DNA from: a virus
DNA length: 50,495 bases
Reading direction: 5' to 3' (one strand)
IMG/VR virus record: IMGVR_UViG_3300021061_000023
Coordinates: 1-50,495 of that record
The translations under genes and the position numbers were made by a program. Numbering within the stretch: the stretch's first letter is position 1; each line of letters begins with the position of its first letter. Below the pieces are notes generated by a model. It did not search any database. It saw nothing but the letters and a program-made list of their open reading frames with translations, and was not told the origin of the DNA. This document shows, piece after piece, positions 1 through 50,495 of this stretch.

Positions 1-1
1 G

Positions 2-550
2 CCGATCGACTGGGCAGACATCGAGCGCGACTACAGCACGAGCCCCATGTCCGTAAGGGAAATTGCCCGATGGCATGGCGTGACGGAGGCCGCGATTCGC
101 AAGCACGCCAAGAAGGCCAAATGGGTGAGGCCCGAGACGGCGCCCGGTTCGCAGCAGGAGCCGCGCACTCCACCCCCAGTCAAGGTCTACGTTGGGACGG
201 TTCTGACCCCGGAGAACACGACCCCTGAGGCCATTGTCGACAGGGGTCGCGCGCTTGCCATGCGGATGCTCGATGAGTTGGACGCTTCCACGAGCATGAT
301 GGGCGAGTTGGAGACGCTGATCACCGCTGGCATCGAGGGCGACAACGACAAGCAGCGCGAGGCGGCCCTTGCGGCGGTCTCGTTGAAGACCCGGGCGGAG
401 GTTCTGAAGTCGCTGGCAACCGCGACGAAGACCTTCGCTGAGAGCGGGGCTCCGGCGGGGATCAAGAAGCAGCGCCAGGAGGCCGGGGAGCGGGTCGCGA
501 GGGGAGGGGGCAAGTTCGCCGCGCCGCCGCCGCCGAGGATCGTTCAATAG
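2..550 (+). CDS. terS: Terminase small subunit (5' partial)
   Basis: The small terminase subunit recognises packaging sites on phage DNA and recruits the large subunit. The frame is open from base 2 with coding-like residues (WADIERDYSTSP) before the first ATG at 47, so the true start lies left of the window. The N-terminal part is a helix-turn-helix (SVREIARWHGVTEAAIRKHA) of the kind common in HK97-type small terminases. The middle is helical and the C-terminus is basic and proline-rich. It is followed with no gap by terL. Family assignment rests on the HTH and on position. If only the ATG at 47 is used the product is 167 aa. Confidence 0.82.
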   Translation, partial: PIDWADIERDYSTSPMSVREIARWHGVTEAAIRKHAKKAKWVRPETAPGSQQEPRTPPPVKVYVGTVLTPENTTPEAIVDRGRALAMRMLDELDASTSMMGELETLITAGIEGDNDKQREAALAAVSLKTRAEVLKSLATATKTFAESGAPAGIKKQRQEAGERVARGGGKFAAPPPPRIVQ

Positions 551-2221
551 GTGGAGTGGTCCACCGCCTGCGTCGACTGGCAAGACCGGATTGTCGCCAG
601 GCGCTCGCTGATCCCGTCACCACTGTTTGCCGATGAGGCCCGCGAGGCGCTGGAGGTCTTCAAGTCGCTGCGGATCGTGGACGCGCCCGGCAAACCGACT
701 TTCGGTGAGGCGTGCGATCGGTGGGTGTTCGACTTCGTCTCATCGATCTTCGGCGCATATGACGCGGAGACGGGCAAGCGCCTGATCCGCGAGTTCTTCC
801 TCCTGATCTCGAAGAAGAACTCCAAGTCCACCATCGCGGCCGGAATCATGCTCACCGCGCTGATCCGCAACTGGCGGCACTCGGCGGAACTTCTGATCCT
901 GGCGCCGACCATCGAGGTTGCCCAAAACGCCTACAACCCGGCCCGGGACATGGTGAAGGAGGACGAGGAGCTGACCGACCTCCTGCATGTGCAGGACCAC
1001 CTTCGAACGATCACGCACCGCGAGAACGGCGCGATGCTCAAAGTGGTGGCGGCCGACACCGATACGGTCTCCGGCAAGAAGGCGGGTCACATCTTCGTCG
1101 ACGAGCTGTGGGTGTTCGGCAAGCGCGCCAAGGCCGATGCAATGCTCCGCGAGGCGACCGGCGGCTCTGTGTCGAGGCCGGAAGGGTTCATCATCTGGGC
1201 GAGCACCCAATCGGACGAAGAGCCGGCCGGGGTGTTCAAGACCAAGCTGGACTATTTCCGCGATGTGCGGGACGGCAGGATCGAGGACCCCCGCAGCTTG
1301 CCGGTGATCTATGAGTTCCCGGAGGCGATGGTTGAATCGGGCGAATATCTGAAGCCTGAGAACTTCTACATCACGAACCCGAACCTTGGCCGGTCGGTCG
1401 ATCAGCGCTGGCTTGAGGATGAACTTCGCAAGGTCAGGGACGCGACCGGTGGCGAGAAGCAGGTCTTCCTCGCCAAGCACCTCAACATCGAAATCGGCCT
1501 GAAACTATCGAACAACCGATGGGCCGGTGCGGACTATTGGGAGGCCGCCGCCGACCCGACGCTTACGCTGGATGAGCTACTTCGGCGATCGGAGGTCTGC
1601 ACGATTGGCCTGGACGGTGGCGGTCTGGATGACCTTTTCGGCTTGGCGGTCGTCGGCCGATGCAGGGAAACCCGAACCTGGCTTCTGTGGAACCGGGCCT
1701 GGGCGCATGACGACGTCCTTCAGCGGCGCAAGGACATCGCCAGCAAGCTGAAGGACTTCGAGCGCGACGGCGACCTGGTGATCTGCAAGGACCCGATGGC
1801 GCCGATCATCCAGGCGGCGGAAATCGTCGAGCGCGTATATCTGGCCGGCCTACTGCCGGAAAAGGACGGGGTCGGCCTGGACCCGGCCGGCGTCGCGACG
1901 CTGGTTGACGAGTTGGAAGACAGGGGCGTCGGGATCGGCCTGCAGGTCGCGGTGCGGCAGGGATATGCGCTTTCTCCCGCATCCTGGGGATCTGAGATCA
2001 AATTGAAGAATGGCTCCCTGAAGCACGGTGGCCGACCGATGATGGCCTGGTGTGTCGGAAACGCGAAGGTCGAGGTTCGCGGCGGCGCGGTTGTCATCAC
2101 CAAGCAGTCGGCGGGACGGGCCAAGATCGACCCGCTGGTGGCGTCGTTCAACGCGATGATGCTGATGAGCCGGAACCCGTCGGCGAAGTCGGCTCCCAAA
2201 TACCAAATGATCGTAATCTAG
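551..2221 (+). CDS. terL: Terminase large subunit
   Basis: This is the ATPase and nuclease motor that packages DNA into proheads, 556 aa with a GTG start immediately after the terS stop. An N-terminal ATPase domain carries a deviant Walker A (SKKNSKST, about residues 87-94) and a Walker B (IFVDEL, about 181-186). The C-terminal half holds an RNase H-like nuclease segment beginning near LDGGGLDD (about 352). Length and motifs fit the HK97-type Terminase_1 family. It is translationally coupled to terS and is followed after 9 nt by the prohead protease, the standard HK97-like head order. Confidence 0.95.
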
Positions 2222-2230
2222 GAGGCCGGC

Positions 2231-2848
2231 ATGAACCGAGCCTATTCCATGTTGGAGGCCAAGGCCTTCGATGACGACAAGCGTACCTTTTCCGGCTGGG
2301 CCACCACCCCCGCACCGGACCGCATGTCGGACACTATCGACCCGCTGGGCGCCAAGTTCCAGAACCCCCTGGTTCTGCTGCACCAGCACAATCACACGGC
2401 GCCCATCGGCTCCGTCCGGTTCGGTAAGCCGACTGCCAGGGGGATCGAGTTCGAGGCCCAAATCCCTGAGATCAAGGAGCCCGGCCCTCTGAAGGACCGC
2501 GTGGATACCGCCTGGGGCGAGATCAAGCACGGCTTGGTCCGCGCGGTATCGATTGGCTTTCGCCCGCTCAAGTACGCGTTCCGCGACGATGGTGGAATCG
2601 ACTACCAAGAGATCGAAGTGCTGGAGCTTAGCAGCGTTTCAGTGCCGGCCAACGCGAGCGCCGTGATCATGGCGGTCAAGTCCATCGACGCCGGCCTGAG
2701 GGCCGCCGAGGGCGTGCCCGACCCCGAAATTCCGCCGACCCCCGAGAGCGAAGCCGCGCCTGGCAAGTCCGCTCATGTGGTGAAGCTGAACCCCCCGGCC
2801 CGCGACAGGGCCCAGCCTTTCGTCATCAACAAGATCAACCACCGCTAG
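2231..2848 (+). CDS. HK97-family prohead protease
   Basis: This serine protease matures the prohead by trimming the capsid N-terminal scaffold domain. It has 205 aa. The family's catalytic histidine lies in LLHQHNH (about residues 49-55) and the likely nucleophile serine is S107 in AVSIGF; the conserved ELSSVSVPANAS segment follows at about 132-143. The spacing between histidine and serine matches the HK97 gp4 (peptidase S78) pattern. An AGGAGG-like site (aggaggccggc) precedes ATG 2231. The C-terminal 50 residues are proline-rich and probably flexible. It lies directly upstream of the capsid gene, as expected. Confidence 0.94.
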   Translation: MNRAYSMLEAKAFDDDKRTFSGWATTPAPDRMSDTIDPLGAKFQNPLVLLHQHNHTAPIGSVRFGKPTARGIEFEAQIPEIKEPGPLKDRVDTAWGEIKHGLVRAVSIGFRPLKYAFRDDGGIDYQEIEVLELSSVSVPANASAVIMAVKSIDAGLRAAEGVPDPEIPPTPESEAAPGKSAHVVKLNPPARDRAQPFVINKINHR

Positions 2849-2879
2849 GCGCTGCCGGCGGCTGGAAGGAACCACGACA

Positions 2880-4250
2880 ATGCAAACCTACGCAGAGCAA
2901 CGCTCCGCGTACGAGGCCACCCGCGCCTCGTCCGCCGCGCGCATGAAGTCCATCATGGACGAGTCGGCCGCCAAGGGTGAAACCCTGGACGCCGCTCAAC
3001 AGGAAGAGTTCGACACCTTGGAGAAGGACATCGAGGCTGTCGATGCTCAGATCAAGCGGCTGAAGACCCTGGAAAGCCTGAACCTGGAGAAGGCCGTCGA
3101 GGTCAAGGGCGCCACCGCCGAAGAGGGCTCCAACGCCCGCTCCAGCGTGACCGTCCAGGTAAAGGGGACCAACGTCCCGGCCGGCATCGGCTTCGTTCGC
3201 CTGATGGGCGCCAAGTACCTGGCGCAGAAGCACTATCAGGCGCCCGCCGAGATCGCCAAGCAGATGTGGCCGGAGATGCCGGAGCTTCAGACCATCCTTC
3301 GGACGGCTGTCACCCCCGGCAACACCACGGACACCACCTGGGCCTCACCGCTGGTCGAGTACACCAATCTCGCCAGCGAGTTCGTCGATCTGCTGCGGCC
3401 GGCGACCATCATCGGCCGCATCCCCGGCCTGACCCGCGTGCCCTTCAACGTGAAGATTCCCCGCGCCACCACCGACCCGACCGTCAACTGGGTCGGCGAG
3501 GGTAAGGTGAAGCCGGTCTCCTCGATGGCGTTCGACTCGATCACCCTCGACCACACGAAGGTTGCGGGCATCGTGCCCATCACCGAGGAGCTGTTGCGCT
3601 TCTCGAGCCCCTCGGCGGAGATGCTGATCCGCAACGCGCTGGTCGCGGCCGTGGCCTATCTGACCGACCGGGACTTCCTCGACCCGACGAAAGCCGAAGC
3701 GGTGGGCGTGTCGCCGGCTTCGATCACCAACGGCGTCACCCCGATTACCGCCACCGGCACCACGGCCGACGCCCTGCGCGACGACCTCGGCACGCTGCTG
3801 TCGGAGTACGCGGAAGCCAACATGGGCCTTTCCGGCCTGGTCCTGGTGATGACGGCGCAACAGGCGATCAAGATCAGCCTGATGCGCAACAGCCTGGGTC
3901 AGAAGGAGTTCGACACCATCGGCATCGGCGGCGGCACCCTGGAAGGCATTCCGGTGGTCATCTCCGAGAACATCGTCTCCACCGGCGGCTCGCCGGTCGA
4001 CGGTGGCCTGATCGTGGCGATCAACGCTCCCGAAATCCTGCTCGCCGACGACGGCCAGGTGAACGTGGACATGAGCCGCGAAGCCTCGCTGCAAATGGAG
4101 ACCACGCCGGATAGCCCGGCGTCGGCCTCTACGGTCCTGACCTCGCTGTGGCAACACAACATGGTCGCCTTCAGGGCCGAGCGTATGATCCACTGGAAGG
4201 CCCGCCGCTCTGGCGCCGTTCAGTTCATCCAGAACGCCAAGTACCAGTAA
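2880..4250 (+). CDS. HK97-fold major capsid protein
   Basis: The main shell protein of the head, 456 aa. The first ~100 residues are a charged, helical, coiled-coil-like delta domain that the upstream protease would remove; I cannot locate the exact cut. The remainder has HK97-fold features: an E-loop and spine-helix region (VPITEELLRFSSPSAEMLIRN region, about 223-245) and the C-terminal strands ending in MVAFRAERMIHWKARRSGA. A good ribosome site (ggaaggaa) precedes ATG 2880. It lies between the protease and portal genes. Whether it uses covalent cross-links is not visible. Confidence 0.95.
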   Translation: MQTYAEQRSAYEATRASSAARMKSIMDESAAKGETLDAAQQEEFDTLEKDIEAVDAQIKRLKTLESLNLEKAVEVKGATAEEGSNARSSVTVQVKGTNVPAGIGFVRLMGAKYLAQKHYQAPAEIAKQMWPEMPELQTILRTAVTPGNTTDTTWASPLVEYTNLASEFVDLLRPATIIGRIPGLTRVPFNVKIPRATTDPTVNWVGEGKVKPVSSMAFDSITLDHTKVAGIVPITEELLRFSSPSAEMLIRNALVAAVAYLTDRDFLDPTKAEAVGVSPASITNGVTPITATGTTADALRDDLGTLLSEYAEANMGLSGLVLVMTAQQAIKISLMRNSLGQKEFDTIGIGGGTLEGIPVVISENIVSTGGSPVDGGLIVAINAPEILLADDGQVNVDMSREASLQMETTPDSPASASTVLTSLWQHNMVAFRAERMIHWKARRSGAVQFIQNAKYQ

Positions 4251-4256
4251 GGGTCG

Positions 4257-4284
4257 GCCCGCGCCGGTTAGAGCCGGCGCGGGC
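4257..4284 (+). promoter_or_regulatory. Perfect 11-bp hairpin after the capsid gene
   Basis: Arms gcccgcgccgg (4257-4267) and ccggcgcgggc (4274-4284) are perfectly complementary around the loop ttagag, seven bases after the capsid stop. There is no T-run, so it is not a classical intrinsic terminator. It could protect the abundant capsid mRNA 3' end or partly attenuate downstream transcription. Confidence 0.5.
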
Positions 4285-4303
4285 GCCTCTGAGGAGACGC
4301 CTG

Positions 4304-4750
4304 ATGAAACTGAAAGTTACAGCGCCGGACCTCCGGTGGAAGGGCGTCCGCATACTCAAGGGCGCACCGTTCGAGGCAAACACCGACCGAGAGCGGGAGC
4401 TAGCCGATCTGCTGGTGCGGATTGGCAAGGCGGAGGAGGTCAAGGGAGGCCCCGTCCGGCGCGCTCACGTCGAGGCTCCGACGGCAAAATCGTTGGAGTG
4501 GGTCGATCCCCGCCTCGACCACGACGGCAACGGCAAGCAGGGCGGCTCTGTCGCTGTCACGGCCGAGGAGCCTTTTGAAGACATGACCGACGACCAACTC
4601 CGCGAGTTCATCGAGAAGCGGGACGGCGAGAAGCCGCATTTCCGCCTTGGTCGGCCGAAGCTTCTGGCGCTCGCCAACAAGACCGACGATGCCGAGCCCA
4701 GGGTCGGCGAGTACAAGCACCGCGCCATGAGGGCTGAAGGCTCTGAATAA
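4304..4750 (+). CDS. Hypothetical head-module protein
   Basis: A 148-aa protein of unknown family. ATG 4304 is chosen because gaggag lies just upstream and the preceding hairpin is noncoding. The N-terminal part (VTAPDLRWKGVRILKGAPFE) looks like a small beta domain. The C-terminal half holds EEPFEDMTDDQLREFIEKRDG and a basic tail, resembling short helix-extended-loop-helix (Rho-N/SAP-like) modules seen in phage head genes; that is only a pattern impression. Its place between capsid and portal suggests a head-tail or head-completion role. Confidence 0.72.
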   Translation: MKLKVTAPDLRWKGVRILKGAPFEANTDRERELADLLVRIGKAEEVKGGPVRRAHVEAPTAKSLEWVDPRLDHDGNGKQGGSVAVTAEEPFEDMTDDQLREFIEKRDGEKPHFRLGRPKLLALANKTDDAEPRVGEYKHRAMRAEGSE

Positions 4751-4763
4751 GGCCCTCGCCCGA

Positions 4764-4952
4764 ATGCTGGCGGCTGTTGTCAGCCCTCCGGCAGTTATCG
4801 CATTCCTGGTGCTGTTTGCCGTCGTGAGCGCGGCGGTGGGCGTTTCGATGCTCGTGGGCACGGCGTGGACGCTGATCTTCCTGTCCGCCGTCGCCCTGAC
4901 GATGGCCGTGTTGCTGGCGAGAGGGATGAGATGGCCGAACTCGTCCTCCTGA
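4764..4952 (+). CDS. Small two-helix membrane protein
   Basis: A 62-aa very hydrophobic protein with two predicted membrane segments (about 8-27 and 33-52) and a short basic C-terminus. It begins 13 nt after the previous stop and overlaps the portal start by 22 nt, which fits the compact operon. Small membrane proteins in this position are seen in other HK97-like phages, but I do not recognise the family. It could also be non-coding. Codon use is compatible with translation. Confidence 0.55.
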   Translation: MLAAVVSPPAVIAFLVLFAVVSAAVGVSMLVGTAWTLIFLSAVALTMAVLLARGMRWPNSSS

Positions 4953-6322
4953 CCGCCCTAGCACGGGGCTTGGGGCTCCAGAAGGCGGCGCCGCCTTCTT
5001 CGGTGGATACCAACCGGGGATGGTTCCCGGTAGTGCGGGAGCCATTCACGGGCGCCTGGCAGCGCAACGAGGAAATCCGCCTCGATACCTCGCTGTCCAA
5101 CCCGGTTCTGTTCCGCTGCGTCTCGCTGATCTCCAGCGACGTGGCGAAGATGCGCTGTCGCCTTGTGAGGTTGGACGATGGCATCTGGACGGAAGCTGAA
5201 AACCCGGCGTTTTCACCGGTCCTCAAGCGGCCGAACCGTTATCAGAACCGCATCCAGTTCTTCACCTACTGGATGATCTCCAAGCTGACGATGGGCAACA
5301 CCTACGTCCTGAAGCAGCGGGACAATCGCGGCGTGGTGACGGGGCTGTATGTGCTCGACCCAAGCCGCATCCGACCCCTGGTCGCCTCCGATGGCGCGGT
5401 GTTCTACGAGATCGCCGAGGATAACCTTTCGAATGTCGGAACTCAGGTAACTATCCCCGCGAGCGAGATCATCCACGACCGCTGGAACACGATGTTCCAT
5501 CCGCTCGTCGGACTATCTCCCATCTACGCCTGCGGCCTGTCCGCGTGGCAGGGCCTGGAGATCCAGAGCGCCTCGACGAAGTTCTTCAAGAACGGCAGCC
5601 GGCCGAGTGGGATTCTCACGGCGCCGGGCGCGATCACCGATGAGACCGCGCAGCGCCTGAAGGACACCTGGGAATCCAACTACGGCGGAGTGAACTCCGG
5701 CAAGGTGGCGGTCCTGGGGGATGGGCTGCAGTACGAGCAGATGGCAATGACCGCCATTGACGCTCAGCTGGCCGAGCAACTGAAACTGTCGGCGGAGACG
5801 ATCTGCGGAGCCTACGGGGTGCCTGCCTACATGGCCGGTGTCGGACCGGCCCCGCTGAACAATAACGTTCAGAGCCTCGCTCAGCTCTACTACAGCCAGT
5901 GCATCCAAATTCACTCCGAGTCCATTGAAGAGTGCCTCGATGAGGGTCTCGGCTTGCTGGACAAGAAGGACGGGGTTCGCTGGGGCGTCGAGTTCGACAT
6001 TTCCGACCTCCTGCGCATGGACAGCGAGACCCAAGTGCGGACACTTCGCGAAGGAGTCCAGGGGGCCATCTACAAGCCGAACGAAGCGCGTAAGGTGATG
6101 AACCTGCCCCCCGTCACGGGCGGGGATAGCGCCTATTTGCAACAGCAAAACTTCAGCCTGGAAGCCCTGGCCAAGCGAGACGCGCAGGATGATCCGTTCT
6201 CGCCGTCGAAGGCCGAAACGCCGACTGCGGAGCGTGTCCCGGTACCGGCCAACGATGATGTTCAGGCCAGGGCATTGAGCGCCCTGTTCCAGAAGGAACT
6301 TCGGGAGGCGCTATATGCATGA
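4931..6322 (+). CDS. HK97-family portal protein
   Basis: A 463-aa portal protein forming the dodecameric DNA channel at one head vertex and the attachment point for connector proteins. Start ATG 4931 follows gagggatgag; an upstream in-frame extension exists but lacks a ribosome site. Family features visible: SLSNPVLFRCVSLISSDVA near the N-terminus, the GNTYVLKQRDNRG wing segment, the central ASTKFFKNGSRPSGIL clip region and the GVPAYMAGVGP motif with the following long helix. Its end overlaps the next gene by 8 nt. Confidence 0.94.
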   Translation: MAELVLLTALARGLGLQKAAPPSSVDTNRGWFPVVREPFTGAWQRNEEIRLDTSLSNPVLFRCVSLISSDVAKMRCRLVRLDDGIWTEAENPAFSPVLKRPNRYQNRIQFFTYWMISKLTMGNTYVLKQRDNRGVVTGLYVLDPSRIRPLVASDGAVFYEIAEDNLSNVGTQVTIPASEIIHDRWNTMFHPLVGLSPIYACGLSAWQGLEIQSASTKFFKNGSRPSGILTAPGAITDETAQRLKDTWESNYGGVNSGKVAVLGDGLQYEQMAMTAIDAQLAEQLKLSAETICGAYGVPAYMAGVGPAPLNNNVQSLAQLYYSQCIQIHSESIEECLDEGLGLLDKKDGVRWGVEFDISDLLRMDSETQVRTLREGVQGAIYKPNEARKVMNLPPVTGGDSAYLQQQNFSLEALAKRDAQDDPFSPSKAETPTAERVPVPANDDVQARALSALFQKELREALYA

Positions 6323-7655
6323 CCCGAAGGATCTGGCGTTGGCGATGGCGCCGGTGGTGCGTGAGTTCGTCACCGCTGTAACGGGTCCGCTGCTCAAGCG
6401 GATCGAGGAGCTAGAGGCGCGGGAGATTCCCAAGGCGCTCTCCGCTGACGACATCGACCAGCAGGTCAGGTTCTATCTGGCGGCCAATCCGCCCGCCGCC
6501 CCGATGCTGACGCAAGACATACTCGACCAAATGGCGGACCTCGCCAAGGCTGCTGCGATCACGCTTGAGGACGTTCAGCCGATCATCGACGACGGCGTCG
6601 CCAGGGCCGTTGCGGACCTTCCCGCGCCCAAGGACGGTTCGTCCGTCACCTTGGACGATGTGCGGCCTGTGATCGAAGAGGCCGTCAAGGCCGCCGTCGC
6701 CGACATTCCGGCCCCCAAGGACGGTGCGTCGGTCACCACCGAGGATGTGCAGCCGCTTATCGCCGAAGCGATCGCCAAGGCCGTTGCTGAACTTCCCCGG
6801 CCGAAAGACGGCGAGTCTGTAACCACGGACGACGTTCGTCCTATGATCGAGGAAGCGGTCAAGGTCGCGGTGAGCAGCATTCCGACGGCGAAAGACGGAA
6901 CCTCCGTCACGGTGGAGGATGTCGCCCCGCTTATTGAGGAGCAGGTCAGCAAAGCCGTAGCCGCAATCCCAATCCCGGAGAAGGGCAAGGACGCCGATCC
7001 CGAGGAGGTGGCCCGGTTGGTCGCAGAGACCGTCGAACGCGCTGTGGCGGCGCTCCCTGAGCCCAAGGACGGCCAAGACGCGGACATGGAGGCCCTCGCC
7101 AAACAGGTGGATGCTCTGGTCGCCGAAAAGATGGCCGAAATCCCGGTTCCGCAGGACGGCAAGAGCGTCACGGTCGAGGACGTTGAGCCGGTGCTTGCCG
7201 AGCTGGTCCAGCGCGCCGTCGCTGAAATCCCGGCCCCCAAGGATGGCGTCGGCCTGGCAGGAGCACTTATCGACCGCGACGGGCAGTTGGCTGTGACCCT
7301 AACCAACGGCGAAACGCTGCAGTTGGGCAATGTCGTCGGCCAGGACGGGATCGACGGCAAGAATGGCGATCTCGGCCTCGGCTTCGACGACATGGAGGTC
7401 AACCTTCACGAGGACGGTCGCACGGTTGTCCTGAGTTTCGCTCGCGGAGATGTCCGGAAGGCCTTTGAGATCGGCTTCCCGGTGGTGTTGGATCGCGGCG
7501 TCTTCAAGGACGGCCAGACCTACGAGCCGGGCGACGGTGTGACTTGGGCCGGCTCCTGGTGGATCGCGCAGGAAAAGACAGAGAGCAAGCCGGGCACTGA
7601 TCCGACGTGGCGCCTCGCAGTCAAGCGCGGCCGGGACGGCAAGGACGCAAAATGA
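6315..7655 (+). CDS. Repeat fibre-like protein with C-terminal carbohydrate-binding-like module
   Basis: A 446-aa protein. After a helical N-terminus (about 1-75) come about eight degenerate 30-34-residue repeats of the form 'SVTxEDVxPLIEEAVxKAVAxIPxPKDG' (about 80-315): a helix followed by a proline turn and a PKDG end. A collagen-like GQDGIDGKNGDLG stretch and a small beta domain (about 340-390) follow. The last ~50 residues (YEPGDGVTWAGSWWIAQEKT, then PGTDPTW) match the layout of chitin-binding-like CBM5/12 modules found in phage fibres. It lies between portal and connector, so it may be a head or neck fibre. The function is inferred. Confidence 0.72.
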   Translation: MHDPKDLALAMAPVVREFVTAVTGPLLKRIEELEAREIPKALSADDIDQQVRFYLAANPPAAPMLTQDILDQMADLAKAAAITLEDVQPIIDDGVARAVADLPAPKDGSSVTLDDVRPVIEEAVKAAVADIPAPKDGASVTTEDVQPLIAEAIAKAVAELPRPKDGESVTTDDVRPMIEEAVKVAVSSIPTAKDGTSVTVEDVAPLIEEQVSKAVAAIPIPEKGKDADPEEVARLVAETVERAVAALPEPKDGQDADMEALAKQVDALVAEKMAEIPVPQDGKSVTVEDVEPVLAELVQRAVAEIPAPKDGVGLAGALIDRDGQLAVTLTNGETLQLGNVVGQDGIDGKNGDLGLGFDDMEVNLHEDGRTVVLSFARGDVRKAFEIGFPVVLDRGVFKDGQTYEPGDGVTWAGSWWIAQEKTESKPGTDPTWRLAVKRGRDGKDAK

Positions 7656-8230
7656 GCGTTCGGCTCGTCACCGCACCGGGCTCCTACCCGGTCACCATCG
7701 AGGAGGTGAAGACCCACCTTCGCGTCGATCACGACGAGATGGACGATCATATCGACCTGCTTATCCAGGCCGAGACCGCCTATGTCGAGGACTTCACAGG
7801 GCGCAAGCTGGTCCCGCAGACCTGGGACTTCTTCACGGACGCCTTTCCGACCGATGGGCCGCTCGGCCTGCCCCTGCCGAAGGTCAATTCGGTGGTGGTG
7901 TACTACCTGGACGCAGACGGTGAGGAGCAGGCCCTAGATGCGGACCTCTACGTTGCCGATGTGGACAGTGAGCCCGCTCGGATAGGACTGGCGGCTAACG
8001 CCTCCTGGCCCACGGTCTACGCCGGGCTCAACGCAGTTCGGGTCCGGATGACGGTGGGCAATGAGGAGGCCGGTTCTTCGCCGCCTACGCCTGATGTGCT
8101 GGCGGATATGAAGCTCGCGATCATGCTTCGGGTTCAGGCCAGCTTTGATGGCGGGGACTCCGCAAGGGGCCTTCGCGAGACGGCGGAAAACTACCTTCGT
8201 CGGCGCCGGGTTCACCTCGCCCTTGCCTGA
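7652..8230 (+). CDS. Head-tail connector protein, gp6-like
   Basis: A 192-aa adaptor that docks on the portal. The N-terminal segment (PVTIEEVKTHLRVDHDEMDD then AETAYVEDFTGRKLVPQTW) is the typical signature of the gp6-like/phiE125 gp8 connector family. Start ATG 7652 overlaps the previous stop by 4 nt. The C-terminus (MKLAIMLRVQASFDGGD, then RRRRVHLALA) is longer than in many relatives. Its 3' end overlaps the first gene of the glycan cassette by 83 nt. Confidence 0.85.
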   Translation: MSVRLVTAPGSYPVTIEEVKTHLRVDHDEMDDHIDLLIQAETAYVEDFTGRKLVPQTWDFFTDAFPTDGPLGLPLPKVNSVVVYYLDADGEEQALDADLYVADVDSEPARIGLAANASWPTVYAGLNAVRVRMTVGNEEAGSSPPTPDVLADMKLAIMLRVQASFDGGDSARGLRETAENYLRRRRVHLALA

Positions 8231-8840
8231 ATGGCCGATCTGGGAAGCGGCGGCGGTCATCGCCTCCGGTCCCTCTACGAAACGGGAAGACGTAGAAAGC
8301 CTGAAGGGTCGCCTCCCGGTCCTGGCGATCAAGAGAAACGTGGAATTGGCCCCGTGGGCGGACGCCGTCTACGGCTGCGATTACCCTTGGTGGAGGGCGG
8401 TTCGCGGGCTGCCTGACTACAAGGGCCTGAAGCTCGCATTCGCCCCCAAGGCGGTGGAGCAATACGGGCTGAAACCGGTGCTGATCCCTGAGCACGCCAA
8501 GTCGGACAAGCTGAGATTTGAAACGACGGGGACCGTGGGCGGCGGCGGCTGTTCGGGGTTCCAGGCCTTGAACCTGGCGGTTCAGTTCGGGGCCAAGCGG
8601 GTCCTTCTTCTCGGCTTCGACTGCCAGGATCGAAGCGGGGTTCACTGGTACGGGCGCAACAACGCTCCGGGCATGAGCAATCCGTCACAGAACAACTTCG
8701 CACGGTGGAAGCGGTCGTTTGGAAACGCTGCGGAGCAGCTGAAGGGGAGGGTCGAAGTGGTCAACGCCTCGCCGATCAGCGACCTGAAGTGCTTTCCGAA
8801 GGGAACGGTCGCGGAGACCTTGGCGAGGTGGGGCCGGTGA
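8148..8840 (+). CDS. DUF115/sialyltransferase-like phage protein
   Basis: A 230-aa protein with a Rossmann-like beginning: VIASGPSTKREDVESLKG (about 36-53), then APWADAVYGCDYPWW and, later, GFQALNLAVQFGAKRVLLLGFDC with a GVHWYG segment. This pattern is seen in phage proteins related to the DUF115/MptE-like and family-42-type transferase folds; the substrate is unknown. ATG 8148 lies within the end of the connector gene, and no better start precedes the conserved VIASGPS block. It overlaps the next gene by 4 nt (GTGA). It is the first gene of the carbohydrate cassette. Fold assignment is from recall of motif shape. Confidence 0.68.
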   Translation: MAGTPQGAFARRRKTTFVGAGFTSPLPEWPIWEAAAVIASGPSTKREDVESLKGRLPVLAIKRNVELAPWADAVYGCDYPWWRAVRGLPDYKGLKLAFAPKAVEQYGLKPVLIPEHAKSDKLRFETTGTVGGGGCSGFQALNLAVQFGAKRVLLLGFDCQDRSGVHWYGRNNAPGMSNPSQNNFARWKRSFGNAAEQLKGRVEVVNASPISDLKCFPKGTVAETLARWGR

Positions 8841-9514
8841 TCTTTATCGGCTGGGATCCCCGCGAAGAGACCGCCTGGAAGGTAGCGAAGGCTTCTGTCG
8901 AAAAGCACCTTTCCCGGCCGGTTCCGGTCAGTTCTCTGTGTCTGGAGGAGCTTCGCGAGGCTGGCCTTTACCGCCGTCCGACGGAGACGAGGGACGGACG
9001 GCTTTGGGACGTGATCTCCGGCGCTCCGATGGCTACTCAGCACGCCTGCGCCCGGTTCCTGATTAAGGAATTGGCCGGGTCGGGGTGGGTGGTCTTCATG
9101 GATGGCGACGTGCTTGTGAGGGCGGACCTCGCGGAGCTGATCGACACCCTGGACACGTCGAAAGCGGTCTACTGCGTCAAGCACCGCCACGAGCCCACAG
9201 CGACCGAGAAGATGGATGGGCAGGTTCAGACCCGCTACTTCCGAAAAAACTGGTCGAGCATGATGATCATAAATTGCGATCACCCGGCCAACTCAAAGCT
9301 CACGGTCGAGCTGGTCAATACGGTTCCGGGCCGCGACCTCCACGCCTTTTGCTGGCTTGAGGATGACGAGATCGGCGCTCTGGACACAGGGTGGAATTAC
9401 CTCGTGCCCACGGACGTCAAGATCGCCCACTTCACCGAGGGTGTGCCGGACATGCCGGGATACGAGCAACAGCCCTTTGCCGACGAATGGCGGGAGTTCG
9501 CCCGTTGGGTTTAG
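8837..9514 (+). CDS. Glycosyltransferase, GT-A fold (GT8-like)
   Basis: A 225-aa putative nucleotide-sugar glycosyltransferase. GTG 8837 overlaps the previous stop (GTGA) and gives a natural N-terminus VIFIGWDPRE. The metal-binding DXD motif is DGD (VVFMDGDVLV, about residues 85-94), followed by an acceptor-domain pattern MMIINCDHP and LDTGWNYLVP, as in GT8-like proteins. No membrane segment is seen, so it should be cytoplasmic. It is one of three GT-A-like genes in the cassette. The sugar and acceptor are unknown. Confidence 0.78.
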   Translation: MIFIGWDPREETAWKVAKASVEKHLSRPVPVSSLCLEELREAGLYRRPTETRDGRLWDVISGAPMATQHACARFLIKELAGSGWVVFMDGDVLVRADLAELIDTLDTSKAVYCVKHRHEPTATEKMDGQVQTRYFRKNWSSMMIINCDHPANSKLTVELVNTVPGRDLHAFCWLEDDEIGALDTGWNYLVPTDVKIAHFTEGVPDMPGYEQQPFADEWREFARWV

Positions 9515-10266
9515 GCGACCAGTTGATGGCTTCGGGAATGGCAAGGGGCGCCAAGGCCAGGGGCAAGCGGATCGCCTTCGGGGATGGCCGGCGTGTCATC
9601 TGGGACAAGCACAGCGACATCATCTTCCGCGACAACCCGAACATCGCCCGCCCCGGAACGGAACGGCGGACGGATATCGAGTGGGTCCATTACTACAAGG
9701 GGTCGCGGATCTATAACCGCCAGGACGGCGACCGGTGGGTCTGGAACATGGACTTCCGCGCCACGCCTGGGGAAATCTACCAAACCCAAGGGGAGAAGCA
9801 GGACGGCCGCCGGTTCGGCGCTGGATTCGTCCTGATCGAACCGAACGTCGAGGACTGGAAATCGAGCGCCCCGAACAAGGATTGGGGGCTGGAGAAGTAC
9901 CAGGCTCTCGCCAACAAGCTGAAGGGCCGGCTGCTGCAGTTTTCGCACGGCAAGCGCCGGCTCAGGGGTGTGGAGACCATCACCGCCAAGGACTTCCGGG
10001 ACGCGCTGGGGATCATGGCGAACGCCCGCCTCTACATTGGCCCCGAGGGCGGATTGCACCACGGCGCGGCGGCGATGGGGACCAAGGCGGTGGTTCTGTT
10101 CGGCGGGTTCATTCCGCCCCAGGTGACCGGCTACGAGACCCACGAGAACCTGACGGGTGGCGCGGAGGCCTGCGGCTCCCTGAAGCCCTGCGATCACTGC
10201 CGAAAGGCGATGGACAACATTTCGGTGGAGGAAGTCTTGGCTGCGGTGAAACGCCTGGATGGCTGA
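9505..10266 (+). CDS. Glycosyltransferase family 9-like protein (GT-B)
   Basis: A 253-aa protein. Start TTG 9505 overlaps the previous gene by 10 nt and yields GLGDQLMASGMARGAKARGK, the expected first Rossmann strand-helix; ATG 9526 is the alternative. The C-terminal domain carries YIGPEGGLHHGAAAMG (about 176-191) followed by AVVLFGGFIPPQVTGY, the donor-site motif of GT9 heptosyltransferase-type enzymes. A CxxC-like pair (CGSLKPCDHC) lies near the end. GT9 enzymes add sugars to lipopolysaccharide core; here the acceptor is unknown. Confidence 0.77.
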   Translation: MGLGDQLMASGMARGAKARGKRIAFGDGRRVIWDKHSDIIFRDNPNIARPGTERRTDIEWVHYYKGSRIYNRQDGDRWVWNMDFRATPGEIYQTQGEKQDGRRFGAGFVLIEPNVEDWKSSAPNKDWGLEKYQALANKLKGRLLQFSHGKRRLRGVETITAKDFRDALGIMANARLYIGPEGGLHHGAAAMGTKAVVLFGGFIPPQVTGYETHENLTGGAEACGSLKPCDHCRKAMDNISVEEVLAAVKRLDG

Positions 10267-10816
10267 GTACAAGGTGCAGCGCCGCGTCGCTGGCGAACAC
10301 GACTTCCGCCTCGACGGCATGGCCGATCTGCTTCATCGGGCGCGGGGCGTGTCGGTGCTCGACATCGGCTGCAACCGGGGCATGGTCGGGCTTGAGTTTG
10401 CCCGAAACGGGGCGAACAAGGTCCACGGCTTGGATATCTATGAGCCGGGCATCGCGGCGGCTCGGGAGGTGTTTGCCGACATCCGGTCGGTGGATAGCCG
10501 CTTCGAAGTCTGCGACCTCACTCGTGGCCCGGAGCATCTTCCCCTGACAGGGAACTACGACATCGTCCTCTGTCTGGCCACCTACCACAAACTGAAGCGA
10601 GTCATGGCGGCTGACGCCTTGAGCAGCCTGTTCGTCCAATTTGGGTCGATGACCAAGGGCTACTTCGGCTGGCGGGCGACGTCCGACAAGCCCGATGAGA
10701 ACGATCAGGAAATGAAGGCCCTGGACAGGGACCTGGGCGACGCCGGCCTGCGGCGCATTCACACCTCCTACATCAGCACCGAGCTGGGCGTGGCGGCGAT
10801 ATGGGCGAGGGTTTGA
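10259..10816 (+). CDS. Class I SAM-dependent methyltransferase
   Basis: A 185-aa methyltransferase. Motif I is VLDIGCNRGMVG (about 33-44), the acidic residue ending strand 2 is in HGLDIYEPG, and the post-strand-4 segment is YDIVLCLATYHKL, which resembles small-molecule or sugar methyltransferases and not DNA methylases (no DPPY or NPPF). It overlaps the GT9-like gene by 8 nt and the next methyltransferase by 1 nt. In this context it may methylate a sugar in the glycan made by its neighbours; that is an inference. Confidence 0.78.
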   Translation: MAEYKVQRRVAGEHDFRLDGMADLLHRARGVSVLDIGCNRGMVGLEFARNGANKVHGLDIYEPGIAAAREVFADIRSVDSRFEVCDLTRGPEHLPLTGNYDIVLCLATYHKLKRVMAADALSSLFVQFGSMTKGYFGWRATSDKPDENDQEMKALDRDLGDAGLRRIHTSYISTELGVAAIWARV

Positions 10817-11424
10817 TGGGCCGATACCTGACGGACGCCGCGCAGGACCCGACGGAGATCGCGGCGTTCTGCGATCTGCTGAGGCGCGAGGGCGTCACCT
10901 CCTATCTGGAGATCGGCTCCAAGTTCGGCGGCTCGCTCTGGCAAGTCGCGACGGCCCTTCCGAAGGGCTCGCGCATCGTCTCGGTCGACCTGCCGAGCGG
11001 AACCAAGGCATGGACGGCCAGCCGATCGTCCCTGGGCGCCTGCATCGAGGAGCTGAATCGGATCGGCTATGACGCCCAGGTCATCTGGGGCAACAGCATG
11101 GACCCGGCGATCATTGAACAGGTGCGCGAGCGGGGTCCCTACGACGCAATGCTGATCGACGCAGATCACCGCTGGGACCGGACAAACCCGGCCCCGAACG
11201 GCGTCCAGGCCGACTTCCTGAACTACGGGCCGATGGGCCGCATCGTCGCCTTCCACGACCTGGCTTGGCGCCGAGCGCCGGATTGGGTCGGGACGCGGAT
11301 CGACGTTCCGGAGTTCTGGGCGTCGATCAAGGATGATTATCGGCACGAGGAAATCATCCTCTGCCCGACCAAGAAAAACAACGGCATTGGGATTTTGTGG
11401 AGGGACGCTGATGCCGGAGCGTGA
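10816..11424 (+). CDS. Second class I SAM methyltransferase-like protein
   Basis: A 202-aa protein with SYLEIGSKFGGSLW (motif I, about 29-42), IVSVDLPSG (strand 2) and YDAMLIDADHRWD (strand 4), the layout of Methyltransf_24 or cephalosporin-hydroxylase-like sugar methyltransferases. ATG 10816 gives a TGATG junction with the previous gene; an upstream ATG at 10801 is possible but lies inside it. The late GPMGRIVAFHDL segment is also typical of this group. It probably acts with the glycosyltransferases. Confidence 0.75.
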   Translation: MGRYLTDAAQDPTEIAAFCDLLRREGVTSYLEIGSKFGGSLWQVATALPKGSRIVSVDLPSGTKAWTASRSSLGACIEELNRIGYDAQVIWGNSMDPAIIEQVRERGPYDAMLIDADHRWDRTNPAPNGVQADFLNYGPMGRIVAFHDLAWRRAPDWVGTRIDVPEFWASIKDDYRHEEIILCPTKKNNGIGILWRDADAGA

Positions 11425-11509
11425 TGAGCCCCCCGAATTGGCGCTGCCGTCCTTCCGGGAGGCGATCACCAACCTTCTTTTCAACTGGTTCGGCGTTCTG
11501 TGGCGCTGA
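11411..11509 (+). CDS. 32-aa small protein
   Basis: A short frame with a good ribosome site (ggaggg) five bases before ATG 11411, overlapping the methyltransferase end by 14 nt and the next glycosyltransferase start by 10 nt. The peptide has an acidic, proline-rich start and an amphipathic or hydrophobic end (ITNLLFNWFGVLWR), suggesting membrane contact. The function is unknown. It may serve mainly to couple translation of the GTG-started downstream gene. Confidence 0.45.
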   Translation: MPERDEPPELALPSFREAITNLLFNWFGVLWR

Positions 11510-12138
11510 TCGTCTCGACGTGGTCGTGGGGCTCCAAGTACGGCCCTGAGTACCTTGAACGCCTGAAGGCCGGCGTAGCCCGCAATCTGTCCCTGCCCTA
11601 CGAGTTCCGGGTCTTTCATCCTGAGCCGGAGGACATGCACCTCACGGCCATTCCGGGCTGTTTCGCCAGGCTTCGCGTTTTTGATCCGGAGTGGCAGGCA
11701 CGGCAGGGGATCAACGAAGGCGACCGGATCGTCTGCCTGGACTTGGATCTCGTCGTCACCGGCGTCCTTGACGATCTTTTCTCGCGTCCGGAGCACTTCG
11801 CCATCCTGTCGGGAGTGAACAGCGCCAACCCATGCTGGGCCAACGGGTCGGTCTGGTGGACAACGGCAGGCTATCGGCCGGACGTTTGGTCTGATTTCAG
11901 CTTAGAGGCGGCGAACAAGCTGCTGGCGTATGAATTTGCGGACGACCAGCTTTGGCTTGCGGACAAGCTGCCAGACGCGGGCCGGATCACGTTAGAGGAT
12001 GGCGTGTACGCCTTCCAAAAGCCCGGCTGGCCCAAGGGCGAGGCTCTACCGAGGAACGCCCGCATCGTCGCGTTCCCGGGCTGGCGAGACCCAAGCGGCT
12101 GGACCCATCTGCCCTGGATCAAGGAGCATTGGCGGTGA
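11500..12138 (+). CDS. Glycosyltransferase-like protein, GT-A fold
   Basis: A 212-aa protein starting with GTG 11500 (ALIVSTWSWGSKYGPEYLERL). The DXD-type motif is LDLDLVVTG (about 79-87). WANGSVWW and the C-terminal WPKGEALPRNARIVAFPG, including a HLPWIKEHW end, are typical of the phage glycosyltransferase-like proteins that follow this fold. It is coupled to the small upstream frame and overlaps the acyltransferase gene by 4 nt. No signal or membrane segment. The donor sugar is unknown. Confidence 0.74.
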   Translation: MALIVSTWSWGSKYGPEYLERLKAGVARNLSLPYEFRVFHPEPEDMHLTAIPGCFARLRVFDPEWQARQGINEGDRIVCLDLDLVVTGVLDDLFSRPEHFAILSGVNSANPCWANGSVWWTTAGYRPDVWSDFSLEAANKLLAYEFADDQLWLADKLPDAGRITLEDGVYAFQKPGWPKGEALPRNARIVAFPGWRDPSGWTHLPWIKEHWR

Positions 12139-12629
12139 TCCATCCCCAGGCCGTGGTTGATGGCCAGAACGAGGACGTGACGATCTGGCAATTCGCTTCG
12201 GTCATCCGGGGTGCAGTGATCGGGCGTGGCTCAAGCATCGGGGCCTGCGCCATCGTTGACGGCGCAAGGCTGGGTGAGCGGGTGAGGGTCGGACACGGCG
12301 CCAGCATTCACCCGGGCGTCTGGATCGGGGACGACGTGTTCATCGGTCCTGGGGTAGTTGCCTGCAATGACCTGAACCCGAGGGTCGGGGGCGGTTTCGA
12401 TCTGCAAGCCTTGCTGGACGGCAAGGTGGTGGTTCGCATCGAGGACGGCGCCAGCATCGGGGCGAACTCAACGATCCTGCCGGGCGTGACCATTGGTAAG
12501 CGGGCCATGATCGCGGCCGGGTCCCTCGCCACCGCCGACGTGAAGGATGACGAGCTGTGGCTTCAGCGGCGGCCGAACGGCGACGGACGGTTGATGTCGC
12601 CCCTGCCGGTTCCGCCCGGCGGCCTGTAG
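12135..12629 (+). CDS. Hexapeptide-repeat acyltransferase (left-handed beta-helix)
   Basis: A 164-aa protein made mostly of hexapeptide repeats ([IV]-G-x-x-[AS]-x type): VIGRGSSIGACAIV, VRVGHGASIHPGVWIGDDVFIGPGV and ASIGANSTILPGVTIGKRAMI. This is the trimeric left-handed beta-helix fold of sugar O- and N-acyltransferases such as WbpD/WlbB. GTG 12135 overlaps the previous stop. The catalytic histidine may be in VGHGASIH. It probably acylates an amino-sugar or sugar hydroxyl in the cassette product. Confidence 0.84.
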   Translation: MIHPQAVVDGQNEDVTIWQFASVIRGAVIGRGSSIGACAIVDGARLGERVRVGHGASIHPGVWIGDDVFIGPGVVACNDLNPRVGGGFDLQALLDGKVVVRIEDGASIGANSTILPGVTIGKRAMIAAGSLATADVKDDELWLQRRPNGDGRLMSPLPVPPGGL

Positions 12630-13231
12630 TGCTCACCGTCGCTACCTGTTTCTGGCGCCCGAACGAGCACAGCGCAGAGGCCAGCCGCTGCTACACCGAA
12701 GAGTGGGTCAACCGGCTAGCTCGTGGTTTCAAGCGCAACCTGACGATCCCGCATCGGTTTGTGGCTCTGACGGATCGGCCCTACCAACTGGACTGCGACC
12801 AGGAGCTTCTATCAACCGACAAGCCGGACTGGTCCTGCATGATTGAGCCCTTCCGTATCGAGGGGCCATTGATCGTGGTCGGGCTGGATACGGTGATCAT
12901 CGGCAACATCGACCAGCTGGCGGAGTGGTGTTTCACGAGGGACCGGATGGGCCTGCCCAGGTCGCCGGGCAAGGACTACGTCTGCAACGCCATCGCGCTA
13001 GTTCCCGAGGGGTATAAGCAAGTCTTTATGTCGTGGTCGGGCGAGAACGACATGGAGTGGTTGCGGACCTTCCCGCACGACTTCATCGACGATGATTTTC
13101 CGGGCTGGGTTTCTTCCTACAAGTGCGACATCCGCCCGAACGGCCTGGGGGAAACCCGCGTCGCGTACATGCACGGCAGGCCAAAAATGCACGAGATCAA
13201 CGAGCCTTGGGTTCGGCAGCATTGGGTTTGA
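12629..13231 (+). CDS. Third GT-A-like glycosyltransferase
   Basis: A 200-aa protein starting with GTG 12629, sharing one base with the previous stop. It begins VLTVATCFWRP and continues with a nucleotide-binding-like order (HRFVALTDRP, then PLIVVGLDTVIIGNID, about 80-95). The canonical DXD is replaced by LDTVI, so metal binding may differ or the enzyme may be degenerate. The C-terminus (YMHGRPKMHEINEPWVRQHW) resembles the acceptor end of the neighbouring glycosyltransferase at 11500. It closes the first half of the cassette. Confidence 0.7.
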   Translation: MLTVATCFWRPNEHSAEASRCYTEEWVNRLARGFKRNLTIPHRFVALTDRPYQLDCDQELLSTDKPDWSCMIEPFRIEGPLIVVGLDTVIIGNIDQLAEWCFTRDRMGLPRSPGKDYVCNAIALVPEGYKQVFMSWSGENDMEWLRTFPHDFIDDDFPGWVSSYKCDIRPNGLGETRVAYMHGRPKMHEINEPWVRQHWV

Positions 13232-13361
13232 GCGCTGCGGCGGCGAGGGACTCAAACCCTCAATACGCCGGTCCTTCGGTATCACCATTCCGCCCGGCTC
13301 GCCGATTGCTCGACTTTCGCGTCTGTCAGTTAGGTGCGTTTTCCGCCAGCCGCCGCAGCGC
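13232..13361 (-). other. Long inverted repeat with tRNA-like acceptor/T-arm geometry
   Basis: A perfect 13-bp inverted repeat (13232-13244 and 13349-13361) encloses 104 bp. On the minus strand the 3' arm directly follows a 5-bp stem with a 7-base loop, TTTGAGT (13261-13245). This is the arrangement of a tRNA T-arm next to the acceptor stem. The 5' arm is followed by TGGCGGAA, as in tRNA-Leu positions 8-15. No convincing anticodon arm folds and there is no CCA, so it is not called a tRNA. It fills the only real gap (144 nt) in the glycan cassette. Confidence 0.4.
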
Positions 13362-13375
13362 AGGAAAGGTATCAC

Positions 13376-14197
13376 TTGCGGCTTGAACCGGCAAACACGG
13401 CATTCTTCCGTCCCAACGGCTTGAGCGCCTTCAAGGTCAGGCTTTTCGACAGGGTTGGGGCCGCCATCCAAGCTGCCGGCGGCGCCTATGTGAAGGGCGA
13501 CTTCGAGCTTCTGGACCACAAGGTAAGCAAGGGCCGCATTCCGATAGTCGGCTGCACGCCGGAGCTTCGGCCCTACATCAACCGATGGAGGGAGGAAGGG
13601 CGGACGTGGGTCTACTGGGATCGGGGCTATAATCGCCGGGTCTTTGCCACGGACCTGCCAACAGGAACGGACGGGGGCTACTACCGCTGGCAGGTCAACG
13701 GCTACCAGATGCGCGAGATCAGGGATGTCCCTGCCGACCGCTGGCGGGCCGCTGCAACGCCGTTGTGGCCCTGGTCAAAGAACGGCCGACACATCGTGGT
13801 CGCCGAGCCCTCGCCGACCTATCAGCGCTTCCACCGGATCGAGGGCTGGACGGAGCGGACGCTAGAGGCCCTGAAGGCCATCACAGACCGGCCCATCGTG
13901 GTCCGCGACAAGGAACAGCAGCGGTTCGGACGCAAGCTGCATGAGGATTTGAAGGGCGCCCACTGCCTCGTCACCCACGGCTCTAACGCGGCGGTGGAGG
14001 CGGTCATCATGGGTTGCCCGGTGTTCGTTCACCCCGACAGCGCCGCCTCCCTGGTGGGGCGAACCGATTTCGATATCGAAAACCCGATCTACCCCGACCG
14101 CGAGCCCTGGGTTCGGTCGCTTGCCTACTCACAGTTCAACGAGCGCGAGCTGATCGACGGCACCCTGTGGCGGCTGCTTGGAGGCCCAAATGACTGA
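13376..14197 (+). CDS. GT-B-like glycosyltransferase (KpsC/LpsZ-like)
   Basis: A 273-aa protein. TTG 13376 is preferred because aggaaagg lies 8 bases upstream; a GTG at 13334 would include the inverted repeat. The C-terminal domain has HCLVTHGSNAAVEAVIMGCPVFVH (about 198-221), the donor-site pattern of capsular-polysaccharide GT-B proteins of the KpsC/LpsZ type, preceded by TDRPIVVRDKEQQRFG. It overlaps the next structural gene by 8 nt. It probably adds or transfers a sugar in the same pathway as its upstream neighbours. The acceptor is unknown. Confidence 0.7.
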   Translation: MRLEPANTAFFRPNGLSAFKVRLFDRVGAAIQAAGGAYVKGDFELLDHKVSKGRIPIVGCTPELRPYINRWREEGRTWVYWDRGYNRRVFATDLPTGTDGGYYRWQVNGYQMREIRDVPADRWRAAATPLWPWSKNGRHIVVAEPSPTYQRFHRIEGWTERTLEALKAITDRPIVVRDKEQQRFGRKLHEDLKGAHCLVTHGSNAAVEAVIMGCPVFVHPDSAASLVGRTDFDIENPIYPDREPWVRSLAYSQFNERELIDGTLWRLLGGPND

Positions 14198-14396
14198 CAC
14201 CGAAATGAAGGCGCCAACGATGAGGGTTCGATTTCTCCGCGACTACGACTACGTTCCATCGGGAGCGCCCCGCTCCATCGTGGCGTACAAGGCGAACACA
14301 AAGCCGACCGTGAAGCGCGAGGCCGGCGAGGCCGCCATCGCCAACGGTGCGGCTGTCGAAATCGCCCCGCCGAAGCGCGTCCGTGGCCGCACCTAA
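14190..14396 (+). CDS. Small head-module protein
   Basis: A 68-aa protein with ribosome site ggagg ahead of ATG 14190. The sequence (MRVRFLRDYDYVPSGAPRSIVAYKA then REAGEAAIANGAAVEI) has the pattern of short beta-rich phage proteins that sit among connector genes in HK97-like phages; no function is established. It overlaps its neighbours on both sides by 8-14 nt. It marks the return to structural genes after the glycan cassette. Confidence 0.72.
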   Translation: MTDTEMKAPTMRVRFLRDYDYVPSGAPRSIVAYKANTKPTVKREAGEAAIANGAAVEIAPPKRVRGRT

Positions 14397-14742
14397 GTCC
14401 CCCGGCGACCTCAGGCAGCGCATCACCTTCCAGCGCCGCCTGACGGCGTCCGACGGCTACGGCAATCATCAAGGCGACTGGGCGGACCTGTTCACCCGCT
14501 GGGCAAGCATCAACCCTACGCGGGGTGGCGAGGAAATCCAGGCCGGGCGGATCGCTGGCAAGGCCACCTGGGATTTGTGGATGCGCAATGACGGCCAGGG
14601 CCGGGAGGTGGTGACCGGGGACCGGGCCATCGACCAGCGCGACAAGACGCGGACGTTCAACATCGTCTTCGGGCCGGTGGATATGTACGGGGATGGCAAG
14701 TTCTTGTTCTGCCAACTCCAGTCCGGTGTCGCTGATGGCTAG
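14383..14742 (+). CDS. Head closure (head-tail joining) protein
   Basis: A 119-aa protein of the Phage_H_T_join type, which plugs the connector after packaging. The signature RQRITFQRRLTASDGYGNHQGDW near the N-terminus, and the later W-x-x-I-x-P-x-x-G-x-E pattern (WASINPTRGGEEIQAGR), are characteristic. GTG 14383 is chosen because it starts just before the conserved block and overlaps the previous gene by 14 nt. The next gene overlaps by 8 nt. Confidence 0.82.
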   Translation: MAAPKSPGDLRQRITFQRRLTASDGYGNHQGDWADLFTRWASINPTRGGEEIQAGRIAGKATWDLWMRNDGQGREVVTGDRAIDQRDKTRTFNIVFGPVDMYGDGKFLFCQLQSGVADG

Positions 14743-15157
14743 TGGCGTTGAGGGCGTTGAGCGGCTGATGGCCAAGTTCGCAAAAATGCCCTCTCGTGTT
14801 CGGGCGGCGATGAAGCGGAGCGTCGATAGGAACGCGGACTCCCTAGTATCGCAGATGCGTGCCATCGCTCCGGTATCTGCCGACGGGGATCATCCCGGCC
14901 GCCTTCGCGACAGCATCCGTAAGGAAGAGGGCAGGCTGGGTGATGTGTCGGCGGTGGTCTTGGTTGACGCCAAGGACGAGAACGGAAAGCCCTATGCTGC
15001 GCACGTTGAGCTTGGCCACGCCGCTGTCGACGGGTCTCAAGTTCCTGCCGAGCCGTTCTTCTACCCCGTGGTCCGGATCAATCGGAAGAAGATCAAGCGC
15101 AGTATCGCCAGCGCTGTCAGCCGAGCAGTGAAGGCAGACGCCAAGGGGGCGGCATGA
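14735..15157 (+). CDS. HK97 gp10-like tail-completion protein
   Basis: A 140-aa protein starting at ATG 14735 (MASGVEGVERLMAKFAKMPSR). The order of a basic N-terminal helix (AAMKRSVDRNADSLVSQMRAIAP), a glycine-rich turn and HVELGHAAVDG, then PAEPFFYPVVRINRKKIK, is typical of the HK97 gp10 family, which joins the head connector to the tail terminator. It overlaps the upstream and downstream genes by 8 and 4 nt. Confidence 0.82.
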   Translation: MASGVEGVERLMAKFAKMPSRVRAAMKRSVDRNADSLVSQMRAIAPVSADGDHPGRLRDSIRKEEGRLGDVSAVVLVDAKDENGKPYAAHVELGHAAVDGSQVPAEPFFYPVVRINRKKIKRSIASAVSRAVKADAKGAA

Positions 15158-15588
15158 GCAGCAGCTACGCCGCCACCGCCGCCCTCGCGGTCCAGGGCGC
15201 TATTCACACGGCTATGCTGGCTTCGACGGCCTTGCGGGCCATCCTGGGCAATCCAGTTAGGATTTATGATCGCGTCCCCAGCGACCCCGATAAGCCCGTG
15301 TTTCCCTATGCCAGCTTCGGCCCTATCCAGGGCTTGGACGGCGGCGATACCTGTCACGTTGGCGCAGAAGTCTTCGTTCAGATCGACGTCTGGTCTCGGA
15401 AGGTCGGACGGGTAGAGGCTCAACAGGCCGCTGCGGTCATCGCTTCCCTTTTGGATGACGAGATCACTGTCACCGGCTTTCAATTGCTCGTCCATGAGAT
15501 GCGGGACGTCCTGATCCAGACCGGCAGGGACGGCCTAACCACGCAGGCGATCATCCGCCTTCGCTACGAACTGGCTCCGACCAGCTGA
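15154..15588 (+). CDS. DUF3168 tail terminator/completion protein
   Basis: A 144-aa protein (SSYAATAALAVQGAIHTAML, then RIYDRVPSDPDKPVFPYASFG and VFVQIDVWSRKVG) with the usual order of DUF3168 proteins, which cap the tail tube at the head-proximal end. It overlaps the gp10-like gene by 4 nt and is followed by a 55-bp gap before the tail tube gene. Size and order fit the family well. Confidence 0.83.
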   Translation: MSSSYAATAALAVQGAIHTAMLASTALRAILGNPVRIYDRVPSDPDKPVFPYASFGPIQGLDGGDTCHVGAEVFVQIDVWSRKVGRVEAQQAAAVIASLLDDEITVTGFQLLVHEMRDVLIQTGRDGLTTQAIIRLRYELAPTS

Positions 15589-15643
15589 CCATTCCGGCTT
15601 TGACCGGCTTTCGCCGCCCTGCGGTTTCACTAGGAGCGCCACT

Positions 15644-16084
15644 ATGGCTCAAGTTGACGTCGTCAACGGCGAGAAGCTGTTGATCATGATTGGAGACGGG
15701 GCTTCGCCCGAAGTCTTCTCCCACCCCTGCTTGATCAATACCGATCGGGGAATTTCCTTCTCTTCGTCGCTGACCCAGGAGCTGATCCCCGACTGTGACT
15801 CCCCGGAAGATCCGGCCTGGCAGTCGGCGGAGAAGGACGGCCTGTCGGCCAACATCAACGGCGCCGGCATGCTCGACGTCGCCAGCATCGAGGAGTTCTA
15901 CGACTGGTTCACCTCGCCCGACACGAAGAACGTCAAGGTGAAGGTGGACAAGACCGGCGGCTCCACCTGGACCGGAGCCTTCCACCTGACCGAGTTCTCG
16001 ATCTCGGGGACCCGGAAGAGCAAGGCCACAGCCAGCCTGACCTTGGTCAGCGACGGTGAAGTGACGCGGGCCGACAACGCCTAA
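15644..16084 (+). CDS. Major tail tube protein
   Basis: A 146-aa tail tube subunit. Features are VVNGEKLLIMIGDG near the N-terminus, DGLSANINGAGMLDVASIEEFYDW and a C-terminal beta segment FHLTEFSISGTRKSKATASLTLVSDG, the pattern of GTA-like phage tail tube proteins. A good ribosome site (taggagcg) precedes ATG 15644. The gene follows the tail terminator and precedes the tail assembly chaperones, as expected. Confidence 0.86.
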   Translation: MAQVDVVNGEKLLIMIGDGASPEVFSHPCLINTDRGISFSSSLTQELIPDCDSPEDPAWQSAEKDGLSANINGAGMLDVASIEEFYDWFTSPDTKNVKVKVDKTGGSTWTGAFHLTEFSISGTRKSKATASLTLVSDGEVTRADNA

Positions 16085-16536
16085 TGAGCCGCTCAGCCAA
16101 GATCAGCGCGGTATTCGGCGACGGCATCCACGACTTCCGGCTGCGCATCGGCGAACTCGAAGAGCTGCAAGAGCGCTGCGACGCCGGGCCTGAAGAGATC
16201 CTGTTTCGGCTCATGAACGCCACATGGCGCATCGCCGACGTCAGGCAAACGATCCGCCTTGGCCTGATCGGGGCCGGGATGCAACCGACTCCCGCCCTGA
16301 TCTTGGTGGAGCGCTACGCTGCCGAGGGAAGCCTGGGGGAGTGGAAGTCCCTTTGTATCAACATCATCGCTGCCGCGATTGATGGCGCTCCCGACGAGGA
16401 CAAGCCGCCGGGGGAGGGGAAGGGGGAGACGGCGACCTCCCCAGAAGAAAAATCCGGTTCGCCCGGCTCTACGCCATCGGGGGCAAGCTCGGATACGCCC
16501 CGGAAGCGGTCGCGGAAACGAGCCTCTGGCGCTTGA
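16084..16536 (+). CDS. Tail assembly chaperone G (GTA-gp10-like)
   Basis: A 150-aa protein starting with a TAATG junction. The N-terminal ~100 residues (FGDGIHDFRLRIGELEELQERCDAG, then RQTIRLGLIGAGM and LVERYAAEGSLGEW) match the TAC_11/GTA-gp10 chaperone family. The C-terminal 45 residues are low-complexity (GEGKGETATSPEEKSGSPGST) and are the region in which a frameshift appears to occur. It coats the tape measure protein before tail tube polymerisation. Confidence 0.82.
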   Translation: MSRSAKISAVFGDGIHDFRLRIGELEELQERCDAGPEEILFRLMNATWRIADVRQTIRLGLIGAGMQPTPALILVERYAAEGSLGEWKSLCINIIAAAIDGAPDEDKPPGEGKGETATSPEEKSGSPGSTPSGASSDTPRKRSRKRASGA

Positions 16537-16652
16537 TGGCCGCTTTTGAAGGCTGGCGCGAGGCCAACCAGCCCGGCGGCCCGGAAGCCCCCACCGAGCG
16601 TGAGTTCGAAGATGCGGTTGCCCGGCATATGTCGCCGGATCAGGAGGCTTAA
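16084..16652 (+). CDS. Tail assembly chaperone GT, by -1 ribosomal frameshift
   Basis: The -1 frame is open from 16383 to 16652 and encodes RFARLYAIGGKLGYAPEAVA followed by ETSLWRLMAAFEGWREANQP. This has the conserved form of the small rcc01693/TAC_6-type chaperone. No ATG, GTG or TTG precedes this block in its frame, so it must be reached by shifting from the G frame. The likely slip site is the A5 tract at 16448-16452 (codon AAA, next -1 codon ATC). A G5 tract at 16422-16426 inside a purine-rich, SD-like stretch is the alternative. The fused product would be about 189 aa. Confidence 0.68.
16446..16453 (+). other. Candidate -1 slippery site
   Basis: The sequence agaaaaat gives P-site AAA in the zero frame and AAA again after a -1 slip. 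An SD-like purine run (16410-16428) lies about 20 nt upstream, a known stimulator of -1 shifting in bacterial mRNAs. Confidence 0.5.
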
Positions 16653-19015
16653 TGGCTGACGAAATTGAGCGTCTCCTGGTCCGCATCGAGGCGAACGCGA
16701 CCCAATTTGAAGCCCAGATGAAGAAGGTCAACCGCACCCTCTACGGTGTGGAGGCGACCAACAAGCGCACGTTCGAGCGGATGAAGCGGGACGCGGCGCA
16801 GGCGGGGCAGGAACTTGGCCAAATGCTGGGGGCCGGGTTCGGCAGGGCGTCATTACTGGCCGGCGCCGCTCTGGCCGGCATCAGCGCCTACGCAATCAGG
16901 CTGGCGTCGGATGCGGCCGAAATCCGCGATGCCTTCCAAGTCGCGTTCAAGGACTCTGCACAATCAGCGCGCCAGTTTGCCGAGGCGCTGGCGGGTAGCC
17001 TTGATCGCGACTCTGTCCCAATGCTGGAGTCGATGACCCGGCTTCAACTGGTCATCACCGGCACTGGGGTTGCGGCAGAAAAGTCGACAGAACTGGTGAA
17101 GAGCCTGACGGCCCGGGCGGTCGACGTGGGGTCTCTGTTCAACGTCGAAGACGCCGAAGCCTACCGGGCCATGATCTCCGGCCTGACCGGCGAGACGGAG
17201 CCGCTGAAGCGCTTTGGCGTGGTGCTCAATGAAGCTGCCGTGAAGACTGAACTGCTGCGACTGGGCTTCAAGGGCAACACTTCGGCGGCCAGCGAGGCAG
17301 CGAAGACCATCGCGCGCGCCAACATCATCCTGGAGAAAACTTCTGTCGCCCAGGGCAACGCTGCACGCACGGCGGGTAGCGCGGCCAACTCCGCCAAGGC
17401 GATGAAGGATCAGTTCAACATTGCCGCCCGCGACCTCGGCGAAATCCTCCTACCGCATGTGACGAAGGCCATGCAGGAGGTGACGAAGCTCGTCAAAGCC
17501 TTCAACGACATGCCGAGCGGCGTCCAGATCGCCGGCCTGGCGATCCTAGCCTTCGTAGCGGCCGGTGGGCCGATTGCTGCGCTGCTCGGCAGCCTCGGCA
17601 AAGTCATCAAACTCGCCGGGATGGCTCGGGCCTCGCTGATGGGCCTTACGGGGGCCAACGCCGCCGCTGGAGGCTCCGGCCTGATCGGGGCGGCGGGGGT
17701 CGGGGGCACGTTCGGAGCGCCACTTGCCGTGGCCGGTGCTGGTGGCTTCGCCCTATGGCAGTCCAACGAGCAGGAGAAGCGCTACGAAGGCATCATGAAG
17801 AACCTCGGCCGGGCTTCGGAAGAGGATCTTGCGTTCGCCTTGGGCTATACGGATTCGAACCTGGACCGCGCCACCCGCACGAGCCGCGTCGCGGCTGGCG
17901 CTCAGCGTCGGAGCAGGTTCACCAGCGACCGGGGGCGGCTCCTAAGGGAGCAGATGGAACGCGGCCTGCAACCCGGCAACGTGTTCAATCCGGATGGCAT
18001 CCGTTCGACGGAAGCCTCGCGGTTTGACCTTCCGCCGGAGCTGCTGAGACCGACAAGTGGCTCGTCCGGTGGCGGGCGCGGGAAGACGGGTCCGACCAAG
18101 GAGGAGCTTGCGGCCAAGGCCGAGGAGCTACGCCTTGAGCAGGAGTTGGAGCGCGCCCGGGCGTCTGGCGATGCGACCCGCATCCAAGCCGCCGAAACCG
18201 AACAATGGCTGAAGGATCGTACGGCGAAGTACGTCGCAACCGGACGCAGCCAAGCCGACGCGGAGATTCTCGCCCTTACGGACAAGATTGCCCTCAACCG
18301 GGAAGAACTGGCGCTGGTCGAGCGGCTGGCGAGCGTAAAGGCTGCCACTTTCGAGGCGGACCCTCAACTGATCGACTTCGGCCTTGCCGAGGCGGCGGAA
18401 GGCATACAGGCCAACGAAGACGAGATGCGCGAGACGTTCCGCCGTTCGTTTGGCGATGGCGTCCGCGCGGCGCTGCAGGGCGACCTCGACGGCTATTTCA
18501 TGAGCCTGGCCGACAGGTTCTCCAACCGCCTGATCGACAATCTCAGCGATCAACTTTTCGACCTGCTGAACAACTACTCCAAACAGCAGCAGGGCAGCGG
18601 AAGCGGCAACTGGTTCTCGTCGGCCCTGTCCTGGCTGGGAACGAACCTGTTCAGTTCGGGCAGTTACGCGGGCGGCTTCGCCGGTGGAGGAGATTTCCCC
18701 TCGGGCAAATGGGCCACCGTGGGCGAGCAGGGTCCAGAGGCGCTCTACGCCAAGCCCGGCGGCGGGGTGAAGGTGCTCTCCAACGGCGCGCTTCGCGCCA
18801 TGCGTAGCGCGCGGCCAGCGCAGGGCGGTGGTGGCTCGGCTCCCATCCTGCAGTTCGACTTGCGAGGCGCCGTGATGACGGAAGACCTGGTCAGCCAGAT
18901 GAACGCCATTGGGAACGTCGCCCTGCAGGGCGGCGCGATGATGGGCGGCGCGCAGGCGGCGGCGGCGTCGGCGCGGGCAAGCGCCCGCAAGCAAGCAACG
19001 ACGATCCCTCGATGA
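16652..19015 (+). CDS. Tail tape measure protein
   Basis: A 787-aa protein, the length ruler of the tail. The N-terminal ~250 residues are helical (MADEIERLLVRIEANATQFEAQ region), a hydrophobic glycine-alanine segment (about 290-375) could insert in the host membrane, and the C-terminus has GGFAGGGDFPSGKWATVGEQ and GPEALYAKPGGGVKVLS, the lambda-type TMP C-terminal motif. The TAATG start is coupled to the chaperone frame. At about 1.5 angstrom per residue this predicts a tail of roughly 118 nm (inference). Confidence 0.92.
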   Translation: MADEIERLLVRIEANATQFEAQMKKVNRTLYGVEATNKRTFERMKRDAAQAGQELGQMLGAGFGRASLLAGAALAGISAYAIRLASDAAEIRDAFQVAFKDSAQSARQFAEALAGSLDRDSVPMLESMTRLQLVITGTGVAAEKSTELVKSLTARAVDVGSLFNVEDAEAYRAMISGLTGETEPLKRFGVVLNEAAVKTELLRLGFKGNTSAASEAAKTIARANIILEKTSVAQGNAARTAGSAANSAKAMKDQFNIAARDLGEILLPHVTKAMQEVTKLVKAFNDMPSGVQIAGLAILAFVAAGGPIAALLGSLGKVIKLAGMARASLMGLTGANAAAGGSGLIGAAGVGGTFGAPLAVAGAGGFALWQSNEQEKRYEGIMKNLGRASEEDLAFALGYTDSNLDRATRTSRVAAGAQRRSRFTSDRGRLLREQMERGLQPGNVFNPDGIRSTEASRFDLPPELLRPTSGSSGGGRGKTGPTKEELAAKAEELRLEQELERARASGDATRIQAAETEQWLKDRTAKYVATGRSQADAEILALTDKIALNREELALVERLASVKAATFEADPQLIDFGLAEAAEGIQANEDEMRETFRRSFGDGVRAALQGDLDGYFMSLADRFSNRLIDNLSDQLFDLLNNYSKQQQGSGSGNWFSSALSWLGTNLFSSGSYAGGFAGGGDFPSGKWATVGEQGPEALYAKPGGGVKVLSNGALRAMRSARPAQGGGGSAPILQFDLRGAVMTEDLVSQMNAIGNVALQGGAMMGGAQAAAASARASARKQATTIPR

Positions 19016-19611
19016 GCTTCATCGCCTTGCCGGTGACGGCCATTCCGAAAGACAGCCTCGAATGGGCCATCGTTGGGGGTGGTGGGTTGCTGACCCCGCT
19101 TGTGGGCGGTGTGGAGCAATTCGCGGCGCGCATGGGCGACAAGTTCGCCGTCGGGGGTGTTCTCGGGACTATGGAGGCCACTTGCGCCAAGGCTTGGATC
19201 GCTGCCCTGTTGGCTCAACGGCGCGGCACTCCGGTGCGCTGGACCCTGCCGTCTCCCTACGGGATGACCGCCGGAACACCGCTCGTGAAGGGCGCGGCTC
19301 AGACGGGTTCGACGCTGGATATCGATGGCGTCACCGCCGGTCTCACCATCCCAGCCGGGACGCCGTTCAATATCCATGACGGCAGCGGCCGACCGTACCT
19401 GCACTTCACCAGCCAAGCGGTGACGGCGAACGGTTCGGGCGAAGCTACGCTGACATTCACCCCCATGATGCGCGTCAGCCCGGCAGACAACAGCGCCGTG
19501 GAGTTCGCCTCGCCGAAGCTGGAGGGGTGGATGAACGAGGTGGGGGTGAGCTGGTCACTTCGGCGGCTCCGTTTTCACACGGTTCCCTTCTCAATCCGGG
19601 AGGCCCGATGA
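19012..19611 (+). CDS. Distal/minor tail protein
   Basis: A 199-aa protein overlapping the tape measure gene by 4 nt. It is beta-rich (TGSTLDIDGVTAGLTIPAGT, ATLTFTPMMRVSPADN) and ends RRLRFHTVPFSIREAR. Its position is that of GTA gp12-type distal tail proteins, but the sequence is not obviously DUF2460, so the role is inferred from order. It overlaps the next gene by 4 nt. Confidence 0.65.
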   Translation: MSFIALPVTAIPKDSLEWAIVGGGGLLTPLVGGVEQFAARMGDKFAVGGVLGTMEATCAKAWIAALLAQRRGTPVRWTLPSPYGMTAGTPLVKGAAQTGSTLDIDGVTAGLTIPAGTPFNIHDGSGRPYLHFTSQAVTANGSGEATLTFTPMMRVSPADNSAVEFASPKLEGWMNEVGVSWSLRRLRFHTVPFSIREAR

Positions 19612-20351
19612 CTCCTGAAATGGAAGCAGCCTATGACGGCTATGGCTTCATCGAATGGGCGGCGCTGAAGATCGAGTTTCCGGACCGGACGGTCAGGCTG
19701 CTGGAGCGGTCTGGCTATCTGGACTTGGGCGGCTCTGAGGTCTTCACCGGGGAAGACGCTGTCTATGGAACCTGGGTCACGGGGGATGACATTGGCGATG
19801 GGGTCGACGGTGAGGCTCCGCGCTTTCAGTTCACCCTTGCTGTTCCCGATGCAACGACGGCGCAAGCGCTGATCGCGGGGGACCGGCAGATGAGCCCGGT
19901 CACGGTGCTAACGGGCCTGGTCGATCCAATGACGGGCGAGCCGTTGCCGGGCTGGGAAACCGAGTTCGTCGGCTTCTTCGACGTTGCCCGACGACACACT
20001 GCCTATGGGGAGGGCGACCTGGTCGAATGCGACAGCTTCTCCGTCTTTGAGCATCTGATGGAGAACGCCGAAGGGGTCCGCCTGAACGGCGCTTGGCACA
20101 AGGAACGGTATCCAGCCGAGTTGGGCCTGGACCATATCGTCGATATTGAGAAAACCTTGCCGTGGGGCACCGGCGGCGCGAACAGCGGTTTCAGCGGCAA
20201 GGGCAAGAATGACGGCCCCTGGTGGACGGAGGGTTTCTCGCCGCTCACTCGCTACGCGACCCGCTCATCCGGGACCTTCGGCCAGCTGTTCAACCCCGCC
20301 ATTCAGGCGGCGACGCACTTCCGCCAGATGCGGCAGATCAAGAACGGATGA
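19608..20351 (+). CDS. Minor tail protein (DUF2163/GTA-gp13-like position)
   Basis: A 247-aa protein. ATG 19608 follows cgggagg. PRFQFTLAVPDATTAQALIA and FVGFFDVARRHTAYGEGDL, then CDSFSVFEHLMENAEGVRLN, look like a tail adaptor that precedes the hub. It occupies the GTA gp13 place between the distal tail protein and the DUF6950-type gene. It overlaps both neighbours by 4 nt. Confidence 0.68.
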   Translation: MTPEMEAAYDGYGFIEWAALKIEFPDRTVRLLERSGYLDLGGSEVFTGEDAVYGTWVTGDDIGDGVDGEAPRFQFTLAVPDATTAQALIAGDRQMSPVTVLTGLVDPMTGEPLPGWETEFVGFFDVARRHTAYGEGDLVECDSFSVFEHLMENAEGVRLNGAWHKERYPAELGLDHIVDIEKTLPWGTGGANSGFSGKGKNDGPWWTEGFSPLTRYATRSSGTFGQLFNPAIQAATHFRQMRQIKNG

Positions 20352-20788
20352 CGCACCCAGCGATCCGGCGGCAACAGGCCGCGCAAGCCGTTCTCGACCA
20401 GTTCAAAGGGCGCCAGATCGATTACCGGGATGTCGACTGTGGACGCATGGCGAAGGCGCTCCTTCTGGCCATGGGACACAAGCCCCGATGGGCTCGGTTC
20501 AGCGGCTACACGACCGAGCGCGGAGCCGTCCTGAAGCTGAAGCGGGCCGGCTTCAACGACGTGGCTGCAGTAGTTGATGACCTGGGGTTCCCCCGTGTCC
20601 CCTTCAGCATGGCGATGCGGGCCGATCTGCTTGGGTTCCCCGATGGGGGCTGGACGGCGTTAGGGGTGGCCATGGGCGGTGGGAAGTTTCTGGCGGCCCG
20701 GGGATCTGATCAGGTGTTCGAGGTTGGCGGCGATCTGCCGCCGCACTTGATGGATCAAGCCTTCGCCTGGCGGGTGGAGCCGCGCTGA
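20348..20788 (+). CDS. DUF6950-type tail protein (possible peptidase-like)
   Basis: A 146-aa protein with QIDYRDVDCGRMAKALLLAM (Cys about 34), LKRAGFNDVAAVVDDLGFPRVP and GDLPPHLMDQAFAWRV at the end. The DC motif followed by a helix and the overall order match DUF6950 phage proteins, which occupy the place of the NlpC/P60-type GTA gp14 peptidase between minor tail and hub genes. Catalysis is not proven; only the Cys is evident. It shares one base with the hub gene start. Confidence 0.72.
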   Translation: MTHPAIRRQQAAQAVLDQFKGRQIDYRDVDCGRMAKALLLAMGHKPRWARFSGYTTERGAVLKLKRAGFNDVAAVVDDLGFPRVPFSMAMRADLLGFPDGGWTALGVAMGGGKFLAARGSDQVFEVGGDLPPHLMDQAFAWRVEPR

Positions 20789-23196
20789 TGGGAGCGTTGG
20801 CGGGTGTGTTCTCCAGCGCCGTGAACTGGGTCGGAGGGATGTTCTCCGGCGGCGCGGCCGGTGGTGTCGGCGCTGGCAGCGTTGGCGCAGGGACTACGAA
20901 CGCCATGGTGAGCGGCTTCGCATCGGCGGCGGGCAGTTCAGGGTTCATCGGCCAGGTCGCCAATACTGCGTTTCAGCTTGCGCTCTCGTCGGCTCTCTCA
21001 GTGGCCTTTCAGCCAAATCTTGCCAGCTCTGGCGGGCAGACGATCAAGTGGCGCCCCGACCCGAACGCAGGCGTTCCCTACGTGCTGGGTAGAACGGCTA
21101 CGGCCGGCGCTCCGGTCTATAAGAATGTCTACGGCGGGGAGAAGGCTCGCCACTACCGAACGGTCAACGTCCTGTCGGTCGGTCCTATCGAGGGGATCGA
21201 AGCGCAGTTCATGAACGACGTTGACACCACGTTCAACGTCAACCGGAACGCAGTCGGCTATTACAACGACCTGATGTGGTTCGACTACAAAGTCGGCAAC
21301 ATCACGGAGTCGGCGCACACCCTTTCCACGCCGCCGTTTACGCCCGATCCCGATACTGTCTTCACGACGGACCACAAGATTTCGGGGCTGGCGACCTACC
21401 AGCTGATCATGCGCTACGCGGCGCTGAAGTATTCCACCGGGCCGGCCACGCCGCTCATGGTGACGCTTGGGCCGGCTGTATACGACCCGCGAGAGGACAG
21501 CTCTGTTCCTGGGGGATCGGGATCGCAGGACTCGACCGACCCTGACACCTGGTCGTTTACGGGGCGAAGCAATCCCTTCCTGCAGGCCATCACATGGTCG
21601 CTCGGGATCAAGGGGTGGGACGGATCGAGCAGCCCTGGCCAGTGGGTGACGCTGTTGGGCGCGGGAATGCCCATTGCCGGCATAGACACGGCGGCCTTCA
21701 TGGAGGGGGCCAACGTCTGCGAGACGAACGGCTGGACCTGCGGCGGCGTCGCGCTCTCCACGGATGCGAAGTACACGGTGCTGGAGCAGATGCTTCGCGC
21801 CGGTGGCGGGCGACCGATCCCGATGGGCGGGAAAATGTCGGTCATGGTGCAGGCGCCGAGGGTGTCTATCGCCACGCTGACCGGCGCGGATTTGGTCGGG
21901 CCGATTTCTCTCACGGGGCCGCCGGGGTTCAGGGAGCGGTTCAACACGGTCATTCCCCGCTACCGCGAAGAGGATCGCGGTTGGGAGGTGATCGCGGCAG
22001 ACCCGGTCTCTGTCCCGGCCTTCGTGGTGGCCGATGAAGGTCCGCGAACGAGGGAGATTGGATACCCCTTCGTTCAAGACAAGGACCAAGCGGCGCAGCT
22101 GGCCAAGTACGACATTTGGGAAAGCCGTGAGGCCGGACCGTGGGAATTGGAGGTGCGCCCTCGCTGGCGGGCGTTGAAGCCCGGGGATTGCATCACCCTC
22201 GACGAACCTGAGCTTGGCATTGATGCGGTGAAGCTGTTGATCCGCGAGCGGACCCGCAACCCGGTCACCGGTCGCGTGGTCCTGCGCTGCTGGACCGAGA
22301 CGGACGCCAAGCACGCCGACGCCCTAGGCGCTACCGGCACGCTGCCGGCGGCCGGCGGGTTCGATACGACCGAGCCGGGGATCGAGCCGCCGGATAGCGG
22401 AACTTGGACTGCGACGCCGGGAACGGCTGTTGGGGGCGGGGCGGAAATCCCGGTGATCTACATCACGGGGACCGTGGATAGCGTCGAGGCGGCCGACCTT
22501 GTCGTTCGCTACCGTATCGACACAGGCTCGCCGGCTTCAGATTGGGAATACGTCGCCTTTCCGGTGGACGCGCCCAAGATGCCGATCCCGGCCATCGCGC
22601 CGATCACCGACTATGAAATCGAGTACGCCTATCGGTCCGTTCGTGGGGCGGTCTCAGAGACGTGGACGGCAGACGCCGGCGGCTTCGTCACGACCGGTGA
22701 CCTGATCCCGATGGATGACAGCGTCACCACGCCGAAGATCGTGGATGAGAATGTCACCATCCTTGAGCAGCAGACCCGATCCACGGGCTTCGGTGGCGCT
22801 GGAGCGATCTTCATTCCCTGGCAAGGCGCGGGGAATGACGTGTTCACACAGCTGGATGAGTACACCTTCACCTACAGCGGCGAGGGTTCGATCACCATTG
22901 AATGGACTGGCAAGATCGAGTGGCAGCGCAACGCCGCGACACACCTCAAGTTCTTCGTCAGCTTGGACGAGAGCCCAACCTTCACCGGGTCATACGGGGG
23001 TTTCGAGGGTGACATCGTCATCTATCAGGGCAACCAGAATGCCCTGTCTTCAGTGGTCATCCTGCCCATCAACCTGTCGGGATTGAGCGTCGGCAGCCAC
23101 ACGCTCGAAATCTGGGCTCAGACCGAAGAGAACACGGCCAACGTGCCGTACCTCGACACCGGCGCGACCTTCAAAGAGTTCGTGAGCAAGAAATGA
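20788..23196 (+). CDS. Tail tip/hub protein (host-specificity, J-like)
   Basis: An 802-aa central tail tip protein. A glycine/alanine-rich N-terminus (about 10-60) precedes QTIKWRPDPNAGVPYVLGRT, typical of phage tail hub proteins. The middle (VLEQMLRAGGGRPIPMGGKM, about 330-350, and GDCITLDEPELG) resembles J-like domains III, and the C-terminal ~200 residues look like beta-sandwich modules (ITDYEIEYAYRSVRGAVSET). It is coupled to its neighbours and followed by a small protein and the fibre. Confidence 0.82.
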   Translation: MGALAGVFSSAVNWVGGMFSGGAAGGVGAGSVGAGTTNAMVSGFASAAGSSGFIGQVANTAFQLALSSALSVAFQPNLASSGGQTIKWRPDPNAGVPYVLGRTATAGAPVYKNVYGGEKARHYRTVNVLSVGPIEGIEAQFMNDVDTTFNVNRNAVGYYNDLMWFDYKVGNITESAHTLSTPPFTPDPDTVFTTDHKISGLATYQLIMRYAALKYSTGPATPLMVTLGPAVYDPREDSSVPGGSGSQDSTDPDTWSFTGRSNPFLQAITWSLGIKGWDGSSSPGQWVTLLGAGMPIAGIDTAAFMEGANVCETNGWTCGGVALSTDAKYTVLEQMLRAGGGRPIPMGGKMSVMVQAPRVSIATLTGADLVGPISLTGPPGFRERFNTVIPRYREEDRGWEVIAADPVSVPAFVVADEGPRTREIGYPFVQDKDQAAQLAKYDIWESREAGPWELEVRPRWRALKPGDCITLDEPELGIDAVKLLIRERTRNPVTGRVVLRCWTETDAKHADALGATGTLPAAGGFDTTEPGIEPPDSGTWTATPGTAVGGGAEIPVIYITGTVDSVEAADLVVRYRIDTGSPASDWEYVAFPVDAPKMPIPAIAPITDYEIEYAYRSVRGAVSETWTADAGGFVTTGDLIPMDDSVTTPKIVDENVTILEQQTRSTGFGGAGAIFIPWQGAGNDVFTQLDEYTFTYSGEGSITIEWTGKIEWQRNAATHLKFFVSLDESPTFTGSYGGFEGDIVIYQGNQNALSSVVILPINLSGLSVGSHTLEIWAQTEENTANVPYLDTGATFKEFVSKK

Positions 23197-23585
23197 CCTG
23201 GTCCGTGCTCGGCGAGGATGGAAGGGTCCTGGCGACCTACCGGCGGCAAGAGTCGGCGGTCTTGAACGCCAAAGAGCGAGCCGTTGTCGAGGGACCACCT
23301 GAGGGGGGTCAGGCAAAGGATTGGCGGTTCGGTGAAGGCTTCACCTGGAATTATGACCCGCTTCCCGATGCGCGAGCCGAGCGGCTCGCCGCGAAGGACC
23401 GGGACGGGCGCCGCAAGGACGGCTATGCGCGGATCGACCGCGACATGATGATCGAGGTGGCGGTCGATCTGGCCCTCGACCTTGCCGAACAGCCTGACGT
23501 GGCCGCGCGGCTGCGCCCGACCACGATAGCCAAGGCCGCCCAGCTGAAGGCGATGCTCGCGGCCGTGAAGACCCAGCATCCCTAG
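23193..23585 (+). CDS. Hypothetical tail-module protein
   Basis: A 130-aa soluble protein overlapping the hub gene by 4 nt. It begins TWSVLGEDGRVLATYRRQES and ends in a helical part (DRDMMIEVAVDLALDLAEQPD, then KAAQLKAMLAAVKT). I do not recognise a family. Its place between hub and fibre suggests a fibre-attachment or chaperone role, unproven. Confidence 0.75.
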   Translation: MTWSVLGEDGRVLATYRRQESAVLNAKERAVVEGPPEGGQAKDWRFGEGFTWNYDPLPDARAERLAAKDRDGRRKDGYARIDRDMMIEVAVDLALDLAEQPDVAARLRPTTIAKAAQLKAMLAAVKTQHP

Positions 23586-23637
23586 CGTCTCGGGGCGTCC
23601 GCCCCCGGCCCTTAACCCCTAACGCTTGCAGGTGACA

Positions 23638-26600
23638 ATGGAACGCAACGGGCCTCCGTTCGGCGCGGACGGTGACGCGCTGGTCTATGCCGGCGAGGTC
23701 GTGGCCGTCGGCTGGCGGCTTCTCGACGACAACGATGCGGTACAGGACTACGCCAACCGCAGCTTTGCCTTGCGGGTCTTCGGAACGCTTGGCGTAACGC
23801 CGGTCAACGTCGCCGCAGAGGTCGTTGATGACGCGGACGGTGACTATCTGCTGGCCACCCTGACAGGAGACCAGACGGCGGCCCTGGTCCCGAGCGGCCG
23901 GGCGGGCGCCGTCCTGCGTTGGTCGTTCGACGAGCTGGTGGATGGCGGTCGAAGCGTCATCGAGTCCGGCGAGTTCCGGGTGAAGATCGCGGCCGACCCT
24001 GATCTCAACGAGCCCGCCGCTGGTGCTGGAGGGGCTCCGGCCGTCATCTACAACGTCCCGGCAACGAGCCCCATCCGCACAGTGGTTTACAGCGGGGCGC
24101 CGGGGGTTAGCGCTTACGCGGCGGCCGTTTCGGCGGGCTACACAGGGACTCCGGAAGAGTTCGCGGAGGCCCTTGCTGAGAACGCAACGGCCGTTTCGGA
24201 GAACATCGCGGACATCAATGCCGCAGGTGCTACCCAAGTCGGACTGGTCAATTCAGCCGGGACTACTCAGGTCGCCAACGTCAATGCGGCGGGCTCAACC
24301 CAGGTCGCGGCCGTCAATTCCGCCGGGTCGACCCAGACGGCCGCCGTCAACGCTGCTGGGGCCGCCGCGCAGTCAGCCATTGCGGCTGACGTGGCGACCA
24401 GTGGGGCCAATGCAGCGTCGGCCGCCACCAGCGCTGCAGACGCCGCCCTGAACGCGGCATATGCCGGCGGCGTCGGGTTCACCTTTTCGACTACCACTAC
24501 CGACAGCGACCCGGGCGCGGGGAACATCCGCTACAACAACGCCACGCCCGCTTCGGTGACCTTCCTCTACATCGACGATACGGATGTAGGCGGCGGGACG
24601 GCAAGCGGCTGGGTCGACACCTTCGACGACGTCGAGGGACCGGTGCGGGGCCAAATCTACCTAGCCGAGCCCGGCACGCTGAAATACGCGGTGTTCGACG
24701 TCACCGGCGCGGTGGTGACCGGCACCGGCTATCGCAAGGTCCCGGTGGTCTGGCGCGAGGGTTCGGCAACGCTGCCGACCAACGCCGCCCGCGTGAACCT
24801 GCAATTCACCAGGGCTGGCGTGGCGACGGGCGGTGTCGCCATGACCTTCTCCAGCACCACCACAGACGCAGACCCGGGCAACGGCAATATCCGGTTCAAC
24901 AACGCGACCCTCGCTAGTGTGACGATCCTCTACATCGACCTGCAGGAGGTCGGCGGCGGTTCCATCACGGCGTGGATCGACAGCTTCGACGACGTGAACG
25001 GCGGTGTTCGGGGTCAATTGATCCTGAATGAGCCGGCCAGCGGCAAGTTCGTGCTGTTCAACGTTACCGGTTCCATCACCGACGGCGGAGGCTACCGGAA
25101 GGTCCCGGTAACGTATGTGGCGGGATCGTCGTCGAACTTCACCAACGGCAATCGGCTGCTGCTGAGGTTTGCGCCGGCAGGGTCCGAAGCCGGCATTGCG
25201 TTCCAATTCTCGACCACCATCACCGATGCTGACCCGGGTTCAGGCTTCATTCGCTTCAACAGCGCGACCGTTACCGCCGTTACCCAGATCTTCGCCGACA
25301 ACAATGCCGCTGGCGGCAATGCCATCTCCGGATGGCTGGACACCTTCGACGACGCCGACGCGGCGGTGAAGGGCCAAATCTACATCGTGGAGCCGGGAAC
25401 GGCGAAGTTCACCGTCTTCAACGTGACTGGCGCCGTCCTCGACGGAACCGGCTACCGGAAGATCAACGTCGCCTGGGTGGCGGGCGTCCTGCCGACGAAC
25501 AACGCCCGGGTCCTGCTGACGTTCGCTCGGTTCGGCGCTGACGCCGATGCGGCGGAGATCGCCCAAAGCGCCGATACCTACCGGTTTGGGAAGGCGCGGT
25601 ATGAGGCCGAAATCGCCGAGCGGCTCGCGGCCTATCCCGCACAACAGGTCCGGCCGACGTCCTGGGTTCTGAGCGGCGTCACCTACAACGACGACGGCAC
25701 GTTCACCGGGACGCCCGGCGGCACGATGACCACCACCCTGACCGCCGCGCCGTGGGTCGATCCTGCGGCGACCCGGTATATGTACGCGGTTTCGAAGTCG
25801 GGAACGTCGGGCTCCGTTACTCTGGCGTCCAGGGCGCACGCCAGCATCGCCTACAACCCGCCGGCCGTTGAGACCGAGCCGTTCCCCGGCACAAAGAAGC
25901 TGGCGTGGGCGAACACCTCAAACGGTGGCACGACGGTTCGTGGAACGACCGTCACCAACACCATCACCTTCAACGTCGATGATACGATCTTCGAGCCCGA
26001 GGTCTGTCTGACAGACAGCCCCTTCATGCCGAGGATCATGCCCACGCTGCCGGCGGAGCCGTACATCGATCCCCGCCCGTGCTGGGAAGAGACATTTGAG
26101 ACGCACCGCCGCTGGAGGAACCGCCGTCTCACCATGCGGGCGGCGGCAGAGACGAGCATCACCAAGGCGGTCAACAGCCTCTCTGGGTCGGATGCGGCTG
26201 CTGGAGACCGCTTCAATCCCAAGCAGAACATCACCGGCCTGACTGCGCTCGGGGCCTTGGCGGATGGCGCCGTGGTTGGCCTTTGGGGCGAATGGGACAA
26301 CCAGGGCTTTGGGAGCAGCGTCGGAACGGTCTCAAAGGGGTTGATCTTCATGGCGCAGCCCCAAGGGCGGCGCCGTGCCAGTTGGAGTGGCGAGACTTAT
26401 AGACGCCAGCCCTGGCCTCGGATGAACGGCGACAAGGACGTCACCGATCAAACTTGGACCCTCGAAAGCGGGACCTGTTGGAAGACCACCTACACCGTCA
26501 ACACCGGGACCAACCTTGCCCCGGTGAACGACGCCTACTCCACCATGCATTGTCTCCGGGTCCAGCGAGACATCATGGACGCGACGCCATTGGCCGCCGA

Positions 26601-28218
26601 GCGGCTGATGCGCCAGGCCACGTCCAAGGCCAACTGCATCGCCACGAGTGACAGCTCGTGGTTTGAGCTGGTCAGCGGTTCGACCTGGACCCTCTACGTC
26701 AATATGCCGGATGGCCTTGCGCCAGACGTCGGAGCCTACCGGGTCCGCCCGGTGTCCACGTTCGGCGCAATCGTCTGGGGCCAGAACGTCGACCGCGACG
26801 GCGGGGCTGTCTACGACATCTTCTTCAGCCACTTCAACGCCGGCCTGGGGATCGTCAATGGCGGCCAGAACATCGACTATTCCGGCTGCGTATTCGCCCA
26901 CAATCCAAAGCACATCACGAACAGCGGCGGCGGCTCGTTTACGGACTGTCTCTACTACTCGCGCGGCTACTCCACGAGCAACCTGCTGAACATCTACGCG
27001 CCGGATGCTCTGGGCATGTCGGCGATCATCCGCGATGTCGTGATCGATAGCGACACGCCGGGTGGGTCGATCTACGTCCACCGGGGGGGAACTGAGTTCA
27101 CAGGCTCCATCACTGACGACGTGATGACCGTCGATTCCTTGCCGACTGGCGCGGTTACACTTCGTATCGGCTACGTCGTGAGAAACACGGCCGAGACGGT
27201 AGCGGTCGGCACCTACATCGCCGAGCAACTCACCAGCACCGAGAGCGGCGGCACGCTTGGCTTGCGCGGCACCTACCGCGTCACCATCGGCGGACAGGCT
27301 ATCGCCAGCGGTACGTTGGGCGCGGGCGGCAACTTCTTCTACGTCGAGGTTTCCGGCGTCTCCGACGTTATTGTTCCCGCCGCCTCCGGCGCCCTCGCGG
27401 GCGATCACCCCCAGGCTATCGACCAGACCGAACACGCGCTGATCGAGGGTTACCACACCCACGGTTACTACACGGCGTTCGGCGAGGCCGGCAGCTGGGC
27501 CGTCCCGTGCGCCTCCATCTGCCGCTATAGCCTCTGCACCGCCTGTTCGCGGAATACGTCGTTCGCCGACAAGCACGACAACGTCGTCATCGTGCGCAAT
27601 GCCTCCATCGACGCCAACAATCGCGGGATGCGGCTGCAGCGGCTTATGGAGGGCCATCAGGTCCACCATGAGACAGTCTTCGCCCGAACGGTCCAGACGG
27701 CCTATGGCGACGCCAACCCCGGCTCCGACTATCTGGCAGCCATCTATGAAGTCGGCTCGACCGCCGCCCAACAGCAGGGTCAGACCCCGAGCTGCACGTA
27801 CTCCCTCCTGGTCGCAGATTGTCCCCACAGCACTGTCGGAACTCGGATTCGCTTGGACAGCGCCGCCGGCCAAGCGTTGCTGACCGACTGGAACATCATC
27901 GTCGTCTTCACGCCCGGGAACATGAGTTCCGCGGTATTCGGCGGGGCCACGAAGCTGACCTGGGACGAGTACCTGGTGGACTTCGCCCCGAACGACGCTA
28001 ACAGCCGGTTCTTCGACTGTCGGGGTATGGCGGGGGGGGCGGCCAACCTGTTCGTGGATCCGGACAACAACGACCTGCGCATTCGCACTGACACCGAGCT
28101 AGGCCGGGCAGTGCTGGCGGCAATGGCGGAGATGGGCGCCGGCGCGAGCTGGACCATCGGCGGAACACCTCGACGCCTCACGGCAGACGAGTACCTCACA
28201 ACCCTGCAGCACGGCTAA
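23638..28218 (+). CDS. Tail fibre with tandem repeats and beta-helix (depolymerase-like)
   Basis: A 1526-aa receptor-binding or depolymerase-like protein. ATG 23638 follows ttgcaggtgaca. The N-terminal ~130 residues form a baseplate-type beta domain. Residues ~193-247 hold five 11-residue repeats (NAAGSTQVAAV type), a trimeric coiled-coil-like stalk. Residues ~279-637 are three tandem ~120-aa beta repeats. Beyond ~880 the sequence (VDRDGGAVYDIFFSHFNAGL, then GGQNIDYSGCVFAHN) has the repeated short strands of a right-handed beta-helix, as in pectate-lyase-like tailspikes. The catalytic residues and target glycan are not identifiable by eye. Confidence 0.82.
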   Translation: MERNGPPFGADGDALVYAGEVVAVGWRLLDDNDAVQDYANRSFALRVFGTLGVTPVNVAAEVVDDADGDYLLATLTGDQTAALVPSGRAGAVLRWSFDELVDGGRSVIESGEFRVKIAADPDLNEPAAGAGGAPAVIYNVPATSPIRTVVYSGAPGVSAYAAAVSAGYTGTPEEFAEALAENATAVSENIADINAAGATQVGLVNSAGTTQVANVNAAGSTQVAAVNSAGSTQTAAVNAAGAAAQSAIAADVATSGANAASAATSAADAALNAAYAGGVGFTFSTTTTDSDPGAGNIRYNNATPASVTFLYIDDTDVGGGTASGWVDTFDDVEGPVRGQIYLAEPGTLKYAVFDVTGAVVTGTGYRKVPVVWREGSATLPTNAARVNLQFTRAGVATGGVAMTFSSTTTDADPGNGNIRFNNATLASVTILYIDLQEVGGGSITAWIDSFDDVNGGVRGQLILNEPASGKFVLFNVTGSITDGGGYRKVPVTYVAGSSSNFTNGNRLLLRFAPAGSEAGIAFQFSTTITDADPGSGFIRFNSATVTAVTQIFADNNAAGGNAISGWLDTFDDADAAVKGQIYIVEPGTAKFTVFNVTGAVLDGTGYRKINVAWVAGVLPTNNARVLLTFARFGADADAAEIAQSADTYRFGKARYEAEIAERLAAYPAQQVRPTSWVLSGVTYNDDGTFTGTPGGTMTTTLTAAPWVDPAATRYMYAVSKSGTSGSVTLASRAHASIAYNPPAVETEPFPGTKKLAWANTSNGGTTVRGTTVTNTITFNVDDTIFEPEVCLTDSPFMPRIMPTLPAEPYIDPRPCWEETFETHRRWRNRRLTMRAAAETSITKAVNSLSGSDAAAGDRFNPKQNITGLTALGALADGAVVGLWGEWDNQGFGSSVGTVSKGLIFMAQPQGRRRASWSGETYRRQPWPRMNGDKDVTDQTWTLESGTCWKTTYTVNTGTNLAPVNDAYSTMHCLRVQRDIMDATPLAAERLMRQATSKANCIATSDSSWFELVSGSTWTLYVNMPDGLAPDVGAYRVRPVSTFGAIVWGQNVDRDGGAVYDIFFSHFNAGLGIVNGGQNIDYSGCVFAHNPKHITNSGGGSFTDCLYYSRGYSTSNLLNIYAPDALGMSAIIRDVVIDSDTPGGSIYVHRGGTEFTGSITDDVMTVDSLPTGAVTLRIGYVVRNTAETVAVGTYIAEQLTSTESGGTLGLRGTYRVTIGGQAIASGTLGAGGNFFYVEVSGVSDVIVPAASGALAGDHPQAIDQTEHALIEGYHTHGYYTAFGEAGSWAVPCASICRYSLCTACSRNTSFADKHDNVVIVRNASIDANNRGMRLQRLMEGHQVHHETVFARTVQTAYGDANPGSDYLAAIYEVGSTAAQQQGQTPSCTYSLLVADCPHSTVGTRIRLDSAAGQALLTDWNIIVVFTPGNMSSAVFGGATKLTWDEYLVDFAPNDANSRFFDCRGMAGGAANLFVDPDNNDLRIRTDTELGRAVLAAMAEMGAGASWTIGGTPRRLTADEYLTTLQHG
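24472..25548 (+). repeat. Three tandem ~360-bp repeats in the fibre gene
   Basis: Three units (about 24472-24831, 24832-25188, 25189-25548) each encode FxFSTTxTDxDPGxGxIRxN, then a Gly-rich turn, GW(V/L)DTFDDx, GQIYxxEPGTxK and GYRK(V/I)xVxW. The protein units are clearly homologous but the DNA has diverged, so the duplication is old and kept at the protein level. Confidence 0.85.
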
Positions 28219-28249
28219 GGGCGTCGACTCGCATAGGCACGGGAGGTTG

Positions 28250-28390
28250 CTAGCGGTGCTGCGCTGCCGGCGGCGGGATCGCCGGGCCTTCGGCAGTGTT
28301 GGGCTCCATCAGCAATACCGCGATACCGAGCACGATGATTGCGATGGCGGCGACGCCAAACCAGAGTTTGAGGTTGAAGTCGATCTTCAT
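28250..28390 (-). CDS. Small single-pass membrane protein
   Basis: A 46-aa protein if started at ATG 28390 (MKIDFNLKLWFGVAAIAIIV), with one membrane helix (about 9-28) and a proline-rich tail. A longer start at 28438 is possible. It lies downstream of the SGNH hydrolase on the same strand. No strong ribosome site is visible. The function is unknown. Confidence 0.45.
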   Translation of the reverse strand: MKIDFNLKLWFGVAAIAIIVLGIAVLLMEPNTAEGPAIPPPAAQHR

Positions 28391-28430
28391 GTCGATATTC
28401 AAGCGGTCCGATGGGCCGTTGGCAACTGGG

Positions 28431-28628
28431 ATGCGCATGGGAAAGCTGGGGTGGATTTTGGCGGCGGAGGCGGCTCTTCTCCTCCTGCTGGCCTATGGCA
28501 TCTGCCGCTACGTGTTCATCCACACCCCGTTTGCCAGCGTGTGCTTTTTCCTGTTCGGGGTGACGCTGGGCATGATGACGGTCACCGCCGGGCAACTTGT
28601 GAAGGCCTTGCCAGCCCGCCGGCAATGA
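28431..28628 (+). CDS. Small two-helix membrane protein
   Basis: A 65-aa protein (MRMGKLGWILAAEAALLLLL start) with two hydrophobic segments (about 7-26 and 32-52) and a basic C-terminus. Its 3' end overlaps the SGNH hydrolase end on the other strand by 47 nt. Length and topology are holin-like, but it is separated from the clear lysis genes. The function is unproven. Confidence 0.5.
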   Translation: MRMGKLGWILAAEAALLLLLAYGICRYVFIHTPFASVCFFLFGVTLGMMTVTAGQLVKALPARRQ

Positions 28629-29385
28629 TCTCCGCGAGCAGAGCAGTTCCCTCGGGTCCGGGGTGGACGCCCTGCTCGTAGTATTCCGCCGACCAGGGAA
28701 CTTCGATCACCTCCGGCGCCATGTTCCTAATCCAGCGGAGCGGGTCGGTGCGCTGGTTCATATCGTCGGGGATGGGGTAGCCGACCACCACCACGCGGCC
28801 CTTGTAGCGGCGTAGAAACGCCTCCCACTCGGGCTTCCAGGGCGGCAGTTCACGGTAAACGATGGCCTTCTTCTTGGCGATCCATCGGTCATAGGCGAAC
28901 GCCATGGCCAGGATCGGCCGCTTCGTCGGCATCTGCACCTCGCCCAGCCATTCGCCCTGCCGGCTGTCCGTGGCGTTCAGAACGAAGACGATGGTGTCGA
29001 GCTGCAGCACTTCGGGGCGGGCCTTGATGTAGGCCAGCTGGTTCGCCAAGCCCCAGCCGCCAGCCGACACCGGCCACACGTCGCGGCCGATGCGTTCCTC
29101 CAGCTGCGGGCCAAGACGCTCGGGCTGATCGTGAAGGGTGCCGCCGTTGACGATGCTGTCGCCGAGCAAGAGGACGCCTTCGGGAACGAACGGCTGTTCC
29201 ACCCCCATTGATAGCTCGTTGTAGGCGTAGCGACGAAGGAACACCGACCCGCGCTGATTGGGAGCGTGGATGTAGCCCTCAGGCCCCAAGTGATGCAGGG
29301 GAACGGCGGTCACGAACCGAACCATCAGTTCGACGCACAACAACGCGATGACGGCGACCATCGCCGCCCAACCGATACGCCCCAT
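28582..29385 (-). CDS. SGNH/GDSL-type hydrolase, membrane-anchored
   Basis: A 267-aa protein with an N-terminal membrane helix (GWAAMVAVIALLCVELMVRF), which should place the enzyme in the periplasm. SGNH blocks are visible: GDSI (LLLGDSIVNGG, about 72-82), the glycine block SAGGWG (about 106-111), an Asn in FVLNATDSR (about 135) and the Asp/His-end GVHPGPEGTALLAE (about 244-257). The family includes O-acetyl esterases acting on glycans. It is on the minus strand within the late region and looks like a separately expressed cargo gene. The substrate is inferred only as an O-acylated surface glycan. Confidence 0.8.
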   Translation of the reverse strand: MGRIGWAAMVAVIALLCVELMVRFVTAVPLHHLGPEGYIHAPNQRGSVFLRRYAYNELSMGVEQPFVPEGVLLLGDSIVNGGTLHDQPERLGPQLEERIGRDVWPVSAGGWGLANQLAYIKARPEVLQLDTIVFVLNATDSRQGEWLGEVQMPTKRPILAMAFAYDRWIAKKKAIVYRELPPWKPEWEAFLRRYKGRVVVVGYPIPDDMNQRTDPLRWIRNMAPEVIEVPWSAEYYEQGVHPGPEGTALLAEIIAGGLARPSQVARR

Positions 29386-29429
29386 TCAGCGAGTATGTCG
29401 GCGCCCCGACCGTCTTGCAACTCCAGCAT

Positions 29430-29594
29430 TCACCATTCGCGCAGGTTGCACGGCTCGCAGTATCCGAACTGATCGATATCGCGCCTCACCCGCCGGCAGG
29501 TGCGGCACCTGAGCAGGGGCCCGGTTCCGTGGTCGGCCTCGGGATCGGTTACCTCTACGAGCCAGCGCCAGAAGCGGGCCAGGATCGTCCTCAT
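29430..29594 (-). CDS. Zinc-ribbon-like small protein
   Basis: A 54-aa protein starting MRTILARFWRWLVEV, with two CxxC pairs (CRTC and CEPC, about 33-49) expected to bind one zinc ion. It precedes the SGNH hydrolase by 44 nt on the same strand, so the two are likely co-transcribed. I see no known family. An upstream in-frame extension to 29714 lacks coding character and crosses a hairpin. Confidence 0.55.
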   Translation of the reverse strand: MRTILARFWRWLVEVTDPEADHGTGPLLRCRTCRRVRRDIDQFGYCEPCNLREW

Positions 29595-29642
29595 ACATCC
29601 AGTGAAGGGCCGCCGCCTATCGGCGTCAATACGCAGATCGCA

Positions 29643-29672
29643 GCCGTGGGGATGCAGCAACATCCCCACGGC
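29643..29672. promoter_or_regulatory. 12-bp perfect hairpin between divergent genes
   Basis: Arms gccgtggggatg (29643-29654) and catccccacggc (29661-29672) are perfectly complementary around cagcaa. It lies in the 186-bp gap between the leftward zinc-ribbon gene (start 29594) and the rightward lysis-region gene (start 29781). No T-run follows on either strand. It may be an operator or a transcript-end structure. Confidence 0.5.
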
Positions 29673-29780
29673 CCCGACCCCGGACATGGAGCAAGCCCAC
29701 GCCCGAAGCCGCACCGCGCGGCAGGGAGAGGGAGCGCACCGTCTGGTTAACTAACGGTGAGCAAGCCGCCGGAGAACCGA

Positions 29781-30065
29781 ATGACATTGCCCTCTTGGAT
29801 CGCTTTGGCGTCGCTGTTTGTCCTGATCAGCCTCCAGGGGCTCGCCTTCGCATTTTGGGCCGGCCGGCTGTCTCAACGGGTGACTGGGCTCGAAAAGCAG
29901 GGGGACGGCGATGCCACCCTCGCCGAGAAGGTCATCCGCCTCACGGTCGAGATGGAGCACGCCAACGCGAGCCTGTTGAAGATGGGAAATCAGCTTGAGG
30001 GCGTGAACCGCCAACTCGGGAACATCGCCATGGGTCGAATGGGGCAGTCGGGAGAAATGGTGTGA
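29781..30065 (+). CDS. Membrane-anchored coiled-coil protein
   Basis: A 94-aa protein; ATG 29781 is preferred over GTG 29757 because ggagaa lies four bases upstream. One membrane helix (about 6-26, IALASLFVLISLQGLAFAFW) is followed by a helical coiled-coil tail (LAEKVIRLTVEMEHANASLL). Similar anchored coiled coils occur around phage lysis genes as holin partners or inhibitors. The function is not established. Confidence 0.6.
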   Translation: MTLPSWIALASLFVLISLQGLAFAFWAGRLSQRVTGLEKQGDGDATLAEKVIRLTVEMEHANASLLKMGNQLEGVNRQLGNIAMGRMGQSGEMV

Positions 30066-30074
30066 GTGCAATCA

Positions 30075-30317
30075 ATGAATGAACGCAAGATCAACTTCGA
30101 CCTCAGCTTCAATATCCCCATCCTGATGAGCATCGTTGGAGCGGTCGCCGCCGGCTCGATGTGGGTGGCCACGGTGAACAACAAGCTCGACACCCTGGCT
30201 GTTGTGGTGGCTGACCAGGCTGCGACCAGGGTGCAGATCGAAGACCTCCGAAATCAAGTCCTCAAGAACCGGGAAGAGACCCTCGAAAACCGCCGAGTAA
30301 TTACGGAGGGAGAATGA
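30075..30317 (+). CDS. Second membrane-anchored coiled-coil protein
   Basis: An 80-aa protein (MNERKINFDLSFNIPILMSI) with a membrane helix at about 15-35 and a coiled-coil tail (VQIEDLRNQVLKNREETLEN). It has the same topology as its upstream neighbour, from which it is separated by 9 nt, so the two may form a membrane complex. The resemblance to XhlA-like holin-associated proteins is only in layout. Confidence 0.6.
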   Translation: MNERKINFDLSFNIPILMSIVGAVAAGSMWVATVNNKLDTLAVVVADQAATRVQIEDLRNQVLKNREETLENRRVITEGE

Positions 30318-30339
30318 CGGCGACTGAGCACGCTGCCCG

Positions 30340-30453
30340 ATGTGGGATTATTTCGCCATCGTCGGCATTCTCGCGCATGTCTTGGTCGCGGCCGGAGTTG
30401 GGCTCTACTTCGTCGGCGTGGCCATCGTGAAGTCCATGATCGGGGTCCGGTAG
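30340..30453 (+). CDS. 37-aa membrane peptide
   Basis: A short frame (MWDYFAIVGILAHVLVAAGV start) that is essentially one membrane helix with a short basic end. It begins 22 nt after the previous stop; the strong ggaggg lies 30 nt upstream, beside a competing out-of-frame ATG at 30314. Codon third positions are G+C-rich as in neighbouring genes. It could be a small holin component. Confidence 0.45.
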   Translation: MWDYFAIVGILAHVLVAAGVGLYFVGVAIVKSMIGVR

Positions 30454-30489
30454 CTCGCCGGCCTTGTAGCGGATAAGCTGAAGTAGGGG

Positions 30490-30729
30490 TTAGAGCGCCG
30501 GAACCATCCAAGTGGCGGCGACCCCAAGCCGGGCCATTTCTTCCCTGATCTTCGCCCCTTTGAGCCTCGACTCCTCGGTGTTCCACGCCTTCAGTTCGGC
30601 GAGCTGTTTCGGCGTTACGAACATACCGTCGCCGACTTTGACAAGCTCTCCGGCGGCAACCTTGGCGTTGAGGTCGGCGAGCATTGCTTCGAAGCGCCCG
30701 TCGTCCTCGGTGATGATCTCGGTGGTCAC
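30490..30729 (-). CDS. Hypothetical protein
   Basis: A 79-aa acidic helical protein with GTG start (VTTEIITEDDGRFEAMLADL), followed by GDGMFVTPKQLAELKAWN. It is separated by one base from the exported protein gene upstream and should share its leaderless transcript. No family recognised. It might be a cytoplasmic partner of the exported protein. Confidence 0.68.
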   Translation of the reverse strand: MTTEIITEDDGRFEAMLADLNAKVAAGELVKVGDGMFVTPKQLAELKAWNTEESRLKGAKIREEMARLGVAATWMVPAL

Positions 30730-30730
30730 G

Positions 30731-31132
30731 CTAGGCCGCCTGTCTCACCGGCACGTGCTTGTACATCCATCCACCCGGCGGATCGGGTTCGATGAACTCA
30801 ATCTTGTCGGTGGGTCTCTTGGACGTGTCGTCGGTGAAGACGCACGACTCAAACACGCCGGCAGGCTTGCCCTCAAAGGTGGCCAGCGCGCACCCGGCAG
30901 GCCTCACCCATACGCGGGGGTTGGTATCGACACGGGCGAGGATGTTGGCCTTCTCCGGCGCGCTGCGGACGACGCGCCATTCGGCCGGGGTAAGGCGGAT
31001 GCGCTTCTGACGCGCCCATAGCTCGATGGCTTTGGCTCTCCAGTCGCCGACCGGCTGCGCGGCAGCGGCGGTGACAGCGACGGCCGATCCGGCGACGCCA
31101 GCGAGAACGGCTCTACGGGCGATCATTTCCAT
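30731..31132 (-). CDS. Exported protein with twin-arginine-like signal
   Basis: A 133-aa protein starting at ATG 31132 (MEMIARRAVLAGVAGSAVAV). The RR pair plus an alanine-rich hydrophobic stretch ending TAAAA suggests a Tat- or Sec-type signal peptide cut near residue 26. The mature part has two cysteines (PAGCALA, FESCVF), consistent with a periplasmic disulphide, and a GGWMYKHVPV end. The start codon is 5 nt from a -10-like element in a promoter duplicated at 35.5 kb. It is probably a lysogenically expressed cargo gene; function unknown. Confidence 0.66.
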   Translation of the reverse strand: MEMIARRAVLAGVAGSAVAVTAAAAQPVGDWRAKAIELWARQKRIRLTPAEWRVVRSAPEKANILARVDTNPRVWVRPAGCALATFEGKPAGVFESCVFTDDTSKRPTDKIEFIEPDPPGGWMYKHVPVRQAA

Positions 31133-31137
31133 GCCTG

Positions 31138-31166
31138 AGAGTCCCACGAAAGCGGCGGCTTTTCAA
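31138..31166 (-). promoter_or_regulatory. Likely leaderless promoter, copy 1
   Basis: On the minus strand: -35 TTGAAA (31166-31161), 17-bp spacer, -10-like GACTCT (31143-31138), then CAGGC and ATG. Transcription would begin at or next to the start codon. The element is matched in sequence and spacing by the one at 35488-35516. Confidence 0.55.
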
Positions 31167-31210
31167 CTCTCTCGCCGCACCCCAACCCACCCCCACCGCA
31201 AGAGGTATCT

Positions 31211-31489
31211 ATGACGCTCCCCAAGATCGTCACCGACCTGTTTACCGGCCCTGACGGCCACACCTGGCACATGGGCCGGTTCGGCGCGGCCATGACGGTG
31301 ATCAGCGGTCTTCCCCTGCCTTGGGTGCAGCTCTGGCGCACAGGTGTCCTGGACCTTGCGGCGACGGGCGTCTTCTACAGCGGTGTCGCGGCTGGGGCCT
31401 GGGCGATGGCCCAGGGCGCCAAGAACATGGACCTGATGCCTGAGGGGTCCGCCACCACAACCACCACCACGACAACGGAGACCCTGTAA
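31211..31489 (+). CDS. Holin-like membrane protein
   Basis: A 92-aa protein with two hydrophobic segments (about 25-42 and 47-66) and a short soluble end with eight consecutive threonines encoded by an ACN run. It lies directly before the DUF2778 gene (1-bp overlap) in the lysis module, so a holin role is reasonable. Ribosome site agagg precedes ATG 31211. No family is certain. Confidence 0.62.
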   Translation: MTLPKIVTDLFTGPDGHTWHMGRFGAAMTVISGLPLPWVQLWRTGVLDLAATGVFYSGVAAGAWAMAQGAKNMDLMPEGSATTTTTTTTETL

Positions 31490-31866
31490 TGTGGACCTGG
31501 GATCAATCCGCCGGAAAACTCTACCACAACGGCCAGCTCGTCTCGACCGGCTACAGCGGCAAGGCGCGCGGGAAGAACAACCCGGCCATGCAAGGCGAGC
31601 GAGGCTTCGGTCCGATCCCGCGCGGCAAGTGGAAGATCGTCAGCCGCTATGACAGCAAGAACGTCGGCCCCTACGCCCTGACCCTTCACGCTGTCGATGG
31701 CAAGTTGGACGACACGCACGCCCCAACGGGGAGGGGAGCGTTCCGCATCCACGGGGACAGCGCGCGGGCTCCCGGCACGGCGAGCCAAGGCTGCATCATC
31801 CTTCCCCGGGCCATTCGCGAGAAGATCTGGACGAGCGGGGATCGTGACCTGGAGGTGGTGGAGTGA
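31489..31866 (+). CDS. DUF2778 (Tlde1-like L,D-transpeptidase fold), candidate endolysin
   Basis: A 125-aa protein beginning MWTWDQSAGKLYHNGQLVST. The active-site pattern is RIHGDSARAPGTASQGCIILP (about 84-104, given here in full only to the Cys): a His followed after ~14 residues by S-x-G-C, as in YkuD/DUF2778 L,D-transpeptidase folds, with Cys as nucleophile. Tlde1 proteins of this fold attack peptidoglycan peptides. Sitting between holin-like and spanin genes with no lysozyme or amidase nearby, it is the best endolysin candidate. It has no signal peptide, so a holin would be needed. Confidence 0.8.
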   Translation: MWTWDQSAGKLYHNGQLVSTGYSGKARGKNNPAMQGERGFGPIPRGKWKIVSRYDSKNVGPYALTLHAVDGKLDDTHAPTGRGAFRIHGDSARAPGTASQGCIILPRAIREKIWTSGDRDLEVVE

Positions 31867-32267
31867 TCCCCCGCTGGCTCATCGGAGCGGGCGTCGCCCT
31901 CTTCCTCATGCTCCTGGGCGCCTTCGTGTTCGGAGGCCCCATCGTCTCGTTCTGGAAAGCCCAGACCCACAAGTGGCAGGCCAAGGAAGAGACGGCGCAG
32001 GACAACGCCGCCGCGCGAGGCCTTGAAGCCGGGGCTGGCCAGGCCCTCGCCACCGAACAAGCCGCCATCACCGAGCGCATCATCGAGCGCAACAACGAAA
32101 GCATCCGCTATGTGGAGAAGGCCAATGCAGCCCCGGACGCGCAAACTCCTCTCGGCTCTGATCGTCAGCAGCGTATGCGTGACCACTATGTCAGCCTGTG
32201 CAAACAGCGGCCGGCAGTCTGCGCCAGTGGCGAAAGCCCCAAGGGTGACGACCCCGCTTTACGCTAA
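31863..32267 (+). CDS. Inner-membrane spanin (Rz-like)
   Basis: A 134-aa protein with an N-terminal membrane anchor (IPRWLIGAGVALFLMLLGAF) and a long periplasmic helical part (LATEQAAITERIIERNNESI) containing two cysteines near the C-terminus. This is the i-spanin topology. It overlaps the endolysin candidate by 4 nt and contains the start of an o-spanin in another frame. It would fuse the inner and outer membranes at lysis with its partner. Confidence 0.75.
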   Translation: MIPRWLIGAGVALFLMLLGAFVFGGPIVSFWKAQTHKWQAKEETAQDNAAARGLEAGAGQALATEQAAITERIIERNNESIRYVEKANAAPDAQTPLGSDRQQRMRDHYVSLCKQRPAVCASGESPKGDDPALR

Positions 32268-32502
32268 GGCCCCCTGCAAGCTCTACGGGCCTCCGGAGGG
32301 GCGGGAGCTGACCCTGCAAGACCTGGAGATCACGGCGGCCATCCGAGGGGTGGAGATCGTCACCTGTGACGAGAAGCGGGTACTGGCGGACAAGGCCAAC
32401 ATCGAGCAGCAAAAGGCCCTGGACGCCTGGGAAGCTGAGCGCGCCAAGCGGCGGTGCGAGTGGTGGCGGTTCGGGACATGCAAGCCACCTGACCCCGGCT
32501 AG
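32125..32502 (+). CDS. Outer-membrane spanin-like lipoprotein (Rz1-like), overlapping Rz
   Basis: A 125-aa protein starting inside the i-spanin gene in a different frame (MQPRTRKLLSALIVSSVCVT). A lipoprotein signal with lipobox-like MSAC (Cys about 25) is followed by a proline-containing segment. The overlapping Rz/Rz1 arrangement is classical. Unusually, it extends 78 codons beyond the i-spanin stop with a charged C-terminal part (ELTLQDLEITAAIRGVEIVT and a Cys-rich end), longer than typical Rz1. Confidence 0.66.
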   Translation: MQPRTRKLLSALIVSSVCVTTMSACANSGRQSAPVAKAPRVTTPLYAKAPCKLYGPPEGRELTLQDLEITAAIRGVEIVTCDEKRVLADKANIEQQKALDAWEAERAKRRCEWWRFGTCKPPDPG

Positions 32503-32580
32503 TGACCTCACTTAGGGCCTTACTGAGGACAGTAGCCCCCTGACTGATAGCCCTTGAGACTTAGGTCTCGGGCCAACAGA

Positions 32581-32614
32581 AAGGCCCCGCTGGCGATTGC
32601 TGGCGGGGCCTTTT
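32581..32614 (+). terminator. Intrinsic terminator after the lysis genes
   Basis: A 10-bp stem aaggccccgc / gcggggcctt (32581-32590 and 32603-32612) with a 12-base loop is followed by TT, giving a TTTT run. It ends the rightward late operon. A mirrored TT-rich flank (ctttct on the minus strand) may also stop the leftward SPFH operon, which ends at 32633. Confidence 0.8.
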
Positions 32615-32632
32615 GCCGTTCGGAGGGCTGGC

Positions 32633-33460
32633 TTAGCGGATGTTGACGAACGGGGTTGCGCCGGGGCCGACGACCTGCGGCATCTGGCCATTCCACTTGG
32701 CGATGGCCTGCTGTTCCAGAACCTGCGGATTGGCGCGGAGGGCCTCGCCACGGAGGCGGTATGCTTCGGCGTCACCCTTGGCGATGGCGATCTTCTCCAG
32801 GGCTTGCGCCTCCGCCACTTTCACCTTGGCGGTGGCCGCGAGAACGTTCTGGTCGGCTTGGGTGCGCGACTTGATGCTTTCGAGGATCAGGTCGGGGAAG
32901 CGGATCGAGCCGATCCATTCCAGTTGGGAGATTGTCACCCCCTCCTTCGACCATTTGGTCTGGACGGTCTTGAGGGCGCGCTGGATCACCTGCTGACGCC
33001 CGCCAGCCAAAAGGTCATCGACGCCGACCTTCTCCGTTTCGGCGGCGATGGCGGCCCGCACGTCGTTGCGGATGGGTCCGTCGAGCAGTTGGGGAAAGCT
33101 GAGCCGGTACTTGGCGTACAGGGCTGGCGCGGCTCTCGGCTCGACCTTCAGGGTGGCGGCCACGTCGGCGGTCATGGGCAGGCCGGTGCGGTCGGTGAAG
33201 ACGATCTCTTCGTTTTCGTCGCCGTCGTCGGTCTTCTCGCGGGTGTAGGGGTAGGTCTTCTGGATCGTCGGATAGACCTCGATACGCTCCCCGATGCCGG
33301 TGGCGTGCCACCCGTTCGGCAAGGCTTCCTGCTGGACACCGGCGCCAGAGCCGAGGGTCTTCACCTTCACGCCGGCGTTGCCCGGCTCAACGGTCTTGCC
33401 GCAAGCGGCGGTGGAAAGCGCGGCGACACAGACGGCCGCCAGGATGATGGCTCGCTTCAT
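32633..33460 (-). CDS. SPFH/Band 7 lipoprotein
   Basis: A 275-aa protein from ATG 33460 with ribosome site aggaa. A lipoprotein signal peptide ends in STAAC (Cys about 20). The body is a Band 7/prohibitin-like domain (GNAGVKVKTLGSGAGV, TDRTGLPMTADVAATLKVEP) followed by the family's helical AKVKVAEAQALEKIAIAKGD (about 221-240), ending near the C-terminus in VVGPGATPFVNI. SPFH proteins form oligomeric membrane cages. Its operon partner is a two-helix membrane protein overlapping by 4 nt. Phage copies may protect or remodel the host envelope; that role is inferred. Confidence 0.84.
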   Translation of the reverse strand: MKRAIILAAVCVAALSTAACGKTVEPGNAGVKVKTLGSGAGVQQEALPNGWHATGIGERIEVYPTIQKTYPYTREKTDDGDENEEIVFTDRTGLPMTADVAATLKVEPRAAPALYAKYRLSFPQLLDGPIRNDVRAAIAAETEKVGVDDLLAGGRQQVIQRALKTVQTKWSKEGVTISQLEWIGSIRFPDLILESIKSRTQADQNVLAATAKVKVAEAQALEKIAIAKGDAEAYRLRGEALRANPQVLEQQAIAKWNGQMPQVVGPGATPFVNIR

Positions 33461-33693
33461 TGGTTCCTCGTAGGTTGGAAGTGCTTGGCGACGTCGCGGA
33501 ACATGACCAGGGCGACCCAGGCCAGACCGAGAACGCCGAACGCGGCGGCGGCAACAGCGCCGAACAGGCCGTAGTCGCTCGCCGAGCCCCAGAGGGGGCC
33601 AACGACGCCACGGAACAGGGTCATTGCGGCGGCGATCCAGAGGAGGGCGTAGGCCGCCCCCTTCGCCGCGCCGATGAACTGGCTTTCGTACAC
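33457..33693 (-). CDS. Two-helix membrane protein, partner of the SPFH gene
   Basis: A 78-aa protein starting with GTG 33693 after an aggaga ribosome site. It has two membrane helices (about 9-28 and 43-64) and a basic C-terminal tail (FRDVAKHFQPTRNQ). Its stop overlaps the SPFH start (ATGA), so expression is coupled. No family recognised. It could anchor or regulate the SPFH oligomer. Confidence 0.68.
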   Translation of the reverse strand: MYESQFIGAAKGAAYALLWIAAAMTLFRGVVGPLWGSASDYGLFGAVAAAAFGVLGLAWVALVMFRDVAKHFQPTRNQ

Positions 33694-33723
33694 GGGTGAT
33701 CTCCTGCGGCGACGGGGCGGGGG

Positions 33724-33773
33724 TTGCAAAATCGCCGTGACGTAGATATAAACGCGACGTTGATTTTGAGCAA
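33724..33773. promoter_or_regulatory. Face-to-face overlapping promoters with repeats
   Basis: Rightward: TTGCAA (33724-33729), 17 bp, TATAAA (33747-33752). Leftward: TTGCTC (33773-33768), 17 bp, TATATC (33750-33745). The two -10 boxes overlap, so only one direction can fire at a time. The 8-mer ACGTAGAT occurs at 33740-33747 and again at 33800-33807 over the regulator start codon, a possible operator pair. Confidence 0.6.
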
Positions 33774-33805
33774 TACATGCCGGAAGAAAAAACGACGCCA
33801 CGTAG

Positions 33806-34060
33806 ATGAGTTGTGCGACTCCCCCCGACGCGCTATCCGCTGCCCTGGTGAAGAACACGCCCTGGCAAGCGCGGCTGAAGGCTGCCGGCCTGACGCAGAA
33901 GCGTCTCGCCGCGCTGCTGGGCGTGGCTGAGAACACGATCTCCCGCCAGATGAAGGGGGATTGGGACGTGCCAGGCTATGTGGAGGCGTTCGTGGTCGCT
34001 TGGGAGGAAAGCCCCCCGGACGTCAGGGAGCGGGTCGCCAAGCGGCTGGGCAAGCCCTAG
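33806..34060 (+). CDS. Small HTH regulator
   Basis: An 84-aa protein with a Cro/C1-like helix-turn-helix (LKAAGLTQKRLAALLGVAEN then TISRQMKGDW, about 24-53). ATG 33806 is used; GTG 33848 just before the HTH is possible and would still give a complete fold. It is transcribed from the TATAAA promoter and faces the leftward SPFH operon. It could repress that operon and itself. It lacks any oligomerisation domain of a CI-type repressor. Confidence 0.7.
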   Translation: MSCATPPDALSAALVKNTPWQARLKAAGLTQKRLAALLGVAENTISRQMKGDWDVPGYVEAFVVAWEESPPDVRERVAKRLGKP

Positions 34061-34115
34061 ACCCGGGCAGAGCCTTCGAGGGCGTCGTGTCTTAGGTACC
34101 GGGCCACACGGCTGA

Positions 34116-34149
34116 GGTAAACTCGGTCAAAATCGGTAAACTCGATCAA
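34116..34149. repeat. Two 15-bp direct repeats
   Basis: ggtaaactcggtcaa (34116-34130) and ggtaaactcgatcaa (34135-34149) differ by one base and are 19 bp apart, immediately before a terminator. Possible protein-binding sites or a recombination remnant. Confidence 0.5.
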
Positions 34150-34177
34150 GCCCCTCGGTTCAGACCGGGGGGCTTTT
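34148..34177 (+). terminator. Intrinsic terminator
   Basis: A 12-bp stem with one G-T pair (34148-34159 and 34164-34175), loop TCAG, followed by TT to give a TTTT run. It ends transcription of the small HTH regulator and separates it from the leftward early genes. Confidence 0.75.
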
Positions 34178-34187
34178 CGCGTTTGGG

Positions 34188-34466
34188 CTAGGCGGTCTGC
34201 GCGTTCGGAGCGTCGTCATCCTCGTACAGGCGCTTGCCGGTCTCGTCTTCGATCCAGACCGTATAGCGCTCGTCGCCGCATTCGGACTCATGGTCATCGT
34301 CGCCGGCTGCTTGCGCGAAGAACAGGCCTCGGTTGCAGTCACAAGACCAGTTGCCCATGTCCCAAATGAACTCGGCAGCCTCTAGGTCTTCCGCAAACCA
34401 AAGGTCGCGGTCAGTCAGGGAGCGAACCTCGGCCGTCGTGTTGTCGCGGATGAAGACCGTGGTCAT
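34188..34466 (-). CDS. Hypothetical acidic protein
   Basis: A 92-aa acidic protein (TTVFIRDNTTAEVRSLTDRD, then WSCDCNRGLFFAQ and ERYTVWIEDETGKRLYED). Conserved-looking Cys and aromatic residues suggest a small beta domain. ATG 34466 overlaps the stop of the HD-domain gene (ATGA). It is the last gene of the leftward early operon. No family known to me. Confidence 0.7.
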   Translation of the reverse strand: MTTVFIRDNTTAEVRSLTDRDLWFAEDLEAAEFIWDMGNWSCDCNRGLFFAQAAGDDDHESECGDERYTVWIEDETGKRLYEDDDAPNAQTA

Positions 34467-34906
34467 GCTGCGGCTTTTGTCAGGCCAGCAAGGACGGCGA
34501 TGTTCCGCTGATATTTCCAGAACCGCTTGTGGTCCTTCTGGGTCGGGTTGGGAATGCGGGACAGGTCGGCGTTGTCCTGCAGGTCCGCCATCTTCACGAT
34601 GCGGGCGATGGGGTTGCGGGACACGCGCTTGATGAAGGCGCCATAGGCCTCGCCATCGCGGCGGGTCAGGGCCTCGACGGCTTCGATCACTGGCGCGGAG
34701 AAGCCTTCGCGTGCGAGGTCGGCAGCGGTTACGTCGGTGTCCTCCAAGACGTCGTGCAGGACCGCCGCGATGCGCGCCTCGTCCCCGTCAACGTCGATGG
34801 CAAACATGACGCGGAGCGGATGGAGGATGTACGGCGCACCGCCATTGTCCACTTGGCCAGCGTGGGCGGTGACCGCAATCTGAATGGCGCGCTCCAGGCT
34901 GCTCAT
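34463..34906 (-). CDS. HD-domain (p)ppGpp hydrolase-like protein (RSH/MESH1-type)
   Basis: A 147-aa protein starting MSSLERAIQIAVTAHAGQVD. The RSH hydrolase motifs are visible: H in TAHAGQ and GGAPYILHPLRVMF (about 14-37), the HD pair in AAVLHDVLEDTDVT (about 50-63) and the distal D in IVKMADLQDNADL (about 109-121). No synthetase or TGS domain, so it is a stand-alone hydrolase of the small alarmone hydrolase kind. It could lower host (p)ppGpp during infection (inference). It overlaps both neighbours by 4 nt. Confidence 0.82.
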   Translation of the reverse strand: MSSLERAIQIAVTAHAGQVDNGGAPYILHPLRVMFAIDVDGDEARIAAVLHDVLEDTDVTAADLAREGFSAPVIEAVEALTRRDGEAYGAFIKRVSRNPIARIVKMADLQDNADLSRIPNPTQKDHKRFWKYQRNIAVLAGLTKAAA

Positions 34907-35199
34907 GCTGCGGCTTCTGTCTTGCTGGGGTGGGATAGGATGTGGTCGATGACCCTGACGAAAGCCTCCGCTACAATTCCCTCGCTGATGAAGAAATCGG
35001 GGTTGCTGTCGGCGGCAGCGGCCACAGCCTCCGCCCCCGGCTCCCGTAGAGCGGTGAGGATGGGCGCGATCATGTGTCGATAGGCCGGCCATGCGCCGTT
35101 GACGTACTTCTGCACGACAGGCTGTTCGGCCTTGCCGTGTTTGAGGCAGTCGGCCAGACAGGCCGCCCGCGCCAGCCGTTCGATCACCGGGTTTTCCAT
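34903..35199 (-). CDS. Hypothetical helical protein
   Basis: A 98-aa alpha-helical protein (ENPVIERLARAACLADCLKH, then DFFISEGIVAEAFVRVIDHI). ATG 35199 has caggag 10 bases upstream. It is coupled to the alarmone hydrolase-like gene by a 4-nt overlap. No motif recognised. Confidence 0.68.
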   Translation of the reverse strand: MENPVIERLARAACLADCLKHGKAEQPVVQKYVNGAWPAYRHMIAPILTALREPGAEAVAAAADSNPDFFISEGIVAEAFVRVIDHILSHPSKTEAAA

Positions 35200-35200
35200 G

Positions 35201-35482
35201 TTAGGCCAACTCCTGGATAGCGACGGCCCTGGCGGCGAGACCTTGACGCAATACGTCGCGGAGTGCGTCGCCTAGGCTCGATGGGTGGCCGATATCGGCA
35301 TGGAAGCCGTCGTCGAACCCCTCGATCGCGAGGAGCGGTCGATCGTCCCACTGGAAGTCTGGTCCTGCGCTAGCGTGACAAGAGACGGAGCATTTGCCCA
35401 ACGAGAACCACCAGCCCGGAAGGGCGGCCTGGAACTCGTCGATGGCGGCTCGGAGGTCGTCGGTTTCGCCGGGCGTTTCCAT
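35201..35482 (-). CDS. Hypothetical protein, first gene of a leaderless operon
   Basis: A 93-aa acidic protein (METPGETDDLRAAIDEFQAA start, then GWWFSLGKCSVSCHASAGPD). ATG 35482 is chosen because a promoter element conserved with 31.1 kb ends five bases before it. A GTG at 35497 is in frame but lies within that element. It is followed closely by the helical protein and alarmone hydrolase-like genes, which share the transcript. Confidence 0.68.
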   Translation of the reverse strand: METPGETDDLRAAIDEFQAALPGWWFSLGKCSVSCHASAGPDFQWDDRPLLAIEGFDDGFHADIGHPSSLGDALRDVLRQGLAARAVAIQELA

Positions 35483-35487
35483 ACCCA

Positions 35488-35516
35488 AGAATCCCACGAA
35501 AACCCTTGAGATTCAA
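35488..35516 (-). promoter_or_regulatory. Likely leaderless promoter, copy 2
   Basis: On the minus strand: -35 TTGAAT (35516-35511), 17-bp spacer, -10-like GATTCT (35493-35488), TGGGT, ATG. The stretch TTTCGTGGGA inside the spacer and the start ATGGAAA are the same as in the copy at 31138-31166. Confidence 0.55.
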
Positions 35517-35757
35517 GCAAAAGCGGGCGATATTAGCCGGGCTGCGGCGGCGGGGAAGGACCCGCTACCGGATGGCTCAGACCCGAGCCGGCTGCCCGCA
35601 CCAGGCATATCGAAAGATGTGCGACGGCGCGACCCGAAAGGGAGGGGGCAGACGGTAGCCATGGCGCGCGCGCCGCCTACACGTCGGGAGCCGGTATCAA
35701 GCCCGGCCCGCAGCATCTTCCCTCGCCAAGCCCTACGCGACCAACTACCGTCCCAAC
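35517..35757. other. Divergent intergenic region with possible RNA structure
   Basis: No gene seen in this 241-bp gap. It contains gcgggcg (35523-35529) paired with tgcccgc followed by accagg, inner stems gcggg/cccgc and ggctc/gagcc, and a GGCGCGCGCGCC palindrome (35663-35674). A promoter for the rightward gene at 35758 should be here but is not evident. Confidence 0.35.
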
Positions 35758-35991
35758 ATGGATGAATTAGAGCGCAGACTGGCCGCCCTGGAACTCTGGG
35801 CCATCGAGGTCGGCAGCTTCATAGAGCCCCAGCACCTTGCCGACGCGGCCCGTTCAATCCGCTCCTGCATTGACACCGTAGACCCCGAAGAGCGGGATAT
35901 CCGCATGGGAGCGTTAGGGCTTATCGAGGACGCTCAACGCCGCTGGGCGCCGCCTGCCGAGGGGCTGTGTGTTCCTGGGGAAGACCCGTAG
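35758..35991 (+). CDS. Hypothetical small helical protein
   Basis: A 77-aa protein (MDELERRLAALELWAIEVGS, then PQHLADAARSIRSCIDTVDP) with a leucine-rich N-terminal helix able to form a coiled coil. It is transcribed opposite to its neighbours and stops 8 bp from the convergent gene at 36000. Low similarity to anything I know; coding potential looks real. Confidence 0.55.
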   Translation: MDELERRLAALELWAIEVGSFIEPQHLADAARSIRSCIDTVDPEERDIRMGALGLIEDAQRRWAPPAEGLCVPGEDP

Positions 35992-35999
35992 ACTGGCGG

Positions 36000-36583
36000 T
36001 CATCTGCCGATGTCCGTGAGGTAGTCGATTGCCGCTTCGTGGCGGGCTTTGATGTCAGCCTTCTCGAAGGGATCTAGGCGGAAGCCTTCAGGGGCGTCGC
36101 ACTCGTTCAGCAGGTAGGTGACGGCGCGGGTGAGGCCCTCAAGGTGATCCGCACCCCCTGCCGCATTGGATGCTCGGAACCCCGCCTCAAAGGCTGCCCA
36201 CAGCGCGCGTCTGGAGTGGCCGGGATAGCTCGCCTGACGACAGGCGTTCTCAAAGTCGTCTGTCGCTGCGTAGGCGCACCATGCAAGCTTCACGGGCTCG
36301 TCCGGACGATGGCCGTTGCCCGCCCCGTCACTTCCCGTCTGCGTGTTCGCAGGCTCAGGGCGTCGTTCGCCATGGCTGTTCATGCCGCACTCAGGGCAGT
36401 GCTGGCCGGGGACGACCTGCGTGCAGAAGTAGTTGTCGGCGTATCCGTCTCCGCGCCGGTACTTGTGACCGCAATGCTCGCAGCCGCAGATGAAGGAGAA
36501 GTCGTTCCGATATTGATCCCACTCCTGGTCAGTGGGATCGGTCGCGGCGGGACTGAGGCTGGCGGGAGTTGGAGCGCGCTCAT
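36000..36583 (-). pseudogene. Zinc-ribbon protein with an apparent 1-nt frameshift near its start
   Basis: The frame ending at 36000 is open to about 36630 but has no start codon before ATG 36383. That upstream part encodes EWDQYRNDFSFICGCEHCGH, then YFCTQVVPGQHCPECG, a convincing four-to-six-Cys zinc ribbon. ATG 36583, overlapping the previous stop, begins in the adjacent frame (MSALQL). Adding one C to the ctcccg run at about 36563-36568 would give a single natural protein MSALQLPASLSPAATDPTDQ onwards of about 194 aa. It may be a sequencing error, a real mutation or programmed shifting. The intact part from 36383 is 127 aa. Confidence 0.6.
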
Positions 36584-36610
36584 GCTTTACCCGTGGCGCG
36601 GGAGATGGCG
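36565..36610. repeat. 46-bp gene-end repeat, copy 1
   Basis: Matches 49031-49076 with a single base difference. It encodes the AISRATGKA end of one gene and the M(S/N)ALQL start of the next. Confidence 0.85.
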
Positions 36611-36771
36611 ACTTCGGCTTTGCGAATGAACGTCATGCCCTCGCGGGCGATTGCGGGGGTGGTGCTCAGCAGGGCGAAGCGGAACAGTTCCTTGACCTCG
36701 CGAAGGCTCTCCACCAGATCGGCGATCAGCTCGTCCTTCTCCCCTTGCGAGCGCTCTTTGGGCGTAGTCAT
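36580..36771 (-). CDS. Small protein sharing both ends with the 49.05-kb gene
   Basis: A 63-aa protein (MTTPKERSQGEKDELIADLV, then a helix and AISRATGKA at the end). Its ERSQGEK start and AISRATGKA end are identical to those of the protein at 49046-49228, while the middle is unrelated. It overlaps both neighbours by 4 nt. No functional motif recognised. Confidence 0.7.
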   Translation of the reverse strand: MTTPKERSQGEKDELIADLVESLREVKELFRFALLSTTPAIAREGMTFIRKAEVAISRATGKA

Positions 36772-36989
36772 GGGGCGGTCTTCTTGACGGCAGCGGCGAC
36801 CGCATCCCGATCCAGCCACAGCACCAAGCCGAGCATCTTCGTCCCCTTGAGGTCGATGGGCTGCCCCGTCCCAAAGGTGATCTTCGTGCCCTTCTTCTCG
36901 CTGTAATTCAGGTCGATGGCGCACTGGTCGAGGTTCTGAAACTGGACGTTGTCATCGCCGACGGCGAGAATGAGTTCGGACATTTTCAT
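36768..36989 (-). CDS. Hypothetical small protein
   Basis: A 73-aa protein (MKMSELILAVGDDNVQFQNL, then KKGTKITFGTGQPIDL). Strong ribosome site gggaggaa precedes ATG 36989 and lies within a 30-bp block repeated at 49.24 kb. A second ATG at 36983 is in frame. Probably a small beta protein. It overlaps both neighbours by 4 nt. Confidence 0.72.
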   Translation of the reverse strand: MKMSELILAVGDDNVQFQNLDQCAIDLNYSEKKGTKITFGTGQPIDLKGTKMLGLVLWLDRDAVAAAVKKTAP

Positions 36990-37225
36990 TGGGGGTTCCT
37001 CCCGGGACTGAGGCTGGCGTCTGCGCGGCGCTCCTCTTGGTCGCTGCCACTTGGCTTCGGCGTGTTTGTAGGGGCGCACCAAGGGCACGGTTCGGTGCGC
37101 CAAGCGGCCTCGGCATGGTCGAACCATCCGATCTCACCCCGACCATTGCAGGCCTCGCACACCCGCTTCTTCCGCCGGGGCTTCGGCCTGATACCCATCG
37201 CGGGTTTCCACAGATGATTGCTCAC
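36986..37225 (-). CDS. Zinc-finger microprotein, DnaJ-like CxxCxGxG
   Basis: A 79-aa protein with CEACNGRGEIGW and EPCPWC (about 23-50), the paired CxxC arrangement of DnaJ-type or other zinc ribbons. The C-terminal 25 residues are basic, proline-containing and encoded by DNA that is repeated elsewhere in the early region. It starts MSNHLWKPAM and overlaps the XRE gene's stop by 4 nt. It could bind nucleic acid or a host protein. Confidence 0.7.
   Translation of the reverse strand: MSNHLWKPAMGIRPKPRRKKRVCEACNGRGEIGWFDHAEAAWRTEPCPWCAPTNTPKPSGSDQEERRADASLSPGRNPQ
36994..37023. repeat. 30-bp start-region repeat, copy 1
   Basis: Identical to 49230-49259. On the minus strand it ends gggaggaacc and supplies the ribosome site for the gene starting at 36989. 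Confidence 0.85.
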
Positions 37226-37461
37226 GGCACCAGCTCCCTCATTGGGACCTCAAGAAAGTCGGCGATCTTGCGGAGCCGGGAGACGGGCAGATCGGAGCGC
37301 CCGCACTCGATGTTGGCGACCTGTGCCCGCGACAAACCGGCAGCGCTCGCCACTTCGTCCTGCGTTTTTCGCTTGGCCTTGCGGGCCGCCTGGATAAACA
37401 GGCCGACGTGAGCCTTCTCGATGGGCAGATCACCCGTGCCGTCGCAGTAGGGGCACTTCAT
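37222..37461 (-). CDS. XRE-family regulator with N-terminal zinc knuckle
   Basis: A 79-aa protein. CPYCDGTG (about 3-10) is followed by a Cro/C1-type HTH (FIQAARKAKRKTQDEVASAA, then GLSRAQVANIECGRSDLPVS, about 22-61). ATG 37461 overlaps the previous stop (ATGA). The CxxCxGxG half-site plus HTH is an uncommon combination. As part of the early operon it may be a Cro-like or middle-gene regulator; its operator is not identified. Confidence 0.78.
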   Translation of the reverse strand: MKCPYCDGTGDLPIEKAHVGLFIQAARKAKRKTQDEVASAAGLSRAQVANIECGRSDLPVSRLRKIADFLEVPMRELVP

Positions 37462-37718
37462 GGCCGCTCACCGACGCGAAGGTGAACCTCGTCGCGGACG
37501 TTTCTCCCGCATACCAGACACCCATGCTCATCGCCGGGGTCGACAACATGGATGTGCCGCTTGACCCGCAGGGCTTCCTCTATTGCCGCCACGACAGCAT
37601 CCGCCTCACTGGCGGCGAGGACGTGGTCAAACGCGACGGCAATGGTGTGGGTGTCGCGCCGATAGCAAGTGAAGGCTTCCGGATTATAGGCCGACGCCGG
37701 TGCGAGGCTCACAGCCAC
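37458..37718 (-). CDS. Hypothetical protein with CxxC motif
   Basis: An 86-aa protein with GTG start (VAVSLAPASAYNPEAFTCYR), a helix (ASEADAVVAAIEEALRVKRH) and CLVCGRNVRDEVHLRVG at the end. It overlaps the neighbouring membrane protein gene by 10 nt and the XRE gene by 4 nt. The single CxxC may pair with another protein's cysteines. No family known. Confidence 0.66.
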   Translation of the reverse strand: MAVSLAPASAYNPEAFTCYRRDTHTIAVAFDHVLAASEADAVVAAIEEALRVKRHIHVVDPGDEHGCLVCGRNVRDEVHLRVGERP

Positions 37719-37906
37719 ACCATCACGATCACGCCAAGCGCCGCAATGAGTTCACCGCCAGCGCGGGCCATAGAGCGCCAGTGGTCGCCGACGGAACCGT
37801 ACTGTACCTCGGTCGCTAGCAGGCTGTGGGTTCGCTGTGCCCCGTAGATCACGAAGGCGCTGGCGGCGATCTTGGCGATGATGAGAAGCCAATTGATGGC
37901 GGTCAT
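37709..37906 (-). CDS. Small two-helix membrane protein
   Basis: A 65-aa protein (MTAINWLLIIAKIAASAFVI start) with membrane helices at about 4-22 and 48-64 and a soluble loop. ATG 37906 has tggag upstream and overlaps the previous stop by 4 nt. As an early-expressed membrane protein it could be involved in superinfection exclusion; this is a guess from topology. Confidence 0.62.
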   Translation of the reverse strand: MTAINWLLIIAKIAASAFVIYGAQRTHSLLATEVQYGSVGDHWRSMARAGGELIAALGVIVMVWL

Positions 37907-38172
37907 TTCGGCTGCTCCAGCAGGTCTCGCGCCAGCCGCGCTTGAAGGTCCACCACGCCGCCAAGAGCCGTGTGGCGATGCTCTGTCATGCCTCGCCCGG
38001 CGTACCCGCTGCCGACCGCCGTTACCCGCTCACCATCGAGTTGAACAGTGGTGACCGCTATGCCGTGGAAGTCGCCGTCGCGAGCCGATTGGAGCATCCG
38101 CTGGCAGAAGCGCACGACCTCTTCGTCGGCTGTGGCTACTGGCTCATTCTCTACCAAGTGCACGGTGTTCAT
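37903..38172 (-). CDS. Hypothetical protein, first gene of a leftward operon
   Basis: An 89-aa protein (MNTVHLVENEPVATADEEVV, then GIAVTTVQLDGERVTAVGSG). The central part looks like a short beta domain followed by a helix (VDLQARLARDLLEQ). Its ribosome site ggag lies inside operator arm 1 at 38.18 kb, so repressor binding would block both transcription and the first gene's initiation region. It starts the operon running to about 36.0 kb. Confidence 0.68.
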   Translation of the reverse strand: MNTVHLVENEPVATADEEVVRFCQRMLQSARDGDFHGIAVTTVQLDGERVTAVGSGYAGRGMTEHRHTALGGVVDLQARLARDLLEQPK

Positions 38173-38175
38173 TGG

Positions 38176-38272
38176 CTATCTCCGATATCGTAGTTGAACT
38201 CTACACCCATCCCTGTTAGGGTCAACCACGATATCGGAGATAGAGATATTTTGACCGCAACCGCGATATCGC
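38176..38272. promoter_or_regulatory. Divergent promoter with three CGATATCG operators
   Basis: A 22-bp inverted repeat with one mismatch (38176-38197 and 38222-38243) brackets two overlapping promoters: rightward TTGAAC (38194-38199), 17 bp, TAGGGT (38217-38222); leftward TTGACC (38225-38220), 16 bp, TAGAGT (38203-38198). CGATATCG occurs at 38183-38190, 38229-38236 and 38264-38271, the last as the 10-bp palindrome GCGATATCGC inside the rightward gene. This is a typical early-gene switch. Confidence 0.78.
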
Positions 38273-38499
38273 TCACAACGCTCCCGATGCCGGGGCCAAA
38301 GCCGCAAGACCTAGAAGACATCCTCGGGCGGTATCCGCGCGGGACAAAGGAGCGAATTGCCCGGCTGCTCGGCGAGGGGGCGCCCAAGGGCGCGCAGGCC
38401 GAATTGCTACGCGAGGCCCTGGAGAGGGAGCTAAGGCGGAGGGAGCGGCACGCGAAGCTCAAAGCCCTCGCCAAGCCTAGAACCCATCCCGCAGGTTGA
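38251..38499 (+). CDS. Small basic regulator at the operator region
   Basis: An 82-aa protein from TTG 38251, which has ggag upstream; ATG 38287 (MPGPKPQDLEDILGRYPRGT) is the alternative. It is basic and helical (RIARLLGEGAPKGAQAELLR, then REALERELRRRERHAKLKAL). The arrangement of a short strand followed by helices is compatible with a ribbon-helix-helix DNA-binding protein, but not diagnostic. Its position next to three palindromes makes it the likely protein acting there. Confidence 0.62.
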   Translation: MTATAISLTTLPMPGPKPQDLEDILGRYPRGTKERIARLLGEGAPKGAQAELLREALERELRRRERHAKLKALAKPRTHPAG

Positions 38500-38749
38500 T
38501 GAGCGGCGTTCCTGGCGCGGCGTTGGCGGAGAAGAACACCCGCCCGGGGCAGTCACCCTTGCACCTGGGCCGCCTGTTCCACAGCGAGTAGTTCTCGCCC
38601 TTCTCGGCAATGATCGCATCAAGATCGACAGGCCAGACCGTCTTGCACCGTGAGCAGTAGGCGGTGACCGTGCACCCGCGCTCAACGCCCTCTTTCAGGA
38701 GGCCTACGGTAGAGGACCACAGGGGGATGGTGGCGGAGGGGGTTCGCAT
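38477..38749 (-). CDS. Zinc-ribbon protein
   Basis: A 90-aa protein with CTVTAYCSRC (about 26-35), WPVDLDAIIAEKGENYSLW and RCKGDCPGRVFF (about 62-73): CxxC plus CxxxC, a probable zinc ribbon of the kind common in phage early regions. ATG 38749 is used. It is convergent with the regulator at 38251, overlapping by 23 bp. Confidence 0.72.
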   Translation of the reverse strand: MRTPSATIPLWSSTVGLLKEGVERGCTVTAYCSRCKTVWPVDLDAIIAEKGENYSLWNRRPRCKGDCPGRVFFSANAAPGTPLINLRDGF

Positions 38750-38790
38750 CCCCCGGCTTATGCCTTGGAGAACGGGAGGGGAACAAGGGG

Positions 38791-38991
38791 CTAGGCGGGG
38801 CTCGCGGGCTTCGTCCCCAGCTTCACCTCTCCACCTTCCCCAACAGTCCCAACCGCTACAGGGCGAAGGGCAAACTCTCGGAGGATGGCGTCGGCGGCGT
38901 GAACTGAGCGGTTGTCGCCTTGCCCTGCGTACATCTCGATGATGGCGACCAGCCTCTCCCTAACCCGCTCTCTCAGTACGTCACTGCTCAT
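38791..38991 (-). CDS. Hypothetical helical protein
   Basis: A 66-aa protein (MSSDVLRERVRERLVAIIEM, then NRSVHAADAILREFALRPVA). ATG 38991 overlaps the upstream gene by 11 nt. The helix-hinge-helix pattern is short; no family assigned. A 41-bp gap separates it from the zinc-ribbon gene. Confidence 0.62.
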   Translation of the reverse strand: MSSDVLRERVRERLVAIIEMYAGQGDNRSVHAADAILREFALRPVAVGTVGEGGEVKLGTKPASPA

Positions 38992-39376
38992 AGACGTTAA
39001 TCCCGAACAAGGTGCGCCACTTTTCCTCATCGACCGCCTTCAACTCCTGAACGGTGCGGTTCACCCGCGCCTCATAGTCCGGCGGCTGCGGCCAGACATC
39101 TAGGCTTTCGCCAGGTGGCCCGATTAGCTCGCAGGTCTTTATGTCGCCGTCATACAGCGTGCGGAACCCGCCACTGCACGACATCCCGGCCATAGGCTTG
39201 ATCTGCCGAACTGCTGCAAAGAGAATGCTGCTAGGCCAAGGGTCGTGACCGCAGAGCTGCGCAACGCGTCGCGCGACCTCTTCCGTCAGGTTCCTGTTGA
39301 CTGATACCGTGCCGCCGTGGGTGACGGTTATTACAGCCCAGCACGCTGGCGAGTCTACCGTTTCGGCGTCTTCCAT
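38981..39376 (-). CDS. Hypothetical protein
   Basis: A 131-aa protein (MEDAETVDSPACWAVITVTH, then VNRTVQELKAVDEEKWRTLF). ATG 39376 is preferred: the stretch ggaagATGGAAGAC with an aggaagga site matches the start of the next upstream gene at 39572. ATG 39400, overlapping that gene's stop, is the alternative. No domain recognised. Confidence 0.66.
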   Translation of the reverse strand: MEDAETVDSPACWAVITVTHGGTVSVNRNLTEEVARRVAQLCGHDPWPSSILFAAVRQIKPMAGMSCSGGFRTLYDGDIKTCELIGPPGESLDVWPQPPDYEARVNRTVQELKAVDEEKWRTLFGINVYEQ

Positions 39377-39392
39377 CTTCCGTCCTTCCTGT

Positions 39393-39572
39393 TCACTCAT
39401 GGGGAGGGGGAGTTTCCGCAACAGCACGCAGGTCTAGGGCGAGGGCGTCAAGCGCCTGTCGCCCCGTCATGCCCGGATAAAGCTTGTAGGCGGCGTCCAT
39501 AATACTATCGCGATGGCCTGCGGTCACGACGATCTCGGCCAGCCTTTGAAGGCGTTTGCTTCTGTCTTCCAT
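39393..39572 (-). CDS. 59-aa helical protein
   Basis: A short gene (MEDRSKRLQRLAEIVVTAGH start, then MTGRQALDALALDLRAVAET) with aaggaggggaag as ribosome site before ATG 39572. Its end overlaps an alternative start of the next gene. Helical and soluble; function unknown. It has normal codon use for the region. Confidence 0.6.
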   Translation of the reverse strand: MEDRSKRLQRLAEIVVTAGHRDSIMDAAYKLYPGMTGRQALDALALDLRAVAETPPPHE

Positions 39573-39583
39573 CTTCCCCTCCT

Positions 39584-39808
39584 TCAGGGACTAGGGGGCT
39601 CAGTCAAAGCCTGCCGAAGGTCGGCAACCTCTTCCAGCCGCCAGGCAATCTCCTCCTGCAGATCTTCCAATCGGGCGCGCATGGCGGCCTCGATAGTGGG
39701 GTACTCGCCGTTGATCCCGGCGGGGATGTCGTGGATGTAGCCCGCGTCGCTCGATATGAAGGTCGCCGGTTCATCCTCGTGGTGTTGCCAAGTCCAGGTC
39801 AGTTCCAT
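39584..39808 (-). CDS. Hypothetical protein
   Basis: A 74-aa protein from ATG 39808 with ggagggatgag upstream (MELTWTWQHHEDEPATFISS start). A tryptophan-rich beta N-terminus is followed by a long charged helix (MRARLEDLQEEIAWRLEEVA). Upstream in-frame sequence is not coding-like. Function unknown. Confidence 0.64.
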   Translation of the reverse strand: MELTWTWQHHEDEPATFISSDAGYIHDIPAGINGEYPTIEAAMRARLEDLQEEIAWRLEEVADLRQALTEPPSP

Positions 39809-39809
39809 C

Positions 39810-40046
39810 TCATCCCTCCATACTGTTAGAGCGAGCGGGCTCGAAGCCGCGCATGTATTCCGCCAGGAACGAACCGGACGGCCGGTCATGGACCTTGCCG
39901 GGCCCAAGCACTTCAACGCCATGCCGACGAGCGCGGTCGATCATGCCCTGCCACCAGTTGTTCGGCTCGCCGCGTTGACAGCCAAGGGCGTCGATCAGGA
40001 GCATGACGGTGTGCTCCAGCTCGTCGATGCGGTCCTTCTCACCCAT
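39810..40046 (-). CDS. Hypothetical protein (MGEK start)
   Basis: A 78-aa protein (MGEKDRIDELEHTVMLLIDA, then GPGKVHDRPSGSFLAEYMRG). Its start ATGGGTGAGAAG is shared with genes at 41919 and 43395. Ribosome site gaaggga is in the end of the upstream gene, which overlaps by 8 nt. No family. Confidence 0.64.
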   Translation of the reverse strand: MGEKDRIDELEHTVMLLIDALGCQRGEPNNWWQGMIDRARRHGVEVLGPGKVHDRPSGSFLAEYMRGFEPARSNSMEG

Positions 40047-40365
40047 TTCCCTTCTCCGTGTCGTTAGAGCGGAGGACCGGCGTCTCGTCGCCGATTGCTG
40101 CCCGTAACATCGCGCGAAAGCGTATCGCGTGCTTGGCCTTTACGCTGACATACCGATCCGTCGGCCGGCGCTCTGGAGACAGCGCCTTGGCTGCAGCCTT
40201 GAGCATCTTGTTGTCGGGCGCCAGCAGGGCGCGGACAACCGCAACTGTCGCTTCGTCGACGCGATGCTCGGCAATGCCCTGACGCAGGAGCGCAGACCGG
40301 ACGCGCTGAGCGGCTGGCGTGAACTGCGGAGCAGGCCAGTCCAGGCCGCCATCACCCTCGGCCAT
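40039..40365 (-). CDS. Hypothetical basic protein
   Basis: A 108-aa protein from ATG 40365 with ggagg five bases upstream (MAEGDGGLDWPAPQFTPAAQ start). Central helical segment VDEATVAVVRALLAPDNKML and a basic end (YVSVKAKHAIRFRAMLRAAI) suggest nucleic-acid binding. It is first in its leftward run, 257 bp from the integrase start. Confidence 0.62.
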   Translation of the reverse strand: MAEGDGGLDWPAPQFTPAAQRVRSALLRQGIAEHRVDEATVAVVRALLAPDNKMLKAAAKALSPERRPTDRYVSVKAKHAIRFRAMLRAAIGDETPVLRSNDTEKGNG

Positions 40366-40622
40366 TCGGCCCTCCAATCGCCAGAGCGAAACCGCTTTGA
40401 TGACGGGATTGATGATAGCATTTCCGAGAGGGAGCGGAAAGCCTTACGTTTCGGGCGTTTCCGGACTTCCGATGGCTCCCCGGGCAGGAACCGCCTGGGT
40501 GTCCGCACCCGTTCACCAGTGGCCGCAAATCCCTTGCGGATCGGCCTTTCCGGCGTCTAGCGTCTCCCCGAACTGTGTTTAGGTGTTCATATCAATCCGC
40601 TGCCGGATTGATGACGGGATTT
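40366..40622. promoter_or_regulatory. Integrase upstream region with 14-bp direct repeat
   Basis: This 257-bp gap separates a leftward gene from the rightward integrase. TTGATGACGGGATT occurs at 40397-40410 and 40608-40621 and is followed by ATGA in both cases; the second copy abuts the integrase start. Small hairpins lie at 40522-40538 (ccgcaa/ttgcgg). It is a plausible place for integrase arm sites, but no tRNA-like attP core is recognisable. Confidence 0.4.
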
Positions 40623-41795
40623 ATGACGCGTCAGACCAATAAACTTTCTGCGAGGACCGTGCAGACGGCCAAGACGCCCGGGCGCTTGGGCGATGGCCTG
40701 GGGCTATATCTGCACGTCGACGAGGCATTGAACAAGCGCTGGGTGTTCGTCTTCCAATGGCGCGGCCGGCGGAAGGAGATGGGACTGGGCTCGCTGCACG
40801 ACGTCGGCCTCCAGGAAGCCCGCGAGGAGCGCGACAGGGCGCGCAAGCTGGTGCGGGCTGGGGTGAACCCCATCGACGCCCGGAAGGCCGACAGGGGGGC
40901 TACCACGTTCGGCGCCTATGCCCTCGAAACCATCGAGGCGATCAAGGCCGAATGGACCAGCGACAAGACCGAGAAGAACTGGCGCAGCAGTCTCGAGAAG
41001 CACGCGGCGGCGATATGGGACAAGCCGATAGGTGAGGTCGGCGAGGACGACATTCTAGACGTGCTGCGCCCTATCTGGACCAGGGCGCCGGTCTTGGCGG
41101 AGAAGGTGAGGGGGCGGATTGAGCGGGTGCTTGACGCGGCCACGGCGAAGAAGCTGCGCTCTGGAGACAACCCGGCCCGATGGAAGGGCCACCTGTCCCA
41201 TCTGCTTGCCAAGCGAACCGCGCTGAAGGTCGGCCATCACAAGGCCATGCCGTTCGCCGACGTGCCGGCCTTCGTTCAGGGCTTGGGGGAAAGCACCAGC
41301 GAGCGCGCCCTGGCCTGGCTGATCCTCACTGCCTCCCGCACGACGGAGGTGCGTGGCGCCACGTTCGCAGAGATCAAGGGGGACGTCTGGACGGTTCCGA
41401 AGGAGCGCATGAAGCAGCGGCGGGAACACCGGGTGCCGCTGTCCCGGCAGGCGCTAAAGCTGCTTGAGGATCTGGCGAACGACACCCCGTTCCTATTCCC
41501 GAGCCGGAAAGAAGGGGCCTTCCTGTCGTCGGCTGCGATGGATCGGGCGCTTGAGCGGCTGGGGGTGGACGACGTCGCCACCGTTCATGGCTTCCGGTCA
41601 TCCTTTAAGGATTGGGCGACGGAGACGACGGATTTCCCCGACAGCCTCTCAGAGGCCGCCCTGGCGCACATCACCGGGGACAAGGCCGAACGGGCCTATC
41701 GTCGGGGTGACGTGCTTCTCAGGCGGCGCGACCTGATGCAGGCGTGGGCTGACTATCTCCTTCCACCAGGGCCTCAAGCTGGGCGCGAGGAATGA
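40623..41795 (+). CDS. int: Tyrosine integrase (P4-type)
   Basis: A 390-aa site-specific recombinase that integrates the phage chromosome. The N-terminal DUF4102-type arm-binding domain (GRLGDGLGLYLHVDEALNKR, then RKEMGLGSLHDVGLQEARE) is followed by a core SAM-like domain and the catalytic domain. Catalytic residues visible: Arg in TASRTTEVRG (about 240), His and Arg in VHGFRSSFKDWA (about 321-324), His in LAHITGD (about 348) and Tyr in AYRRGD (about 359). ATG 40623 is chosen; 40611 is an in-frame alternative. Confidence 0.93.
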   Translation: MTRQTNKLSARTVQTAKTPGRLGDGLGLYLHVDEALNKRWVFVFQWRGRRKEMGLGSLHDVGLQEAREERDRARKLVRAGVNPIDARKADRGATTFGAYALETIEAIKAEWTSDKTEKNWRSSLEKHAAAIWDKPIGEVGEDDILDVLRPIWTRAPVLAEKVRGRIERVLDAATAKKLRSGDNPARWKGHLSHLLAKRTALKVGHHKAMPFADVPAFVQGLGESTSERALAWLILTASRTTEVRGATFAEIKGDVWTVPKERMKQRREHRVPLSRQALKLLEDLANDTPFLFPSRKEGAFLSSAAMDRALERLGVDDVATVHGFRSSFKDWATETTDFPDSLSEAALAHITGDKAERAYRRGDVLLRRRDLMQAWADYLLPPGPQAGREE

Positions 41796-41919
41796 TCCGG
41801 CGGCCGGCTACCGTCTTGGGGACCAAGCGCCCCTCGCCGATCAGCTCGTAAATCTTCGTGCGGCCAATGCCGATGGCCTTCGCGGCTTCGTTGATATTGT
41901 AAGCCAGCTTCTCACCCAT
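41719..41919 (-). CDS. Excisionase-like HTH protein
   Basis: A 66-aa MerR-like/HTH_17 protein (MGEKLAYNINEAAKAIGIGR, then TKIYELIGEGRLVPKTVAGR and RRIIPRAQLEALV). This is the winged-helix form used by phage excisionases. It converges on and overlaps the integrase 3' end by 77 bp. ATG 41919 begins with the repeated ATGGGTGAGAAG start. It may direct excision, or act as a general DNA-binding regulator. Confidence 0.8.
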   Translation of the reverse strand: MGEKLAYNINEAAKAIGIGRTKIYELIGEGRLVPKTVAGRRIIPRAQLEALVEGDSQPTPASGRAA

Positions 41920-42382
41920 TACCGCCCCCTTGTAGATGGATGGGGGGCATCCCGGGCTCGGCATCAACCGTCTGCGGCGACGTCGGCTTTGCCTCCGACC
42001 CGCTGGCAGGTAAGGCCGCTAGCAGGGCGCTCAACAGGTAGCGGGCGAGTTGAGGCGCGAACGGCTGATCCGCCCGCCAGCCACGCACCGCCATGTCCTC
42101 CATCGCTTCGTTGAGCAACTCGCCTTCCCGACCGGGTTGCTTCTCCCCTACGAGGGTGAGGACAGCATCGAGTGAGGCGGTGTAGGCGGGGACGACATGG
42201 AGCGCCTTGTCACCGTCGGACGTGCGGAAGCTGAAGGTTGGTTGGCCGCCAATCGTGTGGCCCAGATGGCAGACCTTGCGGAACGTCCAGCCGTTGAGCC
42301 AAGTCCACAGGCGGGCATCCGACTCCCGATCCGGCCCGTTGGCTTCTTCCACCCGAGCCCGAAGGTCAGCTAGGTCGGTCAT
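41912..42382 (-). CDS. Hypothetical early protein with repeated linker tail
   Basis: A 156-aa protein (TDLADLRARVEEANGPDRES, then GRLWTW-like NGWTFRK, and KALHVVPAYTASLDAVLTLV). The body resembles phage proteins of unknown function. The C-terminal 35 residues (SPQTVDAEPGMPP) are coded by a DNA block also found at 47.3 and 47.77 kb. It overlaps both neighbours by 4-8 nt. Confidence 0.68.
   Translation of the reverse strand: MTDLADLRARVEEANGPDRESDARLWTWLNGWTFRKVCHLGHTIGGQPTFSFRTSDGDKALHVVPAYTASLDAVLTLVGEKQPGREGELLNEAMEDMAVRGWRADQPFAPQLARYLLSALLAALPASGSEAKPTSPQTVDAEPGMPPIHLQGGGNG
41942..41982. repeat. Linker repeat type B, copy 1
   Basis: ggggggcatcccggg...accgtctgcggcgacg. It matches 47326-47366 in the same orientation and, inverted, 47754-47793. 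It encodes a C-terminal SPQTVDA tail. Confidence 0.7.
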
Positions 42383-42993
42383 GGCTTCACCTGTTCAGGG
42401 GCCAGGGATGGGGGAGGGGCGGGGAGGGGTTGCCAGTGGGTGGGCTGAAGCTCGGCGTATTCCTGCATTCCCCAGTCGGCCACGGTGCCGTCAGTCCAGG
42501 CCCCGCGATAGTAGATCTCGTCGTTGTCGGCGTTGTATTCGCTGTCGAACTCCGCGTGCCAGCGACCCACGGTCTGAACGAAGCCGTGTCCCTGGATCTG
42601 CTCGGCAAGCAGGACAGACGTCCCATCCTTCGGTGCCGTCTCAATCGGTTGCCATCCAGGGACCAGTGTCGAGGCCTTGGCCTCGCACGCCGCATCGGCG
42701 GTTGATGACGGACCCGGGAGGCGTTCAGAATACTTGTTGAGTACGGCGTCCGCTAGGTGTTGTTGCAATACGGGTCTGGACCAGACGTCCATGTTGTTCC
42801 ATGCTTCGCAGGCATCGTATATTACTTCTGACACTTCCTCCCTATCCAGTCCTTGAAGGCGGGAGAGGGCGGAGAGGCGCTCAATCTCGTCAATCGCTTC
42901 CGCCAGCAGCTTGTCGGTTTCGTCGCTGCTACGGTTCCACCCGAACGTGCCCATGTGTTCGCGCAACCGTCCAACCAGATCAGAGGCGGTCAT
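42379..42993 (-). CDS. DUF551-domain protein
   Basis: A 204-aa protein from ATG 42993 (aggag upstream). The N-terminal half is helical (SDLVGRLREHMGTFGWNRSS). The C-terminal half is a clear DUF551 domain (GWQPIETAPKDGTSVLL, VGRWHAEFDS, THWQPLPAPP, about 115-195), a beta domain frequent in phages but of unknown role. The two parts are joined by a linker whose DNA is repeated at 48.6 kb. Confidence 0.8.
   Translation of the reverse strand: MTASDLVGRLREHMGTFGWNRSSDETDKLLAEAIDEIERLSALSRLQGLDREEVSEVIYDACEAWNNMDVWSRPVLQQHLADAVLNKYSERLPGPSSTADAACEAKASTLVPGWQPIETAPKDGTSVLLAEQIQGHGFVQTVGRWHAEFDSEYNADNDEIYYRGAWTDGTVADWGMQEYAELQPTHWQPLPAPPPSLAPEQVKP
42656..42721. repeat. Linker repeat type A, copy 1
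   Basis: About 65 bp (ccagggaccagtg ... gccgcatcggcggt ... cccgggag) matching 48570-48632 with scattered differences and small indels. It encodes the linker between the two halves of the DUF551 protein. Confidence 0.7.
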
Positions 42994-43222
42994 GGGCGGG
43001 GGCTCCTGGCTCGGTGAGGGTCGCGTAAACATCGGGATGGACATACAGCTTGCCTTGAGCGTGGTAGGCTCCAGGCTGCCGGCCGCGCACGACGCGCTGC
43101 GGATGGCCTAGTCGCTCACGGCGCTTTGCTCGGCTCGGCGAGCGGCAGGCGGACCAGTCCTCGTAGGCGACGGTGGCCTGAGCGGAGACGACGACCGGCA
43201 TACCGGCGAGGTTGCTGATCAC
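42980..43222 (-). CDS. Hypothetical protein
   Basis: An 80-aa basic protein with GTG 43222 (VISNLAGMPVVVSAQATVAY, then SRAKRRERLGHPQRVVRGRQ). The GTG overlaps the previous stop (GTGA) and aggaaggggg is the ribosome site. It ends overlapping the DUF551 gene start by 14 nt. No family assigned. Confidence 0.62.
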   Translation of the reverse strand: MISNLAGMPVVVSAQATVAYEDWSACRSPSRAKRRERLGHPQRVVRGRQPGAYHAQGKLYVHPDVYATLTEPGAPAHDRL

Positions 43223-43395
43223 GATCCGCCCCCTTCCTCTTGGTTAGAGGTGCGGGCGACGGCCTTGATGATCGCCTCGTAGGCTTCTGCCACCGACAGG
43301 TCTTCGCAGGCCCAATCCTCCAGCGCGAGGAAGACCGCATCCAAAGCAGCGGCGTCGTCCTCGATGCTCGTCGGGACCGTTGCCTTCTCACCCAT
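43219..43395 (-). CDS. 58-aa acidic protein (MGEK start)
   Basis: A short acidic protein (MGEKATVPTSIEDDAAALDA, then CEDLSVAEAYEAIIKAVART) with ggaggaaaag before ATG 43395. It shares the 12-base start with two other early genes. Helical; function unknown. Confidence 0.62.
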   Translation of the reverse strand: MGEKATVPTSIEDDAAALDAVFLALEDWACEDLSVAEAYEAIIKAVARTSNQEEGGGS

Positions 43396-43840
43396 GGTCT
43401 TTTCCTCCCTGGGTATGGAGAGCGGAGCGGGCGCGGGTGTGGATGCGCTCAAGCAGCTTGGTCAGCAGGCCAACGCTCTCGGGGGCCGGTTGCGACAACA
43501 CCGCGATGTTGCCCATCGTCCCCCTCAGTTCATCCCTTTCCCGTTGGACCTGGGATAGCTGGTCTAGGAGGTGGGGGAGGGCGTTTACGGCGGCGACGAT
43601 GAGGCGGCCCGTGGCTTCGCCAACGTAGCCGACACCGGGGCCAATGGCGCAGAAGCCGCTGATCGTGCTTTGCTTCTCGTCACGGTCGCAAGGCCACCAG
43701 CCGCCGGGCTCGTCATCGTCCGTCGCCTTCTCCAGCAGTTCCCTTAGTTCGGAGAAGTCCTTGGGGGCCTCCCGGGAACTGGCGTCATCGGTCTGTGCGG
43801 CGTTCGTCATGCTCACGCCTTCGGGCAGGTTGTCGGTCAT
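43388..43840 (-). CDS. Hypothetical protein
   Basis: A 150-aa protein starting at ATG 43840, which overlaps the previous stop. After a variable start, FSELRELLEKATDDDEPGGW and VGEATGRLIVAAVNALPHLL form the body, and a C-terminal coiled-coil-like helix (LDQLSQVQRERDELRG) follows. The AVNALPHLLDQL pattern is common in phage hypothetical proteins. Function unknown. Confidence 0.7.
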   Translation of the reverse strand: MTDNLPEGVSMTNAAQTDDASSREAPKDFSELRELLEKATDDDEPGGWWPCDRDEKQSTISGFCAIGPGVGYVGEATGRLIVAAVNALPHLLDQLSQVQRERDELRGTMGNIAVLSQPAPESVGLLTKLLERIHTRARSALHTQGGKDHG

Positions 43841-44331
43841 GCTGCTGCTTTCAGTTCGATGCCGAGCAGTTCGCCCAGGATTTCGAAGACGCGGGTCTTC
43901 ACGGCCTGAAACTCAGGGGCCTTCATGGCGGCGTGCGATTGGCTCTTGGCGGTGTAGGTGGTCAGGACGTTGCCGCGCAGGGTGATGACGGCGTAGCTGT
44001 CCCGGCGGCGCAGGCGCTCAAGCCAGCGCTCGGCCTCGGCCCGGCTTTCACAGACCTCTTCGACGACATCGCACCAGCCGGCACGGATGAGCAGGTTCTT
44101 CCGAAAATGCTCCTCGGTCGGCCAACGGTCCTCGCCTTCGGGGAGGGTGTTGAAGCACTCGCGGATCACGGCGAAGAAGTGCCGATGGCTGGCGGGGCTG
44201 CGCTCCTCGACCGGCGCCAGGGTCACGCACTCACCTTCGCCATAAGTCTCGTTGCAGAGCCTCGCGAACCGGGGCGCCGGGCGAAACGCTCCGTCGATGA
44301 ACGTGCAGGGGATCGGGCTGATCGTGGTCAT
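43837..44331 (-). CDS. Phage conserved protein, DUF1367-like
   Basis: A 164-aa protein. SPASHRHFFAVIRECFNTLP and KNLLIRAGWCDVV look like the HRxFFALL pattern and the following helical part of DUF1367-type recombination-region proteins of lambdoid phages; the assignment is weak. It lies beside the YqaJ/ERF recombination genes, which supports a DNA-metabolism role. It overlaps its neighbours on both sides. Confidence 0.7.
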   Translation of the reverse strand: MTTISPIPCTFIDGAFRPAPRFARLCNETYGEGECVTLAPVEERSPASHRHFFAVIRECFNTLPEGEDRWPTEEHFRKNLLIRAGWCDVVEEVCESRAEAERWLERLRRRDSYAVITLRGNVLTTYTAKSQSHAAMKAPEFQAVKTRVFEILGELLGIELKAAA

Positions 44332-44464
44332 CGGAAGTGATCGGGGGCCGCTTTTTCGGCCGCACCCCCTCCCTCACTGTGATTGTCGCCCCCGGAAAGG
44401 CCGCCAGGACCGCACGGCAGAACGCGCGGGCCTCGACCACCTCCGGGGTATCGGATAGCTTCAC
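44231..44464 (-). CDS. Small protein overlapping the DUF1367-like gene
   Basis: A 77-aa protein with GTG 44464 (VKLSDTPEVVEARAFCRAVL, then FPGATITVREGVRPKKRPPI). The first 45 residues look coding; the last 33 lie over the next gene's start in another frame (101 nt overlap). It is 3 nt from the YqaJ stop. It may be real with an unusually long overlap. Confidence 0.5.
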   Translation of the reverse strand: MKLSDTPEVVEARAFCRAVLAAFPGATITVREGVRPKKRPPITSDDHDQPDPLHVHRRSVSPGAPVREALQRDLWRR

Positions 44465-44467
44465 GGG

Positions 44468-45094
44468 TCACGCGGCGGCCTGGAGATAGCGGGCCGTCAG
44501 CTCCTCGAGCTTGGCGTCCAGTTGGGCCAGAAAGTCGGTGACCTCGGCCTCGGCTTCAGCGATGAACGCGGGGTCACGGGGAACCCGCTGAATGAACAGC
44601 CGCATGGCCTCGGGAAGCCTGGGATCGTAGCTGGCGAAGTCGCACCACGCCCGTCCGGTGCAGGCCATCTGCCACTGCATCTGCGTGACGTACTTCGCCG
44701 GGACCGCGCCGCCCAAGAGGGTGTCGAGGTGCGTGGCCGTGTTGGGGCACTTGATCTCCAACATGCCGTCTTCGCCGACCAGGCCGTCGGGGCTAGCGCC
44801 GGTCATGGCGATCACCGGATGATCGACGAAGCCGACCTCGACCACGTCCACGTCAGCCATGAAGGCGTAGGCGGCGCGGGCCTCCGGTTCCTTGTCGGCT
44901 CCCCACTGCATCGCGGCGTTGGTGAAGCCTTCGGTCCTCACACCAGCGAGCCTTTCGGCGATCAGCTCTGCCATGTAGTTGGCTCGGCTGGCGCTGTAGC
45001 CGGTCTTCGTCTTGGCGATCACGTCCGCTACGCGGGAGGCGGTGACCTTGCCAAGCCGGGCGGCGAACCATTCGGGGGAGCCCTGGACGATCAT
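44468..45094 (-). CDS. YqaJ/lambda-exonuclease-type recombinase nuclease
   Basis: A 208-aa nuclease that resects double-stranded ends for recombination. Motifs: the N-terminal GSPEWFAARLGKVTASRVAD, then GASPDGLVGEDGMLEIKCPN (about 98-117) carrying the metal-binding Asp, Glu and Lys of the PD-(D/E)XK core, and YVTQMQWQMACTG (Q residue). It overlaps the ERF gene by 4 nt, and this exonuclease plus annealing-protein pair is a standard phage recombination module. Confidence 0.92.
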   Translation of the reverse strand: MIVQGSPEWFAARLGKVTASRVADVIAKTKTGYSASRANYMAELIAERLAGVRTEGFTNAAMQWGADKEPEARAAYAFMADVDVVEVGFVDHPVIAMTGASPDGLVGEDGMLEIKCPNTATHLDTLLGGAVPAKYVTQMQWQMACTGRAWCDFASYDPRLPEAMRLFIQRVPRDPAFIAEAEAEVTDFLAQLDAKLEELTARYLQAAA

Positions 45095-45972
45095 TTCGCG
45101 GCCTTTCGCTTGGCTTCGAGCGCCTTCATGACCTTGTCGAAGTCGCGGGCCGGGATCGCGGCGATACTTTCGGCCTTGATGTAGGCCAGGAACCGCTTCC
45201 GATCGGCGCCCACGTCTTCCATGAGGGCCTGAACCTCGGCTTGCTGATCCTCCGAAAGGCCGGCGGGATCACCGCCGCTCTTGCCGTCATCGTCCTCGCC
45301 ACGGCTGGTGATGTTCAGCAGGGCCATTGCGGTGTAGCGCTTGCCGTAGCTGGTGCTGGAGCCGACCGCCTGGACAGCGTTCTTGCTGCCGGTGCTGTCA
45401 TGTGGAAGGGTGATTGTCGTCTCTTCCTGGTGGCCCGCGCTGTGCGACAAGATGCCGGTGACGATGATCTTGCCGTCGGCGGCGAGGCCCGTGCGGAAGG
45501 ACAAGGCGAAGCCATGTTCGGACAGGGCCGGGCGGATCGCCTCGTTAATATCCTCCCACAGCGCGTAAGGGGTGGAGTGGCCCTGCTTGCCGTCCTTTGC
45601 GGGAACGATGATCCTGCCGCGCTCGGTGATGACCGGAAGCTTGGGTTGCATGGCGGCCAGCGCTGCGGCATACGCGGCCTTCGCGTCCCGGTCGCTGATG
45701 CGCTCGTACATGTCGAGCAACCGCCCCAGCTTCTCGACATCGGTGTTGGGGTCGGCGGCGGCCCGGCTGATGACCTCCATGATGGTCGCCGGGTTGGTCT
45801 GGACGACCTCGGCGGCTACGGCGGTAGCGGTGTCTCGTTTGGCGACGGCGCCCATCGGGCTCTCCTCTTCGGGTTGATGTTCGATCTCGCAGGCCAGCAA
45901 AGACGGTTGAAACTCCGCGACGGTTTGGGGATCTTCGTAGGGCTGCATCGGCAGGCTCCGGTCTCTGGCCAT
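45091..45972 (-). CDS. erf: ERF-family single-strand annealing protein
   Basis: A 293-aa recombinase that anneals complementary single strands. The ERF core includes AALAAMQPKLPVITERGRII, YALWEDINEAIRPALSEHGF and the diagnostic SSTSYGKRYTAMALLNI with GEDDDG (about 203-228). ATG 45972 overlaps the previous stop (TAATG). An in-frame ATG at 45855, with gaggaga upstream, is a strong alternative because the conserved domain begins after it. Partner of the YqaJ nuclease. Confidence 0.9.
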   Translation of the reverse strand: MARDRSLPMQPYEDPQTVAEFQPSLLACEIEHQPEEESPMGAVAKRDTATAVAAEVVQTNPATIMEVISRAAADPNTDVEKLGRLLDMYERISDRDAKAAYAAALAAMQPKLPVITERGRIIVPAKDGKQGHSTPYALWEDINEAIRPALSEHGFALSFRTGLAADGKIIVTGILSHSAGHQEETTITLPHDSTGSKNAVQAVGSSTSYGKRYTAMALLNITSRGEDDDGKSGGDPAGLSEDQQAEVQALMEDVGADRKRFLAYIKAESIAAIPARDFDKVMKALEAKRKAAK

Positions 45973-46172
45973 TACGGAGAGCCTGTTGACGGCTTGGTCG
46001 GCTTCAGCCCGAAGAACTCGGGATCGCGAGCCATGATGGAAAAGACGTCGCCGTAGGGCAGACCGAGGCGTTCATGGACCATCGCCCAATGCGCGCCATC
46101 CGACAGGCCAAGCGCCTCAGTCTCGTCGAGGACGACCTTCACGGCTTCCTTTGAGAGGGTTCGTCTGGCCAT
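45972..46172 (-). CDS. Hypothetical protein
   Basis: A 66-aa helical protein (MARRTLSKEAVKVVLDETEA, then LPYGDVFSIMARDPEFFGLK). Its start cgtaATGGCCAGA is the same as that of the ERF gene 200 bp downstream. It overlaps both neighbours by one to a few bases. Function unknown. Confidence 0.65.
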   Translation of the reverse strand: MARRTLSKEAVKVVLDETEALGLSDGAHWAMVHERLGLPYGDVFSIMARDPEFFGLKPTKPSTGSP

Positions 46173-46477
46173 TACGGGGTCTCTGGAATGGAGGGCTTGC
46201 GGCGAAGCGTGAAGCCGAGACGGTCGGCGAGCTTGCGAAGCAGGGCTTCGTCGCAATCGCCGCACGAGCCGTAGCCAAGCGTCCGCATCGTGTTGCCGCC
46301 GAAGGCCACGACCTGCATCCCGCTCGAATGCATGGGCTTGCCGACCTTCACGCCAATGGCGGTGTTGCCGCCCTCTCCGGTTCTGACGTGATGCGCGATG
46401 GCGGCACCGGCCGTGCCGTTAGCCTCCAGCTCGTGAACCATGTCGTTCAGGATGAGGGCGGGGGTGTTCAGGCCCAT
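46172..46477 (-). CDS. Hypothetical protein, first gene of the recombination operon
   Basis: A 101-aa protein (MGLNTPALILNDMVHELEAN, then HHVRTGEGGNTAIGVKVGKP, and GSCGDCDEALLRKLADRLG). A CxxC pair and a C-terminal helix are visible. aaggag precedes ATG 46477. It is transcribed from the leftward promoter at 46.53 kb, so it heads the operon with ERF and YqaJ. Confidence 0.7.
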   Translation of the reverse strand: MGLNTPALILNDMVHELEANGTAGAAIAHHVRTGEGGNTAIGVKVGKPMHSSGMQVVAFGGNTMRTLGYGSCGDCDEALLRKLADRLGFTLRRKPSIPETP

Positions 46478-46501
46478 CGACGGGGCTCCTTAGTGGAATG
46501 G

Positions 46502-46554
46502 TTGACTCTGTGTTTCGTTGTGTGCAGATTGCACCCATGTTTAGCAGTCGTCAA
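46502..46554. promoter_or_regulatory. Face-to-face promoters with GTGCA-GAT-TGCAC palindrome
   Basis: Rightward: TTGACT (46502-46507), 17 bp, CAGATT (46525-46530). Leftward: TTGACG (46554-46549), 17 bp, CAATCT (46531-46526). Both -10 boxes sit inside the perfect palindrome gtgcagattgcac (46522-46534). A related half-repeat tgtgcgcggagtgcat is at 46564-46579 just before the rightward start. Confidence 0.68.
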
Positions 46555-46579
46555 CACACATTGTGCGCGGAGTGCATAC

Positions 46580-46762
46580 ATGGCGGATGAAAGGCGAGAC
46601 GCCGCGATCTCCTTGCGGACTTTCCGGTCCCTGAAGGATTGGGTGGAGGCCGAGGCCGCTGCTGAGGGCCGCACCGTGGCGCAGTTCGTCGAACGCGCGC
46701 TGGTGGCGCTCAAGCAGTCACGAACCGCCGAGTCCTCACCCCCCGCCAAGCCCAAACCCTGA
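46580..46762 (+). CDS. Ribbon-helix-helix regulator (Arc/CopG-like)
   Basis: A 60-aa protein. The pattern RRDAAISLRTFRSLKDWVEA (strand, helix) then AAAEGRTVAQFVERALVALK (helix) is that of ribbon-helix-helix DNA-binding proteins. ggag precedes ATG 46580. It faces the leftward recombination operon across a palindrome covering both -10 boxes and is probably the repressor of both promoters. The proline-rich C-terminus is disordered. Confidence 0.76.
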   Translation: MADERRDAAISLRTFRSLKDWVEAEAAAEGRTVAQFVERALVALKQSRTAESSPPAKPKP

Positions 46763-46781
46763 TAGATCCAACCCCCGGCCA

Positions 46782-46961
46782 TCACAGGAGCCCCTCAGGC
46801 TTCCACGCCAGGACAGCAGCCAGGACCAGGAACAGGACCGCCGCCACGATGAAAGGCGGGGCCACCAGGGCAGCCAGGAACTTGAACAGGGGCGCTTCCT
46901 CCTCAGGTGCGTTCAGACCAGCGACATCCACCGTGCCGGGCTTGAGGGGGGAGGAGGTCAC
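46782..46961 (-). CDS. Small membrane protein
   Basis: A 59-aa protein from GTG 46961 (overlap GTGA with the previous gene) with one long hydrophobic stretch (about 27-54, FLAALVAPPFIVAAVLFLVL) that could form one or two helices. An upstream ATG at 47018 would add 19 residues overlapping the previous gene. Function unknown. Confidence 0.6.
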   Translation of the reverse strand: MTSSPLKPGTVDVAGLNAPEEEAPLFKFLAALVAPPFIVAAVLFLVLAAVLAWKPEGLL

Positions 46962-47302
46962 GGGATACGCTCCAGCTCGGCCAAGATGCAGGTAGTCGGG
47001 TGGGTCTCGTCGGGCCAAGTCACCCAGGCGTGGCCGGGCGCAAGGCCAATGATCTCGCCGATGGTGTGGGTTCCCGGCGGGCTATTGACCATCACAACGC
47101 GGTCGCCCAGCCGTAACGGGCGAGGGACTATTGAGTGGATGGTGGAGACGTAGGCTGAGAAGGACTCTGGCGTTCTGTCGATTGTTTGCAGCGAGACGTA
47201 GGGCTCGGGATCGCTATACCCTCGGGTTGCCGCACCAATGATCTCGCATTCAAGCAGAACCCGGTCGCCGTCTCGCAGCTTCTTCGCTTCTTCCTCAGTC
47301 AT
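46958..47302 (-). CDS. Hypothetical beta-rich protein
   Basis: A 114-aa protein (TEEEAKKLRDGDRVLLECEI, then RLGDRVVMVNSPPGTHTIGE and AWVTWPDETHPTTC). Repeated GDRV and short strands suggest a small SH3-like barrel. ATG 47302 overlaps the upstream stop by 4 nt. No specific family. Confidence 0.7.
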   Translation of the reverse strand: MTEEEAKKLRDGDRVLLECEIIGAATRGYSDPEPYVSLQTIDRTPESFSAYVSTIHSIVPRPLRLGDRVVMVNSPPGTHTIGEIIGLAPGHAWVTWPDETHPTTCILAELERIP

Positions 47303-47706
47303 TGGTCTCTCTCCTGAGAAGGGGTGGGGGGCATCCCGGAGGCGGCATCCACCGTCTGCGGCGACGAGGCGACACGAGAGGCCGGTGTGTTCGCTGCGGC
47401 CCGTCGCTTGGCGTCGGCGATCTTTTCGGCCAGGGCGTCGCGCTCCGCTGTCTTGGCGGCGAGGGCGGCGTCCAGTTGGTCAAAGGCCCTCGACACCGGA
47501 ACCGCTTCGTCCCTCCGGTAGGGCGGCGGATCGTGGTATTCCCGCGCCTTCTCGAAGTCGAAGATGCCGGCTTGGGTGATGTCGTCCGTGTAGCCGGCCG
47601 CGCCGCCGTCTGACGACCGACGGTGCCAACGGCTCCAATGGTGCGACCAGATCATCCACGGGCCAGCGTCGGGATTGATCGGCTTGAACGGTTTGCGGCG
47701 GGCCAT
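47299..47706 (-). CDS. Hypothetical protein with repeated linker tail
   Basis: A 135-aa protein (MARRKPFKPINPDAGPWMIW, then a tryptophan/histidine-rich segment WSHHWSRWHRRSSDG, and a coiled-coil AALAAKTAERDALAEKIADA). The last ~30 residues (SPQTVDAASGMPP) are coded by the DNA block also seen at 41.96 and 47.77 kb. ATG 47706 has caggag upstream and shares a TGATG junction. Confidence 0.68.
   Translation of the reverse strand: MARRKPFKPINPDAGPWMIWSHHWSRWHRRSSDGGAAGYTDDITQAGIFDFEKAREYHDPPPYRRDEAVPVSRAFDQLDAALAAKTAERDALAEKIADAKRRAAANTPASRVASSPQTVDAASGMPPTPSQERDQ
47326..47366. repeat. Linker repeat type B, copy 2
   Basis: Same orientation as 41942-41982 (34 of about 41 positions alike by eye), also at the 3' end of a gene. 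Confidence 0.7.
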
Positions 47707-48350
47707 CAGCGGCTCTCCTGCGAACACGGTGACGATTGCGGGTCGCCGTTTGGCGTCGCCGCAGACGGTTGATGACACTCCTGGGATGCACCCACCCCTT
47801 CCCATGCCTGAACAGTGGAGAGGGCGGAGAGGGCTGCGCGGCACTCTTCTTGGGCGGCCTTGGCTTCCTCGATATCGCCCCGATAGGGGACTGCTCCCGT
47901 CACGGCGTCGAGCGCCCAGCAAGCCCGTTGAGTGGCCTTCCTCAGAGCCTTGACCACCCCCGCATCTGGGGAGGGGAGGAGGGCGGCGGCTCTCTCAAAC
48001 AGGACCGCGTCAGCTTCCATGTCCTGGGCAACGTCAGCCGGCATCGCCGCGAGCCAGTCACCGGGCTCCGAGGCGTTGGTTGCGGCCAGCGTTGCCCGTA
48101 GGTCGGCGGCACGCTTCAGCAGTCCTTCCCGTACTCCCTCTAGGGGGGTGTTGGGGGGCCTACCGTTGCTCTCGGCTGCCGTCGAAGCGCTGGTCGTATT
48201 GCTCCCAGCGTCAGGCGTCGGCGTGTTCAGGGTAGGCGCACGAAGCCGATCAGCCGCCGCCGTGTTTCGCCGAAGTTCGGCGTCTTGGTCCGCCTCCGAA
48301 TGTTTCGCGCATGGATTGATATTGGAGCAGATCAGGCAACGGCGGCTCAT
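47706..48350 (-). CDS. Hypothetical modular early protein
   Basis: A 214-aa protein. The start SRRCLICSNINPCAKHSEAD has a short Cys/His cluster that could bind zinc. A low-complexity linker (LNTPTPDAGSNTTSASTAAE) follows, then two helical segments (LKRAADLRATLAATNASEPG, VKALRKATQRACWALDAVTG). The linker type recurs in several neighbours. Function unknown. Confidence 0.66.
   Translation of the reverse strand: MSRRCLICSNINPCAKHSEADQDAELRRNTAAADRLRAPTLNTPTPDAGSNTTSASTAAESNGRPPNTPLEGVREGLLKRAADLRATLAATNASEPGDWLAAMPADVAQDMEADAVLFERAAALLPSPDAGVVKALRKATQRACWALDAVTGAVPYRGDIEEAKAAQEECRAALSALSTVQAWEGVGASQECHQPSAATPNGDPQSSPCSQESR
47754..47793. repeat. Linker repeat type B, copy 3 (inverted)
   Basis: The inverted copy of the block, at the 3' end of the gene 47706-48350, so it is read in a different frame and strand sense from the other two. 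Confidence 0.6.
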
Positions 48351-48988
48351 CCCTGTTCTCCGGTGGCTTTGGCCTCGCCGAACGCGACGAACATCTCGAC
48401 GGTGCGCCTGGTCCCCAAGGCCCGCTCGATGGCGCCCAACTCCTCGCGGGTGACGCCGACCCCCAGAGCCACGCGCCGGAACGTCTCCGTTCGCTCAGCG
48501 AACCGCGCGCCCCACTCGCGGCGCAGATCGTCCCAGGCGGCCGCGCTCTGCGCCTCGTGGGCTTCCTGTCCAGGGACCAGTGCCTCGCCTTGCGAGCACG
48601 CCGCATCGGCGGTCGGTGACTGATCCCGGGAGAGCCCCTCATGACATACGGTCGGGGCGGAGAGCGCGGCGTAAAGGGGCTCAACCTCCTTCTGCGCTCC
48701 GACGTTGCTGTCGGTCGTGTAGTTCCACGGCGGCGACAGGGGGCTGTCTGGATGCAGGCCGGCGGCTTCCTTGGTCCATCTCCATCGCCAAGCCACGGGC
48801 TCCCCCTCCCTCATCGGGGAGGAGGGGGCGGCGGCAAGGGCGGCCAGCACCACGTCAACGGCTTCGTTGCGACGCTCGCGCTCCTTGCGGTCGACGGAGC
48901 CCTCACCGACATGGCCGGGGTCACGCTCAATGCCGAGGCGGCGAAGCGCGACGGGCAACGACAGGCTCTCGCCCTTCACTTCAGACAT
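48347..48988 (-). CDS. Hypothetical modular early protein
   Basis: A 213-aa protein. N-terminal helical part (RKERERRNEAVDVVLAALAA), then MREGEPVAWRWRWTKEAAGL and EVEPLYAAL, a pattern common in phage proteins with a WRxR-type beta region, a repeated linker (PTADAACSQGEALVPGQ) and a C-terminal helical domain (WGARFAERTETFRRVALGVG). ATG 48988 overlaps the short upstream frame by 8 nt. Function unknown. Confidence 0.66.
   Translation of the reverse strand: MSEVKGESLSLPVALRRLGIERDPGHVGEGSVDRKERERRNEAVDVVLAALAAAPSSPMREGEPVAWRWRWTKEAAGLHPDSPLSPPWNYTTDSNVGAQKEVEPLYAALSAPTVCHEGLSRDQSPTADAACSQGEALVPGQEAHEAQSAAAWDDLRREWGARFAERTETFRRVALGVGVTREELGAIERALGTRRTVEMFVAFGEAKATGEQG
48570..48632. repeat. Linker repeat type A, copy 2
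   Basis: Second copy of the block at 42656-42721, within the gene at 48347-48988, where it also encodes an interdomain linker. Confidence 0.7.
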
Positions 48989-49049
48989 TGGGACGCCCCG
49001 CGATTTGATGGATGGGAAGGCCGGAAGTGTGGAGTTGGAGCGCGTTCAT
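48981..49049 (-). CDS. 22-aa leader-like frame (MNALQL)
   Basis: A short frame starting ATG 49049, overlapping the previous gene's stop (ATGA) and the next gene's start by 8 nt. Its first codons correspond to the MSALQL start at 36583 in a duplicated DNA block. It may be a remnant of the zinc-ribbon gene start now serving as a coupling peptide. Confidence 0.4.
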   Translation of the reverse strand: MNALQLHTSGLPIHQIAGRPNV

Positions 49050-49076
49050 GCTTTACCCGTGGCGCGGGAGATGGCG
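49031..49076. repeat. 46-bp gene-end repeat, copy 2
   Basis: Second copy of the block at 36565-36610, in the same relative place within a gene of different middle sequence. Confidence 0.85.
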
Positions 49077-49228
49077 GGCTCGCAGAAGGGGCACGGGAAG
49101 CTCCCGGCGCAGCGGTCGGTCGCGTTGACGCAGACCAGCTTCACGAAGCGGCCAAGGCCATCACGGGGTGCGTGGTAGACCGGTGCCGGCGCCTTCTCCC
49201 CTTGCGAGCGCTCTGTATGGGTATTCAT
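49046..49228 (-). CDS. Cys-containing paralogue with shared ends (ERSQGEK...AISRATGKA)
   Basis: A 60-aa protein from ATG 49228 with ribosome site gggaggaa. It shares the ERSQGEK start and AISRATGKA end with the 36580-36771 protein, but its middle (GRFVKLVCVNATDRCAGSFP then CPFC) has a zinc-binding-like set of cysteines absent in the other. A GTG at 49318, overlapping the upstream stop, is a possible longer start. Confidence 0.68.
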   Translation of the reverse strand: MNTHTERSQGEKAPAPVYHAPRDGLGRFVKLVCVNATDRCAGSFPCPFCEPAISRATGKA

Positions 49229-49229
49229 G

Positions 49230-49259
49230 GGTTCCTCCCGGGACTGAGGCTGGCGTCTG
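49230..49259. repeat. 30-bp start-region repeat, copy 2
   Basis: Identical to 36994-37023. It supplies the ribosome site for the gene starting at 49228. Confidence 0.85.
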
Positions 49260-49314
49260 TGAGTGGACGCGGTGCCGTGGCCCGCGCCACCTTCGGGGGT
49301 CGGCGTGTTCGTGC

Positions 49315-49575
49315 TCACCGCTGCGCCTTCGATGGCTCAGCCACCCTCCAAACCCGGAGGCCGCCATCGACCTTGCGCGTGAGGCACCACGCCGGGCCGC
49401 CAATCATTTGCGACTGACGACGGGCAGCCAGCGTCTTCTCCGGGGGGAAAAGAACACTCGCCCCGATGGGAGACTCCATCAGCTTCCGGATCACGCCCGC
49501 CACGCTTTCAGGGTTTCGGTGGCCGGGACCGGTGCGAGCCGGGATCGGAACGGAGGTTTCGATAGAATAGGTCAT
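49315..49575 (-). CDS. Hypothetical protein
   Basis: An 86-aa protein from ATG 49575 (MTYSIETSVPIPARTGPGHR, then SVAGVIRKLMESPIGASVLF, and TRKVDGGLRVWRVA). The sequence ends in a beta hairpin-like segment. aggaaacagg is the ribosome site, inside the 34-aa upstream gene. Function unknown. Confidence 0.66.
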   Translation of the reverse strand: MTYSIETSVPIPARTGPGHRNPESVAGVIRKLMESPIGASVLFPPEKTLAARRQSQMIGGPAWCLTRKVDGGLRVWRVAEPSKAQR

Positions 49576-49676
49576 TCGCCTGTTTCCTGCGAATACTGGT
49601 TGTTGGGGATGGTGCGGGCTACGGCACCGCATCCACGCTGAGGCGGTTGCTCTTGGCCCGGGAGGCACACCTTCAT
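49572..49676 (-). CDS. 34-aa small protein
   Basis: A short gene (MKVCLPGQEQPPQRGCGAVA start) with a strong gggaggggg ribosome site. It has a TGATG junction with the upstream gene and a 4-nt overlap with the downstream gene, a convincing operon fit. Two cysteines. Function unknown. Confidence 0.5.
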   Translation of the reverse strand: MKVCLPGQEQPPQRGCGAVARTIPNNQYSQETGE

Positions 49677-50035
49677 CACCCCCTCCCTACGGAGGAGGAG
49701 ACAGACCGCGCGGGCAGGTGAAGAAACAGCTCGGGCTCTACCGGCTTGCCGCCGTACTCGACGTCTGCATCCCAGTAGCCGCCGTCGTCGGGGAACCACG
49801 CCGCGAACAGCAGGTCTCCCTTGACGGACACCAGCACGGGGTTACCGTCCTTGAGCTTGTCGGGGCACTCGCTGATCGGGCGCCAAGAGTGACGGAACTT
49901 GAACCGCCGCAGGTCGCGCAGTTCCTTGGCGTAGGGCTCGAAGGCGTCGCCTATGGCGCGGGCAAAAGCGCCGCCCGGCTTCATGGACGCCTCAAGGCCC
50001 GCACGCACGCCGTCTCCAATCGGGTCGCGTGCCAT
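49676..50035 (-). CDS. DUF551-like protein
   Basis: A 119-aa protein. The C-terminal part (HSWRPISECPDKLKDGNPVL, VSVKGDLLFAAWFPDDGGYW, then ELFLHLPA) follows the DUF551-type pattern W-x-P-[IS]-x-x-x-P with hydrophobic strands. The N-terminal ~45 residues are helical and basic. It starts just after the upstream gene's stop and is coupled to the 34-aa gene. A second member of this domain type after 42379-42993. Confidence 0.7.
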   Translation of the reverse strand: MARDPIGDGVRAGLEASMKPGGAFARAIGDAFEPYAKELRDLRRFKFRHSWRPISECPDKLKDGNPVLVSVKGDLLFAAWFPDDGGYWDADVEYGGKPVEPELFLHLPARSVSSSVGRG

Positions 50036-50296
50036 CTACCCAACCTCCGCCAGCGTGGAGACAGGGGCGGGGGGCTTGGCTGCTTGCGCAGCTTTCCACT
50101 CAGGGAAATCCGGGAAGTCGGCGGGGCGACCAGCTTGGTTCCAGGCGATGTTCCAGTGGGCGACTTCGCGCTTTGCTGCGGGACCGCGCGCCTTGCGATA
50201 GATTTCCCGCCGGCGCTGCCACTCAGGGTCGCTCATGCTGGCGATAAGCCGAGCCTGCCGAGCGGGCGCGTGCTTCCAGGCGTTTCCGACGCTCAT
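50036..50296 (-). CDS. Hypothetical basic protein
   Basis: An 86-aa protein (SVGNAWKHAPARQARLIASM, then SDPEWQRRREIYRKARGPAA and NIAWNQAGRPADFPDFPEWK). It is arginine-rich and helical with a proline-rich tail, suggesting nucleic-acid binding. A TAGATG junction links it to the partial gene upstream. No family. Confidence 0.64.
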   Translation of the reverse strand: MSVGNAWKHAPARQARLIASMSDPEWQRRREIYRKARGPAAKREVAHWNIAWNQAGRPADFPDFPEWKAAQAAKPPAPVSTLAEVG

Positions 50297-50495
50297 CTAC
50301 GCCACCGCCATTTCAGAGACGGGAGCAGCGAGGGCGCGGGCTTCCCGCCAAGCGTTCCGGTATTGGTTGTCTGGAGCGTCCCAATCACCACTCAGGCGGC
50401 GGCGAATGGTGACCTCGTGATTGTGGCGGGCGACCTCGGCGAACAGCTCGCGGTGAGCCCAGGCGAAGGCGACGTTTTCAGCGGGGTCATGCTGA
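50297..50495 (-). CDS. Hypothetical protein, 5' end outside the window
   Basis: At least 65 residues (AFAWAHRELFAEVARHNHEV, then DAPDNQYRNAWREARALAAP) in an open frame reaching the right edge without a start codon in coding context. Helical with conserved-looking tryptophans. It belongs to the same leftward operon as the genes to its left. It does not continue into an open start when joined to base 1. Confidence 0.5.
   Translation of the reverse strand, partial: QHDPAENVAFAWAHRELFAEVARHNHEVTIRRRLSGDWDAPDNQYRNAWREARALAAPVSEMAVA

Follow-up and report, generated by a model that had tools for sequence, protein, structure and literature searches.

Why would a temperate phage carry sugar-handling genes inside its head-building genes? 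The question is raised by the window (the whole 50,495-nt stretch analysed, IMG/VR record IMGVR_UViG_3300021061_000023), where all nine ORFs that the first-pass annotation had placed at 8148–14197, between a head-tail adaptor and the head closure gene Hc1, are indeed present. The left flank is the gp6-like adaptor (7607–8230, + strand, with 7652 also given as its start; phrog_442 E 2e-22, phrog_40 E 1e-12) and the right flank is Hc1 (14347–14742, + strand; phrog_25 E 3e-15). Further upstream on the same strand lie the major capsid gene (2880–4250; phrog_617 E 2e-96) and, after the portal gene, the gene of a 446-aa repeat protein (6315–7655; phrog_1289 E 7e-80). In line with the first-pass annotation, the cassette lies away from the integrase (40575–41795): 26 kb separate the two, or about 17 kb in the opposite direction should the record be circular.

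The cassette genes are all on the + strand, in mostly overlapping frames among head genes. Their spacing had been described as overlaps of 1–14 nt with one 144-nt gap, which holds only in part: the first frame, from 8148, overlaps the adaptor gene by 83 nt, and there are two internal gaps, one of 75 nt (11424–11500) and one of 102 nt, which a start of the last gene at TTG 13376 would widen to 144 nt. The 149 nt between cassette and Hc1 contain most of a 63-aa frame (14205–14396, + strand; phrog_29233, unknown function, E 6e-4), which as far as seen is no glycan gene. None of the nine proteins has a membrane segment; the highest 19-residue hydropathy mean is at most 1.56 in all nine, while 15 stop-to-stop stretches of at least 60 codons in the window exceed 2.0. 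One further contig (IMGVR_3300020202_001225) encodes all nine proteins at 99–100% identity, and a near-DNA search in phages using the window sequence gave no match. A chance assembly of these genes is excluded because homologous cassettes occur in the same order elsewhere.

On balance we lean towards the view that this is a transferable cassette whose nine products are made alongside those of the virion genes and carry out O-glycosylation of protein in the cytosol. The DUF115/Maf-like enzyme would take an acidic sugar, either Kdo or a nonulosonic acid, in CMP-activated form from the host pool and attach it to Ser/Thr residues in a protein of the head or neck; extension of the glycan by the GT8, GT9 and GTx enzymes would follow, the Kdo-transferase-like enzyme would add one further acidic sugar, the two methyltransferases would modify the glycan, and the acetyltransferase with its partner glycosyltransferase would supply one optional N-acetylated sugar. 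The basis of this reading is gene content, order, positions, predicted folds and the lack of membrane segments, from which we infer the donors, the acceptor, the order of steps and the presence of the product on the virion.

The proteins fall by family or fold into the glycan-type classes originally proposed (one DUF115-like protein, three GT-A-like and two GT-B-like glycosyltransferases, two SAM methyltransferases and one hexapeptide acetyltransferase), their activities being predictions. The putative initiating glycosyltransferase is the DUF115-like protein (8148–8840, + strand; phrog_4603 E 1e-39), which scores below the gathering cut-off of Pfam PF01973 (MptE-like; E 0.003, 17.6 bits, cut-off 34.6), the CcrColossus member reaching 31.8 bits. 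In its AlphaFold model (pLDDT 89.6), the nearest fold is that of the protein O-glycosyltransferase Maf, a cytoplasmic flagellin enzyme: the model superposes on Maf (5mu5) with Z 15.6 and rmsd 3.0 over 182 residues, and on Cst-I/II with Z 10.6–12.1. The same fold is also found in the pyrophosphokinase HPPK (Z 11.5) and in SteA (Z 9.7–9.8), so the protein need not be a glycosyltransferase. Foldseek with this model returned nothing at E ≤0.001 (CstII at E 1e-3), and a PDB sequence search with a profile of the protein gave no hit up to E 1. Maf glycosylates Ser/Thr and takes CMP-Kdo as donor, according to the accessible part of PMC11339370, and acts in the cytoplasm, according to that of PMC4065374. 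The phage protein shares with the Maf flagellin glycosyltransferases the catalytic-domain fold and the lack of a membrane segment, and glycosylation of a subunit in the cytosol before assembly may be a further parallel. It differs from them in being the central domain alone (230 aa, matching residues 256–513 of the 632-residue Maf chain, the N- and C-terminal domains being absent) and in a Pfam score far below the cut-off.

The last enzyme (13334–14197, + strand) belongs to no firm sequence family and is assigned to GT-B from its predicted fold (AlphaFold model, pLDDT 88.3), which resembles retaining Kdo transferases over most of its length: the model matches WbbB with Z 11.4–11.9 (rmsd 5.0–5.5), KpsC with Z 10.2–11.4 and KrkA with Z 8.3–8.4, as compared to at most 8.0 for other GT-B enzymes. 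The WbbB/KpsC superposition spans 226–246 residues at rmsd 4.3–5.5. Foldseek gave five matches at E ≤0.001 (TM-scores 0.26–0.54), one of them a solute-binding protein. Unlike the fold, the sequence has no significant match to WbbB, KpsC or KrkA among those found, and a profile search of PDB sequences gave none at E up to 1. The alignment of 20 last-enzyme sequences contains 60 invariant columns, among them Asp82 in the motif YWDRG (20 of 20). Known WbbB/KpsC/KrkA enzymes work on polysaccharide or lipid acceptors.

The remaining genes, all on the + strand, start with a GT8-like GT-A glycosyltransferase (8837–9514; PF01501 E 1e-4, just below the cut-off, and phrog_28018 E 4e-48; searched as the longer frame from 8705), which has DGD within FMDGD and relatives in 14 Caulobacter phage records. 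It is followed by a GT9-like GT-B glycosyltransferase of the heptosyltransferase family (9505–10266; PF01075 E 5e-6, above the cut-off; searched as the longer frame from 9391), SAM methyltransferase 1 (10259–10816; PF13649 E 1e-9), SAM methyltransferase 2 (10801–11424; PF13578 E 3e-5, 25.4 bits against a cut-off of 26.3, with a weak RMNT_CmcI match) and the GT-A-like glycosyltransferase GTx with a DLD motif (11500–12138; phrog_1962 E 5e-8). Next come a hexapeptide acetyltransferase of WxcM/WlbB type (12135–12629; PF00132 E 4e-24), whose PDB matches include 4mzu (WxcM-like; E 6e-25, residues 1–142 of 164), the N-acetyltransferase 7s3u (E 8e-25) and 3mqg (E 4e-20), and a second phrog_1962 glycosyltransferase (12629–13231; E 9e-32) with GLD at the site of the DLD of GTx. 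A joint profile of GTx and the 12629 gene matched Skp1 galactosyltransferase (E 9e-4) and glycogenin-2 (E 0.1). The acetyltransferase and the second phrog_1962 glycosyltransferase form an add-on: both are found in 13 of 33 sequences, neither in 20, and a single one in none.

A search for the same cassette in other phages, which the first-pass annotation had suggested, found homologous sets, some of them at the adaptor/closure junction. Seven core genes are found together in 20 sequences, in the same order in 17 of them; the recurring set occurs in alphaproteobacterial phages, at differing places among head genes. Of the 33 sequences classed, 28 have a recognised head gene on at least one side of the cassette and 5 have none within the limits used; both flanks are recognised in 15 (11 between capsid and portal genes, where the cassette follows the capsid gene, three between adaptor and Hc1, and one between repeat protein and Hc1); flanks were detectable only among the head/tail genes chosen as queries, so this count shows a place among virion genes, not the frequency elsewhere. 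Before the count 12 duplicate loci were dropped, and L014, L065, L070 and L071 are omitted from it (the query L006, labelled 'gp6' in the flank counts and in the GT8 survey below, is wrongly labelled and is not the adaptor). PHROG checks covered the adaptors of L032 and L050, and those of L053 and L060 match the window adaptor. Mesorhizobium prophages (L072, L073) are among the cassette carriers. The DUF115 alignment omits L060 and L068, whose ranges held a stop, and L069. The tree of the last enzyme implies at least three changes of slot. In a survey of GT8 loci (79 of 80, L028 excluded, and 78 new contigs since L088 is on the same contig as L050), only 18 of the 79 have recognised virion genes nearby. 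CcrColossus has relatives of four cassette families plus another methyltransferase between tail and lysis genes, and Pelagibacter phage Mosig has cassette relatives beside nucleotide-metabolism genes. The recurrence among head genes suggests, short of proof, that the virions of these phages bear an unusual glycan made by the phages' own enzymes.

The operon context does not name the target, because LPS and capsule precursors are also cytosolic. Host glycans are a serious rival target: host LPS or capsule would be remodelled late in infection via cytosolic lipid-linked intermediates before export, perhaps so that freed virions do not adhere to debris, or so that competing phages are shut out. 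O-antigens are decorated by acetyl- and methyltransferases, which together with the filing of phrog_1962 under moron and host takeover in PHROGs, and with the adjacency of the CcrColossus genes to lysis genes, counts for this explanation. Both GT9 enzymes and the WbbB/KpsC fold belong typically to LPS and capsule synthesis, which speaks for it as well as against glycosylation of the virion. We nevertheless consider it rather unlikely: the 28 sequences mentioned have the cassette next to a recognised head gene, through those slot changes; the fold nearest to the predicted model of the lead enzyme is that of a protein glycosyltransferase; and with no membrane protein among the nine there is no flippase or membrane-bound transferase. 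The gtr clusters of O-antigen conversion have a membrane flippase and membrane-bound transferases and lie beside the integrase; they share phage glycosyltransferases with the window cassette, which differs in having no membrane proteins and lying far from the integrase.

Glycosylation of the virion is favoured by the conserved order, the head slots and their changes, the predicted Maf and Kdo-transferase folds and the lack of membrane segments; the CcrColossus relatives, the mycobacteriophage precedent and the all-or-none add-on pair are also counted for it. The nonessential P1 relatives (PMC10695390) are counted against it, as are the sequences and GT8 loci with no recognised virion gene close by, the Mosig placement, the missing Maf domains and the weak Foldseek and profile results. 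Our confidence is further tempered by the choice of queries, which partly predetermines the flank count, and by the occurrence of the DUF115 fold in HPPK.

As to the acceptor, the 446-aa repeat protein had been singled out as a candidate, and we rejected it as a dedicated acceptor: relatives occur in JLK-2012, FSL SP-016, RHph_X2_26 and SOVA965, in whose head regions (7–10 kb each side where the record allows) neither annotation nor tblastn gave any cassette gene. This check covered the head regions of 4 of 20 phage records with a relative, plus PAJU2. In the four cassette-free phages, adaptor and closure genes are immediate neighbours or have a single small gene separating them. The mean Ser+Thr share of the repeat protein is 0.074 in cassette phages (n = 14), lower than the 0.101 in the cassette-free four; that of the capsid protein is 0.157 (n = 14, one partial) versus 0.129 (n = 4, L078 with a wrong-frame tail), and that of the tail tube 0.201 (n = 3) versus 0.155 (n = 1). 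In these small and related sets Ser/Thr content singles out no clear acceptor; our guess, on little evidence, is that the capsid protein is the leading candidate.

A related possibility is that the glycan goes onto a tail fibre or some other protein that binds the receptor, giving the cassette a role in adsorption specificity, not head decoration. The CcrColossus cassette does come after tail genes; we find this explanation improbable, as the window cassette is among head/connector genes, 6.6 kb before a fibre-like gene (20788–23196), and other siphophage contigs with recognised flanks also have the cassette among head genes. Glycosylation of phage DNA (hypermodified bases, guarding against restriction), which phage glycosyltransferases are known to perform according to the available section of PMC12619734, is highly improbable given that the genes sit among head genes, and no base-hydroxylating or hydroxymethylating enzyme was found among 27 further window ORFs scanned with PHROGs, Pfam or both, many of which matched nothing.

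Returning to glycosylation of the virion, precedent comes from mycobacteriophages, which are reported to have glycans on capsid and tail tube (Freeman 2023, as cited in the accessible portions of PMC12619734, PMC13313380 and PMC12691614). In the same excerpts, phage glycosyltransferases, a feature shared with the window, are described as the demonstrated or suggested agents of capsid and tail-tube glycosylation, and in some actinobacteriophages they are encoded beside a methyltransferase gene. The present putative system differs in host phylum, in its conserved 7–9 genes among head genes and in its enzyme set, which includes Maf-like and Kdo-transferase-like proteins. D3, PAJU2 and Tetraselmis viridis virus S20 likewise have a phrog_4603-type gene and a methyltransferase among head-tail connector genes, while their gene content is otherwise different: just two genes are recognisably glycan-type in D3 and likewise in PAJU2, alongside unknowns, whereas S20 has two phrog_4603-type genes and seven genes between adaptor and Hc1, including GT-D, GT2, FkbM methyltransferase and phrog_1962 members, one DUF115 gene preceding this slot. 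S20 was also considered as an exact copy and rejected, PHROG placing its adaptor at TVGG_00048, not TVGG_00050. CcrColossus, CcrPW, CcrSC, CcrBL9 and Bertelyvirus have genes related to those of the GT8, GT9 and last enzymes; in CcrColossus these adjoin a phrog_4603 gene (gp126) and a methyltransferase, in a different gene order and with the tail/lysis placement. Searches for such relatives gave no hit in a phiCbK-group record. The available text of the phiCbK/CcrColossus paper (PMC3556154) has no word starting with 'glycosyl' or 'transferase'. Host glycans on a cystovirus are described in the excerpt of PMC8402811, the alphaproteobacterial phage gene sets in that of PMC10783043 do not include the cassette, and no account of it appears in the titles and abstract beginnings of the open-licence PMC papers that literature searches listed.

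Tentatively, and at somewhat less than an even chance, we propose that alphaproteobacterial phages possess a mobile, order-conserved cassette for an acidic (Kdo- or nonulosonate-based), methylated and optionally N-acetylated head/neck oligosaccharide with a stripped-down Maf starter. It would be a system for O-glycosylation of the capsid, separate from that of the mycobacteriophages, with looser versions in hundreds of uncultivated phages. Should the virion bear the product, proteobacterial phages would commonly have particles glycosylated by several enzymes, and this would have gone unnoticed because annotations label the genes 'alpha-2,3-sialyltransferase', moron or hypothetical. If true, this would make small Maf-like enzymes available for study and would bear on how phages encounter receptors and defences.

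The virus record (50,495 bases, GC 0.64) has a gene order of the siphovirus type, with genes running terminase, protease (2231-2848, recognised by a match to the protease part of the PAJU2 protease-capsid fusion), capsid protein (2880-4250), portal (4865-6322), a 446-aa repeat protein, head-tail adaptor, nine cassette genes (8148-14197), head closure gene (Hc1), tail completion, terminator, tail tube and tape measure. The integrase at 40575-41795 (family phrog_1, E 9e-39) indicates that the phage is temperate. A 1530-aa protein follows the tail-fibre-like gene (23626-28218; no PHROG match at E 0.001, no Pfam match at E 0.01), and the late region also encodes a Tlde1-domain protein (L,D-transpeptidase-like; 31489-31866).

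The cassette encodes one DUF115-like protein, GT8-like and GT9-like enzymes, two SAM methyltransferases, two phrog_1962 glycosyltransferases whose genes flank that of a hexapeptide acetyltransferase, and a last protein that cannot be firmly assigned to a sequence family. All nine proteins recur on a second contig at 99-100% identity, and third-position GC (0.74-0.84) is inside the range of neighbouring genes. The first-pass annotation had described overlaps of 1-14 nt and one 144-nt gap, which has to be amended by an 83-nt overlap at the left end, internal gaps of 75 and 102 (or 144) nt and 149 nt at the right; the remainder stands. Between the cassette and Hc1, a 63-aa frame (14205-14396; phrog_29233, function unknown) overlaps the Hc1 start. 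None of the nine proteins has a membrane segment (highest 19-residue mean 1.56). No nucleotide-sugar synthesis enzyme was found among them or 27 further window ORFs scanned, so we infer that the host would supply the donors.

When viral contigs were scanned with the adaptor and five of the cassette proteins, 61 loci were found (six of them one near-identical contig), and window and reference proteins were mapped on 66 loci plus the window, 12 duplicates having been dropped beforehand. All seven core genes (the nine minus the acetyltransferase and second phrog_1962 genes) are present in 20 sequences, 17 of which keep the window order; the exceptions are loci L045, L050 and L071. The third of these, a Phenylobacterium MAG contig, has the cassette parts split into two blocks, with capsid and terminase genes on both strands, and represents either two prophages or a misassembly. 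Among 33 sequences in which the stretch from the first phrog_1962 enzyme (GTx) to the last enzyme is visible, the acetyltransferase and second phrog_1962 enzyme occur together in 13, are both missing in 20 and never occur singly; in our reading the pair is an add-on that serves to attach one acetylated sugar. Genomes scanned with the last enzyme yielded five matches (a Hyphomonadaceae MAG, a Phenylobacterium MAG, two Mesorhizobium genomes and one Bradyrhizobium genome). Two contigs of metagenome 3300046000, L064 and L030, may come from a single phage: the DUF115 gene is cut by the end of one contig and by the start of the other.

We counted slots in 33 sequences with at least four cassette families (four loci left out, CcrColossus included), using head and tail genes as flank queries, to which neighbours of other kinds are undetectable. 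Both flanks were recognised in 15 (capsid/portal 11, adaptor/Hc1 3, repeat protein/Hc1 1), one flank in 13 (Hc1 5, portal 3, adaptor 2, repeat 2, capsid 1) and none in 5; the insertion at the adaptor/Hc1 junction, which the first-pass annotation proposed looking for in related phages, occurs in some phages, and in others the cassette sits between capsid and portal genes. On a last-enzyme tree of 29 rows (the slot of some known from one flank), the capsid/portal label changes at least three times even on well supported branches (bootstrap range 3-4), and therefore the block, or its neighbours, moved several times. The window and L030 share 62-82% identity in the cassette proteins and 28-59% in the head-tail proteins that follow, which would suit exchange as a block, slower evolution of the cassette proteins being the alternative.

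Wider kin are found in known phages. D3 has a phrog_4603-type (DUF115-like) gene after the capsid gene and a methyltransferase before the gp10 gene; PAJU2 has a phrog_4603-type gene, an unknown and a methyltransferase, all after Hc1. Tetraselmis virus S20 has one phrog_4603-type gene before the adaptor and seven genes between adaptor and Hc1 (GT-D, a second phrog_4603, methyltransferase, GT2, FkbM methyltransferase, unknown, phrog_1962). P1-like RCS47 has a phrog_4603-type gene and a glycosyltransferase among 'morphogenetic' genes; pmgO, pmgP and pmgQ of P1 are described as nonessential by CRISPRi (PMC10695390). GT8, GT9 and the last enzyme each have matches in fourteen records of Caulobacter phages, several phages being represented by two records; in CcrColossus, the one record read, these relatives lie between the tail and lysis genes, next to a phrog_4603 gene, a gene without assigned function and a methyltransferase. 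A GT8-family profile scan gave at least 600 stretches, of which 595 were confirmed and 80 retained. Of the 79 GT8 loci examined from this set, 63 also have a further gene from the same glycan families, in many cases at 25-35% identity. Recognised virion genes lie in 18 of the 79, all with another glycan gene; a few of these rely on poor matches to tape-measure proteins. Because most structural queries were taken from D3-like phages, the true number could lie on either side of 18.

The DUF115 model (20 sequences, pLDDT 89.6) matches best the Maf flagellin glycosyltransferase (Z 15.6, 182 residues, 3.0 A), followed by Cst-I/Cst-II sialyltransferases (Z 10.6-12.1), archaeal HPPK (10.8-11.5), SteA (9.7-9.8), mammalian sialyltransferases (8.3-9.6) and thiamin pyrophosphokinases (6.2-8.5), with all other matches at 5.4 or less; the predicted fold is common to glycosyltransferases and enzymes of other kinds. 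Foldseek ranked CstII first (E 1e-3), with Maf not among the best 50 matches. Family phrog_4603 (loci L004, L005, L006, L007 and L008) carries the label 'alpha-2,3-sialyltransferase', which may mislead, given Maf as the best fold match of the window member. The last protein model (pLDDT 88.3) matches WbbB (Z 11.4-11.9), KpsC (10.2-11.4) and KrkA (8.3-8.4), with rmsd near 5 A for this group, and other GT-B structures at 8.0 or less; Foldseek also put KpsC first (E 2e-4), though a solute-binding protein is among the five matches that it gave with E no higher than 0.001. Maf donors are given as CMP-nonulosonates and CMP-Kdo in PMC11339370, and titles of structure entries name CMP-Kdo as the WbbB donor; CMP-activated sugars are thus donors of known members in both groups matched. 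Aligned with one another, the two phrog_1962 enzymes are 24-29% identical, and their joint profile matches Skp1 galactosyltransferase (E 9e-4) and glycogenin (about 0.1); GTx keeps a DLD motif, the second has GLD. Nearest to the acetyltransferase are WxcM-like, 7s3u and WlbB-type enzymes.

The repeat protein, earlier put forward as acceptor, is present in four phages without a cassette in the head region and has a lower Ser/Thr share in cassette phages, which leaves it with no particular claim to that role; the capsid protein of cassette phages has a somewhat higher Ser/Thr share (few, related sequences). The main rival explanation, that the target is host LPS or capsule, seems to us rather unlikely. 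Pelagibacter phage Mosig (L009, 6940-12774) has adjacent GT8 and last-enzyme relatives with a 'sulfotransfer' gene and two methyltransferases; they adjoin nucleotide-metabolism genes, not virion genes, a position at odds with a virion link. The strongest points for a virion protein as target are the fold shared with Maf, the absence of membrane parts and a position among head genes that has persisted through several slot changes; flagellin is described as glycosylated by Maf in the cytoplasm, before export (PMC4065374), and mycobacteriophage virion glycosylation offers a precedent (Freeman 2023, as cited in PMC12691614, PMC12619734 and PMC13313380).

Our literature searches of open PMC papers found no description of the cassette; virion glycosylation as an idea is already known, and the cassette's enzyme set, gene order and slot changes look new. 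As the most likely reading, which we favour with some reserve, the cassette enzymes would act in the cytosol to assemble an oligosaccharide on a virion protein, from donor sugars that the host would supply.

What the first reader, a model, noticed from the sequence alone, without database searches (positions are those of the whole stretch)
34463..34906. Phage stand-alone alarmone hydrolase-like HD protein
The RSH HD motifs are complete and no synthetase domain is present. Lowering (p)ppGpp could prevent a stringent response or a (p)ppGpp-triggered defence during infection. It shares a leaderless transcript with two unknown small proteins.
Basis: partly seen in the sequence, partly recalled or inferred. 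Interest (0 to 1): 0.6.

Follow-up and report, generated by a model that had tools for sequence, protein, structure and literature searches.

The report
Phage enzyme likely degrading (p)ppApp
A temperate phage carries a small stand-alone enzyme of the known Aph1 family, which most likely breaks down the toxic adenine alarmone (p)ppApp rather than the starvation signal (p)ppGpp; the enzyme type is already known, but here it stands without the toxin it usually protects against.

Summary
The gene at 34463-34906 (minus strand, 147 aa) is real. The proposed substrate is probably wrong. Sequence, predicted fold, tree and pocket residues all place it with Aph1, the (p)ppApp-hydrolase family. The best solved relative is 7smg, the (p)ppApp hydrolase of Bacteroides caccae (E=7e-35; model 0.9 Å rmsd, TM 0.91-0.95). 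(p)ppGpp enzymes match far more weakly. The base-pocket residues that are Arg44 and Arg150 in the (p)ppGpp hydrolase RelSeq are Asp20 and Asp114 here, as in B. caccae Aph1. Its nearest relatives among annotated phages are Streptococcus Aph1 genes beside MuF-Apk2 (p)ppApp-synthetase toxins. Neither such a toxin nor any RelA/SpoT synthetase was found here or in the twin 63-kb contig, so this copy is an orphan. Most likely it removes 3'-pyrophosphate from adenine nucleotides, shielding the phage or lysogen from (p)ppApp-making toxins or defences; that role is inference. The 'leaderless transcript' claim is not supported: the gene is third in a tight four-gene operon whose second gene has a strong Shine-Dalgarno. 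New member of a known kind; the role of orphan phage Aph1s is the open question.

The parts
34463..34906 (-). Aph1-type adenosine 3'-pyrophosphohydrolase gene (147 aa, HD_4 fold, stop included)
34820..34822 (-). His29, metal ligand (RelSeq H53)
   Evidence: invariant in 31 aligned relatives; numbering from the 1vj7 alignment
34751..34756 (-). His51-Asp52, HD dyad (RelSeq H77-D78)
34739..34744 (-). Glu55-Asp56, catalytic ED motif (RelSeq E81-D82)
34583..34585 (-). Asp108, metal ligand (RelSeq D144)
34847..34849 (-). Asp20 at the RelSeq R44 position (base pocket): D in all known Aph1s examined, R in RelSeq, SpoT, long Rels and PaSpo SSU5
34565..34567 (-). Asp114 at the RelSeq R150 position: D in four of five Aph1 references, R or K in nearly all long Rels, R in SpoT
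34903..35199 (-). 98-aa upstream gene, unknown; overlaps the HD start by 4 bp (ATGA); no relative found except in its own twin contig
34188..34466 (-). 92-aa downstream gene, unknown; overlaps the HD stop by 4 bp; relatives in other phages with no annotated hydrolase near the two examined
35201..35497 (-). 98-aa ORF, probably first gene of the four-gene operon, ends 1 nt before the next ATG
34463..34476 (-). junction repeat AAGCCGCAGCATGA (copy 2), end of HD gene / start of 92-aa gene
34903..34916 (-). junction repeat AAGCCGCAGCATGA (copy 1), end of 98-aa gene / start of HD gene

Best explanation
The protein is an orphan member of the Aph1 family. It is a metal-dependent (probably Mn2+) HD enzyme that removes the 3'-pyrophosphate from adenine nucleotides carrying it, chiefly ppApp and pppApp, giving ADP or ATP plus pyrophosphate. 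It lacks the two arginines found at the base pocket of the (p)ppGpp hydrolase RelSeq. Shown here: fold, active-site residues, Aph1-type pocket residues, clade, absence of a recognisable partner synthetase, operon position, temperate carrier phage. Inferred: actual activity on (p)ppApp, and the role. The most likely role is to undo (p)ppApp (and perhaps other 3'-pyrophosphorylated adenosines) made by toxSAS-type toxins or defences of the host, of rival phages or of neighbouring bacteria, preserving ATP during infection or in the lysogen. I put the biochemical assignment at about 0.85 and the shielding role at about 0.5.
For: Best solved match is 7smg, (p)ppApp hydrolase, E=6.8e-35, against E about 5e-11 for the best (p)ppGpp enzyme. 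AlphaFold model (mean pLDDT 95.7, pTM 0.90) matches 7smg at 0.9 A, TM 0.91/0.95, E=2e-12; the next best is Mesh1 at E=4e-6. Pocket residues D20 and D114 match B. caccae Aph1 and the Streptococcus and Aggregatibacter Apk2-linked hydrolases (Mannheimia shares D20 but has C at 114); RelSeq and SpoT have R/R. Rows with D at position 20 form one clade (86 rows, SH-aLRT 98) holding query and known Aph1s; with the six pocket columns left out, query and Aph1s still share a group (support 95) that excludes RelSeq, SpoT, PaSpo SSU5 and long Rels. Aph1s of S. pneumoniae, M. haemolytica and P. multocida, only 43-57% identical to one another, cross-protect against each other's Apk2 toxins (PMC12226406); the query is 46% identical to 7smg. 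Orphan: no RelA_SpoT, MuF or Apk2 domain in window or twin contig, with an Apk2 profile that finds two Apk2-linked toxins outside its training rows (Mannheimia, Aggregatibacter).
Against: No activity was measured. The paper defining the Aph1 substrate signature (Ahmad et al. 2023 PNAS) was not held, so the published residues could not be checked; the D20/D114 comparison is my own. Positions 114 and 115 vary within the clade. Some small hydrolases act on both ppApp and ppGpp (PMC7644958, PMC10434055). The operon neighbours give no functional clue, and no conserved neighbourhood was found in relatives.
Confidence: 0.75

Rival explanations
1. It is a (p)ppGpp hydrolase that blunts the host stringent response or a (p)ppGpp-triggered defence.
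For: HD fold and all catalytic residues shared with RelA/SpoT; TIGR00691 partial match E=3e-16, far below that model's cut-off; some small hydrolases act on both nucleotides (PMC7644958, PMC10434055).
Against: Closest solved and phylogenetic relatives are (p)ppApp hydrolases; both base-pocket arginines of RelSeq are aspartates. [quoted passage not shown]
Confidence: 0.12
2. Its physiological substrate is the pyrophosphorylated 3'-CCA adenosine of tRNA made by translation-blocking toxSAS defences (CapRel, FaRel2 type), so it is a counter-defence enzyme that repairs tRNA.
For: The phage hydrolase PaSpo of SSU5 counteracts FaRel2 by removing its tRNA modification (PMC11559606), and CapRelSJ46, a member of the tRNA-targeting CapRel group, is an anti-phage system (PMC9712102). 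The tRNA lesion is a 3'-pyrophosphorylated adenosine, chemically like (p)ppApp. Only 42 phage records in the collection carry an Apk2 domain, against 538 with a hydrolase relative, so most are not immunity partners of Apk2.
Against: PaSpo SSU5 is of the R20 type, outside the query's clade; I found no report of an Aph1-clade enzyme acting on tRNA; the pocket may not accept tRNA.
Confidence: 0.2
3. It is the immunity protein of a MuF-Apk2-type toxin carried by the same phage.
For: Its best matches among the annotated phages are Aph1 genes directly beside MuF-Apk2 toxins.
Against: The gene lies outside the head module; no MuF, RelA_SpoT or Apk2 domain in window or twin contig; no IapK-like neighbour.
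Confidence: 0.05
4. It acts on another adenosine 3'/2'-phosphate (PAP, PAPS, NADPH) or has lost activity.
For: Human MESH1 has been solved with PAPS and NADPH; one relative (L016) sits beside a PAPS-reductase-like gene.
Against: All catalytic residues are conserved and the fold is nearest to a proven (p)ppApp hydrolase; Mesh1, MESH1 and SAHMex did not seem to hydrolyse NADPH in coupled assays (section heading in PMC7644958).
Confidence: 0.06

Closest known systems
Aph1, (p)ppApp hydrolase of Bacteroides caccae (PDB 7smg)
   Same: Size, fold (0.9 A), catalytic residues, pocket Asp20/Asp114, 46% identity
   Different: Apk2/Aph1 systems pair the hydrolase with a toxin (PMC11699363, PMC12691689); the query has no toxin nearby, and its activity is not measured
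Aph1 of Streptococcus pneumoniae, Mannheimia and Aggregatibacter prophages (immunity to MuF-Apk2)
   Same: Same clade, same Asp20, also phage-borne
   Different: Those sit in the head module behind a MuF-Apk2 toxin and a small IapK-like gene; the query sits outside it, between unrelated small genes
Orphan hydrolases of Vequintavirinae, e.g. Klebsiella phage KB57
   Same: Asp20 type, same clade, no Apk2 in the genome
   Different: Large myovirus genomes, beside a gene annotated thymidylate kinase; different neighbours
PaSpo small alarmone hydrolase of Salmonella phage SSU5
   Same: Phage-borne stand-alone HD hydrolase
   Different: Arg at position 20, outside the Aph1 clade; reverses tRNA pyrophosphorylation by toxSAS (PMC11559606)
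Small alarmone hydrolase of Pseudomonas phages Adele/PaGz-1
   Same: Phage-borne HD hydrolase (PMC12846349); that Adele's is of the PaGz-1 type is assumed from both being Pakpunaviruses
   Different: PaGz-1 has Tyr-Gly at the Asp20 site and lies in a separate group; the Adele authors could not predict its substrate

Membership tests
Aph1 (p)ppApp hydrolase family | Single RSH-type HD domain of about 140-150 aa with all metal and catalytic residues | tested here: met
   147 aa; H29, H51-D52, E55-D56, D108, N112 invariant
Aph1 (p)ppApp hydrolase family | Fold and sequence closest to a proven (p)ppApp hydrolase | tested here: met
   7smg: phmmer E=6.8e-35, Foldseek E=2e-12, 0.9 A
Aph1 (p)ppApp hydrolase family | Base-pocket residues of known Aph1s (own comparison; the published signature was not readable here) | tested here: met
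   D20 as in all five references; D114 as in four of five (C in Mannheimia)
Aph1 (p)ppApp hydrolase family | Groups with known Aph1s and apart from (p)ppGpp enzymes in a tree | tested here: met
   One clade of D20 rows, SH-aLRT 98; without the six pocket columns, common group support 95 with no (p)ppGpp reference inside
Aph1 (p)ppApp hydrolase family | Hydrolyses ppApp/pppApp | not testable with these tools
   needs an enzyme assay
MuF-Apk2/IapK/Aph1 toxin-immunity module | MuF-Apk2 toxin gene adjacent | tested here: not met
   No MuF, RelA_SpoT or Apk2 domain in window or twin contig; the Apk2 profile recovers known cases
(p)ppGpp hydrolase (SpoT/Rel HD type) | Arg at RelSeq R44 and Arg-Thr at 150-151 of the base pocket | tested here: not met
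   D20, D114-L115
PaSpo-type phage hydrolase (SSU5) | Groups with SSU5 PaSpo | tested here: not met
   SSU5 lies outside the query's clade

The most novel reading that the evidence does not exclude
Orphan phage Aph1 enzymes, of which this is one, are a general counter-defence class: they reverse 3'-adenosine pyrophosphorylation (of ATP/ADP or of tRNA-CCA) by toxSAS-type anti-phage systems, standing apart from any toxin partner of their own.
Probability: 0.3. Interest if true: 0.6.

Novelty: new member of a known kind. Interest (0 to 1): 0.3.

Why it matters
It corrects a tempting (p)ppGpp annotation to a (p)ppApp one and adds a clean orphan case from a temperate phage with a probable alphaproteobacterial host. 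Toxin-linked Aph1s are explained as immunity proteins; orphan ones in phages are not. If they blunt toxSAS defences, they would be a product-reversing anti-defence strategy that is easy to test.

Tried and rejected
Partner toxin in the phage: RelA_SpoT (PF04607), MuF (PF04233) and an Apk2 profile all gave nothing in window and twin contig. PF04607 also misses the V22 Apk2 domain, so an own Apk2 profile was built; besides its training rows it recovers the Mannheimia and Aggregatibacter toxins. Neighbours as clue: the 98-aa gene has no relatives beyond the twin contig; the 92-aa gene is a stray phage protein. PADLOC: no defence-family match for the operon. Rfam: nothing. Conserved neighbourhood among relatives: none seen. 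Collection scan for the junction repeat: the 14-mer is too common to mean anything. The primary Aph1 paper and Jimmy et al. 2020 are not held; a search for RelSeq R44/N148 literature found nothing. Leaderless transcript: not supported by the sequence; no promoter-like site on the minus strand, but that scan covers only sigma-70-type promoters.

Full report
The observation. The ORF at 34463-34906 (minus) is a genuine 147-aa gene with strong codon-position bias (GC 0.69/0.43/0.82), phrog_990 'metal-dependent phosphohydrolase' at E=6e-53 and Pfam HD_4 above its cut-off. Against RelSeq, whose aligned residues are printed, the metal ligands H53, H77, D78 and D144 and the catalytic E81-D82 correspond to H29, H51, D52, D108 and E55-D56. 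All are invariant in 31 aligned relatives. No synthetase domain is present.

What it is. The best solved relative is the (p)ppApp hydrolase 7smg of Bacteroides caccae (E=6.8e-35), with Rel/SpoT enzymes at 5e-11 or worse. A confident AlphaFold model (pLDDT 95.7) superposes on 7smg at 0.9 Å with TM 0.91/0.95; Mesh1, P. aeruginosa SAH and Rel follow at 4e-6 or worse. RelSeq R44 and R150-T151 become D20 and D114-L115 in the query. B. caccae Aph1 (D, D, I) and the Streptococcus and Aggregatibacter Apk2-linked hydrolases (D, D, L) agree; the Mannheimia one has D, C, L; SpoT has R, R, T; PaSpo of SSU5 has R, S, S. That these positions contact the base is recalled knowledge of RelSeq, not tested here. 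In a 135-row tree the rows with Asp20 form one clade (SH-aLRT 98) holding all five Aph1 references and the query. With the six pocket columns left out, the Asp20 label needs 5 changes against 40 in shuffles, and the smallest group holding query and Aph1s has support 95 and contains none of the (p)ppGpp references, PaSpo SSU5 or PaGz-1; three non-Asp rows fall inside it and one Asp row outside. The alignment is short and many forks are open; only this separation is used.

How it probably works. By analogy with Aph1, a metal ion (probably Mn2+) bound by H29, H51, D52 and D108, with the E55-D56 pair, activates water to cut the 3'-pyrophosphate from ppApp or pppApp and return ADP or ATP. Aph1s of three prophages, 43-57% identical to one another, cross-protect against Apk2 toxins (PMC12226406); the query is 46% identical to 7smg, within that spread. 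The activity itself is inferred.

Why an orphan. In the Streptococcus, Mannheimia and Aggregatibacter phages the gene sits directly behind a MuF-Apk2 toxin and a small gene. Here it sits outside the head module among unknown small genes, and neither the window nor the 63-kb twin contig carries MuF, RelA_SpoT or Apk2 domains. In the annotated phage collection 538 records hold a hydrolase relative (all types, not only Asp20) but only 42 hold an Apk2 domain. The Klebsiella phage KB57 homologue, of the Asp20 type, also lacks Apk2. Hydrolase relatives without Apk2 are thus common in phages, and immunity to an own Apk2 cannot explain them; other, undetected synthetases are not excluded. Shielding against foreign (p)ppApp synthetases or tRNA-modifying toxSAS is the most economical reading: a phage SAH is known to reverse the latter (PMC11559606) and a toxSAS is a known anti-phage system (PMC9712102). 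This step is inference.

Operon. Four genes run leftward: 35201-35497, 34903-35199, 34463-34906, 34188-34466, with a 1-nt gap and then two ATGA overlaps. The second gene has CAGGAG upstream; the hydrolase and the last gene have weak sites and are probably translationally coupled. No minus-strand promoter-like site was found. The term 'leaderless' is not supported.

Carrier. The phage is temperate: integrase at 40575-41795, HK97-like head genes. Its twin contig begins with 517 bp that partly resemble Paracoccus, Sphingobium and Rhizobium DNA, at a point beside the integrase, as expected of an integrated copy in an alphaproteobacterium; a chimeric assembly is not excluded.

Verdict. A real gene with a corrected substrate: an orphan Aph1-family hydrolase. 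New member of a known kind; interest modest, carried by the open question of what orphan phage Aph1s do.

Noticed in passing
window 40366-40575 and twin contig G001 (L002, L303, L304): Contig IMGVR_UViG_3300020202_001225 matches the window where sampled (1-3000, 28466-40365 and 40466-50495, at least 99.99%) but starts with 517 bp of alphaproteobacterium-like DNA at the point next to the integrase, and holds 12.5 kb missing from the window. The window looks like the joined (attP) form and the twin like a prophage end; the full phage is about 63 kb.
   Followed up: partly
window 34463-34476 and 34903-34916: The same 14-mer AAGCCGCAGCATGA forms both gene junctions around the hydrolase (stop of one gene, start of the next); possible cassette boundary or coincidence.
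   Followed up: partly
window 9391-10816: A glycosyltransferase-9 (heptosyltransferase-like) gene and a methyltransferase gene lie between head and tail genes.
   Followed up: no
window 6315-7655: A second ORF with strong piecewise PHROG 'portal protein' matches lies directly behind the clear portal gene at 4865-6322.
   Followed up: no
window 36565-37023 and 49031-49259: Near-identical short repeats (46 bp at 98%, 31 bp at 100%) and a similar small protein link these two regions: a partial duplication 12 kb apart.
   Followed up: no
window 8528-8607 and 39682-39769: ARAGORN calls a tRNA-Trp inside structural genes and a tRNA-Ile with its anticodon at an odd position; neither reaches Rfam's gathering score, probably spurious.
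   Followed up: partly
window 32633-33778: SPFH/Band_7 protein of phrog_200 'lipoprotein'.
   Followed up: no
L180, L051, L039, L057, L062, L065 and others: A separate group of phage HD hydrolases (including Pakpunavirus) has Tyr-Gly at the Asp20/Arg44 site: a third, uncharacterised base-pocket type.
   Followed up: no
L095, L097, L111: Aph1-type HD domains that continue in frame into longer proteins (by eye, L095 into a GNAT-like acetyltransferase), possible fusions.
   Followed up: no
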